Both the position numbers and the translations under genes were made by a program. Under the pieces are notes generated by a model. The model was not told the DNA's origin and searched no databases. It saw only the letters and a list, made by a program, of their open reading frames with translations. Shown here piece by piece: positions 1 to 64,000 of a DNA stretch of 64,000 bases (its first letter is position 1; every line of letters begins with the position of its first letter). Source of the stretch: Fermentimonas sp. (lineage in GTDB: Bacteria; Bacteroidota; Bacteroidia; Bacteroidales; Dysgonomonadaceae); assembly GCA_015478775.1 (NCBI GenBank), contig JADMKP010000010.1, forward strand, positions 236,593-300,592, given 5' to 3'.

Positions 1-1
1 T

Positions 2-124
2 ACAGTATATGGCGCATATGAGATGGGGATAGATGTACCTACTAAGAATCATACCGACTCGTATAATACAGGTGCAACTTATAATAGTGCTCACGTCCGC
101 TGCATTAGAGACATTAAAAATTAA
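2..124 (+). CDS. C-terminal end of a surface (fimbrillin/FISUMP-like) protein, partial
   Basis: The window opens inside a reading frame that stays open for 40 codons and stops with TAA at 122-124. The tail ends in AHVRCIRDIKN, which resembles the VRCVRD-type endings common in Bacteroidales cell-surface proteins of the fimbrillin and FISUMP groups. The next gene starts 21 bases downstream on the same strand and also encodes a fimbrillin-like lipoprotein, so both are probably in one surface-structure operon. The 5' part lies outside the window and the family assignment rests only on this short ending. Confidence 0.55.
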   Translation, partial: TVYGAYEMGIDVPTKNHTDSYNTGATYNSAHVRCIRDIKN

Positions 125-145
125 CAGTGTAAAAACAATAAAGCT

Positions 146-2029
146 ATGAGTAAAATTATAAAAGCCATATCATTAATTTGCTTGATTATCATTGCAGGCT
201 GCTCGCAGGATGTAATTTTAATTCCTGATCAACCGATACAGGAGGGCGAGGAAGTAGCTGTTAGTTTTAACACTATAATTCCAGAGTTTAAAACTGTTGT
301 TACCCGTGCCAATGGTGGTGTAAATGATATGTATCTGCTTGTTTTTGATGAAAATGGGAACTACATTGCCAGAAGACAAGCTGCTCTAAGTAACCAAACA
401 GAAATAGGTGGAACTTTTACTGCACAACTTCCATCAAGTAGCAATAGTAGAATTGTTCACTTTATATCAAATTACGACTGGACTGTATTTAACGATATAG
501 CAGGTTTGAGTGAAGCGGCTGTTGTAGCATTACTAAGCACTTCTAATACTACATTTTGGACTAGAATAGAACTCGAGAATGGTATTTCTTCAACTAGCTT
601 CAGTGGATTGGCTGTAAGCTTACTACGTAATCAGGCAAAGATAAGTGTTGTAAATGAAGCTGATGAGCTAACATATAATGGGTTTACAATACACAACAAG
701 CCAACTAAAGGATCAGTAGCTCCATTTAGTTCAACAAACGGTTTTGAAGAAGGTGTTATAACCGAACCATTAGATATATCTTTAATTCCTGCACAAGTAT
801 CAGAAATTTCAACAAATGAAAAGTATCTTTTTGAACGTAAAAATGCTTATGCAACAAATATTACAACTGTCATTGTAAAGGGAACTTACAGTGGTCAACA
901 ATACTACTACAAAATTGACTTAATTGATGCTGATAAGAACAGGTATGACATTGAACGCAACTATCATTATATTGTAAAGATAAAAACAGTAACAAGGGCA
1001 GGATACACCAGTTTTGAAGATGCTCTTTCAGGTGCTTCTCACAATAATACCGCACTTGACCCAATTATTGAAAAGTATCCAATAATATCTGATGGAATTA
1101 GTAAGCTAGAGGTTGAAAAAACATTAGTAATTCTTACCAAACCAAATCAACAATTTAGTGTTTGGGCTAAGTATTTTCCTGAAATCAGCAACGAGTCATT
1201 TGATAACACCGGAGTAGCAGTTACATTGCAATCTGGTAATACTTCAACAGTAGGGAGTTCACTTAATTTTGATTCTTCAACCGGAATTATCACTGCAACA
1301 GGGCTTGGTCAACTTCCTGAGGAACCTGGTAATGCTCGTATAGTTGTTTCCAAGGGAGATCTTGCAAGAACAATTAGAGTTGTTTTACGAACTCCATTCT
1401 CTTTTGACCCTATCACAATTAATGATCAGAATCCAGGATTAATTTCTAATGGTCAGAGCGTGAATGTGCCATTGAAGTTTAATGTCCCTGACGATTTCCC
1501 TGACGATCTGTTCCCTCTTCCAATAAGAATTTATACGCAGGGATTATATCCGGCAGCATCTGGATTAGAAATGGTTGTGGAAGGTGGTCAGATTCATTAT
1601 ATATATCGCGCTACACAGAAAGGAATACAAACAGTAAATTTTAAAACAAATAAATCTGGTAATGCAGAGACGGTTATTTTAAAAGCAGATTATTTTAGCG
1701 ATGGTACTATAAATTATGAAGCTGATACCACACCAACAGAACTTATTATTACAGGAACTATTGAATATAATGAAAGATATTGGGTCATATTTTGGGAGAG
1801 TAATAGATGGAAAAATGTACCGAATAATGCAACAATTTCTGTAACCGGAATTACAGGTTCTACTATGCAAGTTTCTCCAACAGGCAAGTATACATTTACA
1901 GTTCCTTACACAATTGCCAATCCAAATATCACCTTTACATATACACTTTCAAACGAAACTTACCGACAACAAATAAGTTTAAATAATCTGAAATCAAATC
2001 CAAATCTAAGATTAGACTGGGTAAATTAA
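146..2029 (+). CDS. Fimbrillin-like surface lipoprotein (DUF4906-type)
   Basis: A 627-residue secreted protein with a lipoprotein signal peptide (lipobox IIAGC, Cys19), so it is probably anchored in the outer membrane. Residues about 30-110 (VSFNTIIPEF, then NDMYLLVFDENGNYI) match the first beta-sandwich pattern of Bacteroidales fimbrillin and Mfa2/FimB-like proteins. The rest is rich in Ser, Thr, Asn and predicted beta strands without catalytic motifs. It follows the partial surface protein by 21 bases and is followed 14 bases later by a small AraC-type gene, suggesting co-transcription. Its likely role is as a pilus subunit or anchor in adhesion. DUF4906 is recalled from the overall pattern and was not searched, so the exact family is uncertain while the surface-lipoprotein call is firm. 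Confidence 0.65.
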   Translation: MSKIIKAISLICLIIIAGCSQDVILIPDQPIQEGEEVAVSFNTIIPEFKTVVTRANGGVNDMYLLVFDENGNYIARRQAALSNQTEIGGTFTAQLPSSSNSRIVHFISNYDWTVFNDIAGLSEAAVVALLSTSNTTFWTRIELENGISSTSFSGLAVSLLRNQAKISVVNEADELTYNGFTIHNKPTKGSVAPFSSTNGFEEGVITEPLDISLIPAQVSEISTNEKYLFERKNAYATNITTVIVKGTYSGQQYYYKIDLIDADKNRYDIERNYHYIVKIKTVTRAGYTSFEDALSGASHNNTALDPIIEKYPIISDGISKLEVEKTLVILTKPNQQFSVWAKYFPEISNESFDNTGVAVTLQSGNTSTVGSSLNFDSSTGIITATGLGQLPEEPGNARIVVSKGDLARTIRVVLRTPFSFDPITINDQNPGLISNGQSVNVPLKFNVPDDFPDDLFPLPIRIYTQGLYPAASGLEMVVEGGQIHYIYRATQKGIQTVNFKTNKSGNAETVILKADYFSDGTINYEADTTPTELIITGTIEYNERYWVIFWESNRWKNVPNNATISVTGITGSTMQVSPTGKYTFTVPYTIANPNITFTYTLSNETYRQQISLNNLKSNPNLRLDWVN

Positions 2030-2043
2030 TCAAATTAAAATAT

Positions 2044-2496
2044 ATGAAAGAAGCTGCTCAATCATCTGTGTTTTTGAATATAGAATCTTGCACACTTAGT
2101 TTTAAGGATGGCAAGAAGATGAATATTAACACTGATGCGAACAAGAGTTTAATTATAAATGTAACAATTGATGAACCTAATATAACAGCGTTTAAAGAGT
2201 CTGTAATGAAACATTTTAGAAGTTCAGATACATTGCCAGAACTTGCCAAAAAGTGTGGATATGCATGTACAAAGACTTTTAATCGCCACTTCGTAAAGCA
2301 GTTTAATGAAACTCCAAAGCAGTGGATGCTTAATATTAAGGAAGAAGAAATGATTCATTTGTTGAAACACACAAACACTAGTTATGAAATAATTAGTTCG
2401 CTATTGAAGTTTAAGAACATATCTCACTTCAATAATTTCTGCAAGAAAAGAACGGGTTTAACTCCTAGTGAAATAAGAACTGCTAAGAATAATTAA
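2044..2496 (+). CDS. Small AraC-type HTH protein
   Basis: 150 residues. The C-terminal 95 residues form an AraC/XylS-type double helix-turn-helix: LPELAKKCGYACTKTFNRHFVKQFNETPKQW fits the first helix pair and ISSLLKFKNISHFNNFCKKRTGLTPSEIR the second. The N-terminal 50 residues are short, with no sensor domain or membrane segment. It begins 14 bases after the fimbrillin-like gene and is probably in the same transcript, so it may be a local regulator of the surface operon. The stop codon overlaps that of the convergent AraC gene at 2493-3299: the two TAA codons share TTAA at 2493-2496. The DNA target is unknown. Confidence 0.7.
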   Translation: MKEAAQSSVFLNIESCTLSFKDGKKMNINTDANKSLIINVTIDEPNITAFKESVMKHFRSSDTLPELAKKCGYACTKTFNRHFVKQFNETPKQWMLNIKEEEMIHLLKHTNTSYEIISSLLKFKNISHFNNFCKKRTGLTPSEIRTAKNN

Positions 2497-3299
2497 TGCG
2501 ATATGCGTTGGAAAGTGGTAGGTGTCATTTTAAACTCTTTTTTAAAAGAACGAGAGAAATACGCAAAATCATTAAAACCACATTCCGCTGCAATTTCTCC
2601 AATTGGTTTTTGAGTCAATGTTAACTGTTTCTTGGCTTTATTTAATCTTGTTTTATAAATAAAATGGGAGGTAGTCATTCCTGTCATTATTTTTATTCTT
2701 CTATTAAGCTGAGAGGAGCTGATGCATAATTCAGAAGAGATAACCTCTATCATATTATCTGTATTGGCAATTTCTTTATAAATAAAACATGTGACACGGT
2801 GAAGAAAGTCTGGGTCTATGCTGGTTCTAAAATTATTAATAGATTCAGAATCAATTATGCGTATAGTTTTTGACTCGCTTGTAAACTTATCTTTTATAGA
2901 CTTAGTTTCACTATCTACATTTGTTTTGTTTATTGACTCAGTTTCGTTTTCATATTCATTTTCTACCTCTTTATTTGTTGGGACTTGATTTGTTGGATAA
3001 CTTGTAGATTTCTGGTCATTTGATAAAGAAAAGTTCTTATAGTAAATTGTTTCGTCTATAGGTATGTATTTTATTTCAAATAATCCATTTAGTTTATTTA
3101 CTAACTGATTCGTTACAAGCATAGCGATTTTTGATTCGATATTGTCATTAGTATTTTCCACATTATTCTTTTCTCGAGTTGACTTCTTATTTAGGTTAAG
3201 AACGATAATAAAACTTATTAAGGCTATAATTAGAGCAATAGTCAGAATTAAAGAAATAAATGAAAGATTTATAATTGTCATAAATGGACAAGTTAACAT
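2493..3299 (-). CDS. Membrane-anchored AraC family transcriptional regulator
   Basis: 268 residues. A single hydrophobic segment at about residues 8-33 (INLSFISLILTIALIIALIS) is followed by basic residues, so the rest probably lies in the cytoplasm. A low-complexity Asn/Thr/Glu-rich linker covers about residues 40-150. The last 100 residues are a classic AraC HTH domain ending in IGEIAAECGFNDFAYFSRSFKKEFKMTPTTF. An alternative start is Met7. It resembles the 215-residue regulator upstream at 3533-4180 in design, and both are read away from the TPR lipoprotein. A membrane-tethered AraC protein without a large periplasmic sensor is unusual; its signal is unknown. Confidence 0.75.
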   Translation of the reverse strand: MLTCPFMTIINLSFISLILTIALIIALISFIIVLNLNKKSTREKNNVENTNDNIESKIAMLVTNQLVNKLNGLFEIKYIPIDETIYYKNFSLSNDQKSTSYPTNQVPTNKEVENEYENETESINKTNVDSETKSIKDKFTSESKTIRIIDSESINNFRTSIDPDFLHRVTCFIYKEIANTDNMIEVISSELCISSSQLNRRIKIMTGMTTSHFIYKTRLNKAKKQLTLTQKPIGEIAAECGFNDFAYFSRSFKKEFKMTPTTFQRISH

Positions 3300-3496
3300 A
3301 AGGAAGACTGCTTATTACAAAAAATAGACACCATAATAGGTTAATAATACTAATTCTATTTTATCAGATAAAAACTACCTCTATAATTTCGGATCTAATA
3401 TAAATTATTTTTTAGTCATAAAAATATCTATTATGCTTAAAAATAAGGTATTTTACTTCTTGTATATAGTTTTTATACTATTTCCTACTTTTTTTA

Positions 3497-3527
3497 CAAA
3501 TCTATATACTTACAATATTAATATTGT
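3497..3527 (-). promoter_or_regulatory. Possible promoter and operator for the 268-residue AraC gene
   Basis: On the minus strand 3504-3497 reads TAGATTTG, matching the Bacteroidota -7 consensus TAnnTTTG. Just upstream, 3512-3527 is a perfect 16-base palindrome, ACAATATTAATATTGT, where the -33 region would fall. It lies between the two minus-strand AraC genes, 6 bases past the stop of the upstream one and about 200 bases from the start of the downstream one. The long leader makes this weak; AT-rich palindromes also occur by chance. Confidence 0.3.
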
Positions 3528-3532
3528 CAAAT

Positions 3533-4180
3533 TTAAATCTCATCTACACTATGAAATTTACCTTGTTTAAGGTTGTCTTTATATTGAGATGGTGTCATAC
3601 CTGTCTCTTTATGAAAACTGTTATAAAAAACAGAGACTGTATTAAAACCAACCATTGAAGCAATTTCTGGTAATGAATAATTATTTCTAATATCATTTTC
3701 GTCTTCAAAAATCTTAATCACCTCTTTTATACGAAGTTTATTTATGTATTCTGAAAATCCAAAACCTTGCGAATTAATAGATTTAGAAAGATAGCTCCTG
3801 TTTGTGCCTATTTCACGTGCTGCCCAGTTTAGATCAAAATTAGGTTTAAGAAAATATTTGTATTCTTCTAGCCAGCCTTCGAATCTATTAAAAAGTAATA
3901 TTTCTTTCTGGTGGTTCGAGAGGTTTATAGAATTATTTAATTCTTTTATCTCATCATCAAAGTTGATTGGGATATTGTTTTGCTCTTTTACATTTTTTGT
4001 TACATATGGTTGCTCAACATTTGATCTTTTCAAAATAGCAATAATTGTGTCCATCTTCTTCCTTAAGCTAAGAAATAGAATAATTGCAATAACTACCGAA
4101 GCAACTATAATTGGTTGTGTAAATATAAAAAATACACCTATATCTTCAACAAAATGCAAAAGTAGATAATTAGTGCCCAT
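3533..4180 (-). CDS. Membrane-anchored AraC family transcriptional regulator
   Basis: 215 residues. One membrane segment at about residues 14-38 (IFTQPIIVASVVIAIILFLSL) is followed by RKK, orienting the remainder to the cytoplasm. The C-terminal 100 residues carry the AraC HTH: WAAREIGTNRSYLSKSIN for the first unit and LPEIASMVGFNTVSVFYNSFHKETGMTPSQYK for the second. It is upstream of, and in the same direction as, the 268-residue membrane AraC protein, with 233 bases between them. With the small AraC gene at 2044 this makes three AraC-domain proteins beside one fimbrillin-like locus. Their targets may be the surface operon, but this is inference from position. Confidence 0.75.
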   Translation of the reverse strand: MGTNYLLLHFVEDIGVFFIFTQPIIVASVVIAIILFLSLRKKMDTIIAILKRSNVEQPYVTKNVKEQNNIPINFDDEIKELNNSINLSNHQKEILLFNRFEGWLEEYKYFLKPNFDLNWAAREIGTNRSYLSKSINSQGFGFSEYINKLRIKEVIKIFEDENDIRNNYSLPEIASMVGFNTVSVFYNSFHKETGMTPSQYKDNLKQGKFHSVDEI

Positions 4181-4236
4181 TATATTATATTTTAGTTAAA
4201 CAAATTTCTCAATTAGATGAGAACTCAAATACACTT

Positions 4237-4252
4237 GACCTCTCCAAATATA
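4237..4252 (-). promoter_or_regulatory. Candidate -7 element beside an inverted GGAGAGGTC motif
   Basis: On the minus strand 4252-4245 reads TATATTTG, a TAnnTTTG match 64 bases upstream of the AraC start at 4180. It directly abuts GACCTCTCC at 4237-4245, the inverse of the motif repeated twice at 4308-4316 and 4328-4336. This arrangement would suit a regulator-binding site, but no binding protein is known. Confidence 0.35.
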
Positions 4253-4300
4253 CCAATTATTTTAATTATATAGTAATTTATTGAAATAAATACAAAATAA

Positions 4301-4340
4301 AATTAAAGGAGAGGTCTCAAAATTAAAGGAGAGGTCTCAA
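4301..4340 (+). repeat. Exact 20-bp tandem duplication with GGAGAGGTC core
   Basis: AATTAAAGGAGAGGTCTCAA occurs twice head-to-tail at 4301-4320 and 4321-4340 without a mismatch. A third core copy, inverted, is at 4237-4245. The repeats sit between the terminator of the TPR lipoprotein and the promoter of the AraC gene. Confidence 0.8.
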
Positions 4341-4370
4341 AAAAAGAGTGACCTAAATCAGGCCACTCTC
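4341..4370 (-). terminator. Rho-independent terminator of the TPR lipoprotein gene
   Basis: AGAGTGACCT (4345-4354) and AGGCCACTCT (4360-4369) form a 10-bp stem with one mismatch around a 5-base loop. Read on the minus strand it is followed by a run of seven T residues at 4346-4339, the expected layout 50 bases beyond the stop of the gene at 4420. Confidence 0.75.
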
Positions 4371-4419
4371 TATCAAAACCTGCATTTAAATTACAGGTTA
4401 TACTTTAAGCAATGTATTA

Positions 4420-6123
4420 TTATTTCAATAAAGACATAAACTCTTGGTTAGTGCGATATTTTGCAAACTCTAGGTCATTTAGAACTTTAACAGCAATTGT
4501 TCTATCGCGACCAATTGCGTTTCTTAAGTTAGAAATTACATCGTTGAAGTTGTTAGTTCTAGAAGCAATTATAGCCAACAGATAGGCTGTAGTAGCGTCA
4601 GGTTTTTCAACAGATTCAAGTGTTTGTTTTGCTTTATTGTAGTCAGAAACTAAAATAGAAGCAAGTGCTGCATTGTTTGTATAACTGTTACCGTAAGCAC
4701 CAACAGCTTGATTATAATTTCCTTGCAATAAGTTTAATAATCCCATAGCTTCACCCAGTCCGTCAGCACCAGCCGATCTTCCAAGTAGCTCGTTAGCGAT
4801 GGTTAAGTCATTCTCATGAATAGCTAATAATGCTTTATTCATATTTACTTCAGGAGCATTAGGGTTTACCTGAGCAGCACGATTAAATGCTTGTTCTGCT
4901 TTTGCATAGTCACCTTGTTTGAAATACATTGTACCAATGTTGTTCCAACCTCTGTAGTCGTTAGTGAAGTTAGCAGTTACATACTGATAAACACTCTCTT
5001 TTACACTTTCATCGTTAGTTAAAGTTGAAGCATATAGTAGCTCATCAACAGACAATTCTTTAGGATTATTTGTCCAAGCAGTCATGATCTCTTCATCAGA
5101 CTTACCAATAATTTCGATGTTAGCAGTAATTCTTGAACGACGAAGCTGAGGAAGTACTGTAGTAGCTAAATCATCAAATACATACGAAATGTTTTTGATT
5201 TCTTTCTCTCTTGTTTCAGAATCAGGATACATTTCAAGAACTCTTAAGATAAGATCTTTATCTTGCAAGCTTGAAGCAGAAACTAGTTGGCGGAAACCTT
5301 CCCAGTCCTGAGCTGTATAATGTGCAAACACATCAGTATCGATATTTCTTTTGTTCAACTCACCCTCTAAATAGTTAGAAGTGTTTTGTTCACGTTGAGC
5401 AGCAAGTGTTTCGTTAAGTGATAATCCACCATCTGGCGATGCATATGCAGATACTTCAACATTTACGTTTTGTTTGGGATCTTTAAATGCTTCTTCAACA
5501 CGCTGTTTCCAAGCAGCCATATCTTGTTTGTTTAGTTCGCTCTGACGAAGATTGGCTTGTTGTATAACAAACATAATATTAGCTTCCTGTTTGTCTTGAA
5601 TAATTCTCTGGAATCCATCAGGAGCCACAGAAGGAGTTGTAGTTGCAACATCTGCAAGAGCAGAAGTGGCAATCACACCATCAGCTACCTTTAAATCAGG
5701 TAAGTTAGAACGTTTGTTTTTAACTCTTCCATCAAATCTTAGATAAAGTTCAGATGAACGCATAGCTTCTTCAAAAGGGAAGGTGCTGTTTAAAGTAAAG
5801 TTACCACCTCTGTTCTGGCTTACAGCAGTTCTGTTACCTGAAATGTTGTCACCCTGAAAGCTATAAGGTGTACCGGCAAGTTCTTGGTTATTGCCATACT
5901 TCAATACAGGTGTTATAGTAACAATTGCATTTTTATTAAACCATTTCTCTGGAAATGTAGCATTAATAGTTACTGGAACCTGATTTCCCACTGTTTCGAG
6001 TGGTGATGGAGTAACATTAAAGTTATTCTGCGAAAGTGGTTTTAACTTACTACTACATGACGTGGCAAATAGTGCAACACCTAGTAGAAGTACTAGTGAT
6101 AATAAACGAGAAATTCTTTTCAT
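4420..6123 (-). CDS. TPR lipoprotein with OmpA-like central region
   Basis: 567 residues with a lipoprotein signal peptide (lipobox ATSC, Cys23). The N-terminal third is beta-rich. The middle (about residues 195-340) contains VEVSAYASPDGG followed by LNETLAAQREQNTSNYL, which resembles the peptidoglycan-binding OmpA/MotB fold. The C-terminal part (about 390-540) carries TPR motifs such as GWNNIGTMYFKQGDYAKAEQAFNRAAQVNP. Such proteins are conserved in Bacteroidales and are thought to be envelope-associated; the function is not established. It is monocistronic, with a well-formed promoter about 75 bases upstream and a terminator downstream, suggesting steady expression. Confidence 0.75.
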   Translation of the reverse strand: MKRISRLLSLVLLLGVALFATSCSSKLKPLSQNNFNVTPSPLETVGNQVPVTINATFPEKWFNKNAIVTITPVLKYGNNQELAGTPYSFQGDNISGNRTAVSQNRGGNFTLNSTFPFEEAMRSSELYLRFDGRVKNKRSNLPDLKVADGVIATSALADVATTTPSVAPDGFQRIIQDKQEANIMFVIQQANLRQSELNKQDMAAWKQRVEEAFKDPKQNVNVEVSAYASPDGGLSLNETLAAQREQNTSNYLEGELNKRNIDTDVFAHYTAQDWEGFRQLVSASSLQDKDLILRVLEMYPDSETREKEIKNISYVFDDLATTVLPQLRRSRITANIEIIGKSDEEIMTAWTNNPKELSVDELLYASTLTNDESVKESVYQYVTANFTNDYRGWNNIGTMYFKQGDYAKAEQAFNRAAQVNPNAPEVNMNKALLAIHENDLTIANELLGRSAGADGLGEAMGLLNLLQGNYNQAVGAYGNSYTNNAALASILVSDYNKAKQTLESVEKPDATTAYLLAIIASRTNNFNDVISNLRNAIGRDRTIAVKVLNDLEFAKYRTNQEFMSLLK

Positions 6124-6500
6124 GATGTGTATATTATTTATTAATTCTAAAAATTATTACGCTTAATAGTAGTAGTTGTCATTGATTTATTCTTGGTACA
6201 AATTTACCTCATTTTGGCTTAAAAACAAAGTTTGCAGATTTATTTATTTGCATTAATAATTTAAGTCATTTATGCTCAATTATTAACTTTTACACCATAT
6301 TAGTATGGTTCATAAAAACTTGTATTTAAACTATTTAGTTTATTGAAATAATTTACTGAAGTTAGACTTTTATCTCCATATAATATTACATACCAATTTG
6401 TCTTTTATTCATATTGCTTATTGAAGTAGTACACATAAATTGTACTATTCCTCATTATTATATTATTTATGGAATATTGTATTCAACTAAATAAGCATAT
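6124..6500. other. 377-base intergenic region, AT-rich, no gene seen
   Basis: Apart from the promoter at 6199-6229, this stretch between the TPR lipoprotein and pdxB shows no reading frame with coding character, no tRNA-like fold and no clear terminator for pdxB. It is very AT-rich. Confidence 0.6.
6199..6229 (-). promoter_or_regulatory. Bacteroidota-type promoter of the TPR lipoprotein gene
   Basis: On the minus strand, TTTG at 6229-6226 and TAAATTTG at 6206-6199 are separated by 19 bases, fitting the TTTG-N19-TAnnTTTG consensus at both elements. The start codon at 6123 is 75 bases downstream. Confidence 0.7.
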
Positions 6501-7619
6501 CTAAATAATACTATATATATTAAAGCCTAAATTTTTTAATATTTCTCTTATAGAATTTGTAGCATTTACAATAGAATATGCGTGATATTCCCTTCGTAAT
6601 GGATAGTTAGATCTAAACCAGTAAAACTTCTCAGGACTTAATTTCAACAATACGCTCTCCTTTATCGGATCGTAAGTATGCCACACTGCATTAGATAATT
6701 GATTCTCCTCTAAAATTCCTTTCAGATCAATAATTGGTTCAAGTGGATTTGGGATTTTCAAATAGTCAGGTTTATCATTTAAACTAAAAAACTCAATTAA
6801 ATTCTCAATACTCATACGTGTTGCAGTCCATTTTCCGTCGGCAGAATAACCTGCAATATGTGGAGTTGCAATATCAACCATTTCTAATAATTCTCTATCT
6901 ATTTCCGGTTCATTCTCCCAGCAATCAAGTACCGCACCAGCGATTTTGCTCTTCTTAATAGCATTTTTAAGCGATTTATTACTAGTTACGCCACCCCTGG
7001 CAGCATTTATAATAAATGGTTTCCGCAATACCTCGTCAAAGAATATATCATCGCCTAAATGAAGTGTTTTGTATTCACCTGTTTTTGTTAAAGGGGTATG
7101 AAAAGTAATAAAATCACACTCTCTTTTAATTGTTTTAATATCAACAAAACGAGAAGAACCTTCACTATTTTCTCTTGGAGGGTCGTTTAACAGCACTCTC
7201 ATGCCCAATTTAAGGCAAGCAACTTCTACTTTCGATCCAACATTGCCAACACCAACAATGCCAATTGTTTTATCTGTTAAATTGAAGTTGTACCTCTCTG
7301 CCAGATAAAGTAACGAAGCAGTTATATATTGTTCTACAGAATTGGCGTTGCACCCCGGAGCAGTGCGCCAACAAACACCATTTGCATCACAATATTCTGT
7401 GTCTATATGATCATAGCCGATAGTGGCCGAGCAAATAATTTTTACATTACTACCACTAAGAATCTCTTCTCCAAAATGAGTTACAGTTCGTACTATCAGT
7501 GCATCTTTATTTTTTATAGATTCTTTGGTAAACATATTACCAGGCAAATACTCTACTTCACCAAACTGTTCTAGAACTCCTTTAAGATAAGGAATATGGG
7601 CATCAGCTAAAATCCTCAT
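6501..7619 (-). CDS. pdxB: 4-phosphoerythronate dehydrogenase (pyridoxal phosphate synthesis)
   Basis: 372 residues, a D-2-hydroxyacid dehydrogenase of the PdxB type that oxidises 4-phospho-D-erythronate in the DXP-dependent vitamin B6 pathway. The start MRILADAHIPY is characteristic of PdxB. The NAD-binding loop GVGNVGS lies at about 123-129; the catalytic set of the family is visible as Arg208 (AARGG), Glu237 (ENEPE) and His254 (TPHIAGYS). The C-terminal PdxB dimerisation region is present, so length is normal. Its start overlaps the end of nfnB by 17 bases, so the two are translationally coupled. That pairing of a redox-cofactor enzyme with PdxB, which must discharge its hydride, is notable. 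Confidence 0.93.
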   Translation of the reverse strand: MRILADAHIPYLKGVLEQFGEVEYLPGNMFTKESIKNKDALIVRTVTHFGEEILSGSNVKIICSATIGYDHIDTEYCDANGVCWRTAPGCNANSVEQYITASLLYLAERYNFNLTDKTIGIVGVGNVGSKVEVACLKLGMRVLLNDPPRENSEGSSRFVDIKTIKRECDFITFHTPLTKTGEYKTLHLGDDIFFDEVLRKPFIINAARGGVTSNKSLKNAIKKSKIAGAVLDCWENEPEIDRELLEMVDIATPHIAGYSADGKWTATRMSIENLIEFFSLNDKPDYLKIPNPLEPIIDLKGILEENQLSNAVWHTYDPIKESVLLKLSPEKFYWFRSNYPLRREYHAYSIVNATNSIREILKNLGFNIYSII

Positions 7620-9120
7620 TGATTATTTTATATGTTAAATGATCGTTCATAGATTTTGCAGCTTTCCTGCCATCACCCATAGCCAGAATTACAGTGGCAC
7701 CCCCTCTTACAATATCGCCACCTGCAAATATACAGTCGTCAGCAGTTTGCATCGTATCATTATTTACTACTATAGTGCCCCAAGTCGTTATTTCTAAGCC
7801 CGAAAAAGATTGAGGTATAAGAGGGTTAGGGGATACTCCCACGCTAACAATTACTTCGTCAACCTCCATCCAATTTGTTGCACCTTCAATTTCCACTGGT
7901 CTTCTTCTTCCAGAATGATCAGGTTCACCCAATTCCATCAGTTGAAGTAACATTCTTTGAACTCTTCCTCTATCATCACCTTCATAACGCAAAGGATTGT
8001 GAAGCGTAAAAAATTCAATTCCCTCTTCTTTAGCGTGTTTAACCTCTTCTAAACGGGCCGGCATTTCAGCCTCAGACCTTCGATAAACAATTACAGCTCT
8101 TTCTGCACCTAGTCTTCTGGCTGTTCTTACAGCATCCATTGCAGTGTTACCACCACCAATTACAGCCACCTTTTTACCTTTATATACTGGGGTATCACTT
8201 TCAGGATCTCCTGCACCCATAAGGTTTACACGCGTTAGGTATTCATTACAAGACATAACGCCTATAAGATTTTCACCTGGTATATTCATAAAATTGGGCA
8301 AACCAGCACCACTTCCAATAAAAATGCCTTTAAATCCTTCTTCCAAAAGATCCTCTTGAGAAATTGTTTTACCAATAATGCAATTAGTAATAAACTTCAC
8401 ACCCATCTTGCTTAACACATCAATTTCAACATCAACGATATCATTAGGAAGTCTGAATTCGGGAATACCGTATCTTAGTACGCCTCCCAATTCGTGCAAC
8501 GCTTCAAAAACAGTAATATCATATCCTAACTTTGCCATATCTCCTGCAAAAGCTAATCCTGCTGGCCCCGAACCCACTACAGCTATTTTTATGCCGTTTG
8601 AAGGATTAACTTCCGGTATTGATATATTGCCACTCTCTCTTTCGTAATCGGCTGCAAAACGCTCTAAATGACCTATGGCAACGGGGTCTTTTTTTAGTTT
8701 TATGGTATAAAAACAACTATTCTCGCATTGTCTTTCCTGAGGGCAAACTCTTCCGCATACAGCAGGCAACGCACTTGTCTCTTTTAAAGTTCTGGCAGCT
8801 TCTATAAACTCTTCACGCTCAATATTTTTTATGAATTTAGGTATATTAATTTCAACCGGGCAACCACTTATACAAGTAGGATCTACGCAATCTAAGCACC
8901 TGTGCGACTCATCCACAGCCAACTTCTCAGTTAGTCCTAGATTTACCTCATCATAATTCTTATTTCTTATATTAGGATCAACCTCCGGCATTTTTACCCT
9001 CGGAATAGCAATTCGATCTTTATTCTTCATATTTCCACGCAAAGCTTCACGCCACTGGGCAGACCTTTCTATTTTTAATTCTTCTTTCATATAATTTACC
9101 GGATAATCATTTATAAGCAT
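7603..9120 (-). CDS. nfnB: NADH-dependent ferredoxin:NADP+ oxidoreductase, large subunit (NfnB; GltD-like)
   Basis: 505 residues. Residues about 75-90 hold a cysteine cluster (CLDCVDPTCISGCPV) and about 122-136 a second (CGRVCPQERQCENSC), both for 4Fe-4S centres. FAD binding is marked by GSGPAGLAF near 178 and NADP binding by GGGNTAMDAVRTARRLGAE. This is the glutamate-synthase small-subunit fold. The FAD/2Fe-2S partner gene overlaps its start by 14 bases, which points to the electron-bifurcating NfnAB complex rather than glutamate synthase, since no gltB-type large subunit is nearby. Met11 is an alternative start. NfnAB couples NADH and reduced ferredoxin to NADP+ reduction in the cytoplasm. 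Confidence 0.88.
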   Translation of the reverse strand: MLINDYPVNYMKEELKIERSAQWREALRGNMKNKDRIAIPRVKMPEVDPNIRNKNYDEVNLGLTEKLAVDESHRCLDCVDPTCISGCPVEINIPKFIKNIEREEFIEAARTLKETSALPAVCGRVCPQERQCENSCFYTIKLKKDPVAIGHLERFAADYERESGNISIPEVNPSNGIKIAVVGSGPAGLAFAGDMAKLGYDITVFEALHELGGVLRYGIPEFRLPNDIVDVEIDVLSKMGVKFITNCIIGKTISQEDLLEEGFKGIFIGSGAGLPNFMNIPGENLIGVMSCNEYLTRVNLMGAGDPESDTPVYKGKKVAVIGGGNTAMDAVRTARRLGAERAVIVYRRSEAEMPARLEEVKHAKEEGIEFFTLHNPLRYEGDDRGRVQRMLLQLMELGEPDHSGRRRPVEIEGATNWMEVDEVIVSVGVSPNPLIPQSFSGLEITTWGTIVVNNDTMQTADDCIFAGGDIVRGGATVILAMGDGRKAAKSMNDHLTYKIINEDFS

Positions 9121-9889
9121 TCAACCGCATCAACATCTCATCAAAATCAACTTGATGCGCATCAAACTCAGGTCCGTCTATACACACAAATTTAGTTTCA
9201 CCTCCCACTGTAACCCTGCAAGCACCACACATACCAGTGCCATCTACCATTATTGTATTTAACGAAGCAAATGTGGGCACTTCATATTTCTTAGTCAACA
9301 TCGATACAAATTTCATCATAACGGCAGGACCAATTGTAATGCAAAGATTCACATTCTCACGTTGTATAACCTTCTCAACACCATCAGTAATCAAACCTTT
9401 TTCGCCATACGATCCATCATCGGTCATAACAATAACTTCATCAGAATACTCACGCACCAGCTCCTCTAATATAACCAGCTCTTTTGATCTAGCAGCAATA
9501 ACTGAAATGACTCTATTACCCGCATTTTTCATTGCCTCCATTATAGGTAGCATTGGCGCAACTCCAACTCCACCACCGGCGCATATAACAGTGCCGAAGT
9601 TCTCAATATGCGTAGCCTTTCCAAGTGGACCCACCATATCGGTAATATATTCACCCGCTTCAAGTAGGCACAGCTTTTCTGAAGATTTACCAACACGCTG
9701 AACAACAAGTGTAATTGTACCTCTGTTTTTATCTGCAGATGCAATAGTATATGGCACCCTTTCTCCTTTTTTACCAACTCTCACAATTACAAAGTGGCCT
9801 GCTTTTCTGCTTCTTGCAATTAATGGAGCCTCCACTTCAAAACGGACCACTCTTTCCGAAAGGTACTCTTTGGATATTATTTTATTCAT
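9107..9889 (-). CDS. nfnA: Ferredoxin:NADP+ oxidoreductase small subunit (NfnA; sulfide dehydrogenase/DHOD electron-transfer type)
   Basis: 260 residues. The ferredoxin-reductase beta barrel carries the FAD motif RVPYTIAS near residue 45; the NAD-binding half has GGGVGVAPM. The C-terminus has the 2Fe-2S cysteines in MCGACRVTVGG and FVCIDGPEFDAHQVDFDE, typical of NfnA and of PyrK-like proteins. It is the first gene of nfnA-nfnB-pdxB, with overlaps of 14 and 17 bases. A dihydroorotate dehydrogenase partner is absent, which argues against PyrK. No clear promoter consensus was found in the 93 bases upstream. Confidence 0.88.
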   Translation of the reverse strand: MNKIISKEYLSERVVRFEVEAPLIARSRKAGHFVIVRVGKKGERVPYTIASADKNRGTITLVVQRVGKSSEKLCLLEAGEYITDMVGPLGKATHIENFGTVICAGGGVGVAPMLPIMEAMKNAGNRVISVIAARSKELVILEELVREYSDEVIVMTDDGSYGEKGLITDGVEKVIQRENVNLCITIGPAVMMKFVSMLTKKYEVPTFASLNTIMVDGTGMCGACRVTVGGETKFVCIDGPEFDAHQVDFDEMLMRLNAYK

Positions 9890-9907
9890 TATCCCAATTT
9901 AATTACT

Positions 9908-10010
9908 ATCACATTATTATATTTAGCTTATACATAATCTCAATATAGTTATTATTATATATATGAGGAGTTAATTGGCAAATCACATTATCATATTTGG
10001 CTTATACATA
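9908..10010. repeat. 29-bp direct repeat copying the 3' end of the PHP lipoprotein gene
   Basis: The 29 bases at 9982-10010, which include the last codons and the TGA stop (9983-9985) of the DUF1080-PHP gene, recur at 9908-9936 with two mismatches. The copies are 45 bases apart. The outer copy has an in-frame stop and does not extend any protein. It looks like a small local duplication. Confidence 0.7.
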
Positions 10011-11362
10011 TCCTCGGAAGATAAACCGCATTCTTCTTTCATTTTTATGCAGTACTCCATTTTCCCAAAATCACCATCAGCGTTATTTGTGCCGAAAGTA
10101 AATTTTAGTCCAGCATCTTTAGCTTTGATTATAAATGCTTTATTTGGAATTTCATACCTGTGATTAATTTCAAGCACCTTATCAGTTTCAACCAATGCAT
10201 TAATTACCTTATCCATTCTTTCGTCGGTCCAAAATTCATCATACCTATCGTTCATAACCTCCGGCAAGAAGTTGGGATTCACATAAACATCCATTGGCTC
10301 CTGCATAACATCCACAATCTTTTGCACAATAAGATCCATATACTGTTGTTCATCCTCAATAAACACCTCTTCTGGTATCCATAAACGAGTACGTCTGCCT
10401 TTAGTATCTGTAAATGTCAAAGCATCAGTAAAAACATAATCAAATTTCTCTCTTATTTCTGCCGAAAACGTTTGAGGCCATTCGCGTCCTTCACCCTGCA
10501 TAGCCTGTATGAAAGGCTGTCCTTTCATCTCTTCAATATATGTCAAAACCTCCTCATCGTTTGTTATAGGAAACCCTACACCACAATTAGGCGCAAGAGC
10601 ATAGTTAATTCCGTGTTTACGAGCCTGTTTAGCCGCTTCCTCTGCAGTTAATCCTTTCAGGTGAACATGATAATCAAGTACAGGAAAATTCTCCTGATGC
10701 AGTTTAATAATATGATCTGTTGTTTCGTCTATCGCTAACGCTTGCTGCTGAGTGATATCTGCAGTTGAGCTTAAAGGTGTAACCTCTATAGATTCAAATT
10801 CTATTGTACCCTCAGTGCTTTGAATTGCAAACTTTCCGCTCGAGAGTAGTTTAGTTGCATGTTCAGTTGTTCGGTATGGTGATGCAGGTTCTGTATATTC
10901 AACAACCTCACTGCCATTAAGTAAAACAGTAATTGATTTTCCTTCCACACGTATATTTAAATCAAACCACTCATTAGTATTTACTATAGATTTAGTCAAA
11001 TTTCTTACTGAAAGCAAACTACCTGTTTTGGTCCACCATTCCGGACTCTCAAGGTCGTTATTAAGTGCAACCCTGTATCCTTTATCCGGGCTATCAGTAT
11101 GAAAAGCGATATAACCTTTTCCACTACCTATCGTTCTGGCTTTTACTTTAAGCTCAAAATCGCTATACTCACCACTTTTCAGAGTCAAAGTAGCTCCTTC
11201 ATTAAGCAGCAAAACACCATTATCCGCAACTACTTCACCAGCTGTTTGCCACATATCTGTATTCTCACCATCAAACAGCAACTTTGGTGAATTGTCTACT
11301 GTGCACGAGGTTATCCCTAAAGAGATAATGCTTAGAAATAAAACTACTTTGTTCATATTCAT
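9983..11362 (-). CDS. Lipoprotein with DUF1080 domain fused to a PHP-type metal hydrolase domain
   Basis: 459 residues with a lipoprotein signal (lipobox GITSC). Residues about 28-200 match the DUF1080 (3-keto-glycoside hydrolase-like, concanavalin fold) pattern: LLFDGENTDMW, then YIAFHTDSP and ESIEV. Residues about 225-455 look like a PHP metal-dependent phosphoesterase: LDYHVHLKGLTAEEAAKQARKHGINYALAPNCGVG gives the HxH metal site, with NPNF, EINHR and TFGTNNAD later. It follows the porin gene by 36 bases. The pair may import and process a phosphorylated or sugar substrate at the cell surface; the substrate is not readable from sequence. Confidence 0.72.
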   Translation of the reverse strand: MNMNKVVLFLSIISLGITSCTVDNSPKLLFDGENTDMWQTAGEVVADNGVLLLNEGATLTLKSGEYSDFELKVKARTIGSGKGYIAFHTDSPDKGYRVALNNDLESPEWWTKTGSLLSVRNLTKSIVNTNEWFDLNIRVEGKSITVLLNGSEVVEYTEPASPYRTTEHATKLLSSGKFAIQSTEGTIEFESIEVTPLSSTADITQQQALAIDETTDHIIKLHQENFPVLDYHVHLKGLTAEEAAKQARKHGINYALAPNCGVGFPITNDEEVLTYIEEMKGQPFIQAMQGEGREWPQTFSAEIREKFDYVFTDALTFTDTKGRRTRLWIPEEVFIEDEQQYMDLIVQKIVDVMQEPMDVYVNPNFLPEVMNDRYDEFWTDERMDKVINALVETDKVLEINHRYEIPNKAFIIKAKDAGLKFTFGTNNADGDFGKMEYCIKMKEECGLSSEDMYKPNMIM

Positions 11363-11398
11363 AAGTTTAATTTAAAAATGTTTTTCCTCAAATTGATA

Positions 11399-12418
11399 TT
11401 AAAAAGTTAGCAATAATTCAACTGTAATCTTATCCGAGTCCATTTGATCATTTGCATTAAAAATCGACATACTATTATTTACCGCATACCACTCATAATC
11501 CAATCTTATAATCGAATCAAATTTCTCCCCGGCAAGATTCAAGCCCAGCCCTAAAGTCAATCTATTGACATCAAATCCGTTAACATCAAACCTTTCGTCA
11601 ATAGCATCCCATCTCACTGCAGGCAATAAATAATCAAAATATTCTGATTTGAGAGGAATCTTATAAGCAGTTTGAATATAATAAGAAAGCAAATCACCAT
11701 TAAAATCGGTTCTGCTCTCTTTCTTCATCACCTCAGTCTCTATCTTGAAGTTGTTTTTCTCATATCTTAAATCAGCCCCATAAATCAAGAAGTGCAAAGA
11801 ATCTGATTTAGGATAATCATAGAATTTGGCAGTAAACCTCAAGCCATCCATACTACCAAGCTCAACTCTACCACCATACGATAAATTACTCTTCCACACC
11901 GGATCGTTTATAGCATTACCGTTATAAACACCAAACTCAAGGTTAGTAGGCACAACACCTGCATTAAACTTATATTTTGCGTTAAGTCCCAAGTCGCGTG
12001 TACTTAAAAAATATTTACCAAGAAAAGTTCTGTTGGCAAACATCATATCAGACGGACTTACCACATATGAATTAAAAAGTGGAATACTTGTCTGACCAAA
12101 TGTAAATGTAAGACCTTTAGCCGGTCTTATAATACCACTAAGATCCAACACCTTAAAATCTCCTTCGTCGCTAAGCTCGAGTTGTGCACGATATCCTGCA
12201 AAATGATTTACATTGCCACTTACGCCCACTCGCGAATTACGAACAGAAAAGCGAGATAAATCATTATCAATCGCATACTCGTATTTATTTTTTAGAGTAC
12301 CATCAAACTTCACAGTAGGGTACAATTCAGTTTTACTGTTTTGAGCCGATATGGAATTTACTGTAATTAATACTAAAAATAGACTTAATAAAACAGCTTT
12401 TAAATAGTTTTTTCTCAT
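11399..12418 (-). CDS. Outer-membrane porin (phosphate-selective OprO/OprP-like)
   Basis: 339 residues with a cleavable signal peptide ending near SISAQ. The mature part alternates hydrophobic and polar residues as in a 16-strand barrel: FSVRNSRVGVSGNVNHFAGYRAQLELSDEG and LTFTFGQTSIPLF match the Bacteroidales members of the OprO/OprP family. It ends in an aromatic residue (LLLTF), as outer-membrane barrels do. It is the first gene of a two-gene operon with the PHP-domain lipoprotein, 36 bases downstream. The family name does not prove phosphate selectivity. Confidence 0.75.
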   Translation of the reverse strand: MRKNYLKAVLLSLFLVLITVNSISAQNSKTELYPTVKFDGTLKNKYEYAIDNDLSRFSVRNSRVGVSGNVNHFAGYRAQLELSDEGDFKVLDLSGIIRPAKGLTFTFGQTSIPLFNSYVVSPSDMMFANRTFLGKYFLSTRDLGLNAKYKFNAGVVPTNLEFGVYNGNAINDPVWKSNLSYGGRVELGSMDGLRFTAKFYDYPKSDSLHFLIYGADLRYEKNNFKIETEVMKKESRTDFNGDLLSYYIQTAYKIPLKSEYFDYLLPAVRWDAIDERFDVNGFDVNRLTLGLGLNLAGEKFDSIIRLDYEWYAVNNSMSIFNANDQMDSDKITVELLLTF

Positions 12419-12532
12419 TTAGCTTATTGTTCTGTTATTAATAGAATGGGTAAAATATATTTATGCAAAAAAAAGTAATTTATTATGCAGATATCTATAT
12501 AGTTATGTAGATAATTGATAGCCTAAATTGAA

Positions 12533-13090
12533 TTATTGATTAAAATTTAAAGACTCTCTTTCTAGAATTTTTTTCTTTATCTCGAAACCCCAGTGATAAC
12601 CACCAAGGGTGTTATCAGATCGAATCACTCTGTGACAAGGGATTAGGCACGATATCGGATTTTGTCCCACTGCAGTACCCACGGCTCTTACAGCCTTAGG
12701 TCTACCAATATTCTTGGCTATAATCTTATAGCTACTCTTACCCCCGGCTGGTATCTTCAGAAGTTCCTCCCATACCTTCATTTGAAAATCAGTTCCTTTA
12801 ATATGAAAAGGAATATTTATATCAGCCAATGGATTCTCAATTAATAAAATTGTGTCGAGGTGAATACTTTTATTTTCTTTTACTAACTTAGCCTTCGCAT
12901 ATTCATTACGAAGCTCATCAATCATAAAAGTCTCTTCTCCGAGGGCTACAAAACAGAGACCTATTTCCGTAGAAGCAATCAACATCCTGCCATATACTGT
13001 ATCATAAATGTTATAGTAAATAGTTTGTTCCATCACATCATTCAGAGACATCTGGAAGATATAACCATGTTTAGTTTCTATATCATACAT
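12533..13090 (-). CDS. Methylated-DNA-protein cysteine methyltransferase (Ogt/Ada C-terminal type)
   Basis: 185 residues. It repairs O6-methylguanine by moving the alkyl group to its own cysteine, in the PCHRV motif near residue 150 (NPISCLIPCHRVIRSDNTLGGYHWG). The upstream part (YNIYDTVYGRMLIASTEIGLCFVALG) matches the linker and ribonuclease-like domain of Ada proteins, and AVRAVGTAVGQNP fits the helix-turn-helix region. The Ada metal-binding and AraC parts are missing, so it is a stand-alone methyltransferase. A later start at Met16 is possible. It follows apbE by 14 bases and is probably co-transcribed. Confidence 0.9.
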   Translation of the reverse strand: MYDIETKHGYIFQMSLNDVMEQTIYYNIYDTVYGRMLIASTEIGLCFVALGEETFMIDELRNEYAKAKLVKENKSIHLDTILLIENPLADINIPFHIKGTDFQMKVWEELLKIPAGGKSSYKIIAKNIGRPKAVRAVGTAVGQNPISCLIPCHRVIRSDNTLGGYHWGFEIKKKILERESLNFNQ

Positions 13091-13104
13091 AATGTTTCAC
13101 TTTA

Positions 13105-14151
13105 TTAATTAGCAAAGAACTGTTCAAAACCAGATGAATAAATAGTGCCAAAAGTACCATCTTCATTAGCATAGATAAAATAGTATTCCACATCAACTAA
13201 CCCTTCAGCCGTTTTAATAGACTTATCAAGCCCCATCGCAACAAAGGCTGTAGCGTAAGCATCAGCTGTAATACAATTGTCCGCAATAACAGTAGCACCC
13301 AATATATCTGTTTCGGATGGATACCCTGTTTTAGGATTAATGGTATGAGCATATTTTTTTCCATCCTTTACATAAAAATTACGATAATTGCCTGAAGTTG
13401 CCAACGACTTATCGCACAGTGAAAGAATAGTTTGAAGTTCATGTTCAATAAAAATAGCCTCATCATTTGGTTTGTCTACACCAATACGCCAGCAAACCCC
13501 TTTTTCATTTACACCCTTAGCACTTACTTCACCACCAATCTCAATCATATAGTTTTCAATACCATAACTCTCCAAAAGATTGGCAACCACATCGCAAGAG
13601 TAGCCCTTAGCAATAGCAGAAGTATTTATTTGAACCCTAGAATCATTTTTTATAATCTCACCGCCATCATTAATCGCTATTTTCTCATACCCAACAAATT
13701 GCCTTAGACTATCAATTAATTCAGGCGTAACGCTATCCATATTTTGAAATCCAAATCCCCAAGCATTAATTAATGGCGAAGTAGTAATATCAAAATAACC
13801 GTTACTGTTTTCCGAAACCTCAACAGACTTATTAAACACAGTTATAAAAAATGAGTCAAGCTCAACAGGCTCATTCTTATTAACCTTAGATATTATTGAG
13901 TTCTTTTTAAAGGGATTTAGAGATAGGTCAAATCTATTCAGCTCATCAGTTATTTCATTCTTCAGAGATCTGCTATAAGCATATTTTATGTTGTATGAAG
14001 TAGTAAATATCTCTCCATTTTCCTGAAAGTAATTGGTATACACCTTCTTCTTTCCGTCAGTATTACATGAAAAAAGTATAGAAAGGGAGAAAAGCAACAT
14101 AAAGATATTAATCTTCTTTCCAATAAAACCAAATCTGTTATTAAACCTCAT
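13105..14151 (-). CDS. apbE: FAD:protein FMN transferase, lipoprotein
   Basis: 348 residues with a lipoprotein signal (lipobox ILFSC). ApbE attaches FMN covalently to threonine residues of periplasm-facing flavoproteins such as Na+-NQR and Rnf subunits, using Mg2+ and FAD. Family motifs seen are FDLSLNPFKKNSIISKVN, FDITTSPL, AIAKGYSCDVVANLLESYGI, IEIGGEVSAKG and HTINPKTGYPS, in the expected order. Length is normal. It is the first gene of a pair with the methyltransferase. The 19-bp-period repeat array lies 84 bases upstream and could affect its promoter. Confidence 0.93.
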   Translation of the reverse strand: MRFNNRFGFIGKKINIFMLLFSLSILFSCNTDGKKKVYTNYFQENGEIFTTSYNIKYAYSRSLKNEITDELNRFDLSLNPFKKNSIISKVNKNEPVELDSFFITVFNKSVEVSENSNGYFDITTSPLINAWGFGFQNMDSVTPELIDSLRQFVGYEKIAINDGGEIIKNDSRVQINTSAIAKGYSCDVVANLLESYGIENYMIEIGGEVSAKGVNEKGVCWRIGVDKPNDEAIFIEHELQTILSLCDKSLATSGNYRNFYVKDGKKYAHTINPKTGYPSETDILGATVIADNCITADAYATAFVAMGLDKSIKTAEGLVDVEYYFIYANEDGTFGTIYSSGFEQFFAN

Positions 14152-14196
14152 AATATTGCTTTTATTTTTTATAGTTTAAAACTATTCACATAAACT

Positions 14197-14310
14197 GTTT
14201 ATTTTAACCCAAAAGTACACCATCAAACAAATAGTATATCAATACTCCATTGTTATATCAATACTCCATTAGTAAATCGGAATTCCAAAAGTATACCAGT
14301 ATCTCATTCT
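14197..14310. repeat. Degenerate tandem array with a 19-bp period upstream of apbE
   Basis: Two nearly perfect units start at 14235 and 14254 (both begin TATATCAATACTCCATT), followed by two decayed units at 14273-14291 and 14292-14310 that match in 10 and 13 of 19 positions. CCAAAAGTA with a following ACC recurs at 14209 and 14285. Two CAAAAGTA copies (14210-14217, 14286-14293) read as TACTTTTG on the minus strand, each a match to the -7 consensus for apbE. The array may be promoter-associated binding sites or replication-slippage debris. Confidence 0.55.
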
Positions 14311-14332
14311 ATAAATATACAACTTCAATCTT

Positions 14333-15286
14333 TTAATAAAGCTCCTTCTCAATTCTATAATGATTTCTCTCGGGTGAATTTCTCGAAATTAATTCACCCA
14401 AAAAGCCTGCAAGAAAAAGGATAGTTCCCATAATCATCATTGTAAGAGAAATATAAAAATAGGGCGAGTCGGTAATAAGCTGATAAGGATTATTGTGATG
14501 CATATCGTACAGTTTTAGAGCACCAACCAGTATTATAGCTATAAACCCCATAAAAAACATAGCACTTCCCAAAAGCCCAAAAAAATGCATAGGCTTTTTA
14601 CCAAACTTGTTCAAAAACCAAAGTGTTAAGAGATCCAGATATCCATTAAAAAACCTGCTCGACCCAAATTTGCTCTTGCCATGCTTACGAGCCTGGTGCT
14701 GTACCACCTTTTCTCCAATCTTTGTAAACCCAGCATTCTTTGCCAATACCGGAATGTATCTGTGCATATCGTTATACACCTCAATATTTTTTGCAAGTGA
14801 TTTCGAATATGCCTTTAAGCCGCAATTAAAATCGTGCAATTTTATTCTCGAAACCATTCTTGCAGTGGCATTAAATAGTTTTGAAGGAATATTTTTAGTT
14901 AACTTATTATCATATCTCTTCTTTTTCCATCCCGACACCAAATCATATCCATCATTTGTAATCATCTCATACAACTCTGGAATCTCTTCAGGGCTATCTT
15001 GTAAATCGGCATCCATTGTAATTATCACTTCTCCCAAAGCTTTTTCAAATGCACAATGTAAAGCCGGCGACTTACCATAATTTCGTCTAAACTTAATAGC
15101 TTTCACCTGTTCCGCCTCACTCCGGAGTTGTGTAATAACCTCCCACGAGTTATCGGTACTTCCATCATCTACAAATATTATCTCATACGAATAATCGTTA
15201 TCCTGCATTACTTTTCTAATTCTGTCATGCAGTTCTTTTAACGACTCCTCCTCATTATACAATGGTATTACAACAGATATATCCAT
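14333..15286 (-). CDS. Family 2 glycosyltransferase (polyprenyl-phosphate glycosyltransferase type)
   Basis: 317 residues. The GT-A domain has VVIPLYNEEESL at the N-terminus, FVDDGSTDNSWE near 40, and the DxD-like MDADLQDSPEEI near 92. Two membrane segments follow at about 233-257 and 272-300, as in GtrB/DPM1-like enzymes that transfer a sugar from a nucleotide to polyprenyl phosphate. DUF4199 protein lies 15 bases upstream on the same strand, a pair often seen in Bacteroidales. It probably supplies lipid-linked sugar for envelope glycans; the sugar cannot be read from the sequence. Confidence 0.85.
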   Translation of the reverse strand: MDISVVIPLYNEEESLKELHDRIRKVMQDNDYSYEIIFVDDGSTDNSWEVITQLRSEAEQVKAIKFRRNYGKSPALHCAFEKALGEVIITMDADLQDSPEEIPELYEMITNDGYDLVSGWKKKRYDNKLTKNIPSKLFNATARMVSRIKLHDFNCGLKAYSKSLAKNIEVYNDMHRYIPVLAKNAGFTKIGEKVVQHQARKHGKSKFGSSRFFNGYLDLLTLWFLNKFGKKPMHFFGLLGSAMFFMGFIAIILVGALKLYDMHHNNPYQLITDSPYFYISLTMMIMGTILFLAGFLGELISRNSPERNHYRIEKELY

Positions 15287-15301
15287 TTTTTATAGATAAA
15301 A

Positions 15302-15841
15302 TTAAATTTCTCTTTGTGGCTTAATTCGCCTTGCAAGCGGAACTATAATTAATGAAAGGATAAGTCCAATAAAAACATCTCCTAAAATTATATTATTGAA
15401 CACGTATGTAAACGAAGATGGCAAAGGTTGATCGGCAAGTTGAGCAGTAAGAGCCTCATTCAAATTCAATGATTCAGCTATTACAATTATACTTTTATAA
15501 AAATTAGAAATAAAAACAGGATCAATCCAATTTACATGAATAAAAACAACAACCGCTTCAAGTATAGAGGCAAAGAAAAACATCAAAATTGAAAACTGAA
15601 TACCGTGCCCAAAGCTCATTATATTATTGGCATGCCGCTGATTATATTTAACAAGAAAATACAACAAAATAATTGGTGTACCAATACTTAGCATATTACT
15701 AAGTATGCCTGTTACGGCAAAATCTTTACCTAAAATAACTATTAAATACTTTATAACCCAATACACACCAAGTATAAGTGCAGCATATATTGAGTAATAA
15801 AAAAGTTGATTTTTGTCCTCTGCAATCGTTTCATTCATCAT
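15302..15841 (-). CDS. DUF4199 membrane protein
   Basis: 179 residues with four predicted membrane segments (about 15-32, 42-60, 78-98, 148-170). The pattern fits the DUF4199 family of Bacteroidota, which has no established function. It starts with ATGATG and is 15 bases upstream of the GT2 glycosyltransferase, so both are likely expressed together. Confidence 0.75.
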   Translation of the reverse strand: MMNETIAEDKNQLFYYSIYAALILGVYWVIKYLIVILGKDFAVTGILSNMLSIGTPIILLYFLVKYNQRHANNIMSFGHGIQFSILMFFFASILEAVVVFIHVNWIDPVFISNFYKSIIVIAESLNLNEALTAQLADQPLPSSFTYVFNNIILGDVFIGLILSLIIVPLARRIKPQREI

Positions 15842-15941
15842 TATACAAAAGTAATCAAAAAAAATATAACCCTACAATCTCATTATAAGATAAAAAAAGT
15901 AGAAGGGAGATAAAATTAGATTTATTATTTAAACGATTAAT

Positions 15942-15972
15942 TTTGTCAGATTAAACCTTTTGTCTAGTTTTG
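15942..15972 (+). promoter_or_regulatory. Promoter of ssrA (tmRNA)
   Basis: TTTG at 15942-15945 and TAGTTTTG at 15965-15972 are 19 bases apart, an exact fit to the Bacteroidota consensus. The mature tmRNA 5' end at 16027 lies 54 bases after the -7 element, leaving a short leader for RNase P removal. Confidence 0.75.
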
Positions 15973-16026
15973 CATCTTAATAGATGCAATAAGTTTATAT
16001 TAATTGCATTAGTTCTTTAAAATAAT

Positions 16027-16424
16027 GGGGCTGTTTGGTTTTGACAGCGGGTAGAAGAGGTTTGTAAGCATGCAGTGCGTTGTTAGTTTGCACTTTAATC
16101 ACAATTAGCAAAACCATAACTGGCAATAATAATTACGCTCTTGCTGCGTAACCGAAGTATAGTAGGTTAATCGCTTAATTCAGCCACTAGGTGGCAGAAC
16201 AAGACATCACCCGGAAGCTGTGGCTTCGAAGCGTTCCGATACGGTGGTGCAGATAAATCGGAGATAGGTTAGGGGAGGCTTTGGCCCCTTTCCGAAATTA
16301 AAAAGATAAGGTTTGAGTTTGGTGGCTTCAGTCGCGCTCTTACCCGACAAATAAAATGAAGATAAGCATGTAGAAAGCATATTGCTTCCTCGTTTGGACG
16401 AGGGTTCGACTCCCTCCAGCTCCA
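16027..16424 (+). ncRNA. ssrA: Transfer-messenger RNA (tmRNA)
   Basis: The 5' end GGGGCTG pairs with CAGCTCC at 16417-16423, and GGTTTTGACAGCGGG plus GAGGGTTCGACTCCCTCC give the tRNA-like domain. The tag reading frame at 16122-16151 encodes GNNNYALAA and a TAA stop, with the Bacteroidales-type NYALAA ending. CCA is not encoded. The RNA rescues stalled ribosomes with SmpB and marks the peptide for proteolysis. It has its own promoter and terminator. Second tag residue Asn replaces the Glu remembered from related species. A minus-strand reading frame across the gene is a shadow. Confidence 0.96.
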
Positions 16425-16464
16425 CAATTTATCAAAAGCCAATAGGCAAAAAAGGTGTGACTAA

Positions 16465-16496
16465 CCCTACAATATCAGCGTATTGTAGGGTTTTTT
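16465..16496 (+). terminator. Rho-independent terminator of ssrA
   Basis: CCCTACAATA (16465-16474) and TATTGTAGGG (16481-16490) form a perfect 10-bp stem with a 6-base loop, followed by six T residues. It lies 40 bases after the tmRNA 3' end. Confidence 0.9.
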
Positions 16497-16575
16497 GATT
16501 TCCAATGTCTACATACAGTCCACTACCTATCTTACAAATAATACATATTTATTCATATAATATTTCAAATATGAA

Positions 16576-17796
16576 TTATTTCGTCCTTCCAGTATATGCA
16601 TCAACACCAGATTTACTTAAAGGCTGAGAGAAGAACTTCTCTGCAGCTTTGTCGATTTCGGCAAGCCATGGCTGTTCACCACCGGCGGATTGGACCACCC
16701 AGAGCTTAAGCTGTTTCTTGTGCCAATTAACAGTACAGTTAGTGCCCCAAGCACCACCATGACCAAACCAAGCGTCTTCACTGTCTTGTTCTGGTGCTGA
16801 TAATCCCAATGAATAGCCGCCCAGACCCTTCGGACGGGTGGAGACTGCGAGGAGATTCTTAACTGTTTCTTCTTTCAAGATGCGTACGCCATTCTCTCCC
16901 AAGCCAAGATTCATCAGCATCTTATAGAACTTTAATTGGTCATTGGCTGTAGTCCAGAGACCTGCACCTGCAGAAGTAAATACATGGGAGTCGTTATAAG
17001 GCCGTTGCTGCCATTCCATTTCTTCACACCACTCAGCTGGAGCATTCTCTTTGTTTAAATATAGTTCTACCTTGTTTTTTAGCTGTTTGTCGGTGGGCCA
17101 GAACCATGTGGCCTTCATTCGCAATGGATCAAATACCTCCTGCTTGAGATATTCTTCCCACTTCATTCCTGTAACTACCTCAACAATAGCTGCACCAATG
17201 TCAATTCCGGTGTTAGAATAGAGCTCGCTGGTACCAGGCTCGAACATGATGGGCGATGCGGCGGCGATGGAGGCTGTTTGGCGAAGAGGAGCTCCTCCAG
17301 ACCATCCGCCACCCCTGATGTTGGGCTGCTTGGCACTAATTTCGAATGGGAAGCCTCCAGTGTGATTGAGCACCATGCGGATAGTAAGGACATTCTTTGC
17401 CTTATGAAAGGTCTTCACACTATCATTTGATTCATCCAACACCCATAATTCAGCAAACTCCGGAAGATACTTTGAAACAGGGTCGTCGAGTGAAATACGG
17501 CCCTCTTCTACCAGTTTGGCAATTGTCACTCCACAAAATCCTTTTGTTTGTGAACATTGCATAAATACATTGTCCATCTTTATTGGGCGCTTTTTTGAAA
17601 CATCGGCATAACCTATGTAGCAGGTTTCCTGCACGCCATCTTTGTAGAATACACTAATTGCACCGGCCAGCTGACCTTTATCCACATAGGGTTGCAGCAC
17701 TGTTTTTGCTAAACTTGTCTTGGAGTCTTTTGGTACATTCTTGGCTGAAGCTGATAAACAGAACAGAGCAATCAACAAAAAAATAGTTTTTTTCAT
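16576..17796 (-). CDS. Serine hydrolase of the class C beta-lactamase family
   Basis: 406 residues with a signal peptide ending near LSASA. Family PF00144-type motifs are clear: the nucleophile SxxK motif in QCSQTKGF near residue 83, YSNTG (YxN) near 196, and HGGAWGT near 344. Such periplasmic enzymes act as esterases, peptidases or D-aminopeptidases more often than as true beta-lactamases; no substrate is implied by the context. It is divergent from the GH92 gene at 18073. A candidate -7 element (TATATTTG on the minus strand) is at 17893-17886, 90 bases upstream. Confidence 0.85.
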   Translation of the reverse strand: MKKTIFLLIALFCLSASAKNVPKDSKTSLAKTVLQPYVDKGQLAGAISVFYKDGVQETCYIGYADVSKKRPIKMDNVFMQCSQTKGFCGVTIAKLVEEGRISLDDPVSKYLPEFAELWVLDESNDSVKTFHKAKNVLTIRMVLNHTGGFPFEISAKQPNIRGGGWSGGAPLRQTASIAAASPIMFEPGTSELYSNTGIDIGAAIVEVVTGMKWEEYLKQEVFDPLRMKATWFWPTDKQLKNKVELYLNKENAPAEWCEEMEWQQRPYNDSHVFTSAGAGLWTTANDQLKFYKMLMNLGLGENGVRILKEETVKNLLAVSTRPKGLGGYSLGLSAPEQDSEDAWFGHGGAWGTNCTVNWHKKQLKLWVVQSAGGEQPWLAEIDKAAEKFFSQPLSKSGVDAYTGRTK

Positions 17797-18072
17797 GTGT
17801 TTATGATTATTATTAGTTTATTTTTGTAGAAGTAATCATTTAATAGCAAACTCTTATATTTTTTATATTTTATAATCGTCGTTTGCAAATATACTATTTT
17901 TTTGAAAAGATTTAATTTAACCCAGATTTTACTTGACTCTATTCTTTTACTAGACATTTCATGCAACAAGCATTTTTTACCGAAGGAGCTAAATGCTTCG
18001 AGTACAAATAATCTACCTTTTGCACCAGAGATTAATTAATTGAATATTTTAACAATTGTATAAATACTAGAG

Positions 18073-20268
18073 ATGAAAAGATTTATTTTAAAAACTTTGA
18101 TAGCAGGAATGTTAGTTGGGTCTGCAAACTGCTGCTTAGTTTCGGCGGGAGATGTAACAAAATATGTGAATCCGCTGTTTGGTACCACAACACTTTGGGA
18201 TAAGAAGGATTTGGGGTACGAAATGAGCGAAAACCCAATTTATCGAACTGTCCTCACAGAGCAAGGTCGCCGTCCCGCACAAGGTAAAACAAGAGCTTGG
18301 GGTGGAGAGACCTACCCCGGAGCAGCCATGCCTCATGGAATGGTTCAAGCTTCACCTGTAACAAGTTGGGGATCAGGCACCGGTTATCAATATGAAGATC
18401 CAGCCATTTATGGATTCTTCCATACAAGTCACGGTCATTGGGGTCACGGTCATTTCCCAACACTTCCCATTTCAGGTAAATTTAATCCCGATAACTACGC
18501 TTCAACATATAGCCATAAAAATGAGGTGGCTCAGGCTGGCTATTATAAAGTTTACCTAGACAGATATAAGATTACTTCTGAACTGACGGTAAACTATCGC
18601 AGTGCTCACCATCGCCACACATTTAAGTCGGCTAAGGATAAGCACATTATGATGAATCTTTCCAGAACAAACAGTGTGCGTCCAGGTAATGCAAGATGGA
18701 CATTTGAGCAGGTAGATGATAAAACATTTACAGGTTCACAGAATGGCATGTATTTCTATGCTGTTGCCAATCTGGATATAACAGGCACTCGCACTGTCGA
18801 AAATGCACGCGAACAATTTACTTTAATCGATTTTGCTGATGGAGATAAGGTTATTGAATTGCAGATCGGATTCTCATACACCAGCATCGATAAGGCAAAA
18901 TTAAATTTGGGAAAGGAGATTCAAGGTAAGACATTCGATCAGGTGAGAGAGTTGGCAGATCAGACATGGGAAGAAGCACTATCAAAGATAAAAGTTACTG
19001 GTGGCACAGAATTGCAAAAGAGCCTGTTCTATAGCGGATTGTATCGTGTTATGCAAAATCCTAATTTACGCAGTGATGTAGATGTAGAATTGAATGAAAC
19101 CATCTATTCAAGCAACAACTATTGGGATACCTATGCAAATAAATTGGTGATTCTCCAGATGTTACAACCTGAATTGGTGGCTAATGTAATCCGTAGCGAC
19201 ATCAAAAGAGCAGAGAATACAGGATTTTTGAGTAGCGGATTCCATGGTGATTTCAGCACTTCATTCGTAACAGGTAGTTACATGCGAGGTATTCGCGATT
19301 TCGACATCAATAAAGCATACCAGTTCTCATTGAACAATGCTACTCGTTCGTGGGTAGATGGCAAACGTGGCGGACGAAAATATGGTGATGAGTATCGCAG
19401 ACAGGGATGGATTGCAGAGAATCGTGTAGCTAACCCAACTGTAAAAACCGAAGAGGATGAGGCTAAGGCATCTGTTCAAAAAACCATTGAGTATGCCTAT
19501 AGCGATTATGCCGTTGCATTATTGGCAAAGGAACTGGGCGATAATGAAAATTATGAGTTGCTGATGAATCGCTCTAAGAACTATCGTAATCTCTTCGACG
19601 AGAGTACACAATTCCTTCGTGCACGCTGGGAAGATGGCTCTTGGGTAACTCCTTACGATCCGGGCATTCCCTATTATGTATATATGTATCGCGAATCAAA
19701 TGGTTGGATGTCAACATTCTTTGCCCCTCAAGATCCAAATGGTTTGGTATCTCTCTTCCCGAGCAAAGATGCATTTGAAGCTAAATTAGATAATGTGTTT
19801 AGCACACCTTTCGGTGGTTATGAGGCAGATAATATGACTGGTTGGTTTGGACAGTACTGCGTAGGAAACCAACCATCGCAAGGAATTTCATATTACTATT
19901 ACTTTGTTGGAAAACCAGAGAAGGCTCAAGAGAAAATTGATATCATCTTGAATGATTACTATGCGATGGGAAAAGAAGGTTTGGCATATGCAGGAATGGA
20001 TGATGAAGGAAGTTTATCTGCTTGGTATGTAATGAACGCCATGGGTCTCTATTCATTCTCACCAGCTGATCCAGAGTACATTGTAACAGTACCTATTTTT
20101 GATAAAGTAGAATTTACCATGGGTGATACCACATTTACCATAACCAAAATGGGCGAAGGTCGCAAACTTTCAAGCATCAGTTACGATGGGAAGCTTGTTG
20201 ACGGTTATTTCATCAAACATGACGACTTGAAAAAAGGAAAGGAGTTAATCATCACAACTCGTGAATAG
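18073..20268 (+). CDS. Glycoside hydrolase family 92 (alpha-mannosidase type)
   Basis: 731 residues with a signal peptide ending near LVSAG. GH92 enzymes are Ca2+-dependent exo-alpha-mannosidases that trim N-glycans or mannans. Visible family signatures are GGETYPGAAMPHGMVQASP near 76, SHGHWGHGHF near 117, YWDTYA near 352, and the C-terminal acidic loop GMDDEGSLSAWYVMNAMGLYSFSPADPEY with the candidate base residues. Length is normal. It is a single gene bounded by a strong terminator. The second GH92 at 51511 is a different branch, with weak overall similarity, so they probably cut different linkages. Confidence 0.9.
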   Translation: MKRFILKTLIAGMLVGSANCCLVSAGDVTKYVNPLFGTTTLWDKKDLGYEMSENPIYRTVLTEQGRRPAQGKTRAWGGETYPGAAMPHGMVQASPVTSWGSGTGYQYEDPAIYGFFHTSHGHWGHGHFPTLPISGKFNPDNYASTYSHKNEVAQAGYYKVYLDRYKITSELTVNYRSAHHRHTFKSAKDKHIMMNLSRTNSVRPGNARWTFEQVDDKTFTGSQNGMYFYAVANLDITGTRTVENAREQFTLIDFADGDKVIELQIGFSYTSIDKAKLNLGKEIQGKTFDQVRELADQTWEEALSKIKVTGGTELQKSLFYSGLYRVMQNPNLRSDVDVELNETIYSSNNYWDTYANKLVILQMLQPELVANVIRSDIKRAENTGFLSSGFHGDFSTSFVTGSYMRGIRDFDINKAYQFSLNNATRSWVDGKRGGRKYGDEYRRQGWIAENRVANPTVKTEEDEAKASVQKTIEYAYSDYAVALLAKELGDNENYELLMNRSKNYRNLFDESTQFLRARWEDGSWVTPYDPGIPYYVYMYRESNGWMSTFFAPQDPNGLVSLFPSKDAFEAKLDNVFSTPFGGYEADNMTGWFGQYCVGNQPSQGISYYYYFVGKPEKAQEKIDIILNDYYAMGKEGLAYAGMDDEGSLSAWYVMNAMGLYSFSPADPEYIVTVPIFDKVEFTMGDTTFTITKMGEGRKLSSISYDGKLVDGYFIKHDDLKKGKELIITTRE

Positions 20269-20343
20269 AGACCCAATGGTCTCAACTTCTGTGTCTTTAA
20301 TTACTGCAGTTTTTTTTCATAATCTATCAATAGAAACAACCTC

Positions 20344-20390
20344 AAACTATAAATCTCCCAAAAGACTAGCTTCTGGGAGATTTATAGTTT
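20344..20390. terminator. Long perfect hairpin, bidirectional terminator
   Basis: Seventeen bases at 20344-20360 pair perfectly with 20374-20390 around a 13-base loop. The hairpin lies between the convergent GH92 gene and the sigma-factor operon, 75 bases from one stop and 68 from the other, so it can serve both strands. The stem is AT-rich at its base, giving A and T flanks. Confidence 0.75.
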
Positions 20391-20457
20391 ATTAAATACA
20401 TTATTTTTTACTTCCGTAAAGGCTCTTTGAGGATTCTAAAAAACCTGTTCATATTTT

Positions 20458-20928
20458 CTATTTACCTCTGTTACTGTTTTGGCCACTCCTGAAGTTCGAA
20501 ATTTCTTTTTGCATGAAATCCCTCTCAGCCTGTTGTGCTTTATACAACTTCTCGGGGGTTAAAACACCTTCAAACTTTTTGGCAAATTCTTTATCCAAAG
20601 CAGCTTCTTTAAGTTTCACTTCCACGTCATCATCCAAAAGTTTACGGTATTCTGCTTCTGATATATTGCTGTTATCTTTTATTTTTTGAACCCTATCCCT
20701 GTGGATTTTGCGAAGCTCAAACTTCTTTTTAGTCAATTCGTTATTTAATGGGAAAAATTTATCAGCTTCACTATTTGTAAGTTCCGCTTCTTTCCTTATA
20801 TATTCCACTTTCCTTTTTTCAAACTCCTCAATATTCATTCTTCTGTTCTGATTCTGAGCTTGAATAGAGATGAAGTTAAGTGATAGCATAAAAGCGAACA
20901 ACAACATTATAATGTTACTTCTCATCAT
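20458..20928 (-). CDS. Small periplasmic Spy/CpxP-like protein
   Basis: 156 residues with a signal peptide ending near SIQAQ. The mature protein is almost all charged helix (IEEFEKRKVEYIRKEAELTNSEADKFFPLNNEL and later KFEGVLTPEKLYKAQQAERDF), the pattern of Spy/CpxP-type helical periplasmic proteins, including the LTPE segment. It is the last gene of a four-gene operon with a TPR protein, an ECF sigma factor and a putative anti-sigma factor. A role in sensing or buffering envelope stress is plausible from position; it is not shown. Confidence 0.65.
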   Translation of the reverse strand: MMRSNIIMLLFAFMLSLNFISIQAQNQNRRMNIEEFEKRKVEYIRKEAELTNSEADKFFPLNNELTKKKFELRKIHRDRVQKIKDNSNISEAEYRKLLDDDVEVKLKEAALDKEFAKKFEGVLTPEKLYKAQQAERDFMQKEISNFRSGQNSNRGK

Positions 20929-20958
20929 AAAATATTTATTATATATGTCTTATTCTTT

Positions 20959-21369
20959 TTAGTTAAAATAGTATTGGTCATACATATAGTCGTAAAAACC
21001 ATCATCAATTAGTTGATCTTCCAGGTATTCATAAAACTCATCTTCGGTGATATGCACTGTAGACCAGTAGTTGGCAGTAGATGCTGCACCATCGATTGAC
21101 TGTTCTGCTACAATCGGCTCCTGTATAGCAGATGCCTCATTCTTGTTTACCAAAAAGTTTATTGTTACATACATCCCCAAAAACATAGCAGCCATATATA
21201 CCCATGGTTTTGTTCTGTCCCAAATAGTAACTTTAACCGGCGCCTTAAACTCTTTTTCGGGAAGAAGATTCATTATTTCTTCATTAAAATTCTCGAAATA
21301 ATTACTTGGCACCTTAAATGGAGTCTTACTGCTATCTATATCTTGCAATTTGTTAAAATTAGCTTTCAT
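20959..21369 (-). CDS. Putative membrane anti-sigma factor
   Basis: 136 residues: a soluble N-terminal part (about 1-55), one membrane helix at about 58-75 (WVYMAAMFLGMYVTINFLV), and an acidic Tyr/Asp-rich tail of about 50 residues ending DGFYDYMYDQYYFN. Its position 53 bases after the ECF sigma gene is where an anti-sigma factor would sit, and the short cytoplasmic domain with PFKVPSNYFENFNEEI is common in Bacteroidota homologues. No zinc-binding HxxxCxxC motif is present. Assignment is by context. Confidence 0.6.
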   Translation of the reverse strand: MKANFNKLQDIDSSKTPFKVPSNYFENFNEEIMNLLPEKEFKAPVKVTIWDRTKPWVYMAAMFLGMYVTINFLVNKNEASAIQEPIVAEQSIDGAASTANYWSTVHITEDEFYEYLEDQLIDDGFYDYMYDQYYFN

Positions 21370-21422
21370 TACATACTTTTTTGGGCTGTTCTGTAGAATA
21401 GACTTAATGAAAAATAAAAGGT

Positions 21423-21968
21423 TTAATTAGGTTCGCTTAAAAATTTCTCAACTTTTTTTACTGCATGATGGTATGAAGCCTTTAAAGCTCCTACCGATGT
21501 GCCAAGTATATCCGATATATCATCATATTTCATATCCTCAAAATACTTCATCTGAAATACCAGCTTTTGTTTTTCGGGAAGTGTAAGTATTGCTTTTTGC
21601 AAAAGTAATTGTGCTTCATCACCATCAAAGTAGTCATCACTCTCAAGGGTATTTATCAAGAATGAGTCATCCTCATCAATTGAGATATTGCTCTGATTTC
21701 GTTTCTTATTTATAAAAGTAATACTCTCATTTATAGCAATGCGGTATAACCATGTAGAAAGCTTAGAGTCACCCCTGAAATTATCAATGTTTGTCCAAGC
21801 CTTTATAAACACATCCTGAAGTATGTCATTAGCGTCGTCGTGAGAAAGCACCATTTTCCTTATCTGCCAATAAAGCCTTTCGCTATACTCACTTACAAGT
21901 TTAGCAAAAGCATTCCGTACCGTTAGCGGATTTTTTAATTCTTCAAGAAGCTGGTCGTCGTCAATCAT
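21423..21968 (-). CDS. ECF-type RNA polymerase sigma factor
   Basis: About 181 residues with region 2 (DANDILQDVFIKAWTNIDNFRGDSKLSTWLYRIAINESITFI) and region 4 (LTLPEKQKLVFQMKYFEDMKYDDISDILGTSVGALKASYHHAVKKVEKFL). It directs RNA polymerase to a stress or envelope regulon. A longer GTG start at 21989 is possible, but a TATCTTTG -7 element on the minus strand at 21999-21992 would put the transcript start after it, so the ATG at 21968 is preferred. It sits between the TPR gene (stop at 22020) and the anti-sigma candidate, and may be read from both the operon promoter and its own. Confidence 0.9.
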   Translation of the reverse strand: MIDDDQLLEELKNPLTVRNAFAKLVSEYSERLYWQIRKMVLSHDDANDILQDVFIKAWTNIDNFRGDSKLSTWLYRIAINESITFINKKRNQSNISIDEDDSFLINTLESDDYFDGDEAQLLLQKAILTLPEKQKLVFQMKYFEDMKYDDISDILGTSVGALKASYHHAVKKVEKFLSEPN

Positions 21969-22019
21969 TTCTATATAATTGGGTTTCACAACAAAGATAA
22001 AAGTTTTTTTTAACTTTTA

Positions 22020-23102
22020 TCAGTTGTTTTCTCCTTTTTCAAACCACATTATAAAATTAAGTGCTGCTTCGGGGTTATTTTCCCACCATTCAAATGATTC
22101 TGGATAGTACGAAACGCTTATGTATCGACAAAAAACATCATAATAATCGGAATGAGCAATGTGTGAGAAAAACGGTATATAAAAAGTCCAGAATATCCCC
22201 TCATTATAATTTTTACTCTCTCTTTCCAGTATTTTCATTATTTCCATGTTAACTGTTTTAAATTGTATGAAATCATTAACTTCCTCCGATGCCGATTTTA
22301 GGGAGTCTTTTGTGGATGTTATTGCATGATATACAAAATTTCTATTCAGTCCGTTTTCTATGGATAAAGGAGGAAGTTTATCTTTACTTACCGTATTTTC
22401 GTTTTTGTTTTTAAGAAGTTGTTGTTGTATAAAAGATCTCTCCACAGGTTCCGCCACTTCTCTAAGTTGCATAATTTGCAACATCTCTGTAAATGCATTT
22501 TTAGATCGCTTACTGTCAGGCTCAAGCAATAAAAACATCTGAAATGATAATATACTTTGCACCCACAATCCTTTGTCTTTAAGTACATAGGCATACAATA
22601 AGAATGCTCCGCCATGCGATTTATCAAGGTCTATTGCTGTTTTAATATGTTCAAGTGTTTTATCAATATCACCTTTTTTATAAAAGTTGAGAGCTAAATT
22701 GAAATGTAAAATCGATTTAGGTCCATTTTTTTCCAAACCTTCATATAATAGTTCTATTGAATCATCAACCCTATCCATCTCTGCAAGAGATTCACTTTTC
22801 ACAGCATAAGCTCCAGACGAAAGTTGCTCGTTTTGTGAATCTATTATCTGAGTACTATATAGTATTGCATTTTCAAAATCCTTTAATGCCAGATACGACA
22901 ATGAAATCTCATAAACAGCAAGCGTGTGCGTTGAGTCTATTTCTAATGCCTCATTATATCTATCAATTGCTTCTTCATATTCTCCGGCGTCATGAAGTTC
23001 TATTCCTTCTTTAATTAGCGCCTCCACATTTTGATCCTGCCCAAATAATGTGGTAGAGGATATAATTAGTAAAAGTGATATTATGACTATTATTTTTCTC
23101 AT
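22020..23102 (-). CDS. Secreted TPR protein
   Basis: 360 residues with a signal peptide ending near LFGQ. TPR units run from about residue 25 to 210 (ELHDAGEYEEAIDRYNEALEIDSTHTLAVYEISLSYLALKDFENAI and following). The C-terminal 130 residues lack a known pattern and are rich in aromatic residues. It is the first gene of the sigma-factor operon, 30 bases upstream of the longest possible sigma start. A scaffold or sensor role with the envelope-stress genes is possible. Confidence 0.75.
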   Translation of the reverse strand: MRKIIVIISLLLIISSTTLFGQDQNVEALIKEGIELHDAGEYEEAIDRYNEALEIDSTHTLAVYEISLSYLALKDFENAILYSTQIIDSQNEQLSSGAYAVKSESLAEMDRVDDSIELLYEGLEKNGPKSILHFNLALNFYKKGDIDKTLEHIKTAIDLDKSHGGAFLLYAYVLKDKGLWVQSILSFQMFLLLEPDSKRSKNAFTEMLQIMQLREVAEPVERSFIQQQLLKNKNENTVSKDKLPPLSIENGLNRNFVYHAITSTKDSLKSASEEVNDFIQFKTVNMEIMKILERESKNYNEGIFWTFYIPFFSHIAHSDYYDVFCRYISVSYYPESFEWWENNPEAALNFIMWFEKGENN

Positions 23103-23238
23103 AAATATTATTTTTAGATTGCTAAAAGTAAGACAAAAAAAGCAATTACAGAACCTATATTACCCACAATAGTGGCATTTGTAACACTTCTAAACATATT
23201 GATTTGATAAAGCAGGTGTTTTTTACTAAAATTTGAGC

Positions 23239-23246
23239 TACCTTTG
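23239..23246 (+). promoter_or_regulatory. Candidate -7 element of the AspT-type transporter gene
   Basis: TACCTTTG matches TAnnTTTG and lies 38 bases before the ATG at 23285. No good TTTG is present at the expected -33 position. Confidence 0.45.
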
Positions 23247-23284
23247 CAAAGTTTTTTAAACTACATTTATTAGGTTATTATATA

Positions 23285-24955
23285 ATGGATTGGTTAGTAC
23301 AACTGGTTTTCGGCTCTGGTGTTGCCCATGCAATTTTCGTTCTTGCAATAGTAATTTCGGCAGGCTTACTGTTAGGTAAAATTAAGGTATTTGGTATCTC
23401 GCTTGGAATCACATGGATCCTGTTCTTCGGAATCTTTCTGGGTCATTTAGGTCTACAAATAGATCCAAACGTTTTGCATTTCATGAAAGAGTTTGGTCTC
23501 ATCCTTTTTATATACTCAATTGGTATGCAGGTGGGCCCAAGTTTCTTTGCTTCTTTCCGTAAAGGGGGCATCACTCTCAACTTGCTAGCTGCAGGTGTGG
23601 TTTTGCTTGGAGTTATAACCACATATATAATACACCTTGTAACAGGCACTCCAATGGCCACAATGGTTGGTATTCTGTCAGGAGCAGTAACTAATACACC
23701 CGGACTTGGAGCTGCTCAGCAAACGTTTACAGATATAACAGGCACCACCGATCCTACAATTGCAACTGCATATGCTATTGCTTATCCTTTAGGGGTTGTT
23801 GGAATTATTATAACTCTTGTATTACTCAAGCAGATATTCAGAATAGATCAAACAAAGGAGATCGAAACACTTGAGGATAGCGATGAAAGTAAGAAGGCCG
23901 AAGCGCAAATGTTCTCTCTTCAAATTAAAAACCCATCTATTTTTGGTAAAAACATTAGAGATGTAAAAGACCTAATAGAAAAGGATTTTGTTATCTCAAG
24001 AGTACTTCACTCTGCAAACAATACGCTGGAGGTGCCAAAGACAGATACATCTCTATACGAAAATGATAAGGTGCTAATTGTCTCTAATTTAAATAATATA
24101 GGTTTTATAGAAGCACTATTAGGCATCCGCATCGATATGAATCGTGACGATTGGAACAAGCTCGATTCAATGCTTGTATCTAGAAGAATTTCAATTACTA
24201 AGGCCCAAATCAACGGTCGCTCTTTAGGCACTCTCAAATTAAGAAACAATTTTGGAGTCAACATCACTCGTGTCAATCGTGCAGGGGTAGATCTTATTGC
24301 AGATCCTGCTTTGCAGTTACAACTGGGTGATAGGGTAACCGTTGTTGGTTCAGAAGATAATATTGATAATGTAGAAAAGTTCTTAGGAAACTCTTTAAAA
24401 CGACTTAGAGAGCCCAATCTAATTTCAATATTTATAGGTATTGCCCTGGGTGTACTCTTAGGTAGTATCCCATTTATGTTCCCCGGAATACCACAACCTG
24501 TGAAGCTTGGTTTGGCAGGTGGACCACTTATTGTGGCTATTCTGTTAAGCAAGTTCGGTCCTAAATTAAAACTAGTTACCTACACCACCATGAGTGCAAA
24601 TCTTATGCTTAGAGAAATTGGAATTGCCATATTCCTTGCTTGTGTGGGTATTGAGGCCGGTGCCAATTTTATTGAAACAATAGTAAATGGTGGTTATATG
24701 TGGATTGGTTATGGAGTGATAATCACTTTGGTTCCCATTATGACAATTGGCATAATAGGCCGAAAGGTTATGAAAATAAACTACTTCACACTTATGGGAA
24801 TGATTGCAGGTAGTATGACCGATCCACCGGCATTGTCATTTGCTAACACCACTGCGGGTAACGATATTCCTGCTGTAAGCTACGCAACCGTGTACCCGCT
24901 AACAATGTTTTTAAGGGTAATAAGTGCTCAGCTTTTAATATTACTATTTGTATAG
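23285..24955 (+). CDS. AspT/YidE-type putative antiporter with TrkA-C domains
   Basis: 556 residues. About five membrane segments (residues 10-185), a cytoplasmic part with two TrkA-C-like domains (about 210-285 and 295-370), then about five more membrane segments (380-556). The two membrane halves share the duplication typical of the aspartate:alanine exchanger family: [22 protein letters not shown] in the first and [18 protein letters not shown] in the second. The substrate is unknown; YidE/YbjL members are mostly uncharacterised. It is monocistronic. Confidence 0.85.
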
Positions 24956-25042
24956 GCAAACCCATTTGTTCCTCGCAATCGTTTGCACCATCATTCTGCT
25001 CAAAAGTTACTTAAATTCACTCTGTTAGTATACAAAACATAT

Positions 25043-25050
25043 TAGTTTTG
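25043..25050 (+). promoter_or_regulatory. Candidate -7 element of the amylomaltase gene
   Basis: TAGTTTTG matches TAnnTTTG, 39 bases before the ATG at 25090. A -33 element is not clear. Confidence 0.45.
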
Positions 25051-25089
25051 TAGTAATAGAAAGAATGATTAACTAATAAGAGAATCTAT

Positions 25090-27783
25090 ATGGCTGTGGT
25101 AACGTTTCAACTCGACTATCATACTGCGTGGGGACAAGAAGTTTGTATATGCGGATCTACTCCCGAACTAGGGAATTTTAATGAGTCGGATGGTCTTTTA
25201 CTCCAATACAATGGTAATACATGGTTTGCCGATATTAATATTACAAAATCAGAAGAGATTAGTTATTATTATTTCATCAAACAAGGAAATAGTGTAATAC
25301 GAAGAGAGTGGGGGTCTCACCGAAAAGTTTACATCGTAAAAAGCAAGAAACAGTTTATTATTCAAGACCTTTGGAAGAATAAACCCTTTCATAATTATCT
25401 CTATTCATCTGTTTTCACAGATACAGTTTTTCGTCACAACAAAACTACACGAACTCCTAAATATTTTAATCAGTCGATACTGCTTAATGTCATTTGCCCC
25501 TATGTGAGCAGAGAACAAGTGCTGTGTATAAGCGGCAACTGCGAAGAGCTGGGTAACTGGGATAATGCTAAGTCTCTCAAACTTACACCCACCGAAAATG
25601 GTGTATGGCAAATAATATTAAATGCAAAGAAGCTACCAGCCAAGGTCAATTACAAATTTGTAATTATAGATAAAGCAACCAACGATATAGTATTTTGGGA
25701 AGATGGCGGCAACAGGTTTCTCATTGCCGAAAATGCGCATAAAGATGATACTGTTTTCATAGAAATGGCATTGCAATTTCATCACAACAATTTCAAATTT
25801 AAAGGCATTGGCACATCCATACCGCTGTTTTCTTTAAAAACTGACGATAGCTTCGGTATAGGTGAATTTACCGATCTACGGAAAATGATAGACTGGACAC
25901 ATCAAACCGGTCAGCATCTCATTCAACTTCTGCCCGTTAACGACACTACAACAACAAAAACATGGCGCGACTCATATCCATATAGTGCCATCTCAATATA
26001 TGCTCTTCACCCAATCTATTTAGGGTGCAAACAATATCCTCTAAAGAATAAGAAGAAATTCAACTCTTACCTCAAGCAGGCCAACAAGTTCAATCAGCTA
26101 AAAGAGATAGATTACGAAAAAGTATTTAAACTGAAAGAAGATTACTGTCACGATTTATTCCTGCAAGATGGTCAAAAGGTGATGCTTTCAAAAGAGTATA
26201 AAGAGTTTCACAACAAAAACAGATATTGGCTTTTTGCTTATGCCTGTTATAGTTACCTGCGAGATAAAAACGGCTCGGCAAATTTCAGGGAGTGGGGTAT
26301 TTATAAAACCTACAATGAAGAGGCATTATCGCAAATGATTAGTGAACTACCCTTTGCAAAAAATGAAGTTGATTATTACTGTTTTGTACAATTCCTTCTA
26401 CATAAACAGTTTTCAGAAATTAAAGAATACGCACAAAGCAAAGGCATTTCGCTTAAAGGTGATATCCCCATTGGCATAGACCGAAATAGTATAGATGCAT
26501 GGACGGTGCCGCATCTGTTTAATATGGACACACAAACAGGTGCTCCGCCCGACGACTTCTCATACTTTGGTCAAAACTGGGGTTTCCCTACATACAACTG
26601 GCAAGCAATGGAAGAGGACGGCTACACATGGTGGAAGAGCCGATTCCAAAAGATGTCAGATTATTTCGATGCTTACAGAATAGATCATATCCTTGGATTC
26701 TTTAGGATATGGGAGATACCTCTTCATTCGGTGCACGGACTGCTTGGTTACTTTAATCCCGCTTTACCATATTGGGCCGAAGAAATTAATAACGACGGAA
26801 TACCTTTTGACGAGCAAAGAATGGAAGAACCATTTATTCACGAAAGTTTCCTTTCCGATATATTTGGTGACTATACCCAAGAGGTAATATCTGAATATCT
26901 AGAAGTCGCAGGATGGCAGTTGTTTAAATTAAATTTATTCTGTAACACTCAACAAAAAATTAAAGCATTTTTCGCTCAAAGGGATGATGAGAGATCAATA
27001 AAGATTCGCGAAGGGTTATATGCTCTTTGTAACGAAGTGCTATTCGTGAGAGACCCTCACGATCAACATCGCTTCCATCCTCGAATTACGGCACAATTCA
27101 CATATTCATATAAATATCTCAACGATGATGTAAAAGATGCCTATAATAGGCTATATGACAGGTTTTATTTTCAACGTCACAATTATTTCTGGCGCGAGCA
27201 GGCTATGAAAAAGCTACCACCTCTAATTAATTCAACAGATATGATGGTGTGTGGCGAGGACCTTGGTATGGTGCCCGATTGTGTTCCTTCGGTAATGGAT
27301 GAGTTGCAAATATTGAGTCTCGAAATTGAACGAATGCCCAAAAGCACATATACAAAGTTTACTGATCTAAAACATTTGCCTTATCTATCGGTTTGCACAA
27401 CATCTACGCACGATATGTCGCCAATTAGGTTATGGTGGACCGAAAACAGAGATATTACGCAACAATATTATAACGAGGTATTACAATTACCCGGTAAAGC
27501 ACCATTGGAGTGCTCAACCGAGCTGTGCAAACAAATTATAGAAAATCATCTTCATTCATCTGGAATGTGGGTAATATTACCCTGGCAAGACTGGATGTCT
27601 ATTGATGAAAATTTACGTAACGAAGATATAGCTGCAGAGCGTATAAACGTGCCTGCAAACCCCGAGAACTACTGGAGGTACAGAATGCATATTTCTTTAG
27701 AGAAACTGCTTAAGAAGAATGATTTTAATAATAGAATAAAGGAAATGTGCGACACTGTGGGCAATAAAGGCATTAGTAAGTAG
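25090..27783 (+). CDS. malQ: 4-alpha-glucanotransferase (amylomaltase, GH77) with two CBM20 domains
   Basis: 897 residues with no signal peptide, hence cytoplasmic. Two starch-binding CBM20 domains occupy about 1-110 (AWGQEVCICGSTPELGNF) and 130-245 (EQVLCISGNCEELGNWDNAKSLKL). The GH77 barrel follows from about 255. Catalytic residues can be placed: the Asp nucleophile in YFDAYRIDHILGFFRIWEIP, the acid/base Glu in CGEDLGMVPDCVPSVM, and the third acid in STHDMSPIRLWW. The large plant-DPE2-like architecture is usual in Bacteroidota. It rearranges maltodextrins during starch or glycogen use. Confidence 0.93.
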   Translation: MAVVTFQLDYHTAWGQEVCICGSTPELGNFNESDGLLLQYNGNTWFADINITKSEEISYYYFIKQGNSVIRREWGSHRKVYIVKSKKQFIIQDLWKNKPFHNYLYSSVFTDTVFRHNKTTRTPKYFNQSILLNVICPYVSREQVLCISGNCEELGNWDNAKSLKLTPTENGVWQIILNAKKLPAKVNYKFVIIDKATNDIVFWEDGGNRFLIAENAHKDDTVFIEMALQFHHNNFKFKGIGTSIPLFSLKTDDSFGIGEFTDLRKMIDWTHQTGQHLIQLLPVNDTTTTKTWRDSYPYSAISIYALHPIYLGCKQYPLKNKKKFNSYLKQANKFNQLKEIDYEKVFKLKEDYCHDLFLQDGQKVMLSKEYKEFHNKNRYWLFAYACYSYLRDKNGSANFREWGIYKTYNEEALSQMISELPFAKNEVDYYCFVQFLLHKQFSEIKEYAQSKGISLKGDIPIGIDRNSIDAWTVPHLFNMDTQTGAPPDDFSYFGQNWGFPTYNWQAMEEDGYTWWKSRFQKMSDYFDAYRIDHILGFFRIWEIPLHSVHGLLGYFNPALPYWAEEINNDGIPFDEQRMEEPFIHESFLSDIFGDYTQEVISEYLEVAGWQLFKLNLFCNTQQKIKAFFAQRDDERSIKIREGLYALCNEVLFVRDPHDQHRFHPRITAQFTYSYKYLNDDVKDAYNRLYDRFYFQRHNYFWREQAMKKLPPLINSTDMMVCGEDLGMVPDCVPSVMDELQILSLEIERMPKSTYTKFTDLKHLPYLSVCTTSTHDMSPIRLWWTENRDITQQYYNEVLQLPGKAPLECSTELCKQIIENHLHSSGMWVILPWQDWMSIDENLRNEDIAAERINVPANPENYWRYRMHISLEKLLKKNDFNNRIKEMCDTVGNKGISK

Positions 27784-27828
27784 TAGCACGGAGTTCCCAT
27801 AAGAATTAACTATCACACATAAACCCAT

Positions 27829-27865
27829 AAAAAATAGCTGCTCTATAAAAGAACAGCTATTTTTT
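27829..27865. terminator. Bidirectional terminator between malQ and fba
   Basis: AAAAAATAGCTG (27829-27840) and CAGCTATTTTTT (27854-27865) form a perfect 12-bp stem, with A- and T-tracts built into its ends. It serves the convergent amylomaltase and aldolase genes. Confidence 0.85.
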
Positions 27866-27917
27866 TTATCTACTGCAAGTAGAACTTATCAGTAGTTACA
27901 TATTTTATTAAGTACAA

Positions 27918-28910
27918 CTACGCTTTTCCCGCGCTTCCTAATACATTAATAGTTTTGTGCATATAAAGCTTTTTAAGCTCTTCGCGTGCAGGACCTAAAT
28001 ATTTACGTGGGTCAAACTCTGCAGGGTCTTTTGCCATTACCTCACGGATAGCGGCAGTCATAGCCAAGCGACCATCTGAGTCGATATTAACCTTACAAAC
28101 TGCAGATGTTGCCGCTTCACGCAACCATTTTTCTGGAATACCAATAGAATCCTTTAGTTTACCACCAAATTCGTTGATAGTATCAACATACTGCTGTGGA
28201 ACTGAAGAAGAACCGTGCAATACAATTGGGAATCCTGGAATACGTTTTTCAATTTCTTTCAAGATATCAAAACGTAATGGGGGTGGTACTAATACACCGT
28301 TTTCGTCACGTGTGCACTGTTCTGGAGTAAATTTGTATGCTCCGTGAGAAGTACCAATTGAAATAGCCAATGAGTCTACACCTGTGCGAGTAACAAAGTC
28401 TACAACCTCATCAGGCTCAGTGTATGTGTGGTGCTCAGCAACTACATCATCTTCAATACCTGCCAAAATACCCAATTCACCTTCAACAGTTACACCGTGC
28501 TGATGAGCATATTCTACAACCTTTTTGGTTAAAGCAATATTTTCTTCGTAAGGAAGGTGCGAACCATCAATCATAACCGAAGAGAAGCCACTTTCAATAC
28601 AGTCTTTGCAAAGCTCAAAGCTATCACCATGGTCAAGGTGAAGAACAATAGGAATGTTATAACCCAATTCTTTTGCATACTCAACCGCTCCCTGAGCCAT
28701 ATAACGAAGTAGTGTCTGATTTGCATACTTGCGTGCACCACTTGAAACTTGCATAATAACAGGTGATTTTGTTTCAACACATGCCGAAACAATAGCTTGC
28801 AATTGCTCCATATTATTGAAGTTGAAAGCTGGAATAGCATAACCACCTTCAATCGCTTTCTTAAATAACTCTTTTGAGTTTACTAAACCCAGTTCTTTAT
28901 AACTTACCAT
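27918..28910 (-). CDS. fba: Fructose-bisphosphate aldolase, class II
   Basis: 330 residues. It splits fructose 1,6-bisphosphate in glycolysis with a zinc ion. Motifs are IPAFNFNNMEQLQAIV at the start, the zinc and substrate site LHLDHGDSFELC near 98, SVMIDGSHLPYEENI, EGELGILAG and ISIGTSHGAYKF. The longer class II subgroup common in Bacteroidales fits its length. A candidate -7 element (TATTTTTG on the minus strand) at 28959-28952 is 42 bases upstream of the start. Confidence 0.94.
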   Translation of the reverse strand: MVSYKELGLVNSKELFKKAIEGGYAIPAFNFNNMEQLQAIVSACVETKSPVIMQVSSGARKYANQTLLRYMAQGAVEYAKELGYNIPIVLHLDHGDSFELCKDCIESGFSSVMIDGSHLPYEENIALTKKVVEYAHQHGVTVEGELGILAGIEDDVVAEHHTYTEPDEVVDFVTRTGVDSLAISIGTSHGAYKFTPEQCTRDENGVLVPPPLRFDILKEIEKRIPGFPIVLHGSSSVPQQYVDTINEFGGKLKDSIGIPEKWLREAATSAVCKVNIDSDGRLAMTAAIREVMAKDPAEFDPRKYLGPAREELKKLYMHKTINVLGSAGKA

Positions 28911-29090
28911 AGTAATAATTTTTTATTTGTCTGATAATCTAAATTCTTATACAAAAATAGCTCTTTTTCTGCAAACAAAGAAATATATAAGAAAAAATGA
29001 ATCTGCAATTATTCTTCAATTATTCAATACTTACTAAAACATACCAACGGGTATATTGAGAAGGAAGGCATTTTTAAATTAAAAGTCCAT

Positions 29091-32000
29091 TCAAAATAAT
29101 GGCTTTATTTTTATCGTTCGTTTAAACATGCCCGGATAAACCCAATAACTCCTCAAAACACCAGCCGAAGAATCACCAACTCCTGTAGTTTCATAATCGA
29201 GGTTAAAAGTTATGCCATCTTGCTTTTGCAATTGATATGTGTAAATTGATTTAGTTAAGTTTTCGGTACTAAAAGGATACGCATTGAAATTAAATAACTC
29301 ATTAACTTTAAATTCAAGACCTTTACCTTGCTCATCAACCATTCTCACCCAACGGTTGTCGGTTCTCAAACCATAATCTCCCGGCTTAATATATGGTACG
29401 AACATCTCATCAACTGTAGAAGAATAAACACCAACTTTATACCCACTATTTCTTCCCGGATAATTTTCTTGTGGCCCACGTCCATACCACTTAACATGAT
29501 TCATATTCTGATCAAGTGTTACCGAAAGTCCAAATCTCGGATAATATAAAGGTAAAGTTCTTCCCTGCGACTTGGCAGTGTGCTCAATCGTAATTTCGCC
29601 ATCTCCGCTAATGATGAAATTGAAGATATTTTCCACACCATTATACTGAATACCCCATACTGGTCTAACAGTAATTGGTTTATCTGTAAACAGCACTATT
29701 TGCCTAATGTTTAAATATACTTTCCCATCTACTTCCAACACTTTTGTATATGCCGGAAAATATGAAGGTTGGTCTATTCCAGCAGAGTAAAATTCAGTCG
29801 ACACATAATTACCATATCCCTCTTGCCAGTTTGACGAACGGGCAGATCCCGAGCCCCAATCATCAACATCATTGGCCATTGGTGCACGCCATACACTCAT
29901 TAAAAATGGCGATTTAAGCATTTTCTTTCCATCAACCATCATTGAAGATAAAGCGCCTAAATTCTTGTCGATTATATATTCAAAATTGTCACCTTTTACA
30001 ATAATTTCATTCTCTGTTTGTGTAAAATGTGCGCGTAGGTTTGTGGGTTCAACATCCAATGCCTCTTTTTTCCATGGAAGAACAAACTGGCTCCATGCTA
30101 CTTCGTGACCTGATTTTGCCCATATTTCATCATCCTTTAAAAATGAACTAATTGTTATCCGATACTCTTTACCAGCTTCAAGCTCAGGTTTGGTATAAGG
30201 AACTTTCATAACTTCCCTTGTCATAGCATCAATGTTAAGCGGTAAAGTACCCTCTTGAATAACCTCTCCATCAGCTTCCATGTACCACTTTGTATCATAT
30301 TGAGATGCATTGGTAAAGAAGTTGCGATTCCAAATTTCCACTATGCCCAATTCAGCATCAAGGAGGGTTGCTGCAATGGGCTGACCAACTTTCTTCATCT
30401 CCCAGTTTTCGGGTTCAATTTCCCTGTTTCCCGAAATGTGCCCATATGTTCGTGCTCCTGCTCCATAGCTTAAAAAGGTACCATGATCGGTTTCATTTTC
30501 AAAATCCAACCACAAAACAGCTTTTTCAGGGTTAAGTTGATGTGGCAAAACAGCCTCATTAAATACTCCTACATTATCAAGCATTGCATCGCTCATATAC
30601 CCAGAATTTTGACTTCCGTCAACTTCTGAGTCACGACCCAGACTTATTGTAAAAGGGAAGTTTTTGATGTTTCCTCTAACATCTTTACTTGCCTGCAGGT
30701 TTTCATTTATATACAACAACATTTTTTGTCCGTCATAAATTGCTGTCAGCTTGTGCCAATTGTTTTCCCAATTGCTGGGCAAGGCGGTTCGTAAAATCTG
30801 TTTGGTATTGGTGTAAATATAAAATTCAAGCGAGTCATTCCCTCTCTGAACAATGCCATACTGATTCGACCCCTTGGTTATAAACTGTCCACCACTGGCA
30901 TTTAGCTTCCTTGGGAATACATCCATAGTTATAGTAAGCTTATCACCATCAATCTCCAAATTCTCATGCCTGTATATCTCAACCCATTGGTCGTGCCCAT
31001 TTAAATTAACCGCATTACCAGTTTTTCCTTCAACCAATTTAATATTGTTTCCCATTAAATGAACCGGCACATTATTGCCCGATTTATCATCCAAGCTTCT
31101 AATTTTTTCAGTAATCCCGGGACTAACAAAGTCCCATATAGCACCCCCTAAAGTTCTCGGGTATGAATAAATTACGTGCCAGTAGTCATCCAAACCACCA
31201 AGTGCATTACCGGCAACAGACAGATACTCATCCATAAAAGAAGGCCGCACATCATTGTCGAACTCATTACCAATCAGCATATCCAAATCAAGTGGGCTAG
31301 GGTAGCGTGGTCCAATTATATCCTCTGCTGGATGTGAATATCCGTTACCTCCATACATCCAATAACGAGTAGGATCCAAAGACTTGCCCTCCTTCACTAC
31401 TTCCGAAATATTAAAACCTTCTCCACTTTCATTGCCCGCGCTCCAAAATATAATACTTGGATAGTTCCTATCGCGAAGAACCATTTTTCGCACTCGTTCA
31501 CGATACATTTCTGTAAACTCGGGCATATCACTCACATATTCTGTTGCATGAGCCTCCACACCTGCTTCATCAATTATATATAAACCATATTCATTGGCCA
31601 GTTGAAGATATTTGTTTACAGGAGGGTAGTGTGATGTTCTCACTGAATTGAAATTCAACTGTTTTAATATCTCAAAATCTTTTCTAATTATTTCTTCTGT
31701 CATCGTATGGCCCATCTCATGATGCTGCATATGAGAATTTGTAGCATTTATCTTTATAGGTACACCATTCAACGTAAATAAGTCGCCTTCAATTAAAGTC
31801 TCCTTAAAACCAATAACCTGCTCAACAGAATCTACAACAACACCTTGCGATGTTAACAATTGCATTTTTAGATTATATAAATGAGGAGTTTCGGCCGTCC
31901 ATTTCAACGGATTAGATATCTCTGCTTCTACATTTACCCACTCATTACCGGGCAAATCCATTTTAAATTCGTCACTTTCAATCTCTTTAATAAGAACTTT

Positions 32001-32864
32001 ATTATTGTCAAACAAAAAAGCTCTAATCTTATAATCTTCGGCAGGAGCGTTTAAATACTTTTTCACATCAAACCCAACCGAAAGAGTTGCATCAGTATAA
32101 CTATCATCTAGGTCGGTAATAACCTGCCAGTCAAACAAACGAACATTAGGTGCAGCGTATATGTTTACATCATCAAATATTCCAGCAAATCGCCAATAGT
32201 CTTGACCTTCTAGGTAGTACCCGTCCGAATATTTAGTTACAAAAACAGCTATAGAGTTTATACCTGATCTTAAATACTTAGTAATATTATACTCAGCAGG
32301 TTCCTGTGCACCTTCATTATAACCCACTTCTTCGCCATTGATCCATACAAACGAAGCAGAAGCAGTTTTTTCCATTCTCAGAAAAATCTGATCGCCTTGC
32401 CATGTATCCGGTACAATGAAGGTTTTTTTGTACGCACCCGTAGGATTATATTCCCTTGGAACATTGGGCACAGTAACAGCAAAAATATCACTATTCCTAT
32501 TTGATCTTGCATTATTCCTTTTCACAGGAAAAGGCGTAGCTACATTTCTAAAAAGCCTGTCTCCAAACCCCTGCATTTCCCAATTTGAAGGTACCTCAAT
32601 AAAATCCCAGTCCTCATCATTAAAATTGATAGTATAAAAATCTTTAGGAATACCCTCGGGAGTCTCACTATAAAAGAATTTCCAATCGCCGTTTAACGAT
32701 AATGACTTTTGTGGCATAAAATAGGTGCGACCCTCTTCTTGATTCAACTCAAACACCGAAGTGTTCTCTATATAATAATATATATTGTCCAGGAACTTAG
32801 CCGGTTGCGCCAATAAAGCACTTGATAATGAGATGCAAAGTATTAGAAAACTAATTCGTTTCAT
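29091..32864 (-). CDS. GH2 beta-galactosidase with inserted LamG-type domain
   Basis: 1257 residues with a signal peptide ending near LLAQ. Order: GH2 sugar-binding domain (about 50-240), Ig-like domain (245-350), TIM barrel (355-590), a LamG/concanavalin-type insert (605-790), DUF4981-like domain (about 840-960), then the beta-galactosidase small-chain domain to the end. The acid/base Glu is in SAGNESGEGFN near 479 and the nucleophile candidate in FMDEYLSVAGNALGG near 546. The insert begins with GKTGNAVNLNGHDQWVEI and has YIYTNTK and LGRDSEV strands. The insert may bind polysaccharide. It follows a small membrane protein gene by 12 bases. Confidence 0.88.
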   Translation of the reverse strand: MKRISFLILCISLSSALLAQPAKFLDNIYYYIENTSVFELNQEEGRTYFMPQKSLSLNGDWKFFYSETPEGIPKDFYTINFNDEDWDFIEVPSNWEMQGFGDRLFRNVATPFPVKRNNARSNRNSDIFAVTVPNVPREYNPTGAYKKTFIVPDTWQGDQIFLRMEKTASASFVWINGEEVGYNEGAQEPAEYNITKYLRSGINSIAVFVTKYSDGYYLEGQDYWRFAGIFDDVNIYAAPNVRLFDWQVITDLDDSYTDATLSVGFDVKKYLNAPAEDYKIRAFLFDNNKVLIKEIESDEFKMDLPGNEWVNVEAEISNPLKWTAETPHLYNLKMQLLTSQGVVVDSVEQVIGFKETLIEGDLFTLNGVPIKINATNSHMQHHEMGHTMTEEIIRKDFEILKQLNFNSVRTSHYPPVNKYLQLANEYGLYIIDEAGVEAHATEYVSDMPEFTEMYRERVRKMVLRDRNYPSIIFWSAGNESGEGFNISEVVKEGKSLDPTRYWMYGGNGYSHPAEDIIGPRYPSPLDLDMLIGNEFDNDVRPSFMDEYLSVAGNALGGLDDYWHVIYSYPRTLGGAIWDFVSPGITEKIRSLDDKSGNNVPVHLMGNNIKLVEGKTGNAVNLNGHDQWVEIYRHENLEIDGDKLTITMDVFPRKLNASGGQFITKGSNQYGIVQRGNDSLEFYIYTNTKQILRTALPSNWENNWHKLTAIYDGQKMLLYINENLQASKDVRGNIKNFPFTISLGRDSEVDGSQNSGYMSDAMLDNVGVFNEAVLPHQLNPEKAVLWLDFENETDHGTFLSYGAGARTYGHISGNREIEPENWEMKKVGQPIAATLLDAELGIVEIWNRNFFTNASQYDTKWYMEADGEVIQEGTLPLNIDAMTREVMKVPYTKPELEAGKEYRITISSFLKDDEIWAKSGHEVAWSQFVLPWKKEALDVEPTNLRAHFTQTENEIIVKGDNFEYIIDKNLGALSSMMVDGKKMLKSPFLMSVWRAPMANDVDDWGSGSARSSNWQEGYGNYVSTEFYSAGIDQPSYFPAYTKVLEVDGKVYLNIRQIVLFTDKPITVRPVWGIQYNGVENIFNFIISGDGEITIEHTAKSQGRTLPLYYPRFGLSVTLDQNMNHVKWYGRGPQENYPGRNSGYKVGVYSSTVDEMFVPYIKPGDYGLRTDNRWVRMVDEQGKGLEFKVNELFNFNAYPFSTENLTKSIYTYQLQKQDGITFNLDYETTGVGDSSAGVLRSYWVYPGMFKRTIKIKPLF

Positions 32865-32876
32865 TTTAGAAGATTA

Positions 32877-33434
32877 TTATAGAGTCTTTAATTTATTTTT
32901 TAAATCAAATATAAGACCCACTGTTAATAGCAAAAAACAAATACTTGTAAAAACACCAATATAAAAGAATTTCTCTTCTTCTATATTTAGCGCAATCAAT
33001 AAACTTCCCACCGAAATTATTCCAGCAAACAGGGCATAAAACTTTGTTTTGTAAACCCACGAATAAGAAAATAAATGTGCCCCCGTGATAATCGAATACG
33101 TCATAATAAAATAATCGGGTGATTTAATCAGCACAAAAATCAAAAAAGGAAAGTAAAATAGTTGAGCAACATTCAACCATAAGCCTAGGGGTTGCAAAGG
33201 ATTATCTTTAACCTTCCAAACCGACTTTATAAATTTAGAAATAAAAAATGCAATCACAATCATTGGTGAACCAACAATAAAAACCAGTATAGATTTATAA
33301 TAAGAATCAAAATCTAAATTCCATATAAACGCAATTAAAGCCCATATTACTGTTGCGGCAATTATAAAGTCTATACCATTTTTAGATTCAACAGACAATC
33401 GAATCTTCAATTTTTCAAACTCTTCTTTATTCAT
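32877..33434 (-). CDS. Membrane protein of unknown function
   Basis: 185 residues with about five hydrophobic segments (about 22-40, 46-66, 85-105, 108-128, 132-180) and charged ends. No family is recognised. It starts 12 bases before the GH2 gene and is likely co-transcribed. A -7-like element (TACATTTG on the minus strand) is at 33493-33486, 52 bases upstream. Similar small helical membrane proteins are frequent beside Bacteroidota glycosidases, but no function should be assigned. Confidence 0.65.
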   Translation of the reverse strand: MNKEEFEKLKIRLSVESKNGIDFIIAATVIWALIAFIWNLDFDSYYKSILVFIVGSPMIVIAFFISKFIKSVWKVKDNPLQPLGLWLNVAQLFYFPFLIFVLIKSPDYFIMTYSIITGAHLFSYSWVYKTKFYALFAGIISVGSLLIALNIEEEKFFYIGVFTSICFLLLTVGLIFDLKNKLKTL

Positions 33435-33571
33435 GCTTCATAAGATTAATATTTATATATAAGTTTATTTAAAAAGAAATATTTGCAAATGTATGTAAAA
33501 AACACAAATAGACCTTATAATTTTAAGAACATATTGTAAATACATACTCTACAGTATTTACCTACTTAGAC

Positions 33572-33638
33572 CCTACCAAGTCCTAAGTTTCCTTATTAAT
33601 AACCGAGCAAGGTTAGGAGTTGGTTAGGAGTTGGTAGG
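33572..33638. repeat. Imperfect inverted repeat with 11-bp tandem duplication
   Basis: CCTACCAAGTCCTAA at 33572-33586 pairs with TTAGGAGTTGGTAGG at 33624-33638 with one mismatch. Inside the right arm, GGTTAGGAGTT occurs twice in tandem at 33611-33621 and 33622-33632. It lies in the gene-poor stretch 33435-33931 at the left border of the accessory region. Confidence 0.6.
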
Positions 33639-33710
33639 TAGTTGGTACATCCATTATTCAGCACTATTAATTATTAAAGAGTGTTAAAGCAAACAAGGGA
33701 AATACAAAGA

Positions 33711-33818
33711 TTATATACTTTTCTCAAAGATGGTTACATAGATATTTGGAGCTAATCGCTTGAGATTTATTGCCAAGAAAAAACCTGCCGCACCTCTACC
33801 GATAATGGCAATTGTCAT
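33711..33818 (-). pseudogene. Truncated copy of the 5' end of the BaiN/HI0933-type flavoprotein gene
   Basis: The minus strand here repeats the promoter, start codon and first 35 codons of the intact flavoprotein gene at 54101, over about 135 bases (33716-33853 against 54068-54202) with roughly 7% differences in the coding part. The frame reads MTIAIIGRGAAGFFLAINL and ends at TAA 33711-33713. The Rossmann motif GGGAAG is changed to GRGAAG. The -7 element survives as TAATTTTG. It is therefore a dead duplicate in inverted orientation to the source gene 20.3 kb away. Confidence 0.88.
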
Positions 33819-33875
33819 ATTGCTAATTTTATGCAAAATTACTTATATCTTTGTATAATCGGTTTTCGGACAGCT

Positions 33876-33906
33876 TAAAAAAAGGCTGTTTTAAAAAAAC
33901 AGCCCC
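33876..33906 (-). terminator. Terminator of the PHB-type esterase gene
   Basis: GGCTGTTTT (33884-33892) and AAAACAGCC (33896-33904) form a 9-bp stem. On the minus strand it is followed by a run of seven T residues, 26 bases after the esterase stop at 33932. Confidence 0.8.
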
Positions 33907-33931
33907 TAATCAAATCATATATATATTTATA

Positions 33932-34831
33932 TCAAAAACGCATAAAGAAATCCCACGTCTCTTTTGCAACCCAATTAACATCTGAACCCGGGTCTTTTAC
34001 GTTCTCGGTATGACCACCCACAAATGAACCAAACAATACAGGATATTCTTCGGGAAGTCCTTCAAATTCTGTTGTTATATGAGTTGGAGTTGTGGCAACT
34101 GGTACCTCGGGCAATTCTGTTAAGCCATTATTCTCTAGATGCGTTAATACGCAATATTTGCCACCTTGTTTGAGTTCATCAGAGTTAACAAACTTGCAAA
34201 GTCCGTCCTCAGTGCCAGTTACACTATAGAAGGCTAGGGGTTTGCCTGTGTTTTCGGGAAGATAAATATTCCAGTTGGCCGGTGCATAACATGCAACAGC
34301 ACGCAAATCATCCTGAAAAGCCAATGATAACGAGTATGTAAACATTGCGCCAAAACTAAAGCCGCAGCTAAATACTCGTGAAGTATCGATACTCAATTTA
34401 TCTTTAAACAATTCAAGCATATCGGCAAAAAAGATATGGTCTTTGTCGTCTCTTCCACGCCATGGAGAACGGTCGGTGTACCCCTCAGGAGCTACAAAAA
34501 TAACATCAACACCATCTCTTTCGGCATAAGTTTTAAGTCCATAAAAGTTTTGATCAACCATTGTTTGCATATTCCCACCCATCATATGCATCGCAAAAAT
34601 TAAACGGTATGTTTTATTTTTATCGTAGTCTTCGGGGATATCAATGGTGTATTTTCGCTCTAAATCTGCACTTGTCATTGTGTATGTACCGCTCTTAAAA
34701 TCGCCCAGTTCTTTACCATAACCGGAGCTTGGTGTTGGAGCATTATTTAATTTACGGGCTTCATCAATAGTATGTGCATTGAGTGTTAAAATTGAAGCCA
34801 GTAGAATGAATAGGATAAATGTTCTTCTCAT
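33932..34831 (-). CDS. Secreted PHB-depolymerase/feruloyl-esterase-like hydrolase
   Basis: 299 residues with a signal peptide ending near LNAH. The alpha/beta hydrolase core reads RKYTIDIPEDYDKNKTYRLIFAMHMMGG, then VDVIFVAPEGY, and the nucleophile elbow GFSFGAMFTYSLSLAF near 150. A C-terminal His in GSFVGGHTENVKDPG completes a triad. This is the CE1/LpqC group, acting on ester-linked polysaccharide decorations or short polyesters. It follows a type B carboxylesterase by 38 bases. Confidence 0.8.
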   Translation of the reverse strand: MRRTFILFILLASILTLNAHTIDEARKLNNAPTPSSGYGKELGDFKSGTYTMTSADLERKYTIDIPEDYDKNKTYRLIFAMHMMGGNMQTMVDQNFYGLKTYAERDGVDVIFVAPEGYTDRSPWRGRDDKDHIFFADMLELFKDKLSIDTSRVFSCGFSFGAMFTYSLSLAFQDDLRAVACYAPANWNIYLPENTGKPLAFYSVTGTEDGLCKFVNSDELKQGGKYCVLTHLENNGLTELPEVPVATTPTHITTEFEGLPEEYPVLFGSFVGGHTENVKDPGSDVNWVAKETWDFFMRF

Positions 34832-34869
34832 TATATATTGTTTTTATGTGTTAACTGTAAGTTATTTCA

Positions 34870-36426
34870 TTATTCAATAGGAACCATGAATTTCATCAAC
34901 TCCTTATCGTGGTTGTACACAATCTTACTTTCATTATCAAAGTACATTGTAGCACCCTCTTCGGCAGTATAAGGCTTCCATTCTGGTAACACACCCTCTA
35001 CATTTGGGTTGGCTGTTTTAATGAAGTTTATCCAAGCAGAGCTCATTTTGTCGGCCATCGCCCAGGCTTCTTCGGTATCACCTGTCCAATCAGCCCTTAA
35101 ATCAACTGTATTGAAAGCCAAAGGAATGTCTAATCCGTGGAAAGAACCTTTAGACGCATCATCAACACCACTCTTCCATGCTAAGAAATAAAGATACAAG
35201 GGAGCGGATGTCTCTAACGATCTTGCATCGGCAGTACGTATGGTATATGGTCTGAAAACTTTATCAATAGAAAGAAGATCCTGAGGTGTATAATCGGGAT
35301 AAGCCTTTGCGTAAAGCTCAATAAATTTGTCGGTATTCTTACCATATTCTTTTGCCAAGCGTTCTTTAGCCTGTTCTAATGTAAGATCCTTTTCGCCATA
35401 AAATACGGGCATCATCTCGTTAAGCGTGGAGCCCATAAGAATAGGTATATCATTAGAGAAATCGGCAAAAGTAGGACTAAACGGTTGTTGTACCAAAATA
35501 TCACCATCGGCAGAAGGAGCAAAGCCAAACATTCCTTGAGAACCGGGTCGCCTTGGTCCGGATATCTTGGCAATTGCCTCGTTTCCAGCTTTCACAAGTT
35601 CTAGGTAAGGAATAGTTTCAAGTTTCTCAACTTCGTCGGGTGCAATTCCTAATGTTTCAAGAACTGCTAGCCCAAGCGCTTGAGATTTCTCTTTATCCAT
35701 ATTATTAATGATAGTTCCACTCTGTATAATTGCTTTATGGAACAAACCATTTGCTGATGGCATGCACATTAGTGTACCAACTTTACCGCCACCACCAGAT
35801 TCACCACAAATAGTAACATCGGCAGGGTCACCACCAAACTTCTCGATATTCGCATTCACCCACTCCAGTGCTTTTACAATGTCGAGCATACCAACATTGG
35901 CCGACTGAGCATATTTATCGTCAACAGCAGATAAATCTAAGAAACCAAGGATATTTAAGCGATGATTTACAGATACAAACACAATATCACCCTTTTTAGC
36001 CATTGCTTCGCCGTATGTCATGGGGTCGTTGCTTGCACCAGTGTGAAATCCGCCACCGTGCAACCATACTAAAACTGGACGCTTTTTGCCATCATTAATT
36101 CCTTGTGTCCAAACATTTAGACTAAATAGTTCATTCTCATCTTGAACTGAATCAGGGTACCAAGGCACAACCTGTTTGGCTACCGGACCAAAGTCTGTAG
36201 TTTCACGAACACCCTCCCAGGCAATAGGATCTTGCGGAGACATAAATCTCTCGGCAGTTGCATAGGGTATCCCTTTGAAAACAAATACACTATCGTTAAT
36301 ACTGCCAGATACATCACCAGCGGTGGTAGAAACAACCGGCTCTTGACTCTCTGTTGTTTTTGGGTTACAACTCATAATGAATAACCCAAGCGTAATCATT
36401 AAATAAATGCTTGAAAATCGTCTCAT
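34870..36426 (-). CDS. Type B carboxylesterase, lipoprotein
   Basis: About 518 residues from the ATG at 36426, chosen because it gives a clean lipoprotein signal (lipobox FIMSC); a longer start at 36480 would place 18 odd residues in front. Type B carboxylesterase motifs are VLVWLHGGGFHTG (oxyanion hole), GESGGGGKVG (Ser nucleophile; usual form GESAGG), NEMMPVF and FHGLDIPLAFNT (His). Para-nitrobenzyl-esterase-like enzymes act on small esters. It precedes the PHB-type esterase in a two-gene operon. Confidence 0.88.
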   Translation of the reverse strand: MRRFSSIYLMITLGLFIMSCNPKTTESQEPVVSTTAGDVSGSINDSVFVFKGIPYATAERFMSPQDPIAWEGVRETTDFGPVAKQVVPWYPDSVQDENELFSLNVWTQGINDGKKRPVLVWLHGGGFHTGASNDPMTYGEAMAKKGDIVFVSVNHRLNILGFLDLSAVDDKYAQSANVGMLDIVKALEWVNANIEKFGGDPADVTICGESGGGGKVGTLMCMPSANGLFHKAIIQSGTIINNMDKEKSQALGLAVLETLGIAPDEVEKLETIPYLELVKAGNEAIAKISGPRRPGSQGMFGFAPSADGDILVQQPFSPTFADFSNDIPILMGSTLNEMMPVFYGEKDLTLEQAKERLAKEYGKNTDKFIELYAKAYPDYTPQDLLSIDKVFRPYTIRTADARSLETSAPLYLYFLAWKSGVDDASKGSFHGLDIPLAFNTVDLRADWTGDTEEAWAMADKMSSAWINFIKTANPNVEGVLPEWKPYTAEEGATMYFDNESKIVYNHDKELMKFMVPIE

Positions 36427-36648
36427 AGTAAAATTAATTTGTCTGTGTTTTATATTGATTAAATATTGTAGAATAATCATTTTTGTCTCATTTTAACTCA
36501 CAATGTGTTATTTTGATTAAAACAGGGGCAAGTTAATAATAGTTTTTCTATTTATTTGGAAAATATTTAACAAAGTTGGGGAATTGGATGGGTTGAGAAG
36601 GTTTTGGCTTTTTTTAAGTGGATTGTTTTTTTAGATTATTTTATGTCT

Positions 36649-36656
36649 TATATTTG
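36649..36656 (+). promoter_or_regulatory. Candidate -7 element of the WYL regulator gene
   Basis: TATATTTG matches TAnnTTTG, 47 bases before the ATG at 36704. A TTG at 36623-36625 with a 23-base spacer is a poor -33. Confidence 0.4.
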
Positions 36657-36703
36657 CATTTACTTATAAAGTGGAGCACAACTATCATGGATAAGTAAAA
36701 GTA

Positions 36704-37639
36704 ATGCCGAGAAAAAGAATTAGTAGCAAAGAAAACACTTCAGCTCTTTTCAATAGATATGTTTGGTTGGTAGAAACAATTCAACGAGCTGGAAGAATCA
36801 CTTTCGAAGAGATAAACGACAAATGGACACGATCTCGCCTAAACTACACAGGAGAAGATTTGCCACTACGTACATTTCATAACCATCGCCATGCCATTGA
36901 AGAGATGTTCGACATAAATATCGAGTGCGACAAACGTGGTGGTTATATGTATTTCATCGAAAATGAGGACGATATGCATAGTGGTGGAATGCGCTCGTGG
37001 ATGCTAAATGCTTTCTCTGTAGGAAATCTACTTAGTGAAAGCACCAGTATGCAAGATCGGATTTTGTTTGAAAAAATACCATCAGGCCATCAGTATTTGA
37101 CACTTTTTCTGGAATCCATTAGAGAAAACCTTACCATAGAAATTACCTATCAAAGTTTTAGCAACAATGATGCATATACATTTGAAATTGAACCATATTG
37201 TTTAAAAGTGTTTAGGCAGAGGTGGTACGTACTTGCTCTAAGTACACATTACGATGAGCTGCGCATATACTCTTTAGACCGAATGCATAAGGTGCAAATA
37301 ACTAAAACGGCTTTCAATTATCCAAACGACTTTAATCCCCAAGTATACTTTCACAATTGTTTTGGCATAATTCATTCTCCAAATATGGAACCTGAAACTG
37401 TTGAAATTAAAGTATCTGCAGATCATCGTAAATACATTGAAACTCTTCCACTGCATCACTCACAAACGTTGGTTGAAGACAAAGCAGATTTCGCCATTTT
37501 TCAATATATGGTACATCCAACATACGATTTCATTCAAGAGTTGTTTTCACATGGAGAAAAGATTGAAGTAATAAAACCAAAATCGATGAGAGAGGAAATG
37601 GCAGAAAAAGTGATTGAGATGATGGAGATGTATAAATAA
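36704..37639 (+). CDS. WYL-domain transcriptional regulator
   Basis: 311 residues. The N-terminal part (about 10-85) is a winged-helix region (AGRITFEEINDKWTRSR, then LPLRTFHNHRHAIEEMF). The WYL domain covers about 130-215, with IEPYCLKVFRQRWYVLALSTH matching the conserved core, and a WCX-like C-terminus. Such regulators often control defence loci after sensing nucleic-acid ligands or damage. Here the gene stands at the left edge of the restriction/DUF262 region, convergent with the DUF262 genes, so control of that island is reasonable but unproven. Confidence 0.85.
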   Translation: MPRKRISSKENTSALFNRYVWLVETIQRAGRITFEEINDKWTRSRLNYTGEDLPLRTFHNHRHAIEEMFDINIECDKRGGYMYFIENEDDMHSGGMRSWMLNAFSVGNLLSESTSMQDRILFEKIPSGHQYLTLFLESIRENLTIEITYQSFSNNDAYTFEIEPYCLKVFRQRWYVLALSTHYDELRIYSLDRMHKVQITKTAFNYPNDFNPQVYFHNCFGIIHSPNMEPETVEIKVSADHRKYIETLPLHHSQTLVEDKADFAIFQYMVHPTYDFIQELFSHGEKIEVIKPKSMREEMAEKVIEMMEMYK

Positions 37640-37665
37640 ACCTTGCTTTTTGCGATGTATATTAG

Positions 37666-37911
37666 AGTGATGCTTATATTTGGCATAGCTCATCAGAAAT
37701 GGTATCCAGCTTGGATATATTAGATAAATTTGCAGACAGGTGGAACTGGAAAATTATCATAGATTGTTATTCACTTTCAGATCATTTTAACATGGATTTT
37801 TTGAATAAATATATTGATTATATTCCATTAGGCTTACTGCAAAAGTCACTACTTTGGTATCATTTAAAAGAGGAAGAGTATACAATATTAAAACAGCAAA
37901 TTCTTTCCTGA
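37666..37911 (+). pseudogene. 3' remnant of a gene, lacking a start
   Basis: An open frame runs from just after a stop at 37663-37665 to TGA at 37909-37911, with coding-like composition before the first ATG (37699): SDAYIWHSSSEMVSSLDIL, then DKFADRWNWKI and WYHLKEEEYTIL. The spaced Trp pattern resembles C-terminal parts of larger Bacteroidota repeat proteins I cannot name. It is probably the tail of a gene whose front was lost. A 70-residue protein from the ATG is possible. Confidence 0.45.
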
Positions 37912-37916
37912 ATGAA

Positions 37917-37955
37917 TTTAAGTGCTGCCTATTCTCAAAATGGGCAGCACTTAAA
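37917..37955. terminator. Hairpin between convergent genes, probable terminator
   Basis: TTTAAGTGCTGCC (37917-37929) pairs perfectly with GGCAGCACTTAAA (37943-37955). It separates the remnant gene and the DUF262 operon end at 37967. No long T-run follows, so strength is uncertain. Confidence 0.6.
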
Positions 37956-37966
37956 CCTAATAAAAT

Positions 37967-40447
37967 CTATAAGTTAGAAATAATTTCCAATATCTCATCT
38001 AGCCTATATTCTAAATCATTAATTGTTTTGTTTTTTGTTAAATATTTCTCATATTTCAGAATAACGAAATTTTTGTATTCCTCATCGATATAACTATCAT
38101 CAAATTCTTCTAGAAGAGTTTTTGCCATCTTTTTCGTATTACACTCTATACGTAAATGGAGGTCTCTATTTAAACAAAAACCAATCCACACAGTCAATTT
38201 ATCTACTTTTTTAAGTAACCATATTTCATTACCAAAAATAATATTATAAAGTTCATACACACTGTGCTGATTGTCATCAGAATAATTAAAATCATATTTT
38301 TTATGTATATGATAAGCCACTTCCGCTCTATCCGTATCTATTACTATTCTTGCATGTTGTTTCCTTGGTATTGCAAACATAATATGACCTCCATACCAGT
38401 AAATTCGAAAGGTTAGATTTCCTTCCTTTTCTTTAATAGCTGCCCAATCATACAGTTTAATATCGTTTCGTAAACGTTTAACAGCTAGTTTAAGAGCTAT
38501 TTCATCGTCCTCTCCTGCATTTATCCAGGGTTCAACTTCCTCAGCTTTTGAAATATATTCTTCTAATTTATTTTTAATAGATGCTTCACTCGGCATATCT
38601 AAAACAATTGAAAACATACTTCTTACTTCTTGATCTGATGCGAGTATATTTTTCAAATATTTATCTTTTTCTGCTCTCTCAGTAATGTATCTTTCCCTAA
38701 GCTCATCCCAAGAAAGGAATTGACACACAATAGCACGAATAAGTAGATGTTGTTCTCTGTATTTTAATGAAATACCATTTACATCAAACATTTCTTTGGC
38801 ATGATAAAATCTGTCTTTATAATGATCAATAGACATTCCTTCTGTATAGAAAAAAGTGGCCATTCCCTTGAAATAAGGGTGAGTCTCAGCCTCTATGAAA
38901 ACATTTTCCCACTCAATGTCCTCTGCAATACGTTTAGCCTTTTCAATCTCCTCTATTACTGCCCTGTTCTCACGCCCATCAGTATTATTTTCACCCCACA
39001 AAGACAAAGCTTTGTAGAAACTTATTCCAGAATCTTTATAGGTTAAAGTATGACGTAAGAGTGCAGTTAATTTTCTAATTAAAGAAGAAACTGGAGTTAA
39101 ACTATCAATATTAGTGTTTTCTATAATATTCCAAACAACACGCATCCATTGTTTAAATATTATTTCATCAAATGATTTATATAAACTCAAGTACTCTACA
39201 ACAGCTGAAAATGCAATCAACTTTATCTGTGTCATTGCTGTACTTACATTGCAATAGAAATCATCACCTTTTCTAGATTCAGTCTTTTCCCACTCAGGCA
39301 ATAAATAATATTTAATATGACTTTTATGAAATTCATGAAACAAATCTAAAACAATGTATAAGTCTTCAATAAATTCAGGATACTTTTTAAGCAAATCTTC
39401 AAAAACTTGAAATCCCAAATATCTGTTTTCTTTTGTTCTATTCTCAGCATCAGTATATAGCTTTTTAATATTTACATCTGAACGCATCTCATTATCACTA
39501 ACACTGTTTTTTGTGCTAATTATATATTTAATTGCAAAAAACCTTGTAAAAAACCTCATATAAGAACTATCAAACTCTTCAGTCTCATTTATCCAAAAAA
39601 TATCAACCCATTTTGCATCAAGCTTTATTGAAAAATTATAATGAAATGGAATCTCATCATTATAGTCGTTATTGTATAGTGGTACGGGATATTCAAAAGA
39701 ATTATGATGACTTACAAAGTTTGATAAGTCAGCTTTGAAATTTTCAAACGGAGTAAGTTGAAGTCCACGTGCATTCATTTTTATATAAAGCTCTTCTGAT
39801 AACTTGTAGAATCCTAGCGATTTTACATAAAATTGCAAATTAGATAATTTATAAACTAAACCTCTTGTTTTCCTTCTTTCATATTGCTCATGAATGGCAT
39901 CTAACATTGTTAACATCGAAACAATTGTACTGTCTCTATCAAATGATTTAAAATACCACTTAGCTCTTATAATTACTTCTTGAGGGGTATTACCATTTAA
40001 ATTTATTTTAAACTCAGCCAGCTTCTTACAAAATATTGTCGTTGACGAACGTGTTTCATAAGTAAAATTTAAAAGACAACTTCTTACTTTCAAATTATAT
40101 TCATCATCAGCTTCAAGTTCCCTATTAACTAAGTACCAATTAAGTAAAAACAGTGTTGTTAATCGTTGCTGACCGTCTAGTAGCTCCATAACATAAGAGT
40201 CATAGGATGCACGAATTATACCATATATAAAATTTAATTCTAATACTTCTCCTTTAATTAATTTCTCAAAAATATCATCTAAAATTGAATTTCTTACATA
40301 AGTGCTAGCTGCATCTTTTCTTCCTTGTGCATAAGGACGTTGTATCTTAGGGATAATTATTTTTTCTAAAACAACTTTCTCGTCATTATTTAAATCAACC
40401 TGTTTTTCAAACAAGTCTGTAAAAGAGTATCTTTCGTTCATAATCAT
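37967..40447 (-). CDS. DUF262 (GmrS-like) protein, large
   Basis: 826 residues. The N-terminal DUF262 domain is clear: IPKIQRPYAQGRKD near 32 and VMELLDGQQRLTTLFLLNWY near 86, the NTP-handling motif, then KMNARGLQLTPFENFKADL near 225. The rest is long and helical with no HNH or other nuclease motif seen. DUF262 proteins occur in modification-dependent restriction (GmrSD, BrxU) and other phage defence. It overlaps the stop of the upstream DUF262-HNH gene by one base (TAATG), so both are made together. The missing nuclease domain suggests it acts as a sensor or partner. Confidence 0.8.
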   Translation of the reverse strand: MIMNERYSFTDLFEKQVDLNNDEKVVLEKIIIPKIQRPYAQGRKDAASTYVRNSILDDIFEKLIKGEVLELNFIYGIIRASYDSYVMELLDGQQRLTTLFLLNWYLVNRELEADDEYNLKVRSCLLNFTYETRSSTTIFCKKLAEFKINLNGNTPQEVIIRAKWYFKSFDRDSTIVSMLTMLDAIHEQYERRKTRGLVYKLSNLQFYVKSLGFYKLSEELYIKMNARGLQLTPFENFKADLSNFVSHHNSFEYPVPLYNNDYNDEIPFHYNFSIKLDAKWVDIFWINETEEFDSSYMRFFTRFFAIKYIISTKNSVSDNEMRSDVNIKKLYTDAENRTKENRYLGFQVFEDLLKKYPEFIEDLYIVLDLFHEFHKSHIKYYLLPEWEKTESRKGDDFYCNVSTAMTQIKLIAFSAVVEYLSLYKSFDEIIFKQWMRVVWNIIENTNIDSLTPVSSLIRKLTALLRHTLTYKDSGISFYKALSLWGENNTDGRENRAVIEEIEKAKRIAEDIEWENVFIEAETHPYFKGMATFFYTEGMSIDHYKDRFYHAKEMFDVNGISLKYREQHLLIRAIVCQFLSWDELRERYITERAEKDKYLKNILASDQEVRSMFSIVLDMPSEASIKNKLEEYISKAEEVEPWINAGEDDEIALKLAVKRLRNDIKLYDWAAIKEKEGNLTFRIYWYGGHIMFAIPRKQHARIVIDTDRAEVAYHIHKKYDFNYSDDNQHSVYELYNIIFGNEIWLLKKVDKLTVWIGFCLNRDLHLRIECNTKKMAKTLLEEFDDSYIDEEYKNFVILKYEKYLTKNKTINDLEYRLDEILEIISNL

Positions 40448-42390
40448 TAATTGTTTTTGAGGTATAGTTTAACATTATCATATACGTATTTATGATATTC
40501 TTCCATATCATGTGTTGACCATTGAGATCTATTTGTCCCAGTCGGATCAAAGAATTTAGCAAAAACATATTGTGTTGCAATTGGTATAAAAACTCCATTC
40601 GTTATGCTGTCAATAATAATTCGTCTTTTGGTGCAAAACAGACTATTACCGTATGATCGATTAGTTTTTGAATCAAGTAGTGCTAAGTTACCAATACTGT
40701 TTTTTAGTTCTTCATCCACAGCTTCTTCACCTGCAATTTCCTTAAGTAACAATATAGCATCATCATATTTAGTTTCCGCTATTATTGCATCAATGTTTTG
40801 TTTCTTTTCATCATCTAGCTTAAGATCGGCAAGTGCAGTATAAATCCACTCCAATTTCTCTTTTTCACTTTTAAGTTTATTAGTACTATAAGAGTCTATA
40901 TGCTCTATATCCCAATCTTGATTATTTAGTAAATCAAAGGGGAATTTATAGGTGTCAGAACTTGATTTAATATTTTGTTCATTAAGATGATGGATATTCA
41001 GTGTAAGTAACAAGTTATAAATACGTTTCCTGTTAGCGCTACTATATTGTGTATCTATCCTACCATTCTTTACGTCAACTTCAATATTTGACAGATAGTG
41101 ACGAACTCTTTCAACCAAATAACTTTTGAAATCTTCACGTAATGATTCCTCTGGCATCTTATTGAAATGAACTATAATACGGGATAAATCTTCACCGCAT
41201 TGACTCAACAATCCTATAAGATTGTACAATTCTGGGGTGCTGTACCAATCATCGAGTGTCCTAAACACACTCATTACCTCCTCCCATGAAGCCGATACTT
41301 CTTTTTGAAGTTCATCTCCACTATTACCTTCGAAACGTATATCGTAATATCGAAAAATTGTACTTTCTCTTTTATCTTGTAACTGTTTATCTATCTCTTC
41401 TATCTTATCCTTCCACTTATCCTCAGGAGTGTTTTCTAATTTATCAATTTTATATATTAATGAAAAAATAAAATCTATACGGTTTGGAATATCAGTTCCT
41501 TTTCTTTGAAGAAAGTACCAAAAATTGTCCGCATGTAATGTGTTTTCAATAAACTCCCATTCTAATGCAATTTGGGACTGCATTATATATTTTGTTCCAT
41601 TATCGAAGTTACGTTTTAATAAAAACAATCCTTTTATCAGCTCTGCATCAGTTAATCGAATTTTTCCTGTATTGATCTTTTGAAATTCCTCTATTGCATT
41701 TTGCTTTCTAGATTCAGCCAGCTCATACCATAATACTTGTACTGATCCATCTTTGGTGTCTGTTGATCCATTTAATAATGTAAAAAGTGTATCTCTTACC
41801 TTACCTAAACTCCCACCAAGTTTATAACGTATGTTTATTTCTTTGCCCTCTTCTTTTATCCATGTATCAACGTACTGAAAAGCTTTAGACATAAAGTAAT
41901 AATCAACATTCTCATAAGATATTTTATCACCATTTAAGCCTTCCATACTCATATTTTCTAAAAAAACACTTGATTCCTCTCGTGTGGCATAAATAATATT
42001 ATACAGAATCTTTCCATCCTCTTCATTAAACAATGCTTCAGTATCCCAACCTTTCTGGTCTAGAAAGTATTTATATATTAAATATAAAGTCGTTAGTCGT
42101 TGTTGACCATCAATGATTTCCCATACTCCTTTCTTTTTAACAGACTCAATAATATTTTCATCAAATATTTCTTGTAATATTGAATTGTCAGTTATGGGCC
42201 GGGCAATTATTGGTTGAAGAGAATAAAAATCGCCATCCTCTTTCTCAGAATTAGCAAATGTCAATAGATCTTTTAGCAAATCACCTACTTGTTTTTCTGT
42301 CCAACGATATCCTCTTTGATACGCGGGGATATAGAAGTATCTTCCATCTAACAGATCACCTATTGCAAAATGTTTAATTGAATTGTTCAT
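40447..42390 (-). CDS. DUF262-DUF1524 (GmrSD-type, HNH) protein
   Basis: 647 residues. The N-terminal DUF262 has FYIPAYQRGYRWTEKQVGDLL near 19 and WEIIDGQQRLTTLYLIYKYF near 92, then FQKINTGKIRLTDAELIKG near 238. The C-terminal DUF1524/HNH-like part has DWDIEHIDSYST and IGNLALLDSKTNRSYGNSLF followed by KRRIII, the His and Asn positions used by the nuclease family. This is the organisation of GmrSD-type restriction enzymes. It starts 74 bases after the metallophosphoesterase gene on the same strand and couples to the second DUF262 gene. A -7-like TAAATTTG lies at 42456-42449 on the minus strand. Confidence 0.85.
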   Translation of the reverse strand: MNNSIKHFAIGDLLDGRYFYIPAYQRGYRWTEKQVGDLLKDLLTFANSEKEDGDFYSLQPIIARPITDNSILQEIFDENIIESVKKKGVWEIIDGQQRLTTLYLIYKYFLDQKGWDTEALFNEEDGKILYNIIYATREESSVFLENMSMEGLNGDKISYENVDYYFMSKAFQYVDTWIKEEGKEINIRYKLGGSLGKVRDTLFTLLNGSTDTKDGSVQVLWYELAESRKQNAIEEFQKINTGKIRLTDAELIKGLFLLKRNFDNGTKYIMQSQIALEWEFIENTLHADNFWYFLQRKGTDIPNRIDFIFSLIYKIDKLENTPEDKWKDKIEEIDKQLQDKRESTIFRYYDIRFEGNSGDELQKEVSASWEEVMSVFRTLDDWYSTPELYNLIGLLSQCGEDLSRIIVHFNKMPEESLREDFKSYLVERVRHYLSNIEVDVKNGRIDTQYSSANRKRIYNLLLTLNIHHLNEQNIKSSSDTYKFPFDLLNNQDWDIEHIDSYSTNKLKSEKEKLEWIYTALADLKLDDEKKQNIDAIIAETKYDDAILLLKEIAGEEAVDEELKNSIGNLALLDSKTNRSYGNSLFCTKRRIIIDSITNGVFIPIATQYVFAKFFDPTGTNRSQWSTHDMEEYHKYVYDNVKLYLKNN

Positions 42391-42464
42391 TTTTTTTCAT
42401 GTTTATATGATTAATTTACTGCTTGGTTTATTTGAGGGTTTATACTTACAAATTTATTTATTTA

Positions 42465-43085
42465 TTAATGCGAGGCACAACATACCTTTAAAACAAACGG
42501 TTTGTTTAACAATCTGTACTGTGTATCTACTACTGCTGCATTTGCAAAAGTAGTGGGTACTTGTTTTACTATACCGTAAGCATCGTGTATATGTCCAAAA
42601 AGATGGTATTGGGGACGGATTTCGGCTACTTTTTGCAGTAAATGGGGACATCCATAGGAGAAATTGCTAGAGTTGTCTAACAGGCCGTGGGGTGGGCGAT
42701 GGGTTATAAGAATATCGGTATTATCAGGAATAAGATTTAATTCTTGACGATAATTCTCCTCCAATTCTTCTGAAAAGAAAAATGGCACTCCCCAAAAATT
42801 AATACCGTTGATTGTTACTCCACTATTGCAGAGGTAATAGCAGTTTTGAGGCAGAAATCTTTGAATTCTTTCGGGTGCTTTTCTTTCTAATGCTAAATCA
42901 TGATTACCAGCAATAAATATTTTGTATTTATAGTCTAAATTACCAAACCATTCAATAAAATCCAGCACCTCCTCACCGGTTCCTGCAAAAGAAATATCAC
43001 CGGAATGGACAATAATATCGGCAGCTGGCATATTACTTAATTGTCGATGTAAGTTGTGAGTATCGGATAGGTGTAGAATGTTCAT
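42465..43085 (-). CDS. Calcineurin-like metallophosphoesterase (MPPED-type)
   Basis: 206 residues. All metal-binding motifs are present: LHLSDTHNLH, VHSGDIS, IAGNHDLAL, ILITHRPPHG and LFGHIHDAYG. Members act on phosphodiesters such as cyclic nucleotides or nucleic-acid ends; the substrate is not fixed. It starts 27 bases after the AAA+ ATPase gene and ends 74 bases before the DUF262-HNH gene, all on one strand. A paralogue with about half of its residues identical is at 60672-61283, closing another putative defence cluster. Confidence 0.85.
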   Translation of the reverse strand: MNILHLSDTHNLHRQLSNMPAADIIVHSGDISFAGTGEEVLDFIEWFGNLDYKYKIFIAGNHDLALERKAPERIQRFLPQNCYYLCNSGVTINGINFWGVPFFFSEELEENYRQELNLIPDNTDILITHRPPHGLLDNSSNFSYGCPHLLQKVAEIRPQYHLFGHIHDAYGIVKQVPTTFANAAVVDTQYRLLNKPFVLKVCCASH

Positions 43086-43112
43086 TGGTAAGTCTTTATT
43101 TTGCGAAGATAA

Positions 43113-44786
43113 TTAATTTCCTCGATACAAAGGTGAAAAACCTATCCTTTGTCGTTTATTGGTATTGTTTATTCGTTCGTTTTGGCAAAACATATGTAAG
43201 AGCTCCATTGAAGGTAATGAGCCTTCAAGGATATGTTCTACAGTGCTTTTTCGAACAATATTCTCGATTTGCCCACCGCTTAAATCATACTCTGTTGCTA
43301 ATTCTTCCGCATCTATATCAGACAGACTCGGAAGCATAGTTTGCCAAATCTGTTTTTTTGCATGAGTGCTCGGCTTCAAAAATTCTATTTTGTAGATAAA
43401 TCGCCTTTCAAAAGCTTTATCTAGATTTTTTGTCAAGTTGGTAGTTGCGATCATAATTCCGTTTAGGTTTTCCATTTCTTGCAATATGATGTTTTGCATA
43501 GCGTTTTCCATTTTATCCGCCGCACGCTGTGTTTCCATGCGAGTGCCTAATATGGCATCCGCTTCATTAAAAAGTAATATTGGTGCAATTTCAGACTGTG
43601 AAACGTTTGAGTGATATTCATCGAAAAGACTTTTGATATTCTTTTCTGTTTCGCCCACCCACATACTTTTTATCTCAGATACGTTTACTGGCAAGATATT
43701 TCTACCAGTTTGCCGGGCCAATTGATATACAGTTTCAGTTTTACCTGTTCCAGGGGCTCCATAAAATAGACAAGCAAAGCCGTTTCTCATACCGTTTTCA
43801 GTGAGTCTTTTCTGTACCAATTCAAAGTTTTGAGGTTTTAAAAGACCAGCTAATTTATCAATCTGTGTACGTTCATAGGTATCAAAAAACATCTTTTTAG
43901 TGTTTATGTTATTGAAAACGATAAACTTTTTATCAAGTTTTGCTGTACACCCTTTTAGGATGTCTTCTCCAAACAAATCTTGTTTAGCTTTATCTGTAAG
44001 CTTGTAATAGTTGGCATCGAGGAACTCCTCTTCTTTGCAGTTTTCAATTAACCCGTCTGTAATTAATTCATTATCTCTTTCTTTAAATGAACGTTTGATG
44101 TTACGTAGAAGCTTTTTATCAAAAACAGAATCGAGATCATGGAATCCAACCATATCATCGTCTTCATTTGCAAATAGGTGGCAAAAATAAAGCAACAAAA
44201 TCTCGTCTTCTCCAGCATAAGATCCTTTTTTAATTTGTTTTGATAACTCTAGGTGGGGATTTGCTTCTATAAGTGTTAACAGTTCATTTGTCAAATCTTT
44301 ATATAAAATTTCATTTTCTTGTTTTTCTTCAAATAGTTCACTTAGAAATTCAAGAAATTCATCTTGCGAGATGTTCATATATTTTCTTGGCTCAATTTTT
44401 CTTCCTTCTGTAATTGCGCTAATCACCTCTCGTGGAATTCTGAATTCTATCAAAGTGTTTTTTCTATTACAGCGAACCAAACGTTGTTTCTCAAGCTCGT
44501 TAAAACTGTCTTGGTACTGCATAATTCGGATTTTACGACAATTTAAATGATCGGATAATTCTTTTATATGTGTGTACATTGGACCAGCATTATCCACAAG
44601 TAAAGAGAAGAACAGAGCTGCCATATCAGATACCTGCAAAACGTTTCTCACATAATCAATATAAGGCTTTGCCTTTTCAAAAAACGCTGTGCTCAATTCC
44701 GAATTTTCTGATAGTTCTATAATCTTTTCGATGTTAGCCAACAAGTTCGTTGCTGTAAGAGTAGATGTAGTTGAAACTTTATTCAT
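43113..44786 (-). CDS. AAA+ ATPase with N-terminal helical region
   Basis: 557 residues. Residues about 1-300 are mostly helical, with a winged-helix-like stretch near 70-120 (KELSDHLNCRKIRIMQYQDSFNELEKQRLV). The AAA module has Walker A GAPGTGKTE near 343, Walker B ILLFNEAD near 402 (Asn instead of the usual Asp before Glu), sensor 1 IATTN near 447 and an arginine finger in ERRF. A FtsH/proteasomal-ATPase-like core fits. The phosphoesterase gene starts 27 bases downstream. Candidate -7 TACCTTTG on the minus strand is at 44819-44812, 26 bases upstream. Confidence 0.8.
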   Translation of the reverse strand: MNKVSTTSTLTATNLLANIEKIIELSENSELSTAFFEKAKPYIDYVRNVLQVSDMAALFFSLLVDNAGPMYTHIKELSDHLNCRKIRIMQYQDSFNELEKQRLVRCNRKNTLIEFRIPREVISAITEGRKIEPRKYMNISQDEFLEFLSELFEEKQENEILYKDLTNELLTLIEANPHLELSKQIKKGSYAGEDEILLLYFCHLFANEDDDMVGFHDLDSVFDKKLLRNIKRSFKERDNELITDGLIENCKEEEFLDANYYKLTDKAKQDLFGEDILKGCTAKLDKKFIVFNNINTKKMFFDTYERTQIDKLAGLLKPQNFELVQKRLTENGMRNGFACLFYGAPGTGKTETVYQLARQTGRNILPVNVSEIKSMWVGETEKNIKSLFDEYHSNVSQSEIAPILLFNEADAILGTRMETQRAADKMENAMQNIILQEMENLNGIMIATTNLTKNLDKAFERRFIYKIEFLKPSTHAKKQIWQTMLPSLSDIDAEELATEYDLSGGQIENIVRKSTVEHILEGSLPSMELLHMFCQNERINNTNKRQRIGFSPLYRGN

Positions 44787-44811
44787 TGCAGTGTTTTTTA
44801 GTTATACAATG

Positions 44812-44819
44812 CAAAGGTA
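44812..44819 (-). promoter_or_regulatory. Candidate -7 element of the AAA+ ATPase cluster
   Basis: On the minus strand it reads TACCTTTG, matching TAnnTTTG, 26 bases upstream of the ATG at 44786. A -33 TTTG was not found at the proper distance. If used, it would transcribe the AAA+, phosphoesterase and DUF262 genes together. Confidence 0.45.
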
Positions 44820-45001
44820 AGATAAGGGTGTGCTAAATATAGGCATAACACTCTTCCATCTTTGAAATAGAGTATATTCCTAAGACATGTTTAGTCGGTA
44901 TTAGTTTCGAATCCTGAAATTATTAATGTTAGATTCCAAAAATATCAAGGGGAGAAAATTTTTCTGTTTGCTCTTTATTCTCCTGTGATCATATAGATTA
45001 T

Positions 45002-45337
45002 TTAGTCATCCCCGAAAACACTATCATAACTCATGTCATCATTATCAAAATCGTCATCATGACGATTAGGAAACATCATATCCAATTCTGTTTCTTCATC
45101 GTAGAAATCAAACTCATTTTTCAATCTTTTTATATCTATTATAATAGACTTCAATGCATTAAGTTCGTATGGATTTCCTTTGTATCTAAAATCATCTTGA
45201 TAATCAAATTGACGCACCATTTCCATAATTTCTGTTTCAAAATCTACAACCTCTTGTTCTACATCATAATTGCCTTTTTCAAGTTCATTGAGATAGTGTT
45301 CAAGTTTTACTTTTAATTTTTCAATTTCTTTTTTCAT
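45002..45337 (-). CDS. Small acidic coiled-coil protein, unknown
   Basis: 111 residues. The first 90 are predicted helical with heptad-like spacing (EIEKLKVKLEHYLNELEKGNY), ending in an Asp-rich tail (DDDFDNDDMSYDSVFGDD). No known family is recognised. It lies 119 bases after hsdR and 215 bases before the AAA+ gene, all minus strand. DNA-mimic anti-restriction proteins are similarly acidic, but there is no specific motif to support that idea. Confidence 0.55.
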   Translation of the reverse strand: MKKEIEKLKVKLEHYLNELEKGNYDVEQEVVDFETEIMEMVRQFDYQDDFRYKGNPYELNALKSIIIDIKRLKNEFDFYDEETELDMMFPNRHDDDFDNDDMSYDSVFGDD

Positions 45338-45456
45338 GATTTCGTTTTCTTTTGTTTGTATTAGTCTTTAATAACCGAGCACTTTATTTTATTACTCGTG
45401 TCATTATTTTATATGAATAATTGATAATCAAGTAATATAATTATACACCTACTAAT

Positions 45457-48400
45457 TCACAGACCATCCCTTGAAAACACCGCTGCCAATGACTCACCTT
45501 GTGCCAAAACCCTATCCGCTTCCATTCGTGCTAAATCGGGCGGATAACCATAGCGCATTAATATTTTTCTGACAGTAAGTCTTAGTTTTGCTCTCACATC
45601 ATCCCTTCTATTCCAATCTACAGTGGCATTTTTTCTTATAACATCAACAATAGTATGAATTAGTTCTTTCATTTTGTCGTCGTCTAAGAAGCGTGTAGAT
45701 TCGTTTTCGTTAAGTACACTGTAGAAAGCATATTCTTCTGGTGTAAGCCCTAGATCAACTGCTTTGTGGTCTTCTAGGCGCATCTCTTTGGCTATCTCTG
45801 TAAGTTCTGCCAATACCTGTGCGGAGTCTATTTGATTGTTGTGATAACGCTTTACAACTGCTTCCAACATTTCTGAAAACTTCTTGCCTTGTGCTATATT
45901 CTTGGTCTTACGTATTCTTACTTCGTCGTTCAATAGTTTCTTCAGAAGTTCAAAAGCAACATTTTTCTCTTGCATATTTTTTACTTCTAACAAGAACTCA
46001 TCTGAGAGTATGCTCACAGATGGAGCTTTTATACCTGCTGCTTCAAAAACATCAATGACACCCTCACTCGAAAGTGCACTATCAATAATTTGCTTAATGG
46101 CTGTTTCCACTTCAAAGTCGGACTTACCACCACTACCCGAAAACTTGTTAATGCGTGATTTTACTGCCTGAAAGAATGCTACTTCATCTTTTATTGTTTC
46201 GGCATGGGGGCTCGGTATTGACATTGCATATAACCGCGATAAGAGTGTAACCTCTTTCAAAAAACGCTCTTTTAGATTCTCATTAGCAAGAATAAAGTTT
46301 TGAGCAGCCAGTAGAACTTGAAGTTTTTGAGCAGTATCTGAATTAAAATATCTTCTATAATCGAACCCATTAAACATTTGCTCTACAACCTCGTGCTTCT
46401 CCTGCATACCTGCAATAGCCTCATTAATATCTACTATGGGGCTACCCTCGCCACCACTCTTCAAGTAAGTAGCCATAGCATTGCGCAGATCCTGTCCAAT
46501 ACCAAAGTAATCAACAATAAGTCCGCCCGGCTTATCCTTATACACCCTGTTTACCCTTGCAATAGCCTGCATAAGGTTGTGCCCTTGCATCTTTTTGTCG
46601 ATATACATTGTATGCAAGCTTGGTGCATCAAAACCTGTGAGCCACATATCCCTAACGATTACCAACTTCAACTCGTCGGTAGTATCCTTCATGCGTATAG
46701 CTAACTCTTTTCTTTGCTGCTTGGTGGTATGATGAGGTTGGAATGATTCGGGGTCGTCAGACGAACTTGTCATTACAATCTTTATCCCACCTTTGCTTAG
46801 GTCCTTACTATCCCATTCGGGTCTTAACTCAATAATAGCATTATAAAGCATAACGCATATCTTGCGAGTCATTCCCACTATCATGGCCTTGCCCTCAAAT
46901 ACATTTTGCCTAGCTTCAAAATGCATTACAATGTCTTTGGCAATATCTTTTATACGATCGGGATGCCCCACGACAGAATCAATAGTGGTTGTTCTCTTTT
47001 TTGCTCTCTCTATCTGTTCTTCTGTAGCATCGGCAATTTCGTTAATCTCATCATCCAATGCTTTAGTAGTTCTGTCGTCTAATTTAATCTTTACTAAACG
47101 AGACTCATAGCTAATGGGAACAGTTGCACCATCATCAACAGCCTGCTTAATATCATACACATCAATATAATTACCAAAAACCGCAGGTGTAGATTTGTCA
47201 TTCAGTTCAATGGGAGTACCTGTAAAGCCTATGTAAGAAGCATTTGGCAAAGCATCACGCAAATATTTAGCATTTCCGTATCTAATCTCAGAACCCTCAT
47301 CGGTTTCAACTACATGACCACTAAAACCATACTGGCTACGGTGAGCTTCATCTGCTACCACCACTATGTTTGTTCTCTCAGATAATGTATCGTACACATT
47401 ACCCTCAGTGGGTGCAAACTTCTGTATGGTAGTAAATATAACACCGCCCCCCTGCACCTTAAGCAGCTCTTTCAGATGCTCTCTACTATCTGCCTGAACA
47501 GGCGTTTGGCGTAATAAACTTACACAATTGCCAAAAGTGCCAAATAGCTGATCGTCTAAATCATTTCTATCAGTAAGCATCACAATAGTGGGATTACCCA
47601 TTTGTGGATGAGTGATAATTTGCCCGCAATAGAAAACCATTGACAATGACTTGCCCGAACCCTGAGTGTGCCATACAACACCAATCTTGCGATCGCCATC
47701 CACAGCATGGGTAGCTCTTAGTGTTTGGCTAACTGCCTTTTGCACAGAATAATATTGATGATAAGCAGCAACCTTTTTAATTTTCACTTGCGACACTAAT
47801 CCAGTCTTATCATCCTTCTTCTCCTCTTGCTCAAAAACTGTGCAGTAGCGAATTAGCTCTACCAATGTTTTTTTGTTGAGCATATATTTTGTGAGTGTTT
47901 GCAACTCTGTCATTCCCCCATACATAGTAGCAACATCAGCAGCTATGGAGAGTTGTGGCTCTTCCGCAATAGCTTGTTCTTGTTCTTTAGATGGTGCTTT
48001 CCAAGTGAGGTAGCGAGAAAATGGAGCAGATAGACTTGAAGTAGCCGCATCTATACCATCAGTTATAATGCAAAGAGAATTGTAATAAAATATTGATGGA
48101 ACAGCCTTTTTGTAATTCTGAATTTGAGTATAAGCCCTTCTGAGAGTAGCCTTTTCATCTGCAGCAGACTTTAGCTCAATAAACACCAATGGCAAACCAT
48201 TAATGAAGATAACAACATCAAACCGCTTCTCGTTGTTATTCTCCCTTACCACAAATTGATTAACTACCCAAAAGCTGTTGTTCTCCGGGTTGACTATATC
48301 CAGAAGGGTAACGTTTATACCTATTGATCTTCCCTCTTTATTAAACTCAACCGTAACACCATTTGTGAGCTTATCGTGAAAACGCTCATTGTTTTCCATT

Positions 48401-48645
48401 ATATCCTCCGTACCCAAGTTTATTACCCTTTGAAAAGCTTCGGCCAATGCAGATGCCGGCAGGGTAGGGTTTAGTTTCTTTAGCGATGCCTTGAAATGGC
48501 TTTCCAATATTACAGATGAGAAAGTTTCTCTTTGCTGATTGTTGCCAATAGGAGAAATATCTGTACCGTTGTAATATGTGTAACCCTGATTAACTAGTTG
48601 GTTAATCAAAGATTGCTCTATGGTGTGTTCGGTTAATTTGGTCAT
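45457..48645 (-). CDS. hsdR: Type I restriction enzyme, R (motor/nuclease) subunit
   Basis: 1062 residues. The N-terminal nuclease domain has FDVVIFINGLPLVFIELKSAAD near 145 (PD-(D/E)XK). The SF2 motor has Walker A VVWHTQGSGKSLSM near 315, DEAH as VVVADEAHRSQYG near 420, and SYIGFTGTPIEL. C-terminal helical regions follow. It cleaves unmodified DNA after translocation. It follows hsdS by 19 bases in the order hsdM-hsdS-hsdR. Nothing indicates inactivation. Confidence 0.95.
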   Translation of the reverse strand: MTKLTEHTIEQSLINQLVNQGYTYYNGTDISPIGNNQQRETFSSVILESHFKASLKKLNPTLPASALAEAFQRVINLGTEDIMENNERFHDKLTNGVTVEFNKEGRSIGINVTLLDIVNPENNSFWVVNQFVVRENNNEKRFDVVIFINGLPLVFIELKSAADEKATLRRAYTQIQNYKKAVPSIFYYNSLCIITDGIDAATSSLSAPFSRYLTWKAPSKEQEQAIAEEPQLSIAADVATMYGGMTELQTLTKYMLNKKTLVELIRYCTVFEQEEKKDDKTGLVSQVKIKKVAAYHQYYSVQKAVSQTLRATHAVDGDRKIGVVWHTQGSGKSLSMVFYCGQIITHPQMGNPTIVMLTDRNDLDDQLFGTFGNCVSLLRQTPVQADSREHLKELLKVQGGGVIFTTIQKFAPTEGNVYDTLSERTNIVVVADEAHRSQYGFSGHVVETDEGSEIRYGNAKYLRDALPNASYIGFTGTPIELNDKSTPAVFGNYIDVYDIKQAVDDGATVPISYESRLVKIKLDDRTTKALDDEINEIADATEEQIERAKKRTTTIDSVVGHPDRIKDIAKDIVMHFEARQNVFEGKAMIVGMTRKICVMLYNAIIELRPEWDSKDLSKGGIKIVMTSSSDDPESFQPHHTTKQQRKELAIRMKDTTDELKLVIVRDMWLTGFDAPSLHTMYIDKKMQGHNLMQAIARVNRVYKDKPGGLIVDYFGIGQDLRNAMATYLKSGGEGSPIVDINEAIAGMQEKHEVVEQMFNGFDYRRYFNSDTAQKLQVLLAAQNFILANENLKERFLKEVTLLSRLYAMSIPSPHAETIKDEVAFFQAVKSRINKFSGSGGKSDFEVETAIKQIIDSALSSEGVIDVFEAAGIKAPSVSILSDEFLLEVKNMQEKNVAFELLKKLLNDEVRIRKTKNIAQGKKFSEMLEAVVKRYHNNQIDSAQVLAELTEIAKEMRLEDHKAVDLGLTPEEYAFYSVLNENESTRFLDDDKMKELIHTIVDVIRKNATVDWNRRDDVRAKLRLTVRKILMRYGYPPDLARMEADRVLAQGESLAAVFSRDGL

Positions 48646-48664
48646 ACCGTTATTATTTTATCTG

Positions 48665-49867
48665 CTACATTACTTCACATAGTTGCTCTTGAAACTCAGT
48701 TACTCGCAGTTGTCCGCTCATGAGTTTTGGGAGGAGGGTGTCGCGGGTGGCTTGGAGGGTTTGGATTTGGAGATAATTATTATATATTTTCAAATCTAAA
48801 TTGTATAATAAATTATTTAATTCCTCTTTACAATCGTCAGTTGGAATTACAACTTCAATATTGGAAAAGGATGCTTTATTAATAGACCCAAAAACTGTAC
48901 CTTCAGACTCAAATAAATCAAAAACAGGCTTTAATGATTTTAGTTTGTACAAACAATACGATTTGTAATTGCTACTAACCGCAGCTAAGCCTCTACCAAT
49001 ACAACATTTATCTAAAGCAACATTTATATCACCGACTGGAGCTCTAACACTTACTAAGACATCAAACTTGTTAGCCATTCTCTTTGGTTCAGTTGTATAT
49101 AGTCTAATCTGAGGAAATCGTTCTGAAAATTCAGCTCTCCCTTGAAAAAAGATAGAACCATTTTTTTCAGTATTATATGATGTCCCTTTCGGAGATTGTC
49201 CCATAATAATATCAAACTCCTTTCCCAATTTCCCAACTCTCCACCCCTCAGGCAATTCATCCCCAACTTGATATTTACCAAACCACTCTTTAAATATTGT
49301 TTGTGCTATGGTTTCTAAGGTTTCGTTTTGTGCTTGTAGTAGTTCTATTTTATCATCGAAGGAGGTGAGAATGGAGGCTATGGCTTTTTGTTCGGGAAGT
49401 GGGGGGATATTTATATTAATAATATCAAATGTCTTTGTTGTTATTGTGTCAAAGACTGCTCCATAAACGTTTCTTCTTATCAACTTTAAACTATACTTTA
49501 TCAAGTAAAAAAGAAAATTAATATCAGATACATTTTCAACTTCCCTTATACCATAACATGATTGGTTGAATGCCATTTCATTTTTCAGTTGTGCCATTAC
49601 TCCAACAGTACCCCTTGCAGATATAATTATATCACCAATGTTTAGTAATTTAGTAGAACTATTCTTTAATCCCAACTCAGTGATGGACTTTTCTGCACAG
49701 CTTACCCATCTATTTTCATTATTAAAGTCTACTACAGAAAGCCATGGGATATCACCGTTCCAATATTCACTTACAGAAGTTTTTGGTGTTCCGCCTCCAA
49801 TTAAATTTATTACCTCTCCCAAAGTCGTCTCCACCCATCCCTTCGGCAATCCATTCTCCTCAATCAT
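48665..49867 (-). CDS. hsdS: Type I restriction enzyme, S (specificity) subunit
   Basis: 400 residues with two target recognition domains and two conserved helical spacers. The first TRD is about 8-160 (LPKGWVETTLGEVINLIGGGTP) with spacer IPPLPEQKAIASILTSFDDKIELLQAQNETLE; the second begins LPEGWRVGKLGKEFDIIMGQSP. It determines the bipartite DNA target of the complex. It overlaps hsdM by four bases (ATGA). No second hsdS fragment or recombinase for shuffling was found nearby. Confidence 0.94.
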   Translation of the reverse strand: MIEENGLPKGWVETTLGEVINLIGGGTPKTSVSEYWNGDIPWLSVVDFNNENRWVSCAEKSITELGLKNSSTKLLNIGDIIISARGTVGVMAQLKNEMAFNQSCYGIREVENVSDINFLFYLIKYSLKLIRRNVYGAVFDTITTKTFDIININIPPLPEQKAIASILTSFDDKIELLQAQNETLETIAQTIFKEWFGKYQVGDELPEGWRVGKLGKEFDIIMGQSPKGTSYNTEKNGSIFFQGRAEFSERFPQIRLYTTEPKRMANKFDVLVSVRAPVGDINVALDKCCIGRGLAAVSSNYKSYCLYKLKSLKPVFDLFESEGTVFGSINKASFSNIEVVIPTDDCKEELNNLLYNLDLKIYNNYLQIQTLQATRDTLLPKLMSGQLRVTEFQEQLCEVM

Positions 49868-51375
49868 AACTCAATTCCAATTTTAGCCAATTGATTAACA
49901 ATCTCTTGGTTCAACTCCTTTTCTTTTTCCATCTGTTTTTTTAAAGTGGCAGTCAGTTCAGCCATTTTTTCTTCAAATGGTATGCCATCGTCTTCTTCAT
50001 CTTCAATGCCCACATAACGACCAGGTGTTAAAACATAATCGTGTTTCAATATTTTTTCTATTGCAGCAGATTTGCAGAAGCCTTTCACGTTTTCGTAATT
50101 TTCGCCTTTGCGCCAGTTGTGGTAGGTGTTGCGTATTTTTGCAATGTCTTCATCAGATAAGTCGCGATGCACACGGTCTTTCATATAGCCCATTTCTGAA
50201 GCATCTATAAAGAGTACTTCTTTGCTATGGTTGCTTTTTTCTCTTCGTAAGAACCATATACAAGCCGGTATGCCGGTGTTGTAAAATAGTTGTTTGGGAA
50301 GGGCTACAATACATTCAACTAAATCATCTTCTACTAATCTTCGGCGAATATCACCTTCGCCCGATGTGTTTGAGCTGAGCGAGCCATTTGATAAAACAGT
50401 TGCCATTACTCCTTTTGGTGCAAGATGGTATAGCATATGGAGTATCCATCCGTAGTTGGCATTGCCATTGGGTGGTGTGCCGTAATCTTTCCAGCGTGCA
50501 TCTTCTTGCAATATATCTATTCCCCAATCTTTTTGATTGAAGGGTGGGTTTGCCAAAATGAAGTCGGCTTTGAGATCGGGGTGTGCATCTTTTAAGAATG
50601 AGCCTTCGGTGTTCCACAATACAAACTTTGAGTTGATATTGCGAATGGCAAGGTTCATTTTAGAGAGTTTCCATGTGGTTTGGTTGCTTTCTTGTCCATA
50701 CACTGTGATGTCTCTGATGTTTCCGCTATGTTCGGTTACAAACTTCTCGCTCATTACAAACATACCGCCACTACCGCTTGCGGGGTCGTATACTCTGCCT
50801 TTGTAGGGTTCTATCATCTCTACCATTAGTTTTACAATGGCTTTGGGGGTATAAAACTGTCCTCCTTTTTTTCCTTCGGCATTGGCAAATTCACCTAAGA
50901 AATATTCATATACTCTACCAAATAGGTCTTTGGAGTTTTCGTTCTCTACTTGCAGATCGGTATTTGAGATAAGGTCTATAAGTTCGCCCAAAGATTTCTT
51001 GTCTAAATTTGCTTTGCCATATACCTGTGGCAATACGTTTTTGAGGTCTTTGTTCTCTTTTTCTATTGCCTCCATTGCTTCGTCGAGGGTTTGCCCTATG
51101 TTAGGCAATTTAGCCTGAGCATGGATGTGGCTCCATCTGGATATTTGGGGTACAAAGAAAACATTTTCTGCAATGTATTCGTCTCTATCTTCAGGATCGC
51201 TCCATTCATCTGCTTCGAGTTTATGGTAAAGCTCTGTAAATGATTCTGATATGTATTTTAAGAATACTAGTCCTAATACTATGTGTTTATACTCTGCAGC
51301 ATCTATGTTTTTCCTTAATTTGTCGGCTGCCTTAAACAGTTTTTGTTCGAAATTGGTGTTATCTTTTTTGGCCAT
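49864..51375 (-). CDS. hsdM: Type I restriction enzyme, M (methyltransferase) subunit
   Basis: 503 residues. The N-terminal HsdM domain is followed by the N6-adenine methyltransferase core: SAM-binding VYDPASGSGGMFVMSEKF near 192 and catalytic ILANPPFNQKDWG near 280. GQFYTPKAIVKLM precedes it, as in the family. With HsdS it protects host DNA by methylating adenines. It is first in hsdM-hsdS-hsdR; the second GH92 gene ends 135 bases upstream on the same strand. Confidence 0.95.
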   Translation of the reverse strand: MAKKDNTNFEQKLFKAADKLRKNIDAAEYKHIVLGLVFLKYISESFTELYHKLEADEWSDPEDRDEYIAENVFFVPQISRWSHIHAQAKLPNIGQTLDEAMEAIEKENKDLKNVLPQVYGKANLDKKSLGELIDLISNTDLQVENENSKDLFGRVYEYFLGEFANAEGKKGGQFYTPKAIVKLMVEMIEPYKGRVYDPASGSGGMFVMSEKFVTEHSGNIRDITVYGQESNQTTWKLSKMNLAIRNINSKFVLWNTEGSFLKDAHPDLKADFILANPPFNQKDWGIDILQEDARWKDYGTPPNGNANYGWILHMLYHLAPKGVMATVLSNGSLSSNTSGEGDIRRRLVEDDLVECIVALPKQLFYNTGIPACIWFLRREKSNHSKEVLFIDASEMGYMKDRVHRDLSDEDIAKIRNTYHNWRKGENYENVKGFCKSAAIEKILKHDYVLTPGRYVGIEDEEDDGIPFEEKMAELTATLKKQMEKEKELNQEIVNQLAKIGIEL

Positions 51376-51496
51376 TTATGTGTTAGTTGTGTGTTATGCG
51401 TTAATTTAACTACTAAAGTAGACAATTATTGTTATATCTACCAGAAAGCGAGTGAAACACATACTCGAAATAAGAAATTAATACGTGACAGGCAAA

Positions 51497-51539
51497 CCAA
51501 TACAAAAATATTATTGTTGATTTGTGCAATATTTAACCT
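51497..51539. repeat. 43-bp repeat, copy 1 (overlaps the end of the second GH92 gene)
   Basis: These 43 bases recur at 56953-56995 in the same orientation with two mismatches. The stop codon and last nine codons of the GH92 gene lie in this copy. The repeats bracket the GH92 gene and two flavoprotein genes. Confidence 0.8.
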
Positions 51540-53841
51540 CATCTGTCATTTCTAATACAAGTTTACCTCCTTCGGTAATTTGCTTATGTGTGATACGATA
51601 ATCTTCAATAGGCTGATTATTATACATAACTTTATTAACAAAAACATTTGACATACTGTTATTAAGAGCTTCAATTATAAATGTTTCTCCGGTATAGAAA
51701 TCAGGATTAAGTTTAATGGTAACTTTATCGAATAATGGACTTCCAATTTGATATTCTGGATTCTTCTCCGTACCTCCATTCATTTGGAATAATCCAATTT
51801 TCATTAAGATAGCTAAACTTCCCATTAATCCTTGATCTTCATCACCATTGTACCCTGTAGCAGGCGACAATCCACTATAAGCTTTATTTACAACACTTCT
51901 TGTCCAAAACTGAGCAAGATCATGACGTCCTAACTGGTTAAATATTTGGGCAGTTTGCATAGAAGGTTGATTTCCATAATTAATTGGAATACGACTATAC
52001 TCAGGATGCAATTCTTTGTCATGTGCATTACCTGAAGTGAATCCAAGTATAGCAGCGGCTTCAAACTGTTCATTCAATTTTTGAACTGCTTTTTCCTTTC
52101 CACCCATTAATTCCGCAAGGCCAGAAATATCGTGAGGTACAAACCATGTCGATTGAGCTCCGTTTGACTCGATAAATCCAGTCTGATATTTATAAGGATC
52201 AAAGTCAGCTAACCATTTACCATTAATGTCTCTTGGACGCATCCATGTGGATTCATTATCATATACATTTTTGTAGTTTTTTGAGCGATTAAGGAAATAA
52301 GTGTAATCCTCTTCATATCCAAGTTTTTTCGCTAACTGGGCAAGTGTCCAATCTTGGTAAGCGTACTCCATGGTTAAACTTGCACCTTCTTGATGAAACC
52401 CAAAATTTCCTTCTGGAAGTGGATAAGGTACATAACCGTTTTCTATATAATAATTCAGTCCTCCCCCAAGATCCGTGTCGTGTTCATATCCTGCTTTTCC
52501 CATTATTCCTCCGGGCATATGATTCTTTTTTAAGGCTGCATATATTTCCGAAATATTTTCAGTAACAATACCTTTCTGAATAGCACTTACAATAAAAGGA
52601 GTGGATGAAGCTCCTGTCATAACATACGTATAGTTTCCGCCAGAAGGACCACGAGGAATCAAGCCTCCATCAGCATAATATTGCATCATAGATTGAACAA
52701 ACTCCTTGTGAATTTCGGGATAAACTAAACCCCACAAAGTATTAATTGTCCATTGAGCTCCCCAAAAAGAATCAGAGTTATAGTGATTAAAAACAGGTTT
52801 TTCGTTTTCATTAAGTGGTAATTGTCCTATTCTAAAATTATCACCAGTATAATCTGGATAAGCCCCATTGGCATCACTTATTATTCTACGTCCTTGTAAT
52901 GCGTGCCATAGATCAGTATAAAAACGTCTTTGTTGTTGCTCAGTTCCGCCTTCAATCTGAATTCTATTTAAATACGAATTCCACTCTTCACGAGACTCAG
53001 CAACAACTTCTTCGAAACTCCAATGTGACAACTCTGTCTTAATATTGTTGATAGCATTTTCAACAGATGTATATGAAATTCCTGCTTTTAAAAGTACCTC
53101 GCTTGTATTCTCCTCAAAAACTAAAAGATAGTTACCCGTTGCTTCATCCCTTTGCACATCTTTAATCTGCACATCTGAATCGATATGAAAAAATAACTTT
53201 GTTGATTTTGGACGACGGCGAGTAGGGGCATTTAATAATTCTCCCGAAACGCTAGTGCTTGTTGTTTTAATTAAAACCCCATCCTTGTTTAAACTGGGTC
53301 CTAGCATAGTATTTAAATTAAGAAGCAAAGCGGGAGATCCATCTCCTTCAAATTTATATTTGTGAAAACCAACACGTTTAGTACTCGTAATTTCAGCTTT
53401 GATAGTATATCTTTTGAGTTCAAGATATTGGTAACCAGGACTCACTTTCTCTGTTTCGTGACTAAAAGGAGAATAAAAGTCAGTGAAAATATTTTCACTG
53501 TTATCATTTGAAATAGTAACTGGCATTACAGAAAGTCCAGAAAGTTGCCAAGCGTGTATATGACTAAATCCTTTGATTGTGTCAGTTTTGTAACGATAAC
53601 CACTTCCCCAAGCTCCATCAAGCTGATTGTCTGGGCTCAAATTAACCATTCCGAAAGGACGACATGCTGATGAAAAAAAGAACCAACGTGAATTTTCAGT
53701 GTCCAAATGAGGATAAACCAAATCTACAGGATTTGATTTAGAGGTTTTATATGCATTACTACTTTCGCATGATACGAAAAGAATTAAGATAATAAATAAT
53801 TTAAGTGCTGTTTTCAGTGATTTTTTATTTGCTAATATCAA
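51511..53841 (-). CDS. Glycoside hydrolase family 92, lipoprotein
   Basis: 776 residues with a lipoprotein signal (lipobox LFVSC). GH92 features: VYPHLDTENSRWFFFSSACRPFGMVNLSPD near 42, SHIHAWQLSG near 95, SDSFWGAQWTIN near 360, and the C-terminal GYNGDEDQGLMGSLAILMKIGLFQM. It is distant from the GH92 enzyme at 18073. The start is TTG (53841-53839), as no ATG precedes the signal peptide in frame, and an upstream ATG hits a stop after four codons. It sits between defence genes and flavoproteins, and its last codons lie in a repeat. Confidence 0.85.
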   Translation of the reverse strand: MILANKKSLKTALKLFIILILFVSCESSNAYKTSKSNPVDLVYPHLDTENSRWFFFSSACRPFGMVNLSPDNQLDGAWGSGYRYKTDTIKGFSHIHAWQLSGLSVMPVTISNDNSENIFTDFYSPFSHETEKVSPGYQYLELKRYTIKAEITSTKRVGFHKYKFEGDGSPALLLNLNTMLGPSLNKDGVLIKTTSTSVSGELLNAPTRRRPKSTKLFFHIDSDVQIKDVQRDEATGNYLLVFEENTSEVLLKAGISYTSVENAINNIKTELSHWSFEEVVAESREEWNSYLNRIQIEGGTEQQQRRFYTDLWHALQGRRIISDANGAYPDYTGDNFRIGQLPLNENEKPVFNHYNSDSFWGAQWTINTLWGLVYPEIHKEFVQSMMQYYADGGLIPRGPSGGNYTYVMTGASSTPFIVSAIQKGIVTENISEIYAALKKNHMPGGIMGKAGYEHDTDLGGGLNYYIENGYVPYPLPEGNFGFHQEGASLTMEYAYQDWTLAQLAKKLGYEEDYTYFLNRSKNYKNVYDNESTWMRPRDINGKWLADFDPYKYQTGFIESNGAQSTWFVPHDISGLAELMGGKEKAVQKLNEQFEAAAILGFTSGNAHDKELHPEYSRIPINYGNQPSMQTAQIFNQLGRHDLAQFWTRSVVNKAYSGLSPATGYNGDEDQGLMGSLAILMKIGLFQMNGGTEKNPEYQIGSPLFDKVTIKLNPDFYTGETFIIEALNNSMSNVFVNKVMYNNQPIEDYRITHKQITEGGKLVLEMTDEVKYCTNQQ

Positions 53842-54077
53842 TTTTTTTCTATTTTTTGCTCATCATATATAACAATAGTTCGTTTTTATTATCTTTTTAA
53901 GCTCTGAAACTAAGGATTTTAAAGATGATTAACTACACTGGCCAAACCAAAGATAATAACTTTTCTATAAACAAACCCTCCCTTCAAGCTATTTTTGGAA
54001 TCCCGGGTGTTGTAATTTATGATTCCAATATAAGTGAACATTTATTGAAAGAATAAACGGATATGTAATAGATATAT

Positions 54078-54085
54078 TACTTTTG
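54078..54085 (+). promoter_or_regulatory. -7 element of the BaiN/HI0933-type flavoprotein gene
   Basis: TACTTTTG matches TAnnTTTG and lies 15 bases before the ATG at 54101. The equivalent position in the truncated copy (33.8 kb) keeps a match, TAATTTTG. An in-frame TTG at 54083 falls inside this element and is therefore not the start. Confidence 0.6.
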
Positions 54086-54100
54086 CATAAAATTTGTAAT

Positions 54101-55327
54101 ATGACAATTGCCATAATCGGTGGAGGTGCGGCAGGTTTTTTCTTGGCAATAAATCTAAAGCGATTAGCTCCAAATATCGATGTAACCATATTTGAGAAAA
54201 GTGCAAAAGTTTTAACTAAAGTAGCTATATCAGGAGGTGGAAGATGTAATCTCACAAATTCATTTGCTGAGATAAAGAAATTGAATCAAGCATATCCCCG
54301 TGGTGATAAATTATTAAAACGTGCATTCCGTCTATTCGACCACAGAGATACATACAAATGGTTTGAAGATGCAGGTGTGCCCTTGGTTACTCAAGACGAC
54401 CAATGTGTTTTTCCCTATTCGCAAGACTCGAATCAAATCGTTGTAACATTTATTAAGCTCGCCCGAGAGTTGGGTATATCGGTAAAGACTTTGCATAGAC
54501 TGACTTCGATAACCAGTGGCGAAAGATACACCCTCACATTTAATGCCGATACTAGGTGCACCTTTGATGCGGTAGCTATAACAACAGGAGGAAGTCCTAA
54601 AGCAGAAGGATTGAGCTATTTAGAGGCTTTAGGTCATAAAATAATTTTGCCCGTACCATCTTTATTCACCTTCAATATCCCCAGTGACTCGATTAGAGAG
54701 CTGATGGGAGTTGTTGCAGAGAACGCAATGGTTTCCCTCGAAGGCACAAATCTTAAAGCATCAGGAGCACTTCTGATAACTCATTGGGGAATGAGTGGGC
54801 CGGTTATATTAAAATTATCATCCTATGGTGCAAGATTGATAAACGAAAAACAGTATCGCTTCAACATACTTGTGAGTTGGATAAATGAGGTGAACTGCGA
54901 TAAAATAGCCGAGTACATAAACTCAATCGTCCGAGAAAATCCTCAAAAGAAAGTTGCTAATGTATGTCCCTATAATATTACATCAAGGTTGTGGCTTCAC
55001 ATACTTAAAAAAGCCGAAATCCCAACAGATCGTAAGTGGGTAGATCTTGGAAAAAGGGCTATCAACAAGATAATAAATCTTCTCAGTAACGATCAGTACA
55101 CAGTCCATGGTAAGGGCTCATTTAAAGATGAATTTGTAACCTGTGGAGGTGTGAGCTTAGAGTGTATAGAATTTAACACGATGGAGAGTAAAAACTGCCC
55201 AAACCTCTATTTCGCAGGTGAGATATTAGATATTGATGCCATAACGGGAGGATTCAACCTTCAGGCAGCGTGGACAACAGCCTACGTTGCTGCGGTGGCA
55301 ATAAGCCAACCTTTAATAAATAAATAA
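54101..55327 (+). CDS. NAD(P)/FAD-dependent oxidoreductase, BaiN/HI0933 (YhiN) family
   Basis: 408 residues. FAD binding by MTIAIIGGGAAGFFLAINLKR at the start, then VAISGGGRCNLTNS near 44 and a C-terminal FAD contact FAGEILDIDAITGGFNLQAAW, all hallmarks of this family. The substrate is usually unknown. The ATG at 54101 is preferred over an in-frame TTG at 54083. It overlaps the next flavoprotein gene by one base (TAATG). Its first 35 codons were copied to 33.7 kb. Confidence 0.9.
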   Translation: MTIAIIGGGAAGFFLAINLKRLAPNIDVTIFEKSAKVLTKVAISGGGRCNLTNSFAEIKKLNQAYPRGDKLLKRAFRLFDHRDTYKWFEDAGVPLVTQDDQCVFPYSQDSNQIVVTFIKLARELGISVKTLHRLTSITSGERYTLTFNADTRCTFDAVAITTGGSPKAEGLSYLEALGHKIILPVPSLFTFNIPSDSIRELMGVVAENAMVSLEGTNLKASGALLITHWGMSGPVILKLSSYGARLINEKQYRFNILVSWINEVNCDKIAEYINSIVRENPQKKVANVCPYNITSRLWLHILKKAEIPTDRKWVDLGKRAINKIINLLSNDQYTVHGKGSFKDEFVTCGGVSLECIEFNTMESKNCPNLYFAGEILDIDAITGGFNLQAAWTTAYVAAVAISQPLINK

Positions 55328-56901
55328 TGCAAAAAGAAATTATTATAAAAGTAAGTCCCAAAGAAGCATCAAGCACCGAAAGCATTAAGCAGATAGTGGC
55401 CAGTCAATTAGACATACAGATTTCCGAAATAAAAGCTGTTAGAATAGTAAAGCGATCAATAGATGCTCGACAACGTAAAGTTTTCGTTAATTTAACACTT
55501 AATATATATATAGAGGAGAGTGAGCCAGAAACTAAGTTTGAAGAAATAGAATATAAAAATATATCCGAAGCACCCCAAGCGATAGTTGTTGGTTGCGGAC
55601 CTGCTGGCTTATTCGCCGCACTGCGGCTAATCGAGTTAGGAATACGTCCGATAGTAGTAGAACGAGGTAAGAATGTTAGAGATAGAAAAAAGGATACAGC
55701 ACAAGTAAGTAAAAACAATGTAGTAAATCCAGAATCAAATTATTGTTTTGGAGAAGGAGGAGCAGGAGCATACTCTGACGGAAAGCTATATACTCGAAGT
55801 AAAAAACGAGGAAATGTAGATAAAATATTAAGAATATTTTGTCAATATGGAGCCTCTACAGATATTTTGATTGACGCACATCCACACATCGGTACCGATA
55901 AATTACCAGGTATCATAGAAAGGATGAGAATGCAAATAGAAGAATCGGGAGGAGAAGTACATTTTGAGACCCGTATGGATAAGTTGATAATAAAAAACAA
56001 TAGTGTAGAGGGCATAGAAACTAATACAGGAAAAATATTTGTAGGAAAAGTTATACTCGCTACCGGGCATTCTGCACGAGATGTTTACTCTATGCTCCAC
56101 GAGCAAAAAATAAAATTAGAAGCAAAAGGATTTGCAATAGGTGTTCGGGTCGAACATTCATCTCACTTAATTGACCAAATTCAATATCACAACCCAGAAG
56201 GACGAGGAGAATATCTACCTGCAGCAGAATATAATTTTGTGGTTCAATCAGCAGGCAGAGGAGTATATTCGTTCTGTATGTGTCCTGGAGGAGTTATAGT
56301 TCCGATAGCGAGTAACGAAAAACAAGTAGTAGTGAATGGGATGTCTGCAAGCAACAGAGGCTCTAAATGGTCTAACTCAGGAATAGTAGTTGAAATTCAT
56401 CCAGAGGATTTGCCCGATTATGCTAAATATGAGGAATTGTGCATGATGAAATTTCAAGAAGATATAGAAGAACTTACTTGGGTAAAGGGAGGAAAAACAC
56501 AAACAGCTCCAGCACAACGCTTAGTAGATTTTGTTAAAAACAAAAAAAGTGATGATCTTCCCAATAGTTCTTATTCTGCAGGTATTGTATCCTCTGCACT
56601 ACACGAATGGCTGCCAGAATTTATCCGTACCCGTTTACAAGATGCTTTTCTACAAATAGGAAAACGCTATAAGGGTTTTTTGACAAATGATGCTATAATC
56701 ATAGCAATAGAGAGTCGAACCTCTTCTCCTGTACGCATCACCCGTGATAGGGAGAGTTTGGAGCACTTTGAAATAAGAGGTTTGTACCCGTGTGGCGAAG
56801 GTGCTGGATATGCAGGAGGAATAGTATCTGCGGCAATGGATGGAGAACGCTGCGCTGAGGCACTGGTTGAGAGATGTTCTATGGTTTCCTCCTGCCTGTA
56901 A
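55327..56901 (+). CDS. FAD-dependent dehydrogenase, COG2509 type
   Basis: 524 residues. A short N-terminal domain (about 1-80) precedes the Rossmann motif AIVVGCGPAGLFAALRLIELG near 90. Other family points are VVERGKNVRDRKKDTAQ, NYCFGEGGAGAYSDGKLYTR near 140, SFCMCPGGVIVPIAS near 318, and PCGEGAGYAGGIVSAAMDG at the end. Proteins of this group are conserved but largely uncharacterised. It is translationally coupled to the BaiN/HI0933-type gene and followed by a palindrome and the second 43-bp repeat. Confidence 0.88.
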   Translation: MQKEIIIKVSPKEASSTESIKQIVASQLDIQISEIKAVRIVKRSIDARQRKVFVNLTLNIYIEESEPETKFEEIEYKNISEAPQAIVVGCGPAGLFAALRLIELGIRPIVVERGKNVRDRKKDTAQVSKNNVVNPESNYCFGEGGAGAYSDGKLYTRSKKRGNVDKILRIFCQYGASTDILIDAHPHIGTDKLPGIIERMRMQIEESGGEVHFETRMDKLIIKNNSVEGIETNTGKIFVGKVILATGHSARDVYSMLHEQKIKLEAKGFAIGVRVEHSSHLIDQIQYHNPEGRGEYLPAAEYNFVVQSAGRGVYSFCMCPGGVIVPIASNEKQVVVNGMSASNRGSKWSNSGIVVEIHPEDLPDYAKYEELCMMKFQEDIEELTWVKGGKTQTAPAQRLVDFVKNKKSDDLPNSSYSAGIVSSALHEWLPEFIRTRLQDAFLQIGKRYKGFLTNDAIIIAIESRTSSPVRITRDRESLEHFEIRGLYPCGEGAGYAGGIVSAAMDGERCAEALVERCSMVSSCL

Positions 56902-56927
56902 AGCAACAATTTACTTTGAGCTATAAT

Positions 56928-56943
56928 TCGTGATTAATCACGA
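56928..56943. promoter_or_regulatory. Perfect 16-bp palindrome
   Basis: TCGTGATTAATCACGA is fully symmetric and lies 27 bases after the COG2509-type gene and 10 bases before the second 43-bp repeat. It could be an operator for the genes downstream or a weak terminator; there is no T-run. Confidence 0.35.
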
Positions 56944-56952
56944 TCAAGCATA

Positions 56953-56995
56953 CCAACACAAAAATATTATTGTTGATTTGTGCAATAATTAACCT
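56953..56995. repeat. 43-bp repeat, copy 2 (intergenic)
   Basis: Matches 51497-51539 in direct orientation with two differences. Here the sequence is noncoding and lies upstream of the 157-residue protein gene. Confidence 0.8.
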
Positions 56996-57058
56996 TTTTG
57001 GGGTATAATACTATGTCTAATGAATTAGATGATATTTGTTAAACAATTAAAAATAGTA

Positions 57059-57502
57059 ATGAAGAATAAAGCTCAAATAATTGAATGGGAAAAATTAGAT
57101 AATCGGGAAAAGCGTTTAATGCAGTATGTTGCGGATTATCATTTGTTTAAAAGAATTTTTATTGAGAACATATCTAATGAAGATATGGTAAAAATATTTA
57201 TTGAGTATGTAGATAGTATGTGGGGCGAAGATTTTCATGGTAAATATTTACAGGTTACGGTAATCCCTGAGGGTATGGAGTGCGATCATATGTTTGTTGA
57301 CGATTATTATGAAGGTATTAATTTATTTCCAATAACACGTATTGAGGCAACTAAGAGACTGGCATATTTGCAATCACATTTAAATGATACTAAAAATTAC
57401 TTTACATTTAATATTGCTTGTTTTGGAGTTGAGTGGTGTGTAGTTCATGATACGGTTTTACTTAAATTAGAAAGATTGAATACTAAACTAATTGATTTGT
57501 AA
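57059..57502 (+). CDS. Hypothetical protein
   Basis: 147 residues from the ATG at 57059; an in-frame ATG at 57029 would add ten hydrophobic-basic residues that look like noncoding leader. The sequence is mixed helix and strand with conserved-looking aromatic points (WGEDFHGKYLQVTVIPEGMECDHMFVDDYYEGINLFPITRIEATKRL) and NIACFGVEWCVVHD near the end. No family is recognised. It precedes the YqiA-like esterase by 23 bases and may be co-transcribed. Confidence 0.55.
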   Translation: MKNKAQIIEWEKLDNREKRLMQYVADYHLFKRIFIENISNEDMVKIFIEYVDSMWGEDFHGKYLQVTVIPEGMECDHMFVDDYYEGINLFPITRIEATKRLAYLQSHLNDTKNYFTFNIACFGVEWCVVHDTVLLKLERLNTKLIDL

Positions 57503-57525
57503 TATATTCATAAAATTAAATTGAA

Positions 57526-58194
57526 ATGATAATGAAAAAAGATAAGATAAAAATATTATATGTGCATGGATTAAATTCCAATGGTGGTTCACGAACAGCA
57601 ACAGAACTTAAGAGGCTTTTGAAAGATGAAGCAATAGTATACTCACCTGACTTTTCGAATGAACTTGAAAGTTTCAGTGAAATGAAAAAGAATATAGATA
57701 AGGCATGGGAATTTATTAAATCGGAGAGAATAGATCTTGTGATTGGATCATCTATGGGGGGATTTGTTGCATCTAAAATATGTGGTGTTACTAAAATATT
57801 AATTAATCCTTGCCTTCGTCCATCTGAACAATTACCAAGATCCAAAAATATTAGCAATGCTGAACTGAAAAAATATGCTGAATTTGAAAGAGAACGTGAA
57901 ATTTTATTAGATATGGAGGATAGGTTAATAACTTATGGGTTATTCTCAAGTAATGATGAATTGTTTTCATATAAAGATTTATTTGATAAATTATTTTTAG
58001 CTGCTCATTCTTATACCATAAATGATGCTCATCGCATATCTACCACTAATATAAAGAATGAACTATTGAAATTAATAGAATCAAGTATTGCCAACACTGA
58101 AGAGCTTTCAAAAGGATTTGAGAAATTTGAGGAGACTATGATTGATGATGATGATAATGATATGATTATACAAAAAGACATTGAAATTACATAA
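57526..58194 (+). CDS. YqiA/UPF0227-like alpha/beta hydrolase
   Basis: 222 residues. ILYVHGLNSNGGSRTATELKRLL at the start and LVIGSSMGGFVASKICG near 83, the nucleophile elbow GSSMGG, match the YqiA/YcfP esterase group. The last 40 residues are acidic and helical (DDDDND) and are extra to the usual length. No acyl substrate is implied. It follows the 157-codon gene by 23 bases and stands before the nuclease-like cluster. Confidence 0.75.
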   Translation: MIMKKDKIKILYVHGLNSNGGSRTATELKRLLKDEAIVYSPDFSNELESFSEMKKNIDKAWEFIKSERIDLVIGSSMGGFVASKICGVTKILINPCLRPSEQLPRSKNISNAELKKYAEFEREREILLDMEDRLITYGLFSSNDELFSYKDLFDKLFLAAHSYTINDAHRISTTNIKNELLKLIESSIANTEELSKGFEKFEETMIDDDDNDMIIQKDIEIT

Positions 58195-58256
58195 ATAACA
58201 CATTGTGTTTAAATAATTTATACATATCTTTGGAGCTATCAAATAAATGCAAATAA

Positions 58257-58382
58257 TTGAAAACTCATTACTCCGAAAACAAATACATAACCTTTAGAAA
58301 ATGGATACGCTACCTTCAGAAAAAAGAATTCTCAGATGAAGATATAATTGAAAAATACATTAATATACAAAATACTTTATAA
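58257..58382 (+). pseudogene. Possible gene remnant
   Basis: A 41-codon open frame begins with TTG and has coding-like content (HYSENKYITFRKWIRYLQ, then KKEFSDEDIIEKY), but no good start. It ends 29 bases before the nuclease-like gene. It may be the tail of a lost gene or a very small real one. Confidence 0.3.
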
Positions 58383-58411
58383 ACAATTTAAATTTTAACA
58401 ACCTGGAGAAA

Positions 58412-59386
58412 GTGAAAAAAATTTACCGAGGAATCGACAGTGATTTTGCAGAAGCATTTAAGAAAAGTGAACTCTACAAACTTTATGAAGAACATAAAGA
58501 TGAGTTATTTATTGGAGTACGAAACAACTATTTGAATTTGTACTATAACTCCGATAGTATTGCTAAAGTAACATATACACGAGAAGAAATAAAATGTGAA
58601 ATTGACAAATACTATTTAGAAGGAAAACATTACAGCAGTGCAGATAAAGGAAAAAGGGCACGAGTTGAACCAATTGAGATTTATAATCATTATGAAGTAA
58701 TTAAAAAGAATAGCGATAAGAAAAAATCAGATGAAAAAAAAGCTCAATCTAAGTTATTCCTTTTGAATAATCAAAATATTGATTCTAATTGGTTTTGTGT
58801 TGATATAGAATATATAAGACAGTATAATGATCGAGAGGAAAAAAATATAGCTGGATTTAATGCTCGTTTTGATATTATCGCATTATCGAAAGAAAAACCA
58901 CATAGAGTAGCTCTTATAGAATTAAAATATGGTAAAAAAGCATTGGGTGGGGAAAGTGGTATATACAAGCATGTATCAGATTTTGATAAATTTCAGAAAA
59001 CGGGGTTGTTTGAAAGTCATTTAAAATATGAAATAATAGAAATAGTCAAAAGTAAGAATGACTTAAATGTCACCGGTTTCTCAGAACTACCTCAAGTTAA
59101 TGAATTGCTAGCTCCAGAATTCTATTTTATAACTTTAAACAATAATACAGAGTCTATAAGGGGTACTACACCGAAACAATCAATGGCTTCATATCTATTT
59201 AATGAAAAGGGTCGATGGGGATCTAAGGGGTTATCTACTAAGCGGGTTGAACCAGATTTTGGTGATGTGACTAAAAAAAGTAATAAGTTTCATGCGACGT
59301 TTTTATTTTCAAATTCCACAAACGAAAACTTATCAATTAAAGATATAATTGATGGTGAGTATGATGAGAAAATTTATCCCGAATGA
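58412..59386 (+). CDS. PD-(D/E)XK nuclease-like protein, unknown family
   Basis: 324 residues with a GTG start (58412) preceded by GGAG. The core FDIIALSKEKPHRVALIELK places Asp154, Glu170 and Lys172 in the D-x15-ExK arrangement of PD-(D/E)XK nucleases, with Glu133 (VDIEYIRQY) upstream and SGIYKHVSDFDKF after it. The N-terminal 110 residues are charged and the C-terminal 120 mixed, unassigned. It overlaps the RNase J-like gene by four bases (ATGA), so the two are coupled. The role in defence or repair is inferred. Confidence 0.6.
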   Translation: MKKIYRGIDSDFAEAFKKSELYKLYEEHKDELFIGVRNNYLNLYYNSDSIAKVTYTREEIKCEIDKYYLEGKHYSSADKGKRARVEPIEIYNHYEVIKKNSDKKKSDEKKAQSKLFLLNNQNIDSNWFCVDIEYIRQYNDREEKNIAGFNARFDIIALSKEKPHRVALIELKYGKKALGGESGIYKHVSDFDKFQKTGLFESHLKYEIIEIVKSKNDLNVTGFSELPQVNELLAPEFYFITLNNNTESIRGTTPKQSMASYLFNEKGRWGSKGLSTKRVEPDFGDVTKKSNKFHATFLFSNSTNENLSIKDIIDGEYDEKIYPE

Positions 59387-60666
59387 AAATAACCATTCAT
59401 AGAGGTACAAATCAGATAGGTGGTTGCATCACTGAGATTGAGAGCGACGGATATAAAGTCTTTATCGATTTTGGTGAACAGTTATCTGGTAGTGAGAGTG
59501 AAAAGCTACCACTAATTGAAGGATTGACGAAGGGCGATGTTTCAAAAAGTATACTGCTGATTACGCATTACCATGGTGATCATGTTGGGAAAATTAGTGA
59601 AACGATTTCTGATTTACCTATTTACATGGGGAAGACTGCACTTGAGATTTTTAAGCATTTCGAAACGAGAATGTCTTACAATCGCGATACAAACATTGCC
59701 GATAAGCATCACAAGAATCTTGAGCGTGTTGTAAATGTTAGGACGTTTGAAGCATTGCAGTTAATAAAGTTTGGCAGTATTACAATAACACCTCTGTTTG
59801 TAGACCATTCGGCATTTGATGCATATATGTTTGTTATTGAGTCAAATGGTAAGAGGGTGTTGCATACTGGCGATTTCAGGGGACACGGATTCAGAAGTAA
59901 GGGTTTACTTCCTACATTGAGAACATATGCTACTGATATCGATTATTTGATTACAGAAGGGACTAATATAAACAGTCCTAATGTAACATTGGTGTCAGAA
60001 TTAGATTTGAAGCAGAATTTTACAGAGCAGTTTCGAAAACAGAAGTACAATTTTGTATTTGTATCATCTACCAATATTGACAGGATATTTGGGTTGTATC
60101 ACGCTGCTAAAACGGCAAAGCGTTGTTTTGTTTGTGATGACTACCAAGGAGGAATGCTTGAGATTGTATCGAATAACCAAGAGAAGTATAGTTCTTTTTA
60201 TGACATTGATTATGAGAATATTGTTACCCCAGCTGGTCGTATTATTGCTTTAAATTGTAGGAACGGAGAGGATTTTTCTTTTAAAGGAAAGCTGAAACCT
60301 TATTTAGAACGACATGGTTTTTGTATGCTCATTCGTACCAACGAAGCATATAAGCCTCTTTTGAATGAGTATATGAAGATGGATGAAACAAAAATATACT
60401 ATTCTATGTGGGATGGTTATTTAGATAATAGCAGGTCAGCATTTAATGAAAAGTTATATAACTTTTTTGAACCCTATGATATTGAACATATACACACAAG
60501 CGGGCATACTGACATAAAAACATTGAAGGAGGTTTTCGAAACAGTAAGGCCCAAAAGAGGTATTATCCCTATTCACACAGAGAATCCAGAAAGATTCCTA
60601 GCGATTTTCGAGAACCAAACTATCATCTTGTTAAAAGATGGAGAAACTTTAGATTGTGTAAATTAA
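59383..60666 (+). CDS. MBL-fold/beta-CASP ribonuclease J-like protein
   Basis: 427 residues. The metal site is in LLITHYHGDHVGKI near 60 (HxHxDH), with HTGDFRGHG near 165 and the C-terminal IHTSGHTDIKTLKEVFETVRPKRGIIPIHTEN typical of RNase J and related beta-CASP nucleases. It lacks the large RNase J C-terminal domain, so it is shorter (RNase J about 550). It begins inside the end of the PD-(D/E)XK-like gene. The metallophosphoesterase gene follows 5 bases later. It probably acts on RNA or DNA ends. Confidence 0.8.
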   Translation: MKITIHRGTNQIGGCITEIESDGYKVFIDFGEQLSGSESEKLPLIEGLTKGDVSKSILLITHYHGDHVGKISETISDLPIYMGKTALEIFKHFETRMSYNRDTNIADKHHKNLERVVNVRTFEALQLIKFGSITITPLFVDHSAFDAYMFVIESNGKRVLHTGDFRGHGFRSKGLLPTLRTYATDIDYLITEGTNINSPNVTLVSELDLKQNFTEQFRKQKYNFVFVSSTNIDRIFGLYHAAKTAKRCFVCDDYQGGMLEIVSNNQEKYSSFYDIDYENIVTPAGRIIALNCRNGEDFSFKGKLKPYLERHGFCMLIRTNEAYKPLLNEYMKMDETKIYYSMWDGYLDNSRSAFNEKLYNFFEPYDIEHIHTSGHTDIKTLKEVFETVRPKRGIIPIHTENPERFLAIFENQTIILLKDGETLDCVN

Positions 60667-60671
60667 TAGTT

Positions 60672-61283
60672 ATGATAATTCTACATATATCAGACACACA
60701 CGGGAAGCATCATCAATTAAAAGATTTACCTCCTGCCGATATTATCATTCATTCAGGTGATGGAACAGAAGATGGTGAAAATGAAGAGATGTTGGAATTT
60801 TTAAATTGGTTTTTCGCCTTGGATTATAAGTACAAAATTTTTGTGGCGGGTAATCATGATATTAGTTTAGACGGTGGAAAATTAGAGAACATACCAGAGC
60901 ATTGTTATTATTTACATCATTCAGGAGTAGAAATTGAAGGTGTAAAATTCTGGGGCGTACCTCACTTTTTCTTTGATGAGTTAGATGGAAGCACAGAATT
61001 GGTATTGAATCCGATTGCTGTTGATACTGATATATTAATTAGTCATCGCCCCCCTCTATATATTCTGGACTTTGAGGATGGCAACCACTTTGGGTGCTAT
61101 ACTTTATATAGATCTGTTATGAATATCTGCCCTCGCTACCATCTTTTTGGTCATGTACATGCAAGTTATGGTATAGAGAAGTCGCGACATACAACTTTTA
61201 TTAATGCCTCACTATTTTGTAATGATGTGATTAAGAATAAGCCCGTATTAATTCAATTTGAGAATGATAAAATAGAAAAATAA
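60672..61283 (+). CDS. Calcineurin-like metallophosphoesterase (MPPED-type), second copy
   Basis: 203 residues from the ATG at 60672; the TTG at 60654 within the preceding gene is rejected. Motifs LHISDTHGKH, IHSGDGT, VAGNHDISL, ILISHRPPLY and LFGHVHASYG are all there. It is about half identical to the copy at 42465-43085 and shares small features such as NWFFALDYKYKI against EWFGNLDYKYKI. It is the last gene of the nuclease-like/RNase J-like cluster. Substrate unknown. Confidence 0.85.
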   Translation: MIILHISDTHGKHHQLKDLPPADIIIHSGDGTEDGENEEMLEFLNWFFALDYKYKIFVAGNHDISLDGGKLENIPEHCYYLHHSGVEIEGVKFWGVPHFFFDELDGSTELVLNPIAVDTDILISHRPPLYILDFEDGNHFGCYTLYRSVMNICPRYHLFGHVHASYGIEKSRHTTFINASLFCNDVIKNKPVLIQFENDKIEK

Positions 61284-61341
61284 AAAACTTAAGTTAAACC
61301 TTTAAAATATCCCAAAGTTTAAAAAAAACAAGAAATTTTAT

Positions 61342-61349
61342 TAACTTTG
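61342..61349 (+). promoter_or_regulatory. -7 element of the pnt operon
   Basis: TAACTTTG matches TAnnTTTG, 54 bases before the ATG at 61404. Confidence 0.45.
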
Positions 61350-61403
61350 AGTTTTATTATTTAGATCAACAAAAACACATTTATAACTTATAAGTTTATT
61401 ATT

Positions 61404-62561
61404 ATGATAATAGGAATACCAAAGGAAATTATGCAGGGCGAGGCCCGCGTTGCAGCTACACCAGAGACCGTTGAGAAATTTAAAAAAGCAGGTTTAACTG
61501 TATTAGTTGAATCGGGAGCGGGAGAAAAATCGCATTACTATGATACTCAATATGAAGAGAAGGGTGCAGAATTAGTATACGATCCTCAGGATTTGTATAT
61601 GAGAGCCGATTTGATACTAAAAGTGAAGGAGCCATTATTTAATGAAAAAAAATATAAACACGAGGTGGAGATGATGCACGAAGGACAGCATCTGATCACA
61701 TTTATTCATCCTGCATCTCCCGTAAATCATGATATGGTGAGAAAGCTTGCCAGTGCTGGGGTTACTAGTTTAACTTTAGATGGTATTCCTCGGATATCTA
61801 GAGCACAGAATATGGATGCCTTAACTTCTATGAGCACTTGTGCTGGGTATAAAGGTATTATTATGGCGGCAAACGATCTCACGTTTTTTATGCCTCAGAT
61901 GTTTACTGCAGTGGGTATGTTAAAACCGGCCAATGTATTGGTTGTTGGAGTGGGTGTTGCAGGTTTGCAAGCATTGGCAACGGCAAAACGATTGGGTGCT
62001 GTTACTTATGCAATGGATATTAGACCTGATGCTATTGAGCAATCGAAGAGTTTGGGAGCTAAGGTAATTGATACCGGTGTGCCGGCCGAAATTGCTGTTG
62101 GTGAAGGTGGTTATGCAAAGAAACTCTCTGACGAATGGATACTGAAGGAGCGTGAAGAGCTGAAGAAGGTGATAAAGAATATGGATATCATCTTCTTAAG
62201 TGCATTGGTACCCGGAAAGGTTGCACCTATACTTATTACTGAAGAGATGGTTAAAGATATGAAGAACGGTTCTGTTATTGTTGATGTATCTATCGACCAG
62301 GGTGGAAACTGTGAAATAACACCTCCGGGGGTAAAAGAGGTGAAGCATAATGTTACGATAAATGGTATAAAAAATTTACCGGGACTAATTCCTACTAGCT
62401 CTACCTGGATGTTTGCTAATAATGTGTTTAATTTGGTTACTTATCTTTTAAAGGATGGGGAAATTAAACTTGATATGGACGACGATATTACAAAATCGAT
62501 ATTGGTGACTCACAATAATGAAATTGTTCATGAGGGGGCACGTGAGGCAATGGGAATTTAA
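61404..62561 (+). CDS. pntA: NAD(P) transhydrogenase, alpha subunit soluble part (domain I)
   Basis: 385 residues. AlaDH/PNT N-terminal motif GEARVAATPETVEKFKKAGLTVLVESGAG near 10 and NAD-binding VVGVGVAGLQALATAKRLGAVTYAMD near 178; SALVPGKVAPILI and NVTINGIKNLPGLIPTSSTWMFANN follow. It binds NADH for hydride transfer to NADP+, driven by the proton gradient through the membrane partners. It is split from domain II, as in many Bacteroidota. First of three genes. Confidence 0.93.
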   Translation: MIIGIPKEIMQGEARVAATPETVEKFKKAGLTVLVESGAGEKSHYYDTQYEEKGAELVYDPQDLYMRADLILKVKEPLFNEKKYKHEVEMMHEGQHLITFIHPASPVNHDMVRKLASAGVTSLTLDGIPRISRAQNMDALTSMSTCAGYKGIIMAANDLTFFMPQMFTAVGMLKPANVLVVGVGVAGLQALATAKRLGAVTYAMDIRPDAIEQSKSLGAKVIDTGVPAEIAVGEGGYAKKLSDEWILKEREELKKVIKNMDIIFLSALVPGKVAPILITEEMVKDMKNGSVIVDVSIDQGGNCEITPPGVKEVKHNVTINGIKNLPGLIPTSSTWMFANNVFNLVTYLLKDGEIKLDMDDDITKSILVTHNNEIVHEGAREAMGI

Positions 62562-62572
62562 ATTTTAGCAGT

Positions 62573-62887
62573 ATGAATCCGATTATATTAGTTGTTATTT
62601 TTATTGTAACCTCTATTGTGGGTTACTTAATTATAAAGAATGTTCCGAGTTTATTGCATACGCCGCTTATGTCGGGGATGAATGCATTGTCGGGGGTTAC
62701 GATACTGGGTGCTATTGCCGTTGTTGGATTGACTTTCTTCGCTCAGAGCAACGAGCATTTGATATTAGGGCAGATTATTGGTGGTATAGCTATTATTGCG
62801 GCAACCGTAAACGTTGTGGGTGGTTTTGGAATAACCCATAGAATGCTGAAGATGTTTGTTAAAAAGAAAAAGAAATCTGAATCATGA
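62573..62887 (+). CDS. pntA2: NAD(P) transhydrogenase, alpha subunit membrane part
   Basis: 104 residues with three membrane helices (about 3-21, 38-60, 65-88). The segment LSGVTILGAIAVVGLT matches the proton-channel domain of PntA. It follows the soluble part by 11 bases and overlaps pntB by four (ATGA), making a three-gene transhydrogenase operon. The gene name for the split part varies between databases. Confidence 0.9.
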   Translation: MNPIILVVIFIVTSIVGYLIIKNVPSLLHTPLMSGMNALSGVTILGAIAVVGLTFFAQSNEHLILGQIIGGIAIIAATVNVVGGFGITHRMLKMFVKKKKKSES

Positions 62888-64000
62888 CCGAAATTACATA
62901 TTATATTTTTTGTGGAATACTGTCAATTGCTGTATTGGCGGGTTTATCTCTTATGAGTAAGGTGAAGACTGCGGTGGCTGGAAACTTGATAAGTGCTGTT
63001 AGTATACTGTTGGGGGTTGCCATTACGCTATATTATAAAGAGATATTTTCGGCTTGGAGCATCTATGGTTTCATACTTATTGGTATTTTGGTTGGAGGAA
63101 CACTTGCACGAAGAGTTAAGATGATTGAGATGCCTCAGTTGGTTGCACTGCTAAATGGAGTAGGGGGCTTGGCTTCGGCTATGGTGGGAATTTTATCATT
63201 GGTGGGTATTGGTATGATTGTGAGTAAGTATATGATGTTTGTAAATTTAACATCGGTGCTTGCTATTATCATTGGGCTGGTTACACTGTTTGGTAGTTTG
63301 GTTGCCACGGCAAAGCTTCATAAGTTGTTGCCTCAGAATCCAGTGAGATGGAAAAATCATGCTGCTGTTCTTAATACTTTGGTATTTATAATGGTGGGTG
63401 TTACCATTGCTTCTGTTTTTATTTTAGATAATTCTATCGTCTTATATATTGTACTTATTTTAAGTATTGTTGTTAGTTCTGTTTTTGGATACGCTTTTGC
63501 CATTCGAGTAGGTGGTGCGGATATGCCAATCACAATTTCACTTTTGAACTCTCTGAGTGGAGTTGCTGGTGCTATTGCCGGTATGGCGGTTAACGACCTG
63601 CTACTGGTTTCAGTGGGTGGTATTGTTGGGGCATCAGGACTGTTTCTGACGCAGATTATGTGCAGGGCGATGAATAGGAGTCTTATGGATATACTTTTAG
63701 GGAAAACATCTACAGCTGGTAGTGCTAAGGCTTATCAAAACGATGTTTTGTTTGAGCCACTTTTTACTGTTGATCCACTAAATGAATATAAAGCAGAAAT
63801 AACTGAACATTCAGTAGTTTCAGATGTAGTTGAGAAGCAGGAGGTGTTGCCGGAAAAAAGAGATGAAAGCGAGATTCTGAAAACTGCTAAATCTGTTATC
63901 ATCGTACCGGGCTACGGAATGGCTTTGGCGCAAGCGCAGCATTTGGTTAAGCAGTTGGCCGATAAATTTGAAGGTAATGGAGCTGAGGTTAAATTTGCTA
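62884..64000 (+). CDS. pntB: NAD(P) transhydrogenase, beta subunit, partial at window end
   Basis: At least 372 codons are open from the ATG at 62884 to the window end. The start MTEITYYIFCGILSIAVLAG and the following helices give the PntB membrane domain; near the end VIIVPGYGMALAQAQHLVKQLADKFE is the start of the NADP-binding domain III. It works with the two alpha parts in the membrane to make NADPH from NADH. The C-terminus is outside the window. Confidence 0.93.
   Translation, partial: MTEITYYIFCGILSIAVLAGLSLMSKVKTAVAGNLISAVSILLGVAITLYYKEIFSAWSIYGFILIGILVGGTLARRVKMIEMPQLVALLNGVGGLASAMVGILSLVGIGMIVSKYMMFVNLTSVLAIIIGLVTLFGSLVATAKLHKLLPQNPVRWKNHAAVLNTLVFIMVGVTIASVFILDNSIVLYIVLILSIVVSSVFGYAFAIRVGGADMPITISLLNSLSGVAGAIAGMAVNDLLLVSVGGIVGASGLFLTQIMCRAMNRSLMDILLGKTSTAGSAKAYQNDVLFEPLFTVDPLNEYKAEITEHSVVSDVVEKQEVLPEKRDESEILKTAKSVIIVPGYGMALAQAQHLVKQLADKFEGNGAEVKFA

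Follow-up and report, generated by a model that had tools for sequence, protein, structure and literature searches.

A compact gene cassette in an accessory island

Three open reading frames, called A, B and C, follow one another on the forward strand of the window, the 64,000-nucleotide stretch of Fermentimonas sp. DNA that was analyzed. The close packing described in the initial annotation holds in the sequence: the stop codon of A and the start codon of B share ATGA, a 4-base overlap, and the TAA stop of B ends at 60666, leaving a 5-base gap to the ATG of C at 60672. A starts with GTG and has GGAG upstream, and the ORF list holds an alternative upstream start for C, a TTG at 60654. The features referred to below are as follows.

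58412..59386, + strand: gene A, PD-(D/E)XK nuclease-like protein of 324 aa, whose nuclease core at the C terminus is preceded by an N-terminal domain spanning roughly residues 5-106
58733..58735, + strand: codon of E108 in A, on the helix before the core
58871..58873, + strand: codon of D154 in A, predicted catalytic residue
58919..58927, + strand: codons of E170-L-K172 in A, the (D/E)XK motif
59383..60666, + strand: gene B, RNase J-type MBL/beta-CASP protein of 427 aa, with HxHxDH, DHS, GDxR, HTSGH and PIHT intact
60672..61283, + strand: gene C (optional module), calcineurin-like metallophosphoesterase of 203 aa, PADLOC PDC-S10
42465..43085, - strand: paralogue of C, part of another cluster that includes WYL, DUF262-like and AAA genes
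36704..37639, + strand: WYL-domain regulator in the same island, not adjoining A-B (PF13280 at G000:C10:273686-273892)
28911..61403, no strand: accessory island with the cassette, its flanks close together in six of seven informative relatives

Upstream of A lie ORFs at 57029-57502 and 57526-58194, and downstream of C an AlaDh/PNT gene begins at 61404. The second upstream ORF, immediately before the cassette, encodes a UPF0227-type hydrolase (Pfam E 6e-11); a small hydrolase ORF that is similar by eye adjoins the C gene in locus L132 (L132:6044-6652). Just upstream of A, positions 58260-58379 form a 40-codon open stretch that lacks an evident start and may be the tail of a lost gene; no relative was found among the loci collected.

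A scan of the genus found the PNT gene at ten places outside the window; eight were fetched and one proved too short, leaving seven informative relatives. The distance between PNT and what we take to be an aldolase-like gene (27921-28910 in the window) was 0.04 to 3.2 kb in six of them, versus 32.5 kb in the window, and the seventh had other genes around PNT. This close spacing in six relatives places the cassette within an accessory island of about 32 kb, in line with the earlier assignment to an accessory region. Either different genes or almost nothing stand at this junction in the relatives, and 28911-61403 looks like an insertion hotspot. The island also carries a second cluster (36704-51375) with the WYL regulator, two relatives of DUF262-annotated genes, the PDC-S10-type paralogue of C, an AAA-type gene and, by reading, an apparent type I restriction-modification set (45457-51375). 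In locus L127, relatives of three genes of this second cluster (WYL, AAA and phosphoesterase) stand together.

A is predicted to carry a PD-(D/E)XK nuclease core

The initial annotation had noted a D-x15-ExK core in A, and the predicted structure (pLDDT 85.1, pTM 0.85) places it in a nuclease fold. The model contains helix 107-121, strands 127-135, 152-159 and 164-173, helix 184-197 and strand 232-242, the alpha-beta-beta-beta-alpha-beta order of a PD-(D/E)XK core. The core motif corresponds to D154, E170 and K172. All three were invariant in nine sequences drawn from the window, its relatives and plasmids; across 62 diverse partners of B that we assign to A, D154 and E170 were the sole invariant columns, and K172 and E108 were conserved in at least 90%.

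The structural matches of the model (Z, r.m.s.d., aligned residues) comprised Upx (8.6, 3.1, 129), NucS (7.5, 3.0, 105), EndoMS (7.3, 3.1, 109), HamA of Hachiman (7.0, 4.9, 180), Card1 (6.6, 3.1, 118), Can2 (6.2, 3.8, 131), FokI (6.0, 4.2, 139), LmuA (5.9, 4.1, 123), McrC (5.8, 4.2, 126) and SduA (5.4, 4.6, 146). By our assignment, about 44 of the 50 matches listed are PD-(D/E)XK-type proteins, the exceptions being YdhG/DUF1801, SRP-receptor entries and two unknowns. McrC was also the best Foldseek match (E 2e-3, probability 0.96). Model and conservation together indicate that A adopts a predicted PD-(D/E)XK fold with conserved catalytic residues.

Assignment of A to a named family was rejected, and the protein stays as unrecognized as first described. 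No match of the window protein was better than E 0.029 in Pfam, NCBIfam, PADLOC or PHROG, and none was convincing among PDB sequences. The 62 partners, which were searched against Pfam and PADLOC (the NCBIfam and PHROGs searches covered the window proteins), matched six Pfam families with one member each (best E 6.5e-4) and gave weak PADLOC matches to PDC-S11, PDC-S18, CARF_PDDEXK and HEC-02B. A first scan of genome contigs with A alone confirmed no relative, and tblastn with A returned none in plasmids at E 0.01 and none in phages at E 0.1.

B is an RNase J-type beta-CASP protein

B carries the Pfam MBL and RMMBL domains, in agreement with its earlier description as a short MBL/beta-CASP enzyme. 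A profile of ten B relatives matched the solved structures of EF2904 (1.5e-36), RNase J (5.4e-28) and Cas14 (2.8e-14). The NCBIfam RNase J models were matched at E values of about 1e-12 to 1e-13, with a score of 48.1 bits versus the cut-off of 400 for TIGR00649, which sets B apart from RNase J proper. PADLOC held no model that matched B, and no B homologue was found in phages at E 1e-10.

The metal ligands H62, H64, D66, H67, H142 and D164, which include the HxHxDH motif, were retained in 96 of 96 copies, as were H371, S373, G374, H375 and H398, to which we give the beta-CASP motif names, among them S-G-H and the His of the last motif. Such invariance speaks for selection as an enzyme. The last beta-CASP motif has His in RNA-type and Val in DNA-type enzymes, so that the His of B makes RNA the likelier substrate. 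Judged by these motifs, B belongs to the RNase J-type beta-CASP proteins, with a metal site and motifs that appear complete. In seven loci (L029, L030, L031, L034, L036, L037 and L067) the B homologue has about 618 aa and exceeds the window protein by some 190 residues, and a collection of viral contigs held B relatives in four (L094-L097), three of them with a recognized partner.

A and B are co-encoded across distant bacteria

In another genus of the same family, a homologue 64% identical to A directly precedes a homologue of B. A scan of a species-genome collection with the B profile matched at least 590 stretches, of which at least 507 were confirmed and the best 80 used. Together with plasmids, viral contigs and the genomes searched, these gave 105 loci, 103 with B; six were set aside because they repeated the window or L004 or were long, distant proteins (L001, L098, L002, L016, L104 and L105), and 97 were analyzed. 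Five of these are uninformative, four at contig ends (L020, L071, L091 and L100) and one with a truncated B (L103). In 85 of the 92 informative loci B has a PD-(D/E)XK-like partner, in most cases as the gene immediately before it; this is a count of loci and not of independent events, since near-identical ones (for example, L046/L047) were kept. The seven loci lacking a recognizable partner are L006, L044, L053, L059, L060, L092 and L095. The figure of 85 was reached from 87 motif-positive loci by dropping four by hand whose motif belonged to a different type of gene (L006, L053, L059 and L091) and adding two by eye in which the partner was cut by a contig end (L041 and L056).

Among the 83 loci in which the partner was recognized by motif, it stood upstream in 72 and downstream in 11. 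Of 78 same-strand ORFs of 150-460 aa that lay directly upstream, 71 contained the motif pattern, versus 32 of 247 ORFs at least four genes away; in some loci the pattern fired outside the true core (for example, in L004 and L028). An exact 4-base overlap joined 41 of 69 directly upstream partners to B, versus 24 of 382 other same-strand pairs. A single-linkage cluster with the window A (E below 1e-4) took in 64 of the 83 partners; profile comparison tied further subfamilies together, and six small ones remained unlinked. In seven plasmid loci the identity to the window proteins was 14-20% for A and 27-36% for B, so A changes faster than B in the same loci, as would fit a protein that faces a changing target.

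Because these loci had been chosen through B, the pairing was also examined starting from A. Of 247 genomes in the order, seven matched A, and B adjoined it in every one. In the phylum, 8 of 395 genomes matched: B was present in G000, G542, G548 (with one gene between) and G358 (a weak match, at a contig end); G435 has a clear A with an in-frame stop (L139) and no B in the fetched stretch; and G322, G244 and G264 gave weak matches (E about 1e-6 to 6e-6) that lacked B and were read as other nucleases. With the window genome counted once, B stood beside A in 10 of 14 genomes, and in 9 of 10 when the phylum-scan matches, but not those of the order, were limited to E 1e-10 or better.

The pair occurs in records of Bacteroidota, Clostridia and Proteobacteria and, among the best 80 of at least 507 confirmed stretches, in metagenome-assembled genomes titled Treponema, Ignavibacteria, Synergistaceae and Dojkabacteria, titles under which contaminating contigs are possible. 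Gene order and sequence comparison thus identify A and B as a conserved pair, co-encoded in distant bacteria and often overlapping by four bases.

C is an optional module

C matches the PADLOC model PDC-S10 over nearly its full length (E 1.1e-65, residues 6-205 against 9-219 of 223); the name denotes a candidate single-gene defence phosphoesterase. The described paralogy with the phosphoesterase of the other cluster was borne out (42465-43085, phmmer E 4.1e-64). In 16 of the 97 loci C follows B either immediately or with one gene between, and 14 of these also have a recognized A. Starting from C, 10 of 247 genomes of the order carry it. Among the nine C-family loci besides that of the window, one (L131) is A-B-C in the fetched stretch, and another, L127, is cut near a contig end. 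WYL-like regulators stand beside C in L127, L132, L134 and L135, exonuclease-like genes in L133 and L134, and a methylase-like cluster, by reading, in L128; the remaining loci have other genes beside C. On a Cereibacter plasmid, a metallophosphoesterase weakly related to PDC-S10 (E 5e-4) occupies the place of C.

The proposal of a three-gene cassette therefore stands for A-B and fails for C as an obligate third gene: A, B and C are together in 14 of the 97 loci found through B and in one of the nine other C loci. Present in a minority of B loci and, among the other C loci, found mostly away from A-B, C is an optional module.

Defence as the favoured role of A-B

A-B is carried on accessory and partly mobile DNA, namely an island, plasmids and mobile elements. 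Beyond the Fermentimonas island, it lies near an integrase and genes that read as mobilization functions in L004, near a Tn3 transposase in L012 and, on the Rhizobium plasmid of L009, near methylase and nuclease genes. By single-linkage clustering, WYL-like regulators occur within seven genes of B in 20 of the 97 loci. Among 59 loci sorted as Bacteroidota-type by record title, 11 have WYL nearby versus 0.18 expected from 62 WYL matches in about 207 Mb, the two counts having been obtained by different means of detection. According to one report (PMC9122601), BrxR-family WYL regulators often co-localize with phage-defence systems.

We further scanned 138 sampled neighbours, which include ordinary metabolic genes; all of the following are raw, uncontrolled counts. 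At E 1e-10 the commonest PADLOC matches were WYL (nine members), a Cas3c model (seven), IetA (three) and PDC-S01, S05, S23 and S26 (two each), among the 25 of 295 families listed. In Pfam, WYL (nine) and WCX (seven) were followed by RtcB, Aldo_ket_red, Phage_integrase, AAA, AAA_14 and HTH_11 (three each).

The initial annotation had offered defence or RNA processing, and for A-B the context favours defence. We consider A-B to be, quite probably, a two-gene, two-nuclease conflict module on island or mobile DNA, most likely directed against phages or plasmids. We infer that the two products act jointly, in a putative defence function rather than in housekeeping. In such a system A would recognize, or be triggered by, foreign or damaged nucleic acid and make the first cut; B, with its RNase J-like H-T-S-G-H ... 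P-I-H signature, would degrade or trim the exposed RNA; and C, where present, may act as an accessory phosphoesterase that processes phosphorylated ends or a nucleotide. A broader form of this proposal, put forward tentatively, is that A-B represents a widely distributed, undescribed type of defence whose RNA-destroying component is a conserved RNase J-like beta-CASP enzyme, with an interchangeable, fast-evolving PD-(D/E)XK partner that sets the target and the phosphoesterase as an optional third module.

Alternative explanations

The RNase J-like character of B would also fit RNA repair or quality control, in which A and B trim the ends of tRNA or mRNA damaged by host or invader and C, with a neighbouring RtcB, heals and seals them. 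An RtcB-type family lies within seven genes of B in 5 of the 97 loci by phmmer clustering, which is above background: four cases fall among the 59 Bacteroidota-type loci versus about 0.06 expected by density, and 22 of 60 genomes of the order have any RtcB. However, the other 92 loci have no RtcB within seven genes of B, the genome of the window gave no RtcB match, and RtcB also stands beside WYL genes at places where A-B was not sought, so the link of RtcB may be to WYL islands. PD-(D/E)XK enzymes, moreover, mostly cut DNA, a substrate that counts against RNA repair, and we regard this explanation as unlikely. Separately, RtcB and WYL matches are separated by no more than about 2 kb in three genomes belonging to the order (G126:C90, G124:C88 and G128:C13), which suggests WYL-linked RNA-repair loci; the distance in G127:C4 is about 7 kb.

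Somewhat less likely still is a toxin-antitoxin or addiction pair serving to maintain plasmids and islands, with one nuclease toxic and the other gene restraining it or removing its products. The two-gene layout with its frequent 4-base overlap, the plasmid locations and the patchy spread are what such a pair would show, A being found in 7 of 247 genomes and B, at E 1e-30, in 8 of 395, two of these as distant partial matches only. Yet both families are enzyme-sized with complete catalytic sites, B is no small antitoxin, and each gene occurs without the other: B lacks a recognizable A in 7 of the 92 informative loci, and the clear A of L139, with its internal stop, lacks B in the fetched stretch. 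A module for DNA end processing or repair, as a counterpart of the ligase-associated MBL exonuclease cluster, is improbable: MBL and metallophosphoesterase genes do occur together in 16 of the 97 loci and the fold of A resembles the NucS/EndoMS repair nucleases, but B has the RNase-type His in its last motif and no listed match to the ligase-associated exonuclease model, C scores far under the cut-off for PdeM (E 0.14, 11.6 bits versus 150), and the neighbour clusters listed include no recurrent helicase or ligase family except a UvrD-like one in two loci.

Relation to known systems

Both proteins of A-B, read as a probable defence module, belong to well-known superfamilies. The pair itself is a recurrent combination of two putative nucleases with conserved active sites that none of the family libraries searched names, and it was not found in a literature search on the pair and its parts, which reached few subscription papers.

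The predicted fold of A resembles that of the nucleases Upx, HamA (Hachiman), SduA (Shedu), LmuA (Lamassu) and McrC. PADLOC includes models of Hachiman, Shedu, Lamassu and McrBC, and neither the window A nor the 62 partners, at E 0.01, matched them. Unlike in those systems, the recurrent neighbour of A is B and not a helicase, an SMC protein or a GTPase. C resembles PDC-S10 but here can follow A-B as a third gene. The ligase-associated cluster combines a helicase and a ligase with an MBL exonuclease and a metallophosphoesterase; B and C likewise are adjoining MBL and metallophosphoesterase genes, but they belong to different families, and no helicase or ligase was found among the scanned window genes beside the cassette.

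With the RNase J family and EF2904 (PDB 2az4), B has its catalytic motifs in common as well as its best profile matches to solved structures; it differs in its length of 427 aa, in scores far under the RNase J model cut-offs and in its PD-(D/E)XK partner. Type VII CRISPR-Cas, described with the beta-CASP effector Cas14 in one source (PMC12669027), likewise places a beta-CASP RNase in a defence context, whereas here the partner is a PD-(D/E)XK protein, positions 52000-64000 contain no array-like direct repeats and no Cas protein was found among the window proteins scanned. If A-B is a defence system, immunity would include RNA decay of the RNase J type next to cutting by a PD-(D/E)XK enzyme, an arrangement comparable to that of the beta-CASP effector in type VII, although no CRISPR array lies beside A-B.
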